Positions 1-21,127 of a stretch of 21,127 bases of DNA are shown here, one piece after another. The notes under the pieces are model-generated. The model did no database searches. It was not told where the DNA came from and saw only the letters and a program-made list of their open reading frames with translations. Positions within the stretch are counted from its first letter, which is position 1. Every line of letters begins with the position of its first letter. This DNA comes from a virus. Location: the IMG/VR virus record IMGVR_UViG_3300031227_000515, positions 1 to 21,127 of that record, one strand, 5' to 3'. Made by a program: the position numbers and the translations under genes.

Positions 1-1
1 A

Positions 2-3000
2 CCGAAGCGTGGCGAGGACCAACGCGCAAAGGTTGCCTCGGACCTCCGTGAACTATTGGAGACTGAGGCCACAGCCAAGGCAGAGGTCAAGGCATACGAA
101 GAACGACAGGGGACAGCCGATGTCGAGGACGTACAGACAGGCGAAACTGAGCAGCGCGAAGATGAGGGACGGGAAGCGGGACAAGCACCGGTGCAAGTGC
201 CTGGGGTGTCAGAACAGTCGGAGACACAAACACCTGAAGAAGCAACCCAGCCTGAAACTGAAGTTCCGGTAAAGAACCAGGGCAAGAAAGAGACGCCCGT
301 CGCGGAAGTCGAAGAGCCCGTTGCCGACGAGCAACCGGAGTTGCCCGAGGTTCCGGAGGTGCTGGAAAACGAAGAGGCTGAACCAGTCGAAGACGAACCG
401 CCAGTGGTCGATGAGCCAGTGGTCGATGACGAACAGGCCAAGGCGGACGAGGAGGCCGAAAATGTCCGCAAGCTCCGCGCCGACTACAACCCAAAGAACG
501 TCTTGCGCAGCATAGAGCAACGGGCGGAAGTCAAGGACGAGCTGGGAGCCCTGAGTGCTAAGATCCGCAGGCTACCGAAGGGCGACAGCTTGCGCAGTGG
601 GTTGGTGGCGAAGCAGAAGGCGATGCAGCTCGCGCTCAACTCGATGGTGGTGGACGAGGAAATGGCAGCTCGCAACGAGGCTGCAGAAGTGAAGGTTGGC
701 GATCAAGTTCTTACGTCATTCCAAGAGCTTGGCATCACTGACACTCCATTTATCGTTGACAAGGTGAACCGCAAGACACTATGGGTGAAGACGGAGAACG
801 GGAACAGGATCAAGATTCCGAAGGCATCAGCGGAGCTTGTGGTTGCAGAGAAGAACAAGGGCAAGAAAGAGACTCCTGCCGAGGAAGCCACTACGCCCGA
901 GGCGGCTCCTGTTCCAACTAAGGCAATCAAAATAACGGACGTTGCATTTACCCCGTTGGCTGAATACGTAAACGCAACAGCGAAAACCGGGGAGGAAATA
1001 CGCGCGGGTCTCAAGGAAGACGTAGCGCGCATGAGGAAGCAGAACATCTATGACGGTGAAATGCAATCCGCCAAGAGAGAGCTGAAGAAGACAAACAAGG
1101 TGCTAGAGCGAGAGCATGAGGCTAATTCGCGTAAGCACCACAATGAGATGGTGGCAAGGCAGATTTCAGACAACCGTCGTGACCCTGCAAACTACAAGCC
1201 TGTTCCCGCCGAGGTTATTGCTGACTACACAGAACAGAAATCAAAGGCTCCTGTGGCGGAAGAGGCAGCGGACATAGACGACATTGCCGAGTCGCCAACT
1301 GCGCAGCCGGACATGTTTGATGATGGCGAGGAAGACCTGTTCACCCAGAAGAAGAAGCCTGCGGTCGTCAAGTCCGAGGGACACTCCTTCTTCTTTACTC
1401 CCAAGGGCGAGACTGCTCTCGAAGAAGTCTACAAGCATGGCAACTCCTATTACCGTGCTCCGGCTGCGAATGCCATAGATGACTTCACTGGCGTCCGTAT
1501 TGGCAAGGTCGTGGCCAAGGGAGACATGACTATCCTGCAGGTGAGGGAATCGCTGGGATTGTCAAAGTCAGGCGAGGAGTCTTCCAGCCTTGCCATTGGA
1601 ACGAAGGACACCACACCAGTAGCGAAGCCAGCGACAAAGCCACCTGCAGCTACCGAAGCTCCCGTTGATCCACCGTCTGCAGTACGGGCCCGTGCTCTCG
1701 AAATGCAGATGACTGCCGCAGAACTCGTAGATGGTGCAAAAGAACTGCTTGCTCCTGGTGCCCGTGGGATGACTGGCAGAGTTGCTTCTCTGATTATCCG
1801 CGAGGAGCCAGCCAGGATGCGCCAGCGTGACGAGGTGATCCGCGCAAAGCTCCATGACTACTCCGCTGTCTTCCGGAAGATGTCTGATCCAGAGATCAGA
1901 CAGTTCATTGCTCGTATGGAGCCAGAGTCTGGAATGCTCCCACAGGCTACCGCAGAGTTGGACGAGATAGCGGCAGTCATGCGCAAGATGCTTGACGACA
2001 TGCGTAACATGCTACAAGGATACGGCTTGCTTTCTGACTACATCAAAAACTACTTCCCCCACTTGTACAAGAATCCAAAGCACGCGACCGATGTGATTGC
2101 CGGACTTTTGTCGAAGAAGCGACTCTTGCCAAACGGGTTCTTGCAAAAGAGGAAGTATGTCACACTGGATGAGGGATTGGATGCAGGACTCGAACTGGCT
2201 CACTACAATCCAGTGGAGATGCTTGCAGTCCGCATGCACGAGATGAACAGGTACATGGCTGGCGCGAACATCAAGCAACGGTTCAAGGAGTCTGGTCTTG
2301 CTGTATTCGTCGCGTCAAGCATGACCGAGAACTACAAAAAGAGTGGTTGGGTGTTTGTGGATGATCCAGCCTTTATTCTACTCTCAACTCCTGAGAATAC
2401 GACCACCGAGGCGTATGACAAGATGTTATATGAGCAGTTGATGGGTGTGGCCACAAGGCTTGGTATAGATGTCCAGACGGTGGAGAAGCTACGCAAGGGA
2501 CAACTTGGTGTCAGCAAGGGCAATGCGATTAAGAGGCGCGTTGCTACCCCTCTCTCTGTCTTTGCCCACGAGATTGGGCACCAGATAGACGAGCAGTATG
2601 GACTCTTCGAGCAAATGATAGCATCTGGTGACAAGACTGCCATGCGCAGCGAGCTTGACGCCTTGTCGGACTTGCGTCACGAGGGAGAGACTGTGGATGC
2701 CAAGCGCATAGCTTATGAGCGTGGCTCGAACGAACAAGCCGCAGTGATCCTGGAGGCATGGCTTGCCGCCCCGGAGAAGATGGCGAAAGTTGCTCCCACG
2801 ATTACATCCGCATGGAAGTCGTTTCTTGCAGCGAACGAGGATGTGTCACCGTTGCTGAACCTTGATCGATCGGTCGTCCTGGACGAAAAGACGCATGTCT
2901 TCAAGCAAGATGGTGTCACTGAGATAGGGAAGTGGGCGGTCCAAAAAGAGGCGGCAACGATTCTGAACAGATATCTACAGCCTGGGCTAAGTGCGAATCC

Positions 3001-4978
3001 TAATATCTGGATCCGTGGCACGTACAATGGAGTGCGCCAGCTCCGGAACCTAGCTCTGATGATGTCGCACGGACTGAGTGGATTCCATTCGATCAATACG
3101 GCTGGCGATGCCGTTGGTTCCCGCATGGGGCTGGCATTCGAGAAACTGTCTCGTGGCGACTGGGCAGGGTTTGACGACTTGATGAAAGCCCCTGGGGCAT
3201 TCGTGTCCGACATTGCGCTTGGCCGTAAGATCAAGAAAGCTGGCCAGTTGGATCTTGACCAGATCACTGATCCTCACATGCGCTTCATTCTCGATTCAAT
3301 CCTTCGAGCTGGTGGTAGCTTGTCGATGGACTCTGCATACCGGAACAATGCCCGTGTGAGGCTGGTTGACTCTGTGAGGGCTGCACGAGTTGGCAACACG
3401 GCAGAAAAACTCAAGACTGCTGGTGCGCTCCCATTCAACGTGATTCTGGCAGCATTTGAGGTCGCGTCATACCCAATTATGGAATACCAGGTCCCTGCTC
3501 TCAAGCTGGGGGTGTTCTCGCACATGGCCGAGGACATTCACAAGCAAGCCTTGGAGAATGGTTGGAGTGAAACCAAGATCAGCGACGAGCTTGCAAAGTC
3601 CTGGGACAACGTGGAGAACCGCATGGGGCAGATGAACTATGACAACCTGCACTGGAACAAGATCCTCAAGGATACGGTGGTGATGACCTTCCGTGCTTTT
3701 GGTTGGACGTATGGATCGATCCGCGAGTTTGGTGGGGGGATGTGGGATACTGCTTCGATCCCATTGAGAGTTGGCGGCGAGAAGAATTTAGTAGGCAAGG
3801 CCATTGGCATAGATGTTGGCAAGCCGATTATGACCCGCAAGATGGGGTACATGCTTGGATCCGCAGTCTCCTACGCAGTTCAGAGTGCTATCATCCAATA
3901 TCTGTTCACAGCGATGAATGGAGGCGAACCAGAGGAACCACGCGAGATCAAGGATCTTTTCTTCCCCAGAACTGGCAGGAAGAACGCAGACGGGTCCGAC
4001 GAGAGACTGAGCCTACCCCACTACTCTAAAGACATTGTGGCATGGTTTACGAGTCCGGCCAAGACCTTGCAGCACAAGCTCAATCCGACCATCGGAGTAG
4101 CACTGGATCTATACCAGAACGAAGACTACTTCGGACGCCAGATCAGAGAGGGAGGTAATACTGTTACCCGTGCGGCCCAGGGCGTCGGCTACGCGGCAGA
4201 GAGCATGTTTACACCGTTCTCCTGGCGCAACTACAAAAAGTACCGCGAGCAGGGCGACAGCATTACCAAGGCGGCTGTGGTTGGGTTCTCAGGTATCGGG
4301 CCTGCCCCAGCCCACTTGACTCGCTCGCCTGCACAGAAGTTGATGATAGGCATACTGCGAGGCCGGGGTGGTGGAGGTTCCCACAAGCCCCAGGCCGAAG
4401 CCGACAAGTCCAACCGTCGCAGAGATATCGTGAAAGAGAAGCGTTCTGGCAAGAAGATCACCGCAGAAAGACTGAAAGAGTTTAGCTCGCGTGAGCAGCA
4501 GAACATAGATAGACAGGCCAGCAAGTCGGCATTCGCAGCGTCCTTCGCTCGATTGAGCTTTGATGAGGCATTGAACGTCTTCCGTGTGGCCAGCGAAGAA
4601 GAGCAGGCTCAGTCCTGGGAGATGCTTGCTGGCAAGAGAGGGCGCGAAATCTCGCCCGACCAGGACTCGCTCAAGGGCTACTACGAGCTGAAGCTCGGAC
4701 AAGGACAATCTGACCTTCGCATGGCCACCGATGTCCAGATAATCCGCAATGCTGCCATGCGCTTGACTTCAAGTGATTTGTCTGACGTGCAGAGAACGGA
4801 ACTCCTTGAGGCCATGACAGGCAATCCGGAATACGAGGATGACTTGCACTTTGCGGTTGCCGCCTTCAGGCATCGCTGGGTGTTCTCTCCCACAGGCAAG
4901 AGGACAGGCAGACGCGTTGGCACACCAGCCTACCGGAAGCGTGTCCTCCTTCTAGTGCGGACCCTGAAAGAAAATTAG
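2..4978 (+). CDS. Large phage polyvalent protein with embedded HEIGH metallopeptidase motif, 5' partial
   Basis: The frame is open from the left edge through 1658 codons to TAG at 4976, so the start lies outside the window; the TTG at 56 is not a convincing start. The N-terminal ~270 residues are rich in Glu, Pro and Lys, with two near-identical KKETP linkers (about 272-297 and 851-880) flanking a small domain that contains VGDQVLTSFQ. Around nt 1690-2310 there is an LPD-like helical region (YFPHLYK, NPVEMLAVRMHEMNRYM). A zinc-peptidase motif HEIGH lies at 2567-2581, with a downstream acidic helix EQAAVILEAW that may give a third ligand. The C-terminal half resembles large polyvalent or DarB-like phage proteins and has one hydrophobic stretch near 3850-3915. 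Such proteins are thought to be packaged and delivered into the host. That role and the peptidase activity are inference; the overall family call is fairly secure. Confidence 0.8.
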   Translation, partial: PKRGEDQRAKVASDLRELLETEATAKAEVKAYEERQGTADVEDVQTGETEQREDEGREAGQAPVQVPGVSEQSETQTPEEATQPETEVPVKNQGKKETPVAEVEEPVADEQPELPEVPEVLENEEAEPVEDEPPVVDEPVVDDEQAKADEEAENVRKLRADYNPKNVLRSIEQRAEVKDELGALSAKIRRLPKGDSLRSGLVAKQKAMQLALNSMVVDEEMAARNEAAEVKVGDQVLTSFQELGITDTPFIVDKVNRKTLWVKTENGNRIKIPKASAELVVAEKNKGKKETPAEEATTPEAAPVPTKAIKITDVAFTPLAEYVNATAKTGEEIRAGLKEDVARMRKQNIYDGEMQSAKRELKKTNKVLEREHEANSRKHHNEMVARQISDNRRDPANYKPVPAEVIADYTEQKSKAPVAEEAADIDDIAESPTAQPDMFDDGEEDLFTQKKKPAVVKSEGHSFFFTPKGETALEEVYKHGNSYYRAPAANAIDDFTGVRIGKVVAKGDMTILQVRESLGLSKSGEESSSLAIGTKDTTPVAKPATKPPAATEAPVDPPSAVRARALEMQMTAAELVDGAKELLAPGARGMTGRVASLIIREEPARMRQRDEVIRAKLHDYSAVFRKMSDPEIRQFIARMEPESGMLPQATAELDEIAAVMRKMLDDMRNMLQGYGLLSDYIKNYFPHLYKNPKHATDVIAGLLSKKRLLPNGFLQKRKYVTLDEGLDAGLELAHYNPVEMLAVRMHEMNRYMAGANIKQRFKESGLAVFVASSMTENYKKSGWVFVDDPAFILLSTPENTTTEAYDKMLYEQLMGVATRLGIDVQTVEKLRKGQLGVSKGNAIKRRVATPLSVFAHEIGHQIDEQYGLFEQMIASGDKTAMRSELDALSDLRHEGETVDAKRIAYERGSNEQAAVILEAWLAAPEKMAKVAPTITSAWKSFLAANEDVSPLLNLDRSVVLDEKTHVFKQDGVTEIGKWAVQKEAATILNRYLQPGLSANPNIWIRGTYNGVRQLRNLALMMSHGLSGFHSINTAGDAVGSRMGLAFEKLSRGDWAGFDDLMKAPGAFVSDIALGRKIKKAGQLDLDQITDPHMRFILDSILRAGGSLSMDSAYRNNARVRLVDSVRAARVGNTAEKLKTAGALPFNVILAAFEVASYPIMEYQVPALKLGVFSHMAEDIHKQALENGWSETKISDELAKSWDNVENRMGQMNYDNLHWNKILKDTVVMTFRAFGWTYGSIREFGGGMWDTASIPLRVGGEKNLVGKAIGIDVGKPIMTRKMGYMLGSAVSYAVQSAIIQYLFTAMNGGEPEEPREIKDLFFPRTGRKNADGSDERLSLPHYSKDIVAWFTSPAKTLQHKLNPTIGVALDLYQNEDYFGRQIREGGNTVTRAAQGVGYAAESMFTPFSWRNYKKYREQGDSITKAAVVGFSGIGPAPAHLTRSPAQKLMIGILRGRGGGGSHKPQAEADKSNRRRDIVKEKRSGKKITAERLKEFSSREQQNIDRQASKSAFAASFARLSFDEALNVFRVASEEEQAQSWEMLAGKRGREISPDQDSLKGYYELKLGQGQSDLRMATDVQIIRNAAMRLTSSDLSDVQRTELLEAMTGNPEYEDDLHFAVAAFRHRWVFSPTGKRTGRRVGTPAYRKRVLLLVRTLKEN

Positions 4979-4985
4979 CGTTTTT

Positions 4986-5014
4986 TTGCAGGCTTCGCTT
5001 GCTTTCGCTATTTT
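4986..5014 (+). promoter_or_regulatory. Putative sigma70-like promoter for the replication/recombination operon
   Basis: TTGCAG (4986-4991), a 17-nt spacer and TATTTT (5009-5014) lie just after the polyvalent gene stop and 46 nt before the ATG at 5061. The layout matches the two promoter-like sites at 19809 and 20029, which also use TTGC in the -35 box and TATT(C/T)T in the -10 box with 43-48 nt to the ATG. The leader resembles the one before 20100 (GAGTCGA, then CCAGGAGAATC). No experimental support. Confidence 0.45.
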
Positions 5015-5060
5015 GCCTCGTATCTTGATCCCAGAGTCGAGCCCCAAAACCAGGAGAATC

Positions 5061-5464
5061 ATGATGCGAGAGAATGCAGACCCTAAGTTCCCGCTGGAAT
5101 TATTGCCAATGAAGGTTGCCTCATATTGCTGGCAACTATCTAAGACATTTCATGTAGACGAATCCTTTGCAGGACTCTCTGCGCTAGCCGTGGCTGGTGG
5201 CGCGATGGGGAATGCCTTCACTCTGGAACTGAGGAGAAGGAAGAAGAAAAGATCTTTGGGGCATCTCAGGCAAGGAAGATAGTGGGCAAGATAGCACTAG
5301 CCCACTATGGCCTGACAATCGGAAGCGAAGGTCGGAAAACGAGGAGCTTCCCACAGGTACAAGAAGAGAACATTAGGGCAGCTATCAAGATTATGGATTG
5401 GTGTTTGTCAAAGAAAAAGCATATGTTCTCTAACCCAGCCAAACAACAGGAGAATCACCAGTGA
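5061..5464 (+). pseudogene. Decayed DUF3987-type gene: internal deletion and frameshift
   Basis: The ATG at 5061 follows CCAGGAGAATC. The first part (frame of 5061) reads KFPLELLPMKVASYCWQL and later AMGNAF. It aligns at roughly half identity with residues ~342-391 of the primase-DUF3987 protein at 13117 (PFPVDLFPEPIANYCSQV, AMGNAF). It stops at 5282. From about 5250 a different frame reads ARKIVGKIALAHYGLTI, then IMDWCL, matching ARGRLALIHHGL-type and WARWCL segments near residues 630-680 of the same protein. About 240 residues, including the P-loop, are missing, and the two parts are out of frame. It is best read as the relic of a second, diverged DUF3987 gene lacking the primase part. The stop of the second part overlaps the next GTG start (GTGA), so the relic still sits in the translated operon. 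Whether any fragment is used is unknown. Confidence 0.85.
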
Positions 5465-5595
5465 GAAGTATCCGTCGAAGCATGCTGAGATACAAGATCC
5501 GAAAGTCCCATCCATCGTTCAACCATCGCGAGAGAAGGACGGCGTTCCGCGTTGCTTGGCAGAAGGCGCAAAAGAAGACAAAGGAGTCGTCATGA
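5461..5595 (+). CDS. Small basic protein, 44 aa, unknown
   Basis: A GTG start at 5461 lies 8 nt after AGGAG (5448-5452, in the context AACAGGAGAATC used by other genes here). It overlaps the stop of the upstream relic (GTGA), and its own TGA overlaps the next ATG (ATGA at 5592-5595). The product is very rich in Arg and Lys (begins VRSIRRSMLRYKIRKSH; ends with a KKTKE tail), with no cysteine and no hydrophobic segment. A nucleic-acid contact would suit the composition, but no family is recognised. Existence is supported by the ribosome-binding site and both overlaps rather than by homology. Confidence 0.6.
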   Translation: MRSIRRSMLRYKIRKSHPSFNHRERRTAFRVAWQKAQKKTKESS

Positions 5596-5789
5596 TAGCA
5601 GGGAAAGCAGTACTGACTGACAAGGAAGTGTGCAAAATACTCCAGATCACGACGGCCACAATGAGAAATCACCTGAAAGAGGGAAAGCCTCTCTCGAAGG
5701 TGCGCCACTTCGACCTCGGCCGAGCGAGACGATGGAGCGCAACCAGCCTCAACGAGTTCATCAGCGGGAAACAGGAGACAAGAGAATGA
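5592..5789 (+). CDS. Excisionase/AlpA-like helix-turn-helix DNA-binding protein
   Basis: The 65-aa product has the MerR/excisionase-type HTH pattern. It starts LTDKEVCKILQITTATMRNH (helix-turn-helix, residues ~8-27), followed by a short wing and RHFDLGRARRW, and ends in an SLNEFI helix. This is the HTH_17/AlpA architecture found in phage excisionases and small regulators. The ATG at 5592 is preferred over the upstream in-frame TTG at 5556 because it makes an ATGA overlap with the previous gene; the stop in turn overlaps the ATG at 5786. It may act as a recombination directionality factor for the serine recombinase at 16429 or as an operon regulator; the sequence cannot separate these. Its distance from the recombinase is unusual for an xis gene. 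Confidence 0.75.
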   Translation: MIAGKAVLTDKEVCKILQITTATMRNHLKEGKPLSKVRHFDLGRARRWSATSLNEFISGKQETRE

Positions 5790-6658
5790 GCAAGAAGAAG
5801 AAGCTTTACAAGCGTAACGGCAAAGAAGTCTTGGTCCTCAAGACTGTCAATGCCGGCATGACATCTCATTACGGAAACGCATTCAAATACCCGAAGCGTG
5901 GGTGGGTGGAAGCGCATGACTGGGAAGAGTCCAGCAATGGCAGACGCGGAGCTGGACTGCATGGGATACTTTGGGGCGAAACTACGGCCCCTTTGCTCCT
6001 CAACTGGGAACCCAATGCTGTGTGGCTAGTGATTAAGGTCATCGTATCTGATGGTCTAGATCTTCAGCCAACCAAGTGCCGTTTCCGTCGTGGATATGTG
6101 CTTCACGCTGGCACAAGAAATAGCGCAACTGCCTATTTGGCTAGTAGAGTCTCCTTCGTCCCGGTTATCATTGGAGCAAGTACCACGGCAGGCTACAATG
6201 GGCAGGCCACGGCAGGCTACAATGGGCAGGCCACGGCAGGCTACAATGGGCAGGCCACGGCAGGCTACAATGGGCAGGCCACGGCAGGCTACAATGGGCA
6301 GGCCACGGCAGGCAACAATGGGCAGGCCACGGCAGGCGACAATGGGCAGGCCACGGCAGGCGACAATGGGCAGGCCACGGCAGGCTACAATGGGCAGGCC
6401 ACGGCAGGCGACAATGGGCGGGCCACGGCAGGCAACAAGGGGCAGGCCACGGCAGGCGACAATGGGCAGGCCACGGCAGGCTACAAGGGGCAGGCCACGG
6501 CAGGCGACAATGGGATAATTACCATCCGCTACTGGGACGGCTCACGCTATCGCATTGCAGTTGGCTATGTGAACGAGGATGGGATCAAACCCAACAAGAC
6601 ATATCGCCTCAATGCCACGAATCAGTTTATGGAGATCAACAAACAGGAGACAGAGTAG
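5786..6658 (+). CDS. Octapeptide-repeat phage protein (DUF7666-like), 290 aa
   Basis: The ATG at 5786 overlaps the preceding TGA and follows ACAGGAGA at 5771. There are three parts. An N-terminal domain (residues ~1-130) contains the family-like motif GAGLHGILWGE and a W-rich segment NWEPNAVWLVIKV. The middle has fourteen 8-residue repeats ATAG(Y/N/D)(N/K)GQ, nt 6182-6517. The C-terminal segment reads ITIRYWDG, then RIAVGYV and GIKPNKTYRLN. Phage and bacterial proteins of this plan, with Thr/Ala/Gly octapeptides before a YWDG-type end, are usually left hypothetical (DUF7666-like, recalled and not searched). The repeat is likely to form a beta-solenoid. The function is unknown, and its place between a regulator and a recombination ATPase gives no clear clue. 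Confidence 0.75.
   Translation: MSKKKKLYKRNGKEVLVLKTVNAGMTSHYGNAFKYPKRGWVEAHDWEESSNGRRGAGLHGILWGETTAPLLLNWEPNAVWLVIKVIVSDGLDLQPTKCRFRRGYVLHAGTRNSATAYLASRVSFVPVIIGASTTAGYNGQATAGYNGQATAGYNGQATAGYNGQATAGYNGQATAGNNGQATAGDNGQATAGDNGQATAGYNGQATAGDNGRATAGNKGQATAGDNGQATAGYKGQATAGDNGIITIRYWDGSRYRIAVGYVNEDGIKPNKTYRLNATNQFMEINKQETE
6182..6517 (+). repeat. Fourteen 24-bp tandem repeats encoding ATAG(Y/N/D)(N/K)GQ
   Basis: There are fourteen in-frame 24-bp units without a break. They differ almost only at the first base of codon 5 (TAC, AAC or GAC) and the third base of codon 6 (AAT or AAG), plus one CAG/CGG change and edge changes in the first and last units. No synonymous change is seen between units. 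Confidence 0.97.
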
Positions 6659-7522
6659 ATGGCTTTCACACTATCAAGTATCACACGCGAAGTGAAGTTC
6701 CGCGCACCAAGGATCGCGCTTCTCGGAGGTGAAAAGGTCGGCAAGACTTGCTTCGCCTGCGGGTGCCGATTCGAGAATGGAGAACTGGTGGAGACGGGGC
6801 TCAACAGTCCTATCGTCATACCGATCAGGGGCGAAGAAGGAACTGACGAACTGGATGTGCCAGTATTCCCTACCTGCGATTCTTTCCCTGATGTCATGGA
6901 GTGCATTCGCGTGCTCTATGAAGACGAGCACAAGTTCGGGATGATCGTCCTCGACTCCGTGTCGAGTCTTGCTCCTCTCATCAATGACGATGTATGCCAC
7001 GAGTTTGGCGTGGAGAACGTGCGCAAGGTTCCAGGCTTCCGCACTGGTGAAGCTGCGTGCGAGGTCCGTTGGAGACAAATCCTGGCTGGGTTGGACCTTC
7101 TCCGGAACACGAAGGGTATGGGGTGCGTCCTCATCGGTCACACTCGCCTGCGCAAAGCGGCGAACCAGGACGCCGACACCTTTGACGCCTATGATTTCGA
7201 TCTCGAAGTTCCGATCTCGGAAACCATCAAGCGTTGGGCCGATGCCATCCTGTTCGCAGCGATGAAGGTCGCTATCCGGACCGAGGGTAAGGACAGCGAT
7301 TTCTCGAAGGCCAAGCACAAGGGAATCGACGCGACAGGTGGTCAGCGTTACCTGTTCACGAGCCCGAGGCCAGCGAACCCGAGCGGTGGCAGAGGAGTCT
7401 ACGGGCACCTGCCCGCCGAGATGCCTCTTGATTGGGCTGGCTTCCAGGATGAGGTTTTGAAGGCTGGCACGAGAGTCAAGGAATTGGCCGCAGCAAAGGC
7501 GGCAACCGAATCGACCGAATAA
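6659..7522 (+). CDS. Sak4-type RecA-like phage recombination ATPase
   Basis: The 287-aa product starts with ATG directly after the upstream TAG, with AGGAG at 6645. Walker A is GGEKVGKT (residues 23-30), Walker B is IVLDS (96-100), and a sensor-like segment LIGHTRL lies at 158-164. This is the compact P-loop ATPase of the phage AAA_24/Sak4 group, RecA-like single-strand annealing or recombination proteins. The following DUF669 gene supports the call, since Sak4-like ATPases commonly sit beside a single-strand DNA-binding partner. It probably promotes pairing or annealing during phage recombination in the cytoplasm. The C-terminus is charged and Ala-rich (KELAAAKAATESTE). A RadA/RecA-like annotation would be an alternative name for the same fold. 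Confidence 0.85.
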   Translation: MAFTLSSITREVKFRAPRIALLGGEKVGKTCFACGCRFENGELVETGLNSPIVIPIRGEEGTDELDVPVFPTCDSFPDVMECIRVLYEDEHKFGMIVLDSVSSLAPLINDDVCHEFGVENVRKVPGFRTGEAACEVRWRQILAGLDLLRNTKGMGCVLIGHTRLRKAANQDADTFDAYDFDLEVPISETIKRWADAILFAAMKVAIRTEGKDSDFSKAKHKGIDATGGQRYLFTSPRPANPSGGRGVYGHLPAEMPLDWAGFQDEVLKAGTRVKELAAAKAATESTE

Positions 7523-7575
7523 GTGGTGGCACGTACTACCTACGAACAGAAGTGAGAAACCAGGAGACGACGACG

Positions 7576-8130
7576 ATGAACAACAACATTGCATCACTGT
7601 GGGGGATAGACCTGATCCCGCTGAATCAGATCCCCGAGCAAGAGGACCGAGACGGCCAATTCGAGCCGCTGCCGGTTGGCTGGTATGCCGTGACAATCGA
7701 GAAGTCAGAGGTCATGGAAACCAAGAGCGGCAACGGCAAGTATCTCAAGCTTGACATGGTTGTCATTGGCGACCCCTACGCCGGACAACACATCTTCACG
7801 AACATCACGCTTATCAATCCGAACGAGCAAGCAGAGCAGATCGGGATGCGCGAGCTTGGTGCCATCGGCAAGGCATGCGGTCTGCAAACTCTCTCAGGGA
7901 GCGACGAACTGCTTAACAAACAGCTTGACGTGCGCGTGAAGATCAAGAAGCGGGAAGGCTACCCGCCAGACAACGATGTCACGGCCTACAAGCCCCTCGG
8001 GCAAGGGACGGCAACGCAGAAGCCTGCTGCACCTCCTGCTGCCGCAGGGACGCCTCCTGTATTCACTCCACCTGGAGCCAGTGGAGTCGCGCCTCCGGCT
8101 GGTGGTGCGAAGAAGATGCCCTGGGAGTAG
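7576..8130 (+). CDS. DUF669 family, ssDNA-binding-like phage protein
   Basis: The ATG at 7576 has AGGAG at 7562-7566 (context ACCAGGAGACGACGACG) and is preferred to an in-frame GTG at 7552. The 184-aa product has the DUF669 core: PLPVGWYAVTIEKSEVMETK, SGNGKYLKLDMVV, and LDVRVKIKKREGYPPDNDV. A Pro/Ala/Gly-rich linker (from about residue 140) leads to the C-terminal tip KKMPWE. A flexible linker and a short acidic/aromatic tip recall the C-termini of single-strand binding proteins, which recruit partners. Its place directly after the Sak4-like ATPase fits a role as the ssDNA-binding partner. Family membership is good; the biochemical role is inferred. Confidence 0.82.
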   Translation: MNNNIASLWGIDLIPLNQIPEQEDRDGQFEPLPVGWYAVTIEKSEVMETKSGNGKYLKLDMVVIGDPYAGQHIFTNITLINPNEQAEQIGMRELGAIGKACGLQTLSGSDELLNKQLDVRVKIKKREGYPPDNDVTAYKPLGQGTATQKPAAPPAAAGTPPVFTPPGASGVAPPAGGAKKMPWE

Positions 8131-8173
8131 CAGTTACTCACCGAAGACGTTGATGAAGTAGGAGCAAAAGCAA

Positions 8174-8560
8174 ATGCAGAAGGATCTCGCAACACTAGCG
8201 AACGAACTGTTCGCGGCAAAACAGGCAGAGAAGTCAGCAAAGGCTGAACGAATCCAGGCTGAGAAAGCTATCGGCCTGCTCGTAGAAACTGCGGAGAAAG
8301 GCAGTAAGACGGTTGACGCTGGCAATGGCATCCGGATCACGGTGACACGGGGAATCACGTTCAAGGCCGACATGGACGCGATCCGGTCGCTGACCATTCC
8401 AGAGGAGGTAATGCCAATCACGATGGTGCCAGCCTCCTACAAGTTCGACCCGAAGAAGTACGAGAGCGTCAGGGAGAATCATCCCGATATCGCCGCGAAG
8501 CTGGCCAACTGCGTGACGGCGACTCCGAAGAAACTGGCAGTCACGATGAAAGTTGGGTAG
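8174..8560 (+). CDS. Phage protein, DUF7173-like, 128 aa
   Basis: ATG at 8174, with TAGGAG at 8159-8164. The N-terminal ~45 residues form a Lys/Glu/Ala-rich helix (LAAKQAEKSAKAERIQAEK-like, predicted coiled coil). A beta-rich part follows: GSKTVDAGNGIRITVTRGI, then YKFDPKKYE, ending TPKKLAVTMKVG. The order (coiled helix, short glycine-rich strand, P-x-K-x-AV ending) resembles small phage proteins found beside recombination genes, recalled as DUF7173; this was not searched. No catalytic residues are evident. Its position between the DUF669 protein and the PD-(D/E)XK nuclease suggests a recombination accessory role, but this is inference. Confidence 0.7.
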   Translation: MQKDLATLANELFAAKQAEKSAKAERIQAEKAIGLLVETAEKGSKTVDAGNGIRITVTRGITFKADMDAIRSLTIPEEVMPITMVPASYKFDPKKYESVRENHPDIAAKLANCVTATPKKLAVTMKVG

Positions 8561-8567
8561 AAAGGGA

Positions 8568-8602
8568 GAGCCCGCTGCAGGAGTCGAAACCGCAGCGGGC
8601 TC
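8568..8602 (+). terminator. Intergenic hairpin, 11-bp perfect stem
   Basis: GAGCCCGCTGC (8568-8578) is the exact reverse complement of GCAGCGGGCTC (8592-8602), with a 13-nt loop. There is no U-run after the stem, so a classical intrinsic terminator is unlikely. An mRNA-stabilising or attenuating stem between the recombination genes and the nuclease gene is equally possible. Confidence 0.5.
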
Positions 8603-8640
8603 TAATCGGAATCCACGTCTCAGCACAGGAGAAACCAGAC

Positions 8641-9660
8641 ATGGAAGACCTGAGTCCATATATACAGTCTGAAACAGAAACAGTCAAGCGGATTTACGCA
8701 TGGCACAAGAAAATCGGAGACTCCGAGGAAGAGCGTGGCTATCTTGGTGCCAGCAGCCTTGGGGAAGAGTGCGAGCGGGCACTGTGGTACAGTTTTCGAG
8801 GCTGTGTCAAACGCAATTTTATAGGTAGACTCTACCGTCTCTTCGAGACTGGCAATCTAGCAGAAGCTAGATTCGTGTCAGAGCTCAGGGGAATCGGATG
8901 CGAAGTCCACGAGTTTGACGAAGATGGCAAGCAATTTGCTATCACCGGGATTGGTGGACACTTCTCCGGGCACATGGATGGATGCGCTCTGGGGATCCCA
9001 GAAGCTCCACTGAGTTGGCATGTTGTCGAGTTCAAGACTCACTCTTCCAAGAACTTTGCGAAGCTCAAGAAAAACGGGGTCGAGACAGCCTTCCCGAAGC
9101 ACTTTGCTCAGATGATGGTCTACATGGGCGGCACTGCGATGCAGCGCGCCCTGTACCTCGCAGTGAACAAGGACACCGACGAACTCTACTCTGAGCGCAT
9201 CCGCTTCGACTCCCAGGTATACAAGCGGCTGATGACCAAAGCCAGAAGGATCATCGAGAGCATTGCCGCCCCTCCACGTCTCGCGACTCGCCAAGACTCG
9301 TTTGCATGCAAGTGGTGCGATGCAAAAGACCTTTGCTGGAGCACAGGTAAAGTCGCAGTCCCGATCCCGAAAGTCAACTGCCGAACGTGCTGCCACTCCA
9401 CACCGATAACGGCCATGGAAGAGAGAACGTGGGCCTGTGCAAAGCACGGAACGATTGATGGTGATATCACCGAAGCAGTGTGCGACGATCATCTTATCCT
9501 TCCATGCCTCGTCAATTTTGCCGAACCGACTGATGCCGGAGATGATTGGATCGAGTTCACCAACAACAATGGTGGCGAGAAGTGGAAGCATGGGAAAGGC
9601 TTCTGGCAGACAAGACAACTGATCTCGTCTATGGGACCGCTGGGCGATTTACCATTCTGA
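8641..9660 (+). CDS. PD-(D/E)XK (Cas4/RecB-like) phage nuclease
   Basis: ATG at 8641 after ACAGGAG at 8626-8632; 339 aa. The metal-binding core is visible: HMDG with D113, VVEFKTH with E130 and K132, and QMMVY (Q157 to Y161, the QxxxY motif). An upstream acidic helix (FETGNLAEARFV) may supply motif I. After the core there are Cys-rich segments: CKWCDAKDLCW near residue 223, then CRTCC and a C/H-rich region with CAKHG, ending LILPCLV. These look like a zinc-binding tail frequent in phage nucleases. It probably acts as an exonuclease resecting phage DNA ends for the ATPase and DUF669 pair. The fold assignment is strong; the exact polarity is unknown. Confidence 0.88.
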   Translation: MEDLSPYIQSETETVKRIYAWHKKIGDSEEERGYLGASSLGEECERALWYSFRGCVKRNFIGRLYRLFETGNLAEARFVSELRGIGCEVHEFDEDGKQFAITGIGGHFSGHMDGCALGIPEAPLSWHVVEFKTHSSKNFAKLKKNGVETAFPKHFAQMMVYMGGTAMQRALYLAVNKDTDELYSERIRFDSQVYKRLMTKARRIIESIAAPPRLATRQDSFACKWCDAKDLCWSTGKVAVPIPKVNCRTCCHSTPITAMEERTWACAKHGTIDGDITEAVCDDHLILPCLVNFAEPTDAGDDWIEFTNNNGGEKWKHGKGFWQTRQLISSMGPLGDLPF

Positions 9661-9671
9661 AAGGGATAGCC

Positions 9672-11381
9672 ATGGTCAAGAAGACGCCAGAAGATGAAGT
9701 GCGAGCAGAGCTGGCCGGTTACCAGCCTCTCCCAATCGAATCCAGTGCCATGAAGCCACGCCTGTATCAGGTTGAAGCTCACGAGGCTCTGAACCTGCAT
9801 CTACAGACCAAGGACACGAACCCTTGCGTAGTCATCCCAACTGGTGGCGGCAAGTCAGTAATGATGGCCTGGGACATCCAGGCATGGAAGCGTGACTATC
9901 CTGCATTCCGATGCTGCATCCTGGCTCACCGCAAGGAACTGGTCAAGCAAAACTCCGACGAACTACTCGGGCTGTGGCCGGCGGGTGACATAGGTGTGTA
10001 TGCCGCTGGCTTGAAGCGGCGGGACACCGACAACTCCATTATCTACGCCATGATCGACTCGATCCACAACAAAGCTGGCCACTTCCCTGCGTTCGACTGT
10101 CTCATAATCGATGAGGCCCACCGAATCCCCATGCGTGGCGAAGGCAAATACCGCAAATTCATCGCGGATTGCAAAACCTACAACCCCAACCTGATCGTGG
10201 TTGGATACACCGCGACCCCATTCCGGATGGGTGGTAGTTCGATCTGCCACCGCGATCATATCTTGAACGAAATCTGTTATGAGGCGAATGTTGGCGACTT
10301 GATAGCGGATGACTACCTGTGCAACCTTCGCTCGAAGGTCGGAGATGCACCGGATCTCAGCGAGGTCAACTGCAACCACGGCGGCGACTACATCATCAAC
10401 AGTCTAGCCAAGGCAGTTGACACGCCAGATGTAGTCCAAAAAGCTGTGCGTTCAGCAATGGGTATCATCCAGGCAGAACAGCGCACCAGCGTTATCGTGT
10501 TCTGTGTGGACGTAAAGCATTGCCATGACGTATCAATGGAACTACGCAAGTATGGAGCTGAGGCACCAATTGTCACTGGTAAGACTCCCCAGACCGAGCG
10601 TGACCGGATAGCCGAGTGGTTCAAGTCTGGCCGATACCGCTTCCTGCTAAATTGCAACGTCTACACGGAAGGATTTAATGCCAAACGGGTGGACTGTATC
10701 GTAGACCTTGCCCCTACCCTGTCCGCGGGACGATTTGTCCAGAAGGTCGGGCGCGGGCTCAGGCAGCATCCTTCAAAATCTGACTGCTTGTACCTTGATT
10801 ATGGACACAATATCGAGACGCATGGCCCTATCGACTGCATCGAGGATGAGGATGTGCGGTTGGCCGAGTGCCAGGGATGCGGAGACACGTTCTCCCATGC
10901 CGTCCGGACGTGTCCTCATTGCGGATGGGAGATTCCCAAGCAGGAGATCGAGCGCGCCGAGGCCGAGGTCAGAGAGCGCAGGATGCACGAGGAGGAAGCG
11001 GCACAGCGCGCGATCCTTGGCTCGCAACCGGAAGAGCTTGAAGTATCTGCCGTCACAGTCCATCGGCACACCAAACCAGGGAATCCTGATAGCATGCGAG
11101 TACAGTACCGCTGTGGCCTGTCCACTGTAAGGGAATGGATCTGTCTTGACCATACAGGCTATGCCAGAGGTAAGGCGTTTGACTGGTGGAAGACACGCTT
11201 CGGTGCAGCGGAAGCAAGCCGCATGACGGTTGACGACGCTATTGGAGACCTGTACACTGCTCAGAGGATCAAGGACGTTACGCACACCATTACCGTTGTC
11301 CGGCGTGGCAAACACCAGGAGATCGTCGCGTATGACCTTGATCCATCGTGTCGAAGACAGCAACAGGAGCCGAGTCGATGA
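9672..11381 (+). CDS. Superfamily 2 DNA helicase (DEAH box) with C-terminal zinc finger
   Basis: ATG at 9672 with AAAGGGA 7 nt upstream; the frame is open back to 9546, but that stretch overlaps the nuclease gene, so the ATG is chosen. The product is 569 aa. Motifs in order: Q-like LYQVEAHEAL (~31-40), Walker A PTGGGKS (56-62), Walker B DEAH (147-150), motif III-like TATP (180-183), and motif VI QKVGRGLRQHP in the second RecA domain. A four-cysteine finger (CQGCG, CPHCG) follows near residue 400. The tail has coiled-coil-like charged helices and a W-rich domain. It would unwind or remodel DNA during phage replication and recombination. The stop overlaps the next ATG (ATGA). Confidence 0.9.
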   Translation: MVKKTPEDEVRAELAGYQPLPIESSAMKPRLYQVEAHEALNLHLQTKDTNPCVVIPTGGGKSVMMAWDIQAWKRDYPAFRCCILAHRKELVKQNSDELLGLWPAGDIGVYAAGLKRRDTDNSIIYAMIDSIHNKAGHFPAFDCLIIDEAHRIPMRGEGKYRKFIADCKTYNPNLIVVGYTATPFRMGGSSICHRDHILNEICYEANVGDLIADDYLCNLRSKVGDAPDLSEVNCNHGGDYIINSLAKAVDTPDVVQKAVRSAMGIIQAEQRTSVIVFCVDVKHCHDVSMELRKYGAEAPIVTGKTPQTERDRIAEWFKSGRYRFLLNCNVYTEGFNAKRVDCIVDLAPTLSAGRFVQKVGRGLRQHPSKSDCLYLDYGHNIETHGPIDCIEDEDVRLAECQGCGDTFSHAVRTCPHCGWEIPKQEIERAEAEVRERRMHEEEAAQRAILGSQPEELEVSAVTVHRHTKPGNPDSMRVQYRCGLSTVREWICLDHTGYARGKAFDWWKTRFGAAEASRMTVDDAIGDLYTAQRIKDVTHTITVVRRGKHQEIVAYDLDPSCRRQQQEPSR

Positions 11382-11728
11382 GCGACCAACAGAAACCGAC
11401 AGAGACCCCCGTACCGTGCCCGTTCTGCAGGGAGGAGTGGGAGAAGAACGTCGGAATCAACGGTTGGTTTCACCCCGCCACTGATTGCCCGATGGGAGTC
11501 AACGATCACTGGCTATTCGATACGGATGTGCTCGCCTACAATAAGGCAACCGCCGAGATGCGCGAGAGGGGGACGCATCGTGAACTTGCGTTGAGGATCT
11601 ATAACGCTGGCTACCACGCAGGGCACCACGATACTGTCGAGGGGATTTTTTCAGACGACATCCATGGTGCAGACTTAGAACACTACCACGGGGACTCTGT
11701 GAGCGAGATTCTGAGAGAGGACGAATGA
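11378..11728 (+). CDS. Lar-like zinc-module protein with GHHDTVEGIF C-terminal module
   Basis: 116 aa; ATG at 11378 overlaps the helicase stop and follows ACAGGAG at 11362. The N-terminal half is a CPFC-type zinc module (MSDQQKPTETPVPCPFC, later DCPMG). It matches the start of the 12848 protein and resembles restriction-alleviation (Lar-like) phage proteins. The C-terminal half has YHAGHHDTVEGIFSDD, then EHYHGDSVSEIL. This closely matches the C-terminal half of the protein at 20100, which lacks the zinc part. The gene is therefore mosaic: an N-terminal module shared with one neighbour and a C-terminal module shared with a distant gene. Lar-type function is only suggested by the CPFC pattern. 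Confidence 0.72.
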   Translation: MSDQQKPTETPVPCPFCREEWEKNVGINGWFHPATDCPMGVNDHWLFDTDVLAYNKATAEMRERGTHRELALRIYNAGYHAGHHDTVEGIFSDDIHGADLEHYHGDSVSEILREDE

Positions 11729-11750
11729 GAGCCGCAAAGGACGGTGTGGA

Positions 11751-12059
11751 ATGAAAATCAGGCTTCAAGACAACTGGCCCCCCCCGTCACGCTCAGGTAC
11801 ACCAATGCGATACGACCCCGAAGCAGAGGTTTTCCGCGACTGCAAATGGTGTCACGGGGAGGGATGCCTGCAATGCAAGAACGAGGCAGACAAGGCATAC
11901 AAAGAGACTTCCCCAGATGGCCCGGTTCTTATCGCCAAGTTCGACACCACAACACCAGATGGCGTTGCCGCGGCTAAGGACTTTATTCACGACATGCTCA
12001 ACCCGCATGAAAATAACGGCTCAAGCTCCTTCAAGGAGGCGGATCTAGGCTTATGCTAA
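11751..12059 (+). CDS. Small Cys-containing protein, 102 aa, unknown
   Basis: ATG at 11751, preceded by the junction motif GCAAAGGACGGTG, which also precedes two other genes here; AAGGA serves as the ribosome-binding site. The product has a short zinc-knuckle-like cluster CKWCHGEGCLQC (residues ~31-42), then a charged C-terminal half ending in FKEADLGLC. An in-frame ATG seven codons into the coding region (after SGTP) could be an alternative start. No family is recognised. It sits in a row of small cysteine-bearing genes between the helicase and the primase. Zinc binding is inferred from cysteine spacing only. Confidence 0.65.
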   Translation: MKIRLQDNWPPPSRSGTPMRYDPEAEVFRDCKWCHGEGCLQCKNEADKAYKETSPDGPVLIAKFDTTTPDGVAAAKDFIHDMLNPHENNGSSSFKEADLGLC

Positions 12060-12075
12060 CAGGAGACGACAGAAA

Positions 12076-12564
12076 ATGAACGATCACGCTGAACTACCGT
12101 CAGAGTGCGATGAACTCTGTAGATATCGAACGTGTTTCCATCCGGGAGAGAACAAAGGAACATTCTCGGCCGGACGCGGCTACACGTCGTACCACGCGAA
12201 GCCAATCCTCGTGTGCGTGTACCGGATGAATCACGGATGTCCATTGATCGAGATCAACGGCGAGTTGACACGGCCACTGCCGGATGTGAAACGGTTGCTA
12301 GCGGACATGGAGACCGATGTGGACGGGGCGAAATGCACTCAGAGGGTGAGACGTTTGCTGCGCAAACTGCACAGATCCCTGGCAAAGGTTTGGAACAGGC
12401 TGGAGCACACGACCTCGGAGTTGGTGCAGAGGAACGAGGCAATAGACGGCATGATCGACGCGGCAAGAACAACCCAACGGCTGTTTGGACTGTATGACAA
12501 TCACTGTCTAATGAGGGCGACAGCCGAGCTTGAGAAACACGCGCAAAAGGACGGTGCCAAATGA
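12076..12564 (+). CDS. Cys-rich N-terminus plus coiled-coil protein, 162 aa, unknown
   Basis: ATG at 12076 with ACAGGAGACGACAGAAA upstream. The N-terminal ~60 residues carry spaced Cys and His (ECDELCRYRTCFHPG, VCVYRMNHGC), suggesting a metal-binding fold. From residue ~70 the sequence is helical and charged (KRLLADMETD, then VRRLLRKLHRSLAKVWNRL), likely coiled coil. The gene ends in HAQKDGAK, where the last codons overlap the GCAAAGGACGGTG motif and the next ATG. No family is recognised. It is flanked on both sides by other small metal-binding-type genes of the same operon. Confidence 0.65.
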   Translation: MNDHAELPSECDELCRYRTCFHPGENKGTFSAGRGYTSYHAKPILVCVYRMNHGCPLIEINGELTRPLPDVKRLLADMETDVDGAKCTQRVRRLLRKLHRSLAKVWNRLEHTTSELVQRNEAIDGMIDAARTTQRLFGLYDNHCLMRATAELEKHAQKDGAK

Positions 12565-12851
12565 TGATGAGCGACCACTACTTCGACTCCAAAACTGTTA
12601 CCACCCGCAAGCCGCACCACTGCCACGGGTGCAACCGGGACCTTCCACCGGGTAGTAAAATGCTGGTATGTGAGGGGATACAGGACGGCGAACACTACAG
12701 GGGGTATTGGTGCGAGACATGCTTACAGATCGAGCCGCAGTGGACCGGGAACGAAGACGAGATCCCGGAGGGAGGATTCCGAGACGAACTCCCAGAAGAG
12801 TGGGAAGAGTGCCGCAAAAGAGTGGAAGACGCAAAGGACGGTGACAAATGA
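12561..12851 (+). CDS. Small zinc-ribbon protein, 96 aa
   Basis: The start lies in ATGATGATG at 12561 (M-M-M). The 12561 ATG forms an ATGA overlap with the previous stop and is preceded by GCAAAGGACGGTG. Two CxxC-type pairs (HHCHGCNRDLPPG, YWCETC) frame a short beta region, followed by an acidic helix ending RVEDAKDGDK. The plan (CxxC, PPGxK, CxxC, then an acidic helix) matches the 15387 protein, which is probably a paralogue. Such small zinc-ribbon proteins are common in tailed phages and are mostly of unknown function. The last codons again carry the AAGGACGGTG motif before the next ATG. Confidence 0.72.
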   Translation: MMMSDHYFDSKTVTTRKPHHCHGCNRDLPPGSKMLVCEGIQDGEHYRGYWCETCLQIEPQWTGNEDEIPEGGFRDELPEEWEECRKRVEDAKDGDK

Positions 12852-13120
12852 GCAACGAACAGAAACCAGTAGCCTGCCCGTTCTGCGGGAGCAAGTGGCT
12901 CAAGCGCAACGAAGACGGATGGTACCAGCACGTAAACAACGGCTGTTATCTCGACACGCCAACCCGTGGAATCTTGGCACCTTCTGGGGTCGTGGAATAC
13001 AACGCCGGGTGCACCGAAATCACTGCCTTGACTGCAATTCGCAAGCGCTCGCTGCGGCGGTGGAAAAACGGCAAACGGATCGAGAAACTTGACAAAGAAG
13101 AAGAAAGTACCACCCCATGA
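12848..13120 (+). CDS. Lar-like CPFC zinc protein, 90 aa
   Basis: ATG at 12848 overlaps the previous stop (ATGA) and follows GCAAAGGACGGTG. The N-terminus MSNEQKPVACPFCGSKW parallels the 11378 protein (MSDQQKPTETPVPCPFC). Both continue with a Gly-Trp-x-H segment and an N-x-G-C or DCP cysteine. The C-terminal half is different and basic (SLRRWKNGKRIEKLD). It therefore keeps the N-terminal module of the 11378 protein without its GHHDTVEGIF part. A restriction-alleviation-like name would be only family-level. The stop overlaps the primase start. Confidence 0.7.
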   Translation: MSNEQKPVACPFCGSKWLKRNEDGWYQHVNNGCYLDTPTRGILAPSGVVEYNAGCTEITALTAIRKRSLRRWKNGKRIEKLDKEEESTTP

Positions 13121-15390
13121 ACATTCTGGACCATGCGAAGAAGTACGCCGAGCGAGGCTGGCCAGTTATCCCCCTCAGACCCAAGGAGAAAGTGCCGTTG
13201 ACGGCGCACGGGCTCAAGGACGCCAGCGTCGAGCTTGGAGTGCTCGAAGGCTGGTGGGCAAAGAACCCAGATGCCAATATTGGGATCGTTACTGGCGAGG
13301 TCGCTGGGATTTGGGTGCTTGACATCGACGGCGAGATCGGATCTGTGTCGCTGCTCAAGACAGAGCTCGAACTGGGGCCATTGCCAGAAACTCTCGAGCA
13401 GAAGACAGGCGGCAATGGCCGGCAACTGTTTTTTGCATGGCCGAAAGGGCGCGAGATCAGAAACAAGCAGGCGCTACGAACCAAGATCGATGTGCGCGGA
13501 AATGGCGGCTATGTGGTCGCTCCACCGTCCATCCATCCCAACGGTCAGGCATACGACTGGCCATATGGCGACAAGACCAAGATCAAGGAAGCTCCGGAGG
13601 CATGGATCGCCGCGCTTGAGACTGTGGCCAAGCCCAAGGTAGCGGAAGCCTTGTGGGAGCCCCCGCAGGCACGCAAGCCCGTGGTCACGTCTCCTGGGAT
13701 GAAGGCTGGCATTCAGGTTGTGGAGCGAGCAAGGCTATACCTACAGCAGTGCGAAGCAGCCGTGCAAGGCAAGGGTGGACACGACAAGCTCCTGTGGGCT
13801 GCGCGAGCGATGGTGGTTGGGTTCGAGCTGGACGATGCGACAGCTTTGAGCCTGCTCTGGTCTGACTACAACCCCAAGTGCCTTCCCCCGTGGGACAAGA
13901 GCAACAAGAAGGACGTGCGCGAGTTCGATCACAAAGTGGATCAGGCTAGAACCTCGACATCAACCAAGCAATCTGGCTGGGCTCTGGATGAATTTGGGCT
14001 CCGTGACAGTGCCGAGGCAATGGCAAATATCACGGCAGGACGCGAGTCAGCTCGGAATCTGCTCGGGCTGGAGATCAAGCAGACTCCCCGCGAGAAGGCG
14101 GAAAACATTGACCAGACCGGCCTGACAGGGGAACGCAAACCGTTCCCGGTTGACTTGTTCCCTGAACCGATTGCTAACTACTGTTCCCAGGTCGCCCAGG
14201 CTCACGTAGTCGATACCTCGTTCTGCGCTCTACCAATCCTTTGCGCGGCTGGCACGGCAATGGGGAATGCATTCCGGCTGAAGCTTAAAAAAGGATTTAA
14301 TGTCAACCCCGTTCTCTGGGTTGGGCTGGTAGCACCAAGCGGGACCAATAAATCTGGTCCACTGAACGAGATTATCGAACCATTGCGAGGACGGGTGCCG
14401 ATTGACGAGAACGACGTGTCAACCTGCAACCCGCAAGGACGCATGATGATATCAGATGCAACCACTGAAGCGGTCATTGTCCGGATGTACGAGAGCCCAC
14501 GGGGACTCATGGTGTTCCGCGACGAACTGGCCGGATGGTGCAAAGGCTTCAATGCCTACAAGAAGTCCGGCGGCGACGAACAGGCATGGCTAGAGTTCTG
14601 GGGAGCAAAAGAGTATGTGCTCGATCGCAAAACCAACAACGAGCAGATCCACATACCTGCGGCCGCATGCTCGATCCTTGGTGGAATCCAGCCTTCGGTT
14701 CTGGTCGAATGTTTTGACCCTGGCAGGTTCGCGTCCGGTCTGGTCCCCCGCATCCTGATAGCCTGCCCCCCAGCCATGGACATGTTCTGGAGCGAGGCAG
14801 AAGTGGATGCAGTCGATGAGAAGACTTGGTATGATGCTATCATGTGGCTCAGGACCAGACCGTTCGAGTCGTTCAACCTGGACTCGCAACGGTACATGCC
14901 GCATGTGCTCAATCTGACCAGGGACGCGAAAGAGATGTACGTTGGGTTCTTCAATGTCATTTCACTCGAAATCAGCGGTAGCAGCGATGAGGCACTGAAA
15001 GCCATGGCCAGCAAGTCGCGTATCATGGCAGGACGATTGGCATTGATCCATCACGGGCTCAAGATTGCATGCGCCAAGGAATCGCATGCGAACATACCAG
15101 TCGATGTTGATAGCATGGATGCTGGAATTGAGTGGGCTCGCTGGTGTCTGGATGAGCAGACGCGGGTCTACGGGTTCGCAGGCCACGAGCACCGCAAAGA
15201 ACAGGCCGAGTATTTAGCTGGGTTGATCCAGACAAAGGGAAAACGCAACTCTGTCACCATACGACAAACCCAGAGACTCAATGCCCGTAGGTACAAAAAT
15301 AACGACATCGCGAAGGCCGCGCTCGACCAGTTGGTCGAAATGGGATACGCAACATGGAACGACGAAGGGGAAAAGGTGACATTAGTATGA
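13117..15390 (+). CDS. Bifunctional primase-polymerase fused to DUF3987 ATPase
   Basis: 757 aa; ATG at 13117 overlaps the previous TGA. No good Shine-Dalgarno is seen, so translation is probably coupled. Residues 1-150 are an archaeo-eukaryotic primase (PrimPol) fold: WVLDID (D69, D71), the motif II region TGGNGRQLFF, and DVRGNGGYVVAPPS. The usual motif II His (GxH) is replaced by Gln 103. A linker with a PriCT-like NPKCLPPW element (~250-260) follows. From ~340 there is a DUF3987 domain (FPVDLFPEPIANYC, AMGNAF) with P-loop-like APSGTNKS (406-413). It probably primes and helps drive phage DNA replication; ATPase and helicase roles are inferred from the family. Its decayed relative lies at 5061-5464. 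Confidence 0.88.
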   Translation: MNILDHAKKYAERGWPVIPLRPKEKVPLTAHGLKDASVELGVLEGWWAKNPDANIGIVTGEVAGIWVLDIDGEIGSVSLLKTELELGPLPETLEQKTGGNGRQLFFAWPKGREIRNKQALRTKIDVRGNGGYVVAPPSIHPNGQAYDWPYGDKTKIKEAPEAWIAALETVAKPKVAEALWEPPQARKPVVTSPGMKAGIQVVERARLYLQQCEAAVQGKGGHDKLLWAARAMVVGFELDDATALSLLWSDYNPKCLPPWDKSNKKDVREFDHKVDQARTSTSTKQSGWALDEFGLRDSAEAMANITAGRESARNLLGLEIKQTPREKAENIDQTGLTGERKPFPVDLFPEPIANYCSQVAQAHVVDTSFCALPILCAAGTAMGNAFRLKLKKGFNVNPVLWVGLVAPSGTNKSGPLNEIIEPLRGRVPIDENDVSTCNPQGRMMISDATTEAVIVRMYESPRGLMVFRDELAGWCKGFNAYKKSGGDEQAWLEFWGAKEYVLDRKTNNEQIHIPAAACSILGGIQPSVLVECFDPGRFASGLVPRILIACPPAMDMFWSEAEVDAVDEKTWYDAIMWLRTRPFESFNLDSQRYMPHVLNLTRDAKEMYVGFFNVISLEISGSSDEALKAMASKSRIMAGRLALIHHGLKIACAKESHANIPVDVDSMDAGIEWARWCLDEQTRVYGFAGHEHRKEQAEYLAGLIQTKGKRNSVTIRQTQRLNARRYKNNDIAKAALDQLVEMGYATWNDEGEKVTLV

Positions 15391-15686
15391 AGACGGAAAC
15401 GGAAGACGCATTGGTTCCTAAATACGTCCGGACCACGAACCCCACCGCGCATAAGTCTCACGAGTGCTGCGAATGTCTGGGGACCATCAACGTAGGAGAA
15501 AAATACGAATATGTAACAGGTCTGTGGGGAACCAAGCATGACTGGTTCCGGACGTGTCTGGACTGCACGCTCGTGAGAGCACGGTTTTCCAGATACATCA
15601 ATTACGAGGAGTTGCCATTCGGGAGTCTGCGCGAGAGAATGCGAAAAGAGAAGGTCACTGAGTCTGAACTGTTGGCAATGCCGTAA
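15387..15686 (+). CDS. Small zinc-ribbon phage protein, 99 aa
   Basis: ATG at 15387 overlaps the primase stop (ATGA); no strong ribosome-binding site, so translation is probably coupled. The core has CCECLGTINVGEKYEYVTG and FRTCLDC, a CxxC pair on either side of a Gly-Trp beta region, then a charged C-terminus (RERMRKEK). It has the plan of the 12561 protein and may be its paralogue. Small zinc-ribbon proteins of this kind are frequent in phage early regions, and their targets are unknown. It lies between the primase and a RusA-like resolvase. Confidence 0.7.
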   Translation: MKTETEDALVPKYVRTTNPTAHKSHECCECLGTINVGEKYEYVTGLWGTKHDWFRTCLDCTLVRARFSRYINYEELPFGSLRERMRKEKVTESELLAMP

Positions 15687-15701
15687 CCAGGGGACAAAAA
15701 A

Positions 15702-15824
15702 ATGACACGCAAAGAAAACCCCGAGCAACTGACGGACAGAATTATCAGGGCAGAGCGATTGGTTGACAACCTGTACAAAGAGCTTCAAAAGGAACAAAAG
15801 GCGAAGCGAGAGAAAACCGAGTGA
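15702..15824 (+). CDS. Small charged protein, 40 aa, unknown
   Basis: ATG at 15702 after CCAGGGGACAAAAAA, a slightly changed form of the genome's usual CCAGGAGA site. The stop TGA (15822-15824) overlaps the next GTG start (GTGA). The product is a single charged helix (EQLTDRIIRAERLVDNLYKE, then QKEQKAKREK) with coiled-coil character. No family is recognised. The ribosome-binding site and overlap make it likely to be translated, but it is too short for homology. Confidence 0.55.
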   Translation: MTRKENPEQLTDRIIRAERLVDNLYKELQKEQKAKREKTE

Positions 15825-16213
15825 ACGAAACCGTCGCAATCCTGCTGCCGCTTCCTCCGGCATGCCTGAGTCCGAACTGTCCGCCTGGCTCAAGGGGTGG
15901 ACGAATGCGCAAGGCCGTTGCCGCAAAACGATACCGGAAACTGGCAAGGATTGCGGCGCGAGAGTCGGGAATCGAGTCAGGACCATGGGAACAGGCCACC
16001 ATTCAGGCTGCATTCTACCACAAGCAGAAACGTCGGCGGGATGACGTGAATGCGTTGGCCATGCTCAAGCCTGCATATGATGGGATCGTGGACGCGGAGC
16101 TACTGGCCGACGACGACCACGAGCACCTGACTACGCTCCCGGCCACATTCGGGATCGATAAGCTGTATCCAAGAGTCGAGTTGACGATTGAGAGAATAGG
16201 AGAAAGACAATGA
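15821..16213 (+). CDS. rusA: RusA-like Holliday-junction endonuclease
   Basis: 130 aa from a GTG that overlaps the previous stop. An ATG start further in would remove the first beta strand, so the GTG is chosen. The N-terminal part LPLPPACLSPN and the basic helix KAVAAKRYRK match the RusA plan. RRRDDVNALAMLKPAYDGIV, then AELLADDDHEHL supplies the acidic core (D-D-V-N and D-D-D). RusA-type enzymes cleave branched DNA as dimers; here it would resolve recombination intermediates produced by the upstream recombination genes. The symbol marks family resemblance, not orthology. Confidence 0.75.
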   Translation: MNETVAILLPLPPACLSPNCPPGSRGGRMRKAVAAKRYRKLARIAARESGIESGPWEQATIQAAFYHKQKRRRDDVNALAMLKPAYDGIVDAELLADDDHEHLTTLPATFGIDKLYPRVELTIERIGERQ

Positions 16214-16254
16214 GCCTGCAAGACTACAGCGTGCCGATGGAGGAAGACAAATGA
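16210..16254 (+). CDS. Micro-ORF, 14 aa
   Basis: ATG at 16210 overlaps the RusA stop (ATGA), with AGGAG at 16198-16202 and a 7-nt spacer. It reads MSLQDYSVPMEEDK and its stop overlaps the next ATG at 16251. The ribosome-binding site matches the one used by annotated genes. It could be a coupling peptide or the leftover of a deleted gene; it cannot be confirmed by homology. Confidence 0.35.
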   Translation: MSLQDYSVPMEEDK

Positions 16255-16340
16255 CAAGGCAAGTATTAGACGCATGTTGCGGCGAAATAGCAACGGTCCT
16301 TGGACACGACGACAGGCTGCCGAAAGAGTTTTCGGAATGA
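16251..16340 (+). pseudogene. Stub ORF resembling the start of a phage methyltransferase, 29 aa
   Basis: ATG at 16251 overlaps the preceding micro-ORF stop (ATGA). The start MTRQVLDACCGEIATVLG resembles the VLDACCG segment (SAM-binding motif I style, DxxxG) of phage methyltransferases, but the frame stops after 29 codons. A second frame continues from ATG 16274 for 30 codons without clear homology. It is best taken as the truncated remnant of a methyltransferase gene at the operon end; the resemblance rests on one short motif. Confidence 0.4.
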
Positions 16341-16370
16341 CTTGCACCGACGAGAAACGGGCGTAGATCG

Positions 16371-16412
16371 AAAACACAAAAACGCCCTGCGAGACAGCCA
16401 CCGCAGAGCGTG
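16371..16412 (-). terminator. Intrinsic terminator of the minus-strand recombinase operon
   Basis: Read on the minus strand, a stem (16402-16410 paired with 16383-16391, nine pairs with one G-U wobble) is followed by a U-rich run read through 16371-16382. It lies just beyond the recombinase stop at 16429. It also separates the convergent operons. The plus strand has no U-run, so the terminator is one-sided. Confidence 0.65.
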
Positions 16413-16428
16413 TTCGGTCAGGTTTCGG

Positions 16429-17112
16429 CTAGTATCTCTCGATCACCTTTTTGATCGTCCGTGGTCGCCACGCTTTCCCCCTGCGAAACTCTGGCATACA
16501 ATTATCCATGATCCGAGCAATCATGTATGGTTTATTCCCCTCTTTGTATAGTTCCATGATACGGGCAACTGCTGGTGCCTCGCTACTGTTGGGCACCAAC
16601 CGATCAGGGTTTGTGGGGTCTATCATGGTCCCAAACGGCGGAATGGAACTCATCTTTTTCCCAGCGCGCTGATGCTGGTGCATGGCGTCCTTGGTCCGTT
16701 GACTGATTTGCTTGCGTTCGAGCTCTGCAACTGCATCCATGATCTGGCGGACGAAAAGCACAGTCGGGTCGTTCTCGTCCCCCTCTATGTCTCCGGACAC
16801 CGCCACAATGGACGCACCCGCTTGCTTCACTTGCCGCCTAGTAAGCTCGGCGAGCATAACGTCACGGGCTATTCGGTCGCGCTTGTAGACCAGCAGAATG
16901 CTCCCCTTGCCTAGCATCGAAATCGCCTTGGCAAGCCCCGGACGGTTTGCGTCTTTGCCGCTCTTGGCCTTGTCCTCGGTAACGGCGACGATATACCAGC
17001 CCTGTTCAGCTGCATACCTACCGCATTGTGCGGCCTGGGTCTCGCAGCTCTCGCTCTCGTCCGAGTTTCGGCGAGGACTGAATCTTGTGTAGATTACGCA
17101 TTGGTCCTTCAT
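16429..17112 (-). CDS. Serine recombinase (resolvase/integrase family), 227 aa
   Basis: ATG at 17112 on the minus strand with AAGGAG 7 nt upstream; it overlaps the stop of the 49-aa gene (ATGA). The catalytic domain is clear: YTRFSPRR with R10 and S12, GKDANRPGL, and VYKRDRIARD with D79, R80 and R83, followed by the long E-helix region (ELERKQISQRTKDAM). The C-terminus carries the start of a recombinase DNA-binding region (AVARIMELYKEGNKPYMIA, WRPRTIKKVIERY) but stops there. It lacks the zinc ribbon and coiled coil of large integrases, which are usually about 450-550 aa. It is either a naturally short resolvase-type enzyme or a truncated integrase. It would catalyse site-specific recombination; no att site was identified in the window. 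Confidence 0.88.
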   Translation of the reverse strand: MKDQCVIYTRFSPRRNSDESESCETQAAQCGRYAAEQGWYIVAVTEDKAKSGKDANRPGLAKAISMLGKGSILLVYKRDRIARDVMLAELTRRQVKQAGASIVAVSGDIEGDENDPTVLFVRQIMDAVAELERKQISQRTKDAMHQHQRAGKKMSSIPPFGTMIDPTNPDRLVPNSSEAPAVARIMELYKEGNKPYMIARIMDNCMPEFRRGKAWRPRTIKKVIERY

Positions 17113-17258
17113 TTTGTCTCCTTCGCGTCTCTGAGTATCTGGCGGATCTCTCGCAGGTCACTGCGGATCTTGGCGTAACTGTGCGTCCCGTGCGCCAGTG
17201 CGGACGTGCAGCGTGTGATAGCACGGGATATGACATTAGACTGTTCTGTACGCTTCAT
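17109..17258 (-). CDS. Small basic protein, 49 aa, unknown
   Basis: ATG at 17258 (minus) has GGAGG at 17265-17269; the open frame upstream to 17330 lacks such a site, so the short form is chosen. Its TGA overlaps the recombinase ATG, implying coupled translation. The product (MKRTEQSNVISRAITRCTSA at the start; a KIRSDLREIRQILRDAK helix at the end) is basic and helical. Small proteins directly upstream of phage recombinases are sometimes regulators or excision factors; nothing here proves that. Confidence 0.6.
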   Translation of the reverse strand: MKRTEQSNVISRAITRCTSALAHGTHSYAKIRSDLREIRQILRDAKETK

Positions 17259-17260
17259 TA

Positions 17261-17431
17261 TCAGCCTCCAAACTTCTGGATCAGAGCCAGGGCGCCGCAC
17301 ACTGCTATTCCGAGCAGGGATAGCAGGCAAACTACGCCAGCAAATACGTTTACGTCATCACTTTCCACTTTCCCACAGTCATCGCAGATGTCGTTGTGGG
17401 TTTCTCTCGCGCAATATGGACAGATTTTCAT
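17261..17431 (-). CDS. Zinc-ribbon membrane microprotein, 56 aa
   Basis: ATG at 17431 (minus) is preceded by ACCAGGAGAAAGACG, the shared minus-strand ribosome-binding site. A longer frame upstream has no such site. The N-terminus is CPYCARETHNDICDDCG (two CxxC pairs, zinc ribbon), then a short acidic link. One hydrophobic helix follows (VFAGVVCLLSLLGIAVCGAL), with a short tail IQKFGG. The design suggests a membrane-anchored zinc-ribbon. No family is recognised. The stop lies 2 nt before the next start, so the gene is in the same operon. Confidence 0.65.
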   Translation of the reverse strand: MKICPYCARETHNDICDDCGKVESDDVNVFAGVVCLLSLLGIAVCGALALIQKFGG

Positions 17432-17455
17432 CGTCTTTCTCCTGGTTCGGGGTCT

Positions 17456-17526
17456 GGACACAGTAACCTGCTCAATGCCGCCCTCGAACGCATCCGAGAG
17501 CGGGGAGGAGGAGGCTAGGCAAACGG
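17456..17526. repeat. 71-bp perfect direct repeat, copy 1
   Basis: Identical to 18122-18192 over all 71 bases; it diverges one base beyond each end. Copy 1 holds the last codons (PFA and stop) of the Ala-rich gene and the spacer before the next start. It marks a tandem gene-plus-spacer duplication. Confidence 0.97.
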
Positions 17527-18096
17527 ATTTAATCCAACCAGCTCGCGGATCGCGTCTGCCTGCCATTTGCGTTCAGCAGCATCAGCAGCATCAGCGGCAG
17601 CAGCGGCATAAACAGCGGCAAGAGCAGTAGCAGGGGCATCAGCGGCAGCAGCGGCATAAGCAACATCAGCAGCAGCATAAGCGGCATCAGCAGCGGCAAA
17701 AGCAGCGGCATAAGCATCAGCAGCAGCGGCAAAAGCAACATCAGCAGCGGCAAAAGCAGCGGCATAAGCAACAGCAGCAGCAGCAGCAGCGGCAGCACGG
17801 GTACGCTTGCACGGTCGCATGAGATATGCGCGACCGGATTCTATCGCCTTCCGTGGCTTATCGACGGTCGGGTACTCGGTCTCATACAAAGTCAGGACGT
17901 GCTCGGCACAAACAATGGTGACTTCCACAGATAGTTTTTTGGTCACAGGCCCACGCCTACACAGCATCCACCACAGCCAGTCACCACGCTCGCAGTTCTC
18001 CCACACCTCGGCCATGGTATTGTACCGCAGCGCAAAACGGGCACCGTTTGAGCACGCGTTATGCTCTCTCAAAAACTCTTGGACTTCGCTCTTCAT
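17515..18096 (-). CDS. Ala-rich repeat protein (possible Imm5-like), 193 aa
   Basis: ATG at 18096 (minus) with ACAGGAGATAAGACG upstream; an upstream extension to 18159 lacks a site and runs into the 71-bp repeat, so it is not used. Residues 1-95 form a compact domain (FLREHNACSNGARFALRY, ENCERGDWLWWMLCRRG, then KPRKAIESGRAYL). From about 98 to 175 the protein is nearly pure Ala with spaced Tyr, Phe, Asp and Val, read from (GCN)n codons. It ends ERKWQADAIRELVGLNPFA. The R-G-D-W-x-W pattern and Ala tract recall Imm5-like or similar phage/actinobacterial hypotheticals, recalled and not searched. No function is claimed. The Ala tract is prone to length change. Confidence 0.72.
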   Translation of the reverse strand: MKSEVQEFLREHNACSNGARFALRYNTMAEVWENCERGDWLWWMLCRRGPVTKKLSVEVTIVCAEHVLTLYETEYPTVDKPRKAIESGRAYLMRPCKRTRAAAAAAAAVAYAAAFAAADVAFAAAADAYAAAFAAADAAYAAADVAYAAAAADAPATALAAVYAAAAADAADAAERKWQADAIRELVGLNPFA

Positions 18097-18121
18097 CGTC
18101 TTATCTCCTGTTCTCGTCTTG

Positions 18122-18192
18122 GGACACAGTAACCTGCTCAATGCCGCCCTCGAACGCATCCGAGAGCGGGGAGGAGGAGGCTAGGCAAACGG
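18122..18192. repeat. 71-bp perfect direct repeat, copy 2
   Basis: Second copy of 17456-17526. It sits upstream of the Ala-rich gene's ribosome-binding site and carries the 3' end (NPFA and stop) of a vanished related gene. Confidence 0.97.
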
Positions 18193-18210
18193 GTTTGCGC
18201 CAACTACTTG
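18181..18210 (-). pseudogene. 3' remnant of a second Ala-rich-type gene
   Basis: On the minus strand the last codons read QVVGANPFA then TAG, closely matching ELVGLNPFA then TAG at the end of the 17515 gene. The sequence upstream of these codons shows no Ala-rich coding, so the rest of that copy is gone. Confidence 0.6.
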
Positions 18211-18254
18211 AGTTCTCCAACCTTGACAAAAACGCGGTGAGAAAACGTGTGCAT
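18204..18254 (-). CDS. Micro-ORF, 16 aa
   Basis: ATG at 18254 (minus) is preceded by AAGGAG at about 8 nt. It reads MHTFSHRVFVKVGELK and then stops. It may be the beginning of a gene cut by the recombination that left the 71-bp repeat, or a short leader. Only the ribosome-binding site supports it. Confidence 0.25.
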   Translation of the reverse strand: MHTFSHRVFVKVGELK

Positions 18255-18293
18255 GGCGGGCTCCTTGGGTTTGGCTTGTCTGCCTCATCAGTG

Positions 18294-18337
18294 GCCGGGC
18301 AACACCCCGGCTAGACGCCCCGCAGGCGGGCGTTTTT
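18294..18337 (+). terminator. Tandem hairpins; second resembles a plus-strand terminator
   Basis: GCCGGG/CCCGGC (18294-18299, 18306-18311) is a 6-bp hairpin. It is followed by ACGCCC/GGGCGT (18315-18320, 18328-18333), whose last T begins TTTTT (18333-18337) on the plus strand. A plus-strand terminator here could stop antisense transcription entering the minus operon. The minus strand has no U-run after the stem. Confidence 0.5.
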
Positions 18338-18348
18338 GGCGTTGTGGA

Positions 18349-18684
18349 CTAGTTGCCGGAGGAGGAGAGGATCACGCCGTGGCATTCGTGCCAGTATCCC
18401 TCGCCTGTTTGCGCTTGACACAGCATTTCACTAATTGTGGCGTCGGAGACCAGCTGAGCCGCACATCCCATTTGTGAGTAGGATTGGCTGCCGCCTATAT
18501 AGGGATACATGCCTCGGCTTGTACCCGTCGAGTAGATTACATAGGTATAACCAGAAAGTGGCTTTGACGCTTTTCGCACACGCCAAACGGCAGTGCCGTA
18601 GTAGCTTGTATCGTAGCGGCGCGCTACAACTGAATCGGCGTAGAATCTCAGGTTCTGGTAGTTCTGGACGAGTGATTTTTTCAT
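18349..18684 (-). CDS. Unknown protein, 111 aa
   Basis: ATG at 18684 (minus) after GCAGGAGAAAGACG, the site shared by this operon. The product starts MKKSLVQNYQNLRFYADSV and has YYGTAVWRVRK, YVIYSTGTSRGMYPYIGG and a Ser/Gln-rich middle (SQSYSQMG), ending GVILSSSGN. It is rich in Tyr, Ser and Gly with few charges in the second half. No clear domain, signal peptide or membrane helix. Its place between the 18763 gene and the Ala-rich gene suggests the same accessory set. Function unknown. Confidence 0.65.
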   Translation of the reverse strand: MKKSLVQNYQNLRFYADSVVARRYDTSYYGTAVWRVRKASKPLSGYTYVIYSTGTSRGMYPYIGGSQSYSQMGCAAQLVSDATISEMLCQAQTGEGYWHECHGVILSSSGN

Positions 18685-18762
18685 CGTCTTTCTCCTGCTT
18701 TCTCGACTCGGTTTCGGTCTGTCTTGTCAATGCGGGGCTCTCAGGTCGCGGAGTTCAGACCC

Positions 18763-18990
18763 CTATTCGTCGTACTTCATCCATGCGCCGAGGATAGTTT
18801 TGGCGATGGATACACACAATTTGTGGGGGACGCCGTGACCATGACAGCACCATGAAGTCTCAACAATCCCAAGGGCGACACCTTCGGCGACATCTTGACC
18901 ACACTCGGCAACGTAGACTTCGAATGTCTCGAATCCGCTATCGCGGAAACCATTATTGAAGGCTTGTGTTAGTTCCTGCCGAATTGTCAT
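18763..18990 (-). CDS. Unknown small protein, 75 aa, first gene of the minus operon
   Basis: The ATG at 18990 (minus), preceded by ACCAGGAGAAAGACG, gives 75 aa; the longer frame to 19131 lacks a site and runs through the -10/-35 region, so it is rejected. The product has MTIRQELTQAFNNGFRDSG, FEVYVAECGQDVAEGVALG and a Cys/His cluster ETSWCCHGHGVPHKLC, ending AWMKYDE. No family is recognised. It is the first gene after the minus promoter and so likely the most strongly expressed of this operon. Confidence 0.65.
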   Translation of the reverse strand: MTIRQELTQAFNNGFRDSGFETFEVYVAECGQDVAEGVALGIVETSWCCHGHGVPHKLCVSIAKTILGAWMKYDE

Positions 18991-19039
18991 CGTCTTTCTC
19001 CTGGTTTGCTGCGACTCCATCGACTCAGTACTAAGGGTC

Positions 19040-19067
19040 ACAATACATGGTGCCTTGCGCTTGTCAA
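19040..19067 (-). promoter_or_regulatory. Minus-strand sigma70-like promoter
   Basis: On the minus strand, TTGACA (19062-19067) is followed after 16 nt by TATTGT (19040-19045), with the predicted start near 19033 and the first ATG at 18990. The match to consensus is strong. The phased TGTACA array lies about 47 bp upstream of the -35 box, suggesting control by a bound protein. Confidence 0.7.
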
Positions 19068-19113
19068 GGGGTGGTAGTAATCTTTTTTTGGGGCTGGGAG
19101 CAAGATCCAGCGG

Positions 19114-19152
19114 TGTACACTCAATGTACACATACTGTACATTCTATGTACA
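19114..19152. promoter_or_regulatory. Four TGTACA palindromes exactly 11 bp apart
   Basis: TGTACA occurs at 19114, 19125, 19136 and 19147, starts exactly 11 bp apart, about one helical turn, so all four face the same side of the DNA. The motif is its own reverse complement. It is probably a cooperative protein-binding site upstream of the minus promoter; the protein is not identified. Confidence 0.8.
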
Positions 19153-19154
19153 TG

Positions 19155-19328
19155 TGTGACAGTGTAGCAAATTGTGACACTTTCACAGGTGCATGACAAC
19201 GTGTGATAGCATGACAGCGGAACGAAAGTGTGACAGCGCGTGACAAACCGCTGCAAGTGGCCAAACACCAGTGTCTTATAGCAGATTGTCACACATTGTC
19301 ATACTTTGTTACAGTGTCAAAATTGTCA
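19155..19328. repeat. Opposed arrays of TGTGACA / TGTCA boxes
   Basis: Direct boxes (T/C)(G/A)TGACA have TGACA starts at 19157, 19175, 19194, 19212, 19231 and 19241, plus a TGATA variant at 19204. Inverted boxes TGTCA lie at 19287, 19297, 19315 and 19324, with a TGTTA variant at 19307. Spacings are 8-10 or 18-19 bp. A boxless stretch (19246-19286) separates the two. This resembles iteron or partition-site layouts, but the protein is unknown. Confidence 0.7.
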
Positions 19329-19439
19329 TGCTTAAAACACGTAGGATGGCTTATATTTGCTTCAAAAGAGAGGAGGCTAAGTAGAGTATGTATATGTATG
19401 ACAATGTATATTTAGTACTACTACGTTTTAAGCATGACA
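19324..19439. repeat. 19-21 bp inverted repeat enclosing an AT-rich core
   Basis: TGTCATGCTTAAAACACGTAG (written 19324-19344) is repeated inverted at 19421-19439, differing by one 2-bp gap. The last TGTCA box begins the left arm. The 76-bp core is AT-rich. The whole could form a cruciform or mark a replication or recombination site. Confidence 0.75.
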
Positions 19440-19456
19440 CGGCAAAAACATATTAG
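19388..19456 (+). CDS. Possible micro-ORF inside the inverted repeat, 22 aa
   Basis: ATG at 19388 with GAGGAGG at 19371-19377. It reads MYMYDNVYLVLLRFKHDTAK plus two residues, then TAG. It runs across the right arm of the inverted repeat. It has a good ribosome-binding site but no homology; a leader peptide is possible. Confidence 0.25.
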   Translation: MYMYDNVYLVLLRFKHDTAKTY

Positions 19457-19730
19457 TCTGTTACTAGCTAACAAATGCAGGAACGGCAAGAAGGGAGAGG
19501 GGAAGGGGTTAGTCCAGCCTGAGTTGGCCGATACCCTGCCTGAAATACCTGAATCCGGCCCACGACAGCAGGCGCAAGGGTGCCCTTGCGCCACACGCTC
19601 TACGTGCCTGAGCTGGCCTGTATGGTGCGTGGTGCAAGTAGGCTGTAGTGCTTGTCGTGTGTGCCTGTCAGTGCTCCAATGACCCTGATCTAGTGTCATT
19701 ATTCGAATGATCCCGATCTAGGATCTTTAC
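19440..19730. other. Non-coding stretch with a perfect palindrome and two operator-like dyads
   Basis: No convincing gene is seen; a plus ORF from 19434 lacks a ribosome-binding site. At 19571-19592 GGCGCAAGGG and CCCTTGCGCC form a perfect 10-bp inverted repeat around TG, without a U-run. At 19678-19700 (AATGAC...GTCATT) and 19709-19725 (GATCC...GGATC) two dyads share the core GATCTA. They may be operators for the plus genes at 19885 onward. Confidence 0.5.
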
Positions 19731-19732
19731 CA

Positions 19733-19745
19733 CCCCCCCCCCCCC
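19733..19745. repeat. Homopolymer tract, C13
   Basis: Thirteen consecutive C in the control region, between the dyads and the plus promoter. Length may vary or be miscalled by sequencing. Confidence 0.85.
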
Positions 19746-19808
19746 GATCTGTGTTGGGACTCCTATGTACCCTGCCTCCCTCCCGTGTGTGGTATTTGAG
19801 TAATCGGG

Positions 19809-19836
19809 TTGCAAAAATATATATTTCCGATATTCT
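19809..19836 (+). promoter_or_regulatory. Plus-strand promoter of the 19885 gene
   Basis: TTGCAA (19809-19814), 16-nt AT-rich spacer, TATTCT (19831-19836), 48 nt before the ATG at 19885. It aligns with the 20029 promoter through GGTTGC(A/C)AAAATATATA and TATT(C/T)TGG. An alternative reading is TTGAGT at 19796 with TATATT at 19820. Confidence 0.65.
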
Positions 19837-19884
19837 GGCCGTTGGTGGAAGCGTCTTGAATCCCAACCAACTAGGAGCCAACCA

Positions 19885-20019
19885 ATGTCCAAGACAGCAC
19901 GCGGCAAGCGGGATGGTACTGGTCCTTATCGTGGAAGTTCTCAGTCGAAGAGTTTTTCAGTTGGCAAGCGTGGCGAGAAGAGTTGCCCGAAGTCTGTGAA
20001 GAAGTCTAAGGTGAAGTAG
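19885..20019 (+). CDS. Small basic phage protein, 44 aa
   Basis: ATG at 19885 with TAGGAG at 19872-19877. It reads MSKTARGKRDGTGPYRGSSQ, continues SKSFSVGKRGEKSCPKS and ends KKSKVK. Small phage proteins with an RDGTGPYRGS-like segment and Lys-rich tail are common and of unknown role. It is strongly basic and could contact nucleic acid. It is the first gene of the right-hand plus module and has its own promoter; the next gene has a separate promoter at 20029. Confidence 0.7.
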   Translation: MSKTARGKRDGTGPYRGSSQSKSFSVGKRGEKSCPKSVKKSKVK

Positions 20020-20028
20020 CAATTCCGG

Positions 20029-20056
20029 TTGCCAAAATATATAAATAGTGTATTTT
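20029..20056 (+). promoter_or_regulatory. Plus-strand promoter, near-copy of the 19809 site
   Basis: TTGCCA (20029-20034), 16-nt spacer including AAATATATA, and TATTTT (20051-20056), 43 nt before the ATG at 20100. It aligns with the 19809 site over about 34 bp. Its leader (GAGTCGA at 20073, then ACCAGGAGAATC) matches that before 5061. Confidence 0.65.
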
Positions 20057-20099
20057 GGTTATTCAGCGTTCCGAGTCGAATCGAACCAGGAGAATCCCG

Positions 20100-20441
20100 A
20101 TGAAGTCTGCACCGCCCGTGCCGAAGCCGGCCTGCTCTGCTCTGCCATGGGGAGTGGGAGCGCCTCCTAAAGTTGATCTCCCCCCCCCCCACCCCCGACG
20201 AGGAGAACTAACAAAAAGGCTATTTCCAGGAGAGCCAGCGATATTGAACCAAACCATCCGTGGCTTGATGCTGAAAGCATATTCAAGTGGTTATCAAGCA
20301 GGGCACCACGACACCGTTGAGGGAATATTCACCGACGATCCGAGAGGAACCGACGCGGAATACTACCACGGAGATGCAGTAAACGAGGTGATTGCAGACG
20401 AGACCCGTCCTCCCACCCCCGACGCGGAGGATGAGGAATGA
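20100..20441 (+). CDS. Pro-rich N-terminus with GHHDTVEGIF module; frame depends on a C11 tract
   Basis: ATG at 20100 after ACCAGGAGAATCCCG. As written, the frame runs 113 aa: a Pro-rich start (MKSAPPVPKPACSALPWG), PPPHPRRGELTK across the C11 tract (20180-20190), then YQAGHHDTVEGIFTDD, EYYHGDAVNEVI and an acidic tail RPPTPDAEDEE. The second part closely matches the C-terminal half of the 11378 protein. If the tract lost one C, the first part would end as PPTPDEEN with TAA at 20209, resembling the real tail. The module could then start separately at TTG 20244, which has AGGAG at 20228-20232. Either one fused gene or two genes is possible. The stop overlaps the next ATG. Confidence 0.6.
   Translation: MKSAPPVPKPACSALPWGVGAPPKVDLPPPHPRRGELTKRLFPGEPAILNQTIRGLMLKAYSSGYQAGHHDTVEGIFTDDPRGTDAEYYHGDAVNEVIADETRPPTPDAEDEE
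20180..20190 (+). repeat. C11 homopolymer inside the 20100 coding frame
   Basis: Eleven C, followed by A and five more C. A one-base change would shift the reading frame downstream, so it may act as a slippage switch or be a sequencing error. CCCACCCCCGACG occurs here (20188-20200) and again at 20412-20424. Confidence 0.8.
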
Positions 20442-21127
20442 ACACAAACAAACTACAGAACACATTGGACCTGCACGGCAAATGGCTGCGGTGCGAAGAT
20501 GGTGGCCAGCGTGCCAACCTGAGCGGAAGCGACCTGCGCGGTAGCAACCTGAGCGGCAGCAACCTGAGCGACAGCGACCTGCGCGGTAGCAACCTGAGCG
20601 GCAGCAACCTGCGCGGCAGCAACCTGAGCGGAAGCGACCTGAGCGGCAGCTACCTGCGCGGCAGCGACCTGAGCGGCAGCAACCTGAGCGGAAGCAACCT
20701 GAGCGGAAGCAACCTGCGCGGTAGCAACCTGAGCGGCAGCAACCTGAGCGGAAGCAACCTGCGCGACAGCGACCTGCGCGGCAGCAACCTGCGCGGCAGC
20801 AACCTGCGCGACAGCGACCTGCGCGGCAGCAACCTGCGCGACAGCGACCTGCGCGGTAGCAACCTGAGCGACAGCGACCTGAGCGGAAGCAACCTGCGCG
20901 GAACAGCCATTGACCACACCATCCGGTCTCTGATGCGCCAATTTGTTCGAGACTGCCCTTGTCTCCGCACTGGCGGGCGGGTCGTCTATCGCACGGCAAC
21001 CAGCCAACACATTGGCTCGTGTGTCTACGAACCTGGACAGACCTATGTAGCACCATTCCTCTCGTGGTCGGCAGAAACCGCTTGCCACCCTGGCATATAC
21101 GCGGCGTCTCGTGAGTGGATGAGAGAC
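20438..21127 (+). CDS. Pentapeptide-repeat protein, 3' partial
   Basis: ATG at 20438 overlaps the previous TGA (ATGA); the frame stays open to the right edge (230 codons). The N-terminal 25 residues (LQNTLDLHGKWLRCEDGG) lead into 26 consecutive pentapeptides S-(N/D)-L-(S/R)-(G/D), predicted to form a right-handed quadrilateral beta-helix. A different domain follows (RSLMRQFVRDCPCLRTGG, then VYRTATSQHIG, CVYEPGQTYVAP and ACHPGIYAAS), resembling small C-terminal domains on some phage pentapeptide proteins. Pentapeptide proteins can mimic DNA or bind gyrase, but no such role is shown here. The end is cut by the window. Confidence 0.82.
   Translation, partial: MNTNKLQNTLDLHGKWLRCEDGGQRANLSGSDLRGSNLSGSNLSDSDLRGSNLSGSNLRGSNLSGSDLSGSYLRGSDLSGSNLSGSNLSGSNLRGSNLSGSNLSGSNLRDSDLRGSNLRGSNLRDSDLRGSNLRDSDLRGSNLSDSDLSGSNLRGTAIDHTIRSLMRQFVRDCPCLRTGGRVVYRTATSQHIGSCVYEPGQTYVAPFLSWSAETACHPGIYAASREWMRD
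20513..20902 (+). repeat. Twenty-six 15-bp repeats encoding S(N/D)L(S/R)(G/D)
   Basis: 26 uninterrupted in-frame 15-bp units. Variation sits mainly at AAC/GAC, AGC/CGC and GGN/GAC codons. Each unit ending in D (GAC) is followed by an S-D-L unit (five of five cases), pointing to copying of larger blocks. Confidence 0.95.

Follow-up and report, generated by a model that had tools for sequence, protein, structure and literature searches.

Background

Ribbon-helix-helix (RHH) proteins such as Arc and MetJ recognise small palindromic sites in helical register, with adjacent dimers bound, and their operators resemble the site described here in register and in palindromes, while its motif and step length have not been matched to a named member of the group. 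In iteron origins such as the F plasmid oriS and the PLE ori, short clustered repeats lie beside AT-rich DNA, which is again alike here, but the present locus has two motifs with different steps and no known iteron initiator was found with it. A TrpY TGTACA box and a reading of TGTGACAA as the F-plasmid RepE motif were considered and set aside, since the literature searched did not confirm the former and the paper checked did not contain the latter.

YefM/Axe antitoxins bind paired TGTACA-core palindromes cooperatively in yefM-yoeB and axe-txe (PMC4803016, PMC7730913), and this core is common to the locus studied here, which lies in a virus record of 21,127 bases (hereafter the window, meaning the whole stretch of DNA analysed). 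In those operators two palindromes 12 bp apart from centre to centre overlap the promoter, whereas the window has four at 11 bp, placed 46 bp from the -35 hexamer, and neither the window nor 26 relatives gave a match to Phd/YefM (PF02604). The mismatches in spacing, in promoter overlap and in gene content make a toxin-antitoxin operator of the YefM/Axe kind hardly credible in spite of the same hexamer core. Our results indicate that the array most likely belongs to a known general class, that of phased sites for protein binding, and that it is located in a phage control hub.

Genome context and layout of the control region

The window carries a replication module with HTH_17, AAA_24, DUF669, PDDEXK, a ResIII helicase, Prim-Pol/DUF3987, a RusA-like protein and a small serine recombinase. 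By alignment of the helicase, about 80 related loci were gathered; helicase, Prim-Pol, RusA and the serine recombinase are the traits that relatives have in common with the window. The gene order in these relatives runs from a large protein through AAA, SSB-like, nuclease, helicase and Prim-Pol to RusA, after which come the convergent recombinase that closes the leftward operon, a divergent non-coding stretch, and then terS, terL, portal and major capsid protein (names assigned from order and similarity among the relatives). In the relatives the divergent region, which in the window holds the array, has the leftward operon on one side and the terminase genes on the other; the window itself stops before terS. 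The recombinase, which is about 225 aa long and lacks the extended C-terminal portion of large integrases, is kept in many relatives. Megablast of the window against phage records gave no match, and the AAA_24 protein, a 111-aa leftward protein and the ParA pair of two viral contigs considered below (G016/G009) had no or few relatives when used as queries. The features in question are as follows.

16429..17112, minus strand: small serine recombinase that closes the leftward operon and is conserved in the family
18763..18990, minus strand: first gene of the leftward operon, 75 aa, SD AGGAGA, ATG at 18990
19040..19067, minus strand: near-consensus promoter TTGACA-16-TATTGT, 10/12 matches
19114..19152, no strand: TGTACA palindrome array, four copies at exact 11-bp steps
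19155..19245, plus strand: six TGACA, three of them as TGTGACA, immediately after the array; first at 19157, spacings 18/19/18/19/10
19287..19328, minus strand: mirror cluster of four TGTCA, spacings 10/18/9
19324..19439, no strand: AT-rich segment with a perfect inverted repeat of 15 bp at its borders, TGTCATGCTTAAAAC / GTTTTAAGCATGACA
19725..19785, plus strand: C-rich box, CTTTACCACCCCCC ... TACCCTGCCTCCCTCCCG, conserved in the family upstream of terS; candidate cos element
19812..19823, plus strand: CAAAAATATATA element, second copy at about 20033-20043, located upstream of the terminase side and conserved

Elsewhere in the window, a short ORF at 4986-5282 resembles part of the DUF3987 region in the Prim-Pol proteins of relatives and is perhaps a partial duplicate. 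Coding tandem repeats, of 24 bp (TAGYNGQA) and of a 15-bp pentapeptide-like kind, are seen at 6183-6514 and 20438-21127, and the protein with the 15-bp repeats resembles one in L189.

The TGTACA array

The original prediction described four identical self-complementary hexamers exactly 11 bp apart, and this was confirmed, with TGTACA at 19114-19119, 19125-19130, 19136-19141 and 19147-19152 (steps 11/11/11). Since the hexamers alone are kept while the spacers all differ (CTCAA/CATAC/TTCTA), the array is not a tandem repeat. The window contains 7 TGTACA in total against 2.9 +/- 1.6 expected, and the three outside the array are isolated. When all hexamers were scanned at periods of 8-13 bp, with the spacers required to differ, the array was the sole four-copy phased hexamer in the window, and no four-copy phased hexamer appeared in any of the 60 dinucleotide shuffles of the window that served as control. 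The array is not a chance product, just as had been supposed from its regular phasing.

The near-consensus minus-strand promoter that had been reported nearby is indeed present (TTGACA at 19067-19062, a 16-nt spacer, TATTGT at 19045-19040) and is the top-scoring promoter-like site of the non-coding region. The array stands upstream of it, close by as was said, although the gap to the -35 hexamer measures 46 bp and not about 47. A weaker second minus-strand site, TTGCTA/TAGAAT (19170-19141, 9/12 matches), overlaps the array; because the main promoter does not, simple steric repression is unlikely. The first leftward gene has no match in Pfam or PHROG, and relative to the predicted start of the leftward transcript the array is positioned at about -80 to -120. 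Such a position would suit an operator, or the site of an activator, through which a regulator from outside the RHH class governs the leftward promoter, the array then playing no part in replication or partition; an example of such a regulator is the HTH_17 product of 5556-5789, whose gene heads the replication operon and is conserved there. This is the gene at 5592 which had been named as a possible binder, but it was not found in several relatives that carry repeat arrays and no TGTACA array adjoins it; moreover, one HTH dimer generally calls for a palindrome longer than 6 bp. We regard a regulator of this kind as improbable, and the small basic proteins proposed along with it are not a convincing choice either, the 19885 product being a 44-aa basic peptide with no PHROG match.

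The array is only one part of a wider repeat region that was absent from the original prediction. Within a divergent non-coding region of about 890 bp (891 bp), it is continuous with the mirrored TGACA/TGTCA clusters, and TGACA/TGTCA occurs 15 times in the 891 bp, where shuffles gave a mean of 2.9 and a maximum of 8. The TGACA cluster and its TGTCA mirror could form an imperfect hairpin with 33-nt arms (19225-19257 / 19275-19307), and an imperfect hairpin is possible as well for 19205-19330 as single-stranded DNA (z = -2.1). Two sub-threshold miRNA-like matches in the region are probably due to the inverted repeat, and a known RNA was rejected.

Clustered repeats next to an AT-rich segment, as in iteron origins, are what this region displays, and the main and strong rival reading is a replication origin, although the wider region also fits a compound operator. 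The TGTACA array and the mirrored TGACA clusters would then be iterons to which a phage initiator binds, and this initiator, perhaps the Prim-Pol/DUF3987 protein or else a partner not yet seen, would melt the AT-rich DNA at 19339-19424. The mirrored clusters do lie beside the AT-rich segment with its perfect inverted repeat, and a similar layout with other motifs is seen in relatives, for example in G041, where three GATGCGGACT at 10 bp and an inverted copy stand next to a TATATA tract; TGACA is also enriched in G047, G021 and G044. Moreover, iterons and initiators are known to be swapped together as modules in phage satellites (PMC8263062). A GC-skew minimum falls at or near the region in G003 and G021, but the skew is confounded by divergent transcription and was rejected as proof of an origin. 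No Rep3 initiator match above cut-off was obtained in the window or the relatives searched, where initiators of other types are possible, the region is far from the Prim-Pol gene, and one relative (G020) is without repeat enrichment. The 11-bp step of TGTACA also disagrees with the 18/19-bp step of TGACA, which suggests a different protein for each of the two motifs. Altogether an origin seems possible but rather unlikely.

Arrays on other replicons

Among viral contigs, stretches with three TGTACA number 29 at 11 bp and 28 at 10 bp, about half of the TGTACA stretches being simple tandem repeats; the idea that raw counts single out the 11-bp step was rejected, for there is no excess over 10 bp. 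Other arrays of at least four TGTACA at 11 bp with differing spacers occur in L007, L013, L019 and L020. Of these, L007 and L020 were rejected as relatives of the window, the sole common protein being a pentapeptide-repeat protein, and TGACA enrichment was likewise rejected as a general companion of TGTACA arrays, since L188 alone has it, and weakly (p 0.02).

More informative is the gene neighbourhood. ParA-RHH operons have an array on either side of parA in two viral contigs, G016 (L193) and G009 (L191/L313), and in a plasmid-like Saprospiraceae contig, L119, and these loci have the TGTACA hexamer at 11-bp steps with free spacers just like the window. In G016 and G009, TGTACA copies, some of them degenerate, are found ahead of parA and a second time before a small RHH-like gene, in both places with an 11-bp step; the RHH identity of this gene is a matter of weak similarity and a low-confidence model (pLDDT 57). 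In L119, which carries a Rep3-type initiator, the small partner is above the Pfam cut-off for RHH_3 and RHH_1 and adjoins AAA_31 and Rep3_C genes. In a further viral contig, L192, a truncated ParA, identified from its Walker motif, is preceded by four copies. All complete ParA genes found in the array loci (3/3) are within 0.33 kb of an 11-bp array, and none turned up among the 28 loci whose arrays have a 10-bp step. Another array of G009 stands before an ERF-like gene (assigned by eye), in a position fitting an operator.

Because TGTACA arrays at 11 bp border ParA-RHH operons elsewhere, an RHH-type binder is the best single guess for the window, linked only by motif and spacing. Our preferred reading, which we hold tentatively, is that a small DNA-binding protein with two-fold symmetry, most likely an RHH protein, binds cooperatively to the array in the main divergent control region, and that the array serves as an operator and/or a centromere-type partition site. 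One dimer would bind each TGTACA palindrome and neighbouring dimers would touch along one helix face, giving a short nucleoprotein filament, so that the array upstream of the leftward promoter might act in control, in partition or in both. The original idea of cooperative binding on one DNA face, as at operators or partition sites, is reasonable and gains from the 11-bp arrays at ParA/RHH operons on unrelated replicons, while the absence of the array from relatives speaks against it.

Unlike the ParA-RHH loci, the window, an incomplete genome, has the phased TGTACA array and no parA or RHH gene. A parA-type ATPase (PF13614) was matched neither in the window nor in 26 relatives, RHH_1 gave in the same set only two sub-cut-off matches (G028 and G025), and no parA-like gene borders the array in the window. 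We infer that the gene for the binder lies in the part of the genome, roughly half, which the fragment lacks, and it may be an accessory gene, because the array was found in no relative. If the RHH reading is true, the array shows where the control hub of a hitherto undescribed environmental phage family lies, and the link of TGTACA at 11-bp steps with RHH-type partition or operator proteins would make such sites recognisable from sequence.

Control regions of related phages

A search for a conserved array in related phages had been suggested as a check, and its lack there had been named in advance as an outcome against the original prediction. In fact, the exact TGTACA-N5-TGTACA pair is present in 0/28 related records. 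Most relatives examined have other repeats in the same divergent region, namely GTTATAC (G003), TTATAAA (G045/G023), GTTTCAA (G028), ATGTTG (G030) and, as described above, GATGCGGACT (G041), and in G021 TGTCGGA is found beside TGACA. In G047 (L321) the equivalent place holds 17 TGACA/TGTCA, several at 10-11 bp steps, plus one TGTACA, while the control regions of G020, L331 and L332 show no clear repeat enrichment. Much of the family thus seems to retain a control region rich in repeats whose motifs vary, a pattern that is suggestive and not proven, since the motifs were chosen with the data in view.

With some reserve, we propose as a conceivable generalisation that the family keeps a repeat-array control region whose place, with the leftward operon on one side and the terminase genes on the other, is fixed, whereas each phage may have its own repeat motif and phasing, exchanged probably along with the protein that recognises them. 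One such vocabulary would be TGTACA at 11 bp, common to the ParA-RHH partition loci of unrelated replicons. If so, motif turnover at a fixed position would offer a natural series in which to follow the joint change of binding sites and the proteins that use them.

Between the repeats and terS, two sequences are conserved across relatives instead, namely the C-rich box, which is followed by TACCC...CCTCCC, and CAAAAATATATA, which is also upstream of the terminase genes in G003, G045, G021 and G047 and is possibly a phage promoter element. As the region is directly upstream of terS/terL in relatives, the array could be taken for a packaging element, a pac or cosB-type site for the small terminase subunit, and TGTACA arrays lie about 0.4-2.7 kb from a terminase-large-cluster gene in several unrelated phages (L016, L046, L048, L051, L059, L196, L197). 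Yet the array is not conserved with terS, and the C-rich box near terS, about 590 bp from the array, is the better cos candidate, so that a packaging role appears very unlikely.

Several further occurrences of the motif were observed. In three phages, 10-bp-step TGTACA arrays stand at or near the start of the gene that immediately precedes the putative large terminase gene (L046 2739, L048 7288, L051 4046). Several Bacteroidales MAGs (L067-L145, many loci) contain dispersed palindromic repeats of TGTACA/GTACA units at 11 bp, with many copies per genome. In two Myxococcales genomes, three TGTACA at 11 bp are located at the start of the same gene (L085 6124-6151 and L094 4759-4786; 68% identical proteins), and since the spacers differ between the two, the hexamers are conserved there and the spacers are not.

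What the first reader, a model, noticed from the sequence alone, without database searches (positions are those of the whole stretch)
19155..19328. Opposed iteron-like TGTGACA and TGTCA arrays
Seven direct boxes face five inverted ones across a boxless stretch, with 8-10 or 18-19 bp steps. Together with the TGTACA array this builds a ~215-bp repeat block. The layout resembles replication iterons or heptad-bound partition/regulator sites (as for omega-type ribbon-helix-helix proteins), but no such protein was found in the window.
Basis: partly seen in the sequence, partly recalled or inferred. Interest (0 to 1): 0.72.

Follow-up and report, generated by a model that had tools for sequence, protein, structure and literature searches.

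The report
Likely phage DNA replication start site
The facing rows of short repeated DNA words are real and sit beside the most easily melted DNA of this phage fragment, at a spot where its relatives keep a similar layout, so this is most likely where the phage starts copying its genome: a useful but not unusual kind of element.

Summary
In detail: seven TGTGACA-like boxes (19155-19245) face five TGTCACA-like boxes (19287-19330) across 41 boxless bp, with steps of 8-10 or 18-19 bp, well above chance. The window is a fragment of an uncultivated tailed-phage genome. The boxes lie in an 894-bp divergent non-coding gap, about 3.8 kb past a Prim-Pol/MCM-like helicase gene with a C-terminal winged helix. 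Beside them (19339-19424) is an AT-rich tract holding the least stable 60 bp of the contig, enclosed by 15-bp perfect inverted arms that each carry a box. Relatives keep such a gap upstream of the terminase genes: the least stable 60 bp lie in it in 11 of 13 contigs, and opposed repeat arrays beat all 100 shuffles in 7 of 13 relatives' gaps versus 0 of 33 control gaps. The words usually differ; one relative (G009) has the same box and steps. Best explanation: a replication origin, iterons plus unwinding element, probably recognised by the Prim-Pol/helicase. Partition by ribbon-helix-helix proteins is not supported (no ParA, no RHH above cut-off in 15 contigs). An operator role, alone or in addition, is the main rival. 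New member of a known kind; function untested.

The parts
19155..19245 (+). seven direct TGTGACA-like boxes (19155, 19173, 19192, 19202, 19210, 19229, 19239)
19246..19286 (.). boxless spacer between the opposed arrays, 41 bp
19287..19330 (-). five inverted TGTCACA-like boxes (19287, 19297, 19307, 19315, 19324)
19324..19338 (+). left arm of a 15-bp perfect inverted repeat; holds box TGTCATG
   Evidence: (I6), 98: longest perfect arm of the gap, 15 bp against at most 11 in 20 shuffles
19339..19424 (.). AT-rich tract (34% G+C), proposed DNA unwinding element; the least stable 60 bp of the contig start at 19377
19397..19403 (+). further direct box TATGACA inside the AT-rich tract
19425..19439 (-). 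right arm of the inverted repeat; holds box CATGACA (19433-19439)
19114..19152 (.). four palindromic TGTACA boxes at exact 11-bp steps; operator or auxiliary iterons
   Evidence: not found as such an array in the other 15 gaps
19040..19067 (-). promoter-like TTGACA-16-TATTGT for the leftward genes
   Evidence: 10 of 12; consensus match only
18991..19884 (.). divergent non-coding gap holding the whole element, 894 bp
   Evidence: codon-usage gene calls
19729..19745 (+). ACCAC + C-run motif, shared with relatives' gaps; possible cos site, not part of the arrays
13117..15390 (+). Prim-Pol + DUF3987 (MCM-like helicase) protein with C-terminal winged helix; candidate initiator
6659..11381 (+). rest of the replication module: Sak4-like AAA_24 (6659-7522), DUF669 (7552-8130), DUF7173 (8174-8560), Cas4-type exonuclease (8641-9660), helicase (9546-11381)

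Best explanation
A phage origin of DNA replication. The opposed boxes are iterons for the phage's own initiator; the AT-rich tract at 19339-19424 is the unwinding element, enclosed by a 15-bp inverted repeat whose arms each carry a box. Proposed working: the Prim-Pol/MCM-like helicase protein (13117-15390) binds the boxes through its C-terminal winged helix, assembles as two helicase rings on the two facing arrays, melts the adjacent AT-rich DNA and primes both strands, giving two forks. Shown by computation: boxes, spacing, orientation, AT-rich minimum, gap position, similar gaps in relatives, domain content of the protein. Inferred: that replication starts here, that this protein is the initiator, that two rings load head to head.
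For: Replication module on the same contig. Box clustering and orientation above chance. Least stable 60 bp of the contig fall in this gap in 11 of 13 contigs, the window included; two further contigs agree (G020, G021). Opposed-array score beats all 100 shuffles in 8 of 14 gaps (the window and 7 of 13 relatives' gaps upstream of terL), at most 3 shuffles reach it in 11 of 14; controls 0 of 33 and 1 of 33. The words differ between relatives (L004 TGTATAAC, L090 TTTCAAGG, L101 GATGCGGACT, L018 CTTAACGCC), as expected of an initiator-specific origin. Relative G009 (L105 4291-4599) has the window's own box with the same step grammar (inverted 4361, 4379, 4389, 4397, 4407; direct 4497, 4506, 4534, 4553) around an AT tract. 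TGACA is the strongest pentamer that is not low-complexity across the 15 other gaps. The comparable region of Streptococcus phage pST, whose kin Sfi21 has a reported 302-bp non-coding origin (PMC6356513, passages), shows TTACCG boxes on both sides of an AT tract. Residues 349-757 of the Prim-Pol protein model as an MCM-like ATPase with a C-terminal winged helix; P4 alpha, SaPI Rep and SCCmec Cch2 recognise origin repeats with a winged-helix or C-terminal domain (passages of PMC4234260 and PMC7581432).
Against: No replication, binding or transcription data. Three of 13 relatives' gaps fail the opposed-array test (L120 12/100, L104 27/100, L112 37/100); only in the window, L004, L090, L101 and L018 is the top-scoring word the one seen by eye, in the other gaps it is a different word. 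In G012 and G029 the least stable 60 bp lie elsewhere; with 30-bp windows they lie elsewhere for the window too (20034). Array polarity relative to the AT tract differs between window and G009. The gap is also a divergent promoter region with 7 promoter-like sites against 1.2 expected, so AT-richness and boxes could be regulatory. The gap is 3.8 kb from the primase gene, not directly behind it as in SaPI, SCCmec or S. thermophilus phages. No terminase gene is in the window itself (contig ends at 21127). Nothing was shown to bind the boxes.
Confidence: 0.66

Rival explanations
1. An operator region: the boxes are sites of a phage regulator that controls the divergent leftward and rightward promoters, without origin function.
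For: Divergent gap; promoter-like sites 7 against 1.2 expected, some built from the boxes themselves; TGTACA array upstream of the leftward promoter-like site; operator words also turn over between related phages (general knowledge); a small HTH_17 protein is encoded at 5592-5789.
Against: Twelve to fourteen boxes plus an AT tract that is the least stable 60 bp of most contigs is more than operators need; no CI/Cro-type repressor gene recognised next to the gap in the window.
Confidence: 0.2
2. A packaging site: boxes bound by the small terminase subunit next to cos or pac (like lambda cosB).
For: In 13 relatives the gap lies upstream of terL, often directly upstream of a gene that looks like terS by eye; a conserved ACCAC + C-run motif lies near.
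Against: The boxes are some 400 bp from the C-run in the window, and in L096, L104 and L102 the C-run lies on the other side of the AT tract, so the two are separate; the AT-rich minimum and the Streptococcus phage comparison, where the region lies behind the primase, are not explained.
Confidence: 0.08
3. A partition site (omega/RHH or ParB/ParR type centromere) of a phage-plasmid.
For: Arrays of short boxes in both orientations; a TGTACA array of the same 11-bp step stands before a ParA-like gene in contig L008 (gene named by eye).
Against: ParA-type ATPase 0 of 15 contigs, RHH_1 over cut-off 0 of 15; no plasmid maintenance gene recognised in the window.
Confidence: 0.03

Closest known systems
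Origin of Streptococcus thermophilus Sfi21-type phages (302-bp non-coding element)
   Same: non-coding, AT tract with short boxes on both sides, phage with a helicase/prim-pol module; reported as replication origin (PMC6356513 passages)
   Different: lies directly behind the primase genes; different boxes; here the gap is 3.8 kb away, past a leftward operon, on the terminase side in relatives
SaPI and SCCmec origins (Rep / Cch2 self-loading helicases)
   Same: clusters of short iterons read by the C-terminal domain of an initiator helicase (PMC7581432 passages)
   Different: origin directly behind the helicase gene; initiators there are D5-like or DUF927 types; here Prim-Pol is fused to a DUF3987 helicase
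Satellite phage P4 ori with the alpha protein
   Same: primase-helicase with winged helix that binds repeats at the origin (PMC4234260 passage)
   Different: Toprim primase (same passage); P4 repeats were not compared here
pRN1 origin (ORF904 Prim-Pol/SF3/winged-helix protein)
   Same: same domain order; best Foldseek match is the pRN1 primase; 21-nt stem with long loop downstream, like the 15-bp arms and 86-nt loop here
   Different: pRN1 has no iterons; inverted arms above shuffle level are found in only 6 of 16 gaps here

Membership tests
iteron-type replication origin | cluster of short repeated boxes above chance in non-coding DNA | tested here: met
iteron-type replication origin | adjacent AT-rich unwinding element | tested here: met
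   least stable 60 bp of the contig at 19377; with 30-bp windows 20034 is lower
iteron-type replication origin | replication initiator encoded by the same element | tested here: inconclusive
   Prim-Pol/DUF3987 protein with winged helix present; binding not tested
iteron-type replication origin | supports autonomous replication / replication starts there | not testable with these tools
   needs experiment
Sfi21-type phage origin | non-coding repeats with AT tract directly downstream of the primase gene | tested here: not met
   gap is 3.8 kb downstream of 15390 with other genes between; layout alike
SaPI/SCCmec-type origin | iterons directly downstream of the initiator helicase gene | tested here: not met
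omega/RHH partition site | RHH protein and ParA-type ATPase encoded | tested here: not met
   PF01402 over cut-off 0 of 15, PF13614 0 of 15 contigs; most records are fragments
omega/RHH partition site | contiguous 7-bp heptads (recalled) | tested here: not met
   steps 8-10 and 18-19
lambda-type cosB | terminase small-subunit sites at a fixed place beside the cleavage site | tested here: inconclusive
   C-run motif on either side of the AT tract in different relatives; cleavage site unknown
DnaA-dependent origin | DnaA boxes in the region | tested here: not met
   TTWTNCACA: one match in the window, at 5629, none in the gap

The most novel reading that the evidence does not exclude
A widespread, so far undescribed class of phage origins in which two opposed iteron arrays beside an unwinding tract load two Prim-Pol/MCM-like helicase rings head to head, with the iteron word turning over from phage to phage while position, step and melting tract stay; the phages' winged-helix domains would then form a natural code of protein versus origin word.
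Probability: 0.25. Interest if true: 0.62.

Novelty: new member of a known kind. Interest (0 to 1): 0.42.

Why it matters
Origins of uncultivated phages are seldom located. Here the place can be named in a whole group of phages with the same replication module by three simple marks (divergent gap on the terminase side, least stable DNA, opposed boxes). If right, the set gives matched pairs of initiator and origin word for a Prim-Pol/MCM-like helicase, and makes the question of how such a protein finds and opens its origin directly testable.

Tried and rejected
Rejected: known RNA element (Rfam 0 hits in 18500-21127); DnaA-box origin; terminator (0 found); coding repeats (no gene called across 18991-19884); partition site.

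Led nowhere: search for relatives of the adjacent small protein 18349-18684 (3 candidate stretches, none confirmed); DNA similarity in phages (the listed matches are all in the pentapeptide-repeat gene); tblastn of the Prim-Pol in phages and plasmids gave only partial matches under 60% identity. The array of L102 (reverse strand) seen looks coding. A universal stem-loop is not supported: arms above the shuffle maximum in 6 of 16 gaps. GC skew was not used as evidence, because gene direction changes at the same place. P4 literature: listing only, the detail comes from a passage of PMC4234260. Searches for print on this particular origin type: (listings read; no paper on this phage group seen in them). 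VIA-align rows say little about the primase half.

Corrections and selections: the opposed-array counts allowed same-sign arrays; one search repeats the test with that fixed and is the one quoted. L117's second gap (16586-17235) was in the test set and among the controls; control L007 and the two gaps under 400 bp (L019, L028) were dropped. L018 has no terL on its contig and is reported apart (0/100). L105 (G009) was looked at because its melting minimum stood out, not by the terminase rule. L092/L093 and L004/L038 are duplicates and counted once. Test gaps are mostly longer than control gaps.

Full report
What is there. Seven direct TGTGACA-like heptads (19155-19245) face five inverted ones (19287-19330) across 41 boxless bp; steps are 18, 19, 10, 8, 19, 10 and 10, 10, 8, 9. 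Ten exact TGACA/TGTCA in 176 bp compare with a mean of 1.9 and maximum of 6 in 2000 shuffles; if any pentamer may win, 9 of 2000 shuffles reach ten. The one-mismatch box is not enriched over the whole window (65 against 66 expected), so the signal is local. Four TGTACA at exact 11-bp steps precede the array.

Two more direct boxes lie at 19397 and 19433. A 15-bp perfect inverted repeat (19324-19338/19425-19439) encloses 86 bp of AT-rich DNA; each arm carries a box. The least stable 60 bp of the 21-kb contig start at 19377, mostly inside that loop; with 30-bp windows a site at 20034 is slightly less stable.

Surroundings. The window is a virus record of 21127 bases with no further sequence. Rightward genes 6659-16213 form a replication and recombination module: Sak4-like ATPase, DUF669, DUF7173, Cas4-type exonuclease, helicase, Prim-Pol/DUF3987 and a RusA-like resolvase. 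Leftward genes run from 18990 down to a serine recombinase at 16429-17112. Codon-usage gene calls leave 18991-19884 without a gene, between leftward and rightward genes.

Relatives. An alignment of the helicase brought 80 IMG/VR loci (120 of 156 stretches confirmed, 80 kept). A Prim-Pol relative was found in 20 of 20 and 14 of 16 of the contigs then asked. Where the terminase large subunit is on the contig, a large non-coding gap lies upstream of it. I took 13 such gaps plus the window's. The opposed-array score (best heptad with one mismatch whose two orientations are segregated) beats all 100 shuffles in the window, L004, L090, L091, L093, L109, L096 and L102 (8 of 14), is reached once in L101, three times in L114 and L117, and fails in L120 (12), L104 (27) and L112 (37). 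Of 33 other gaps of 400 bp or more from the same set of contigs none beats all shuffles and one is reached once. Only in the window, L004, L090 and L101 (and L018, tested apart, 0 of 100) is the winning word the one I see by eye; the other gaps support clustering of opposed words more than one particular box.

Melting tract. In 11 of 13 contigs (window and L018's contig included) the least stable 60 bp lie in this gap; G012 and G029 are the exceptions. G020 and G021 agree as well. In L004 the minimum is an AT element just before the terminase genes, with the box array a close second.

Words. They mostly differ: TGTATAAC in L004, TTTCAAGG in L090, GATGCGGACT in L101, CTTAACGCC in L018. One relative, G009 (Prim-Pol 41% identical), has the window's box: inverted TGTCA at 4291, 4301, then an AT tract, then 4361, 4379, 4389, 4397, 4407 and direct TGACA at 4497, 4506, 4534, 4553, 4595 of L105, with steps of 8-10 and 18 in the inverted part. 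Its arrays point the other way relative to the AT tract. Across the 15 other gaps TGACA ranks fourth among pentamers, behind ATATA, CTCTC and AAAAA (Stouffer z 7.6); z is over 3 in 4 of those 15 and in the window, and negative in L120, L101, L096 and L114.

How it probably works. Layout, melting tract and replication module point to an origin. The Prim-Pol protein is the best candidate initiator: its model (15-sequence alignment, mean pLDDT 79) ends in helix, strand, helix, helix, strand, strand at residues 664-756, a winged helix; residues 349-687 match MCM helicases (Z about 16), and Foldseek's first match is the pRN1 primase. In passages read, P4 alpha binds origin repeats with a winged helix and pRN1 ORF904 has one too (PMC4234260), and SaPI Rep and Cch2 bind iterons by their C-terminal domain, possibly as two hexamers (PMC7581432). 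Two facing arrays would suit two rings and two forks; that is inference.

A yardstick. Streptococcus phage pST carries a helicase and prim-pol module. Behind its primase genes lie TTACCG boxes on both sides of an AT tract; the same test gives 0 of 100. The Sfi21 element of this phage kind is reported as a 302-bp non-coding origin (passages of PMC6356513; the 1998 paper itself was not read).

Rivals. Operators of the divergent promoters cannot be excluded: seven promoter-like sites against 1.2 expected, some made of the boxes; origin and operator may coincide. Terminase binding is less likely, since the ACCAC + C-run motif (present by pattern in 8 of the 13 relatives' gaps and in the window) lies on one side of the AT tract in some relatives and on the other in L096, L104 and L102. 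Partition is not supported.

Verdict. Observation confirmed; replication-iteron reading supported, partition reading not. Likely a phage replication origin, a new member of a known kind, with function untested.

Noticed in passing
window 4986-5279 and 5282-5464: Remains of a second DUF3987 primase-helicase gene: 4986-5279 is 48% identical over 50 aa to residues 343-392 of the intact protein; 5282-5464 resembles residues about 640-690 by eye.
   Followed up: partly
window 19729-19745; L090 1435; L109 5619 (-); L092 2789 (-); L096 7528; L104 2615; L120 2659: Conserved motif ATCTTTACCAC(A)CCCCCC / ATCTGAACCAC.CCCCCC near the terminase genes; a candidate cos cleavage site.
   Followed up: partly
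window 19804-19838 and 20024-20058; L004 11043-11075: Two copies of TTGCMAAAATATATA...TATTYT before small rightward genes, and a similar AT-rich element just before the terminase genes in L004: perhaps a shared late promoter.
   Followed up: no
L005, L006, L007, L008, L009, L010: TGTACA x4 at exact 11-bp steps in six other viral contigs, before a ParA-like gene in L008 and an ERF-like gene in L007 (named by eye): a recurrent operator layout.
   Followed up: partly
window 16429-17112 (-): Serine recombinase with only the first part of the Recombinase domain; relatives in 20 loci, in L004 also just past the Prim-Pol gene and on the opposite strand.
   Followed up: no
window 6201-6457: 24-bp tandem repeat (10 + 14 spacing of CCTGCC) inside the coding region 5786-6658.
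   Followed up: no
L101 16189-16368: 49-bp perfect inverted repeat with 82-nt loop made of 10-bp GATGCGGACT units, next to an AT tract: a strong hairpin origin candidate.
   Followed up: partly
window 20438-21127: Pentapeptide-repeat protein that gives many low-identity phage matches.
   Followed up: no
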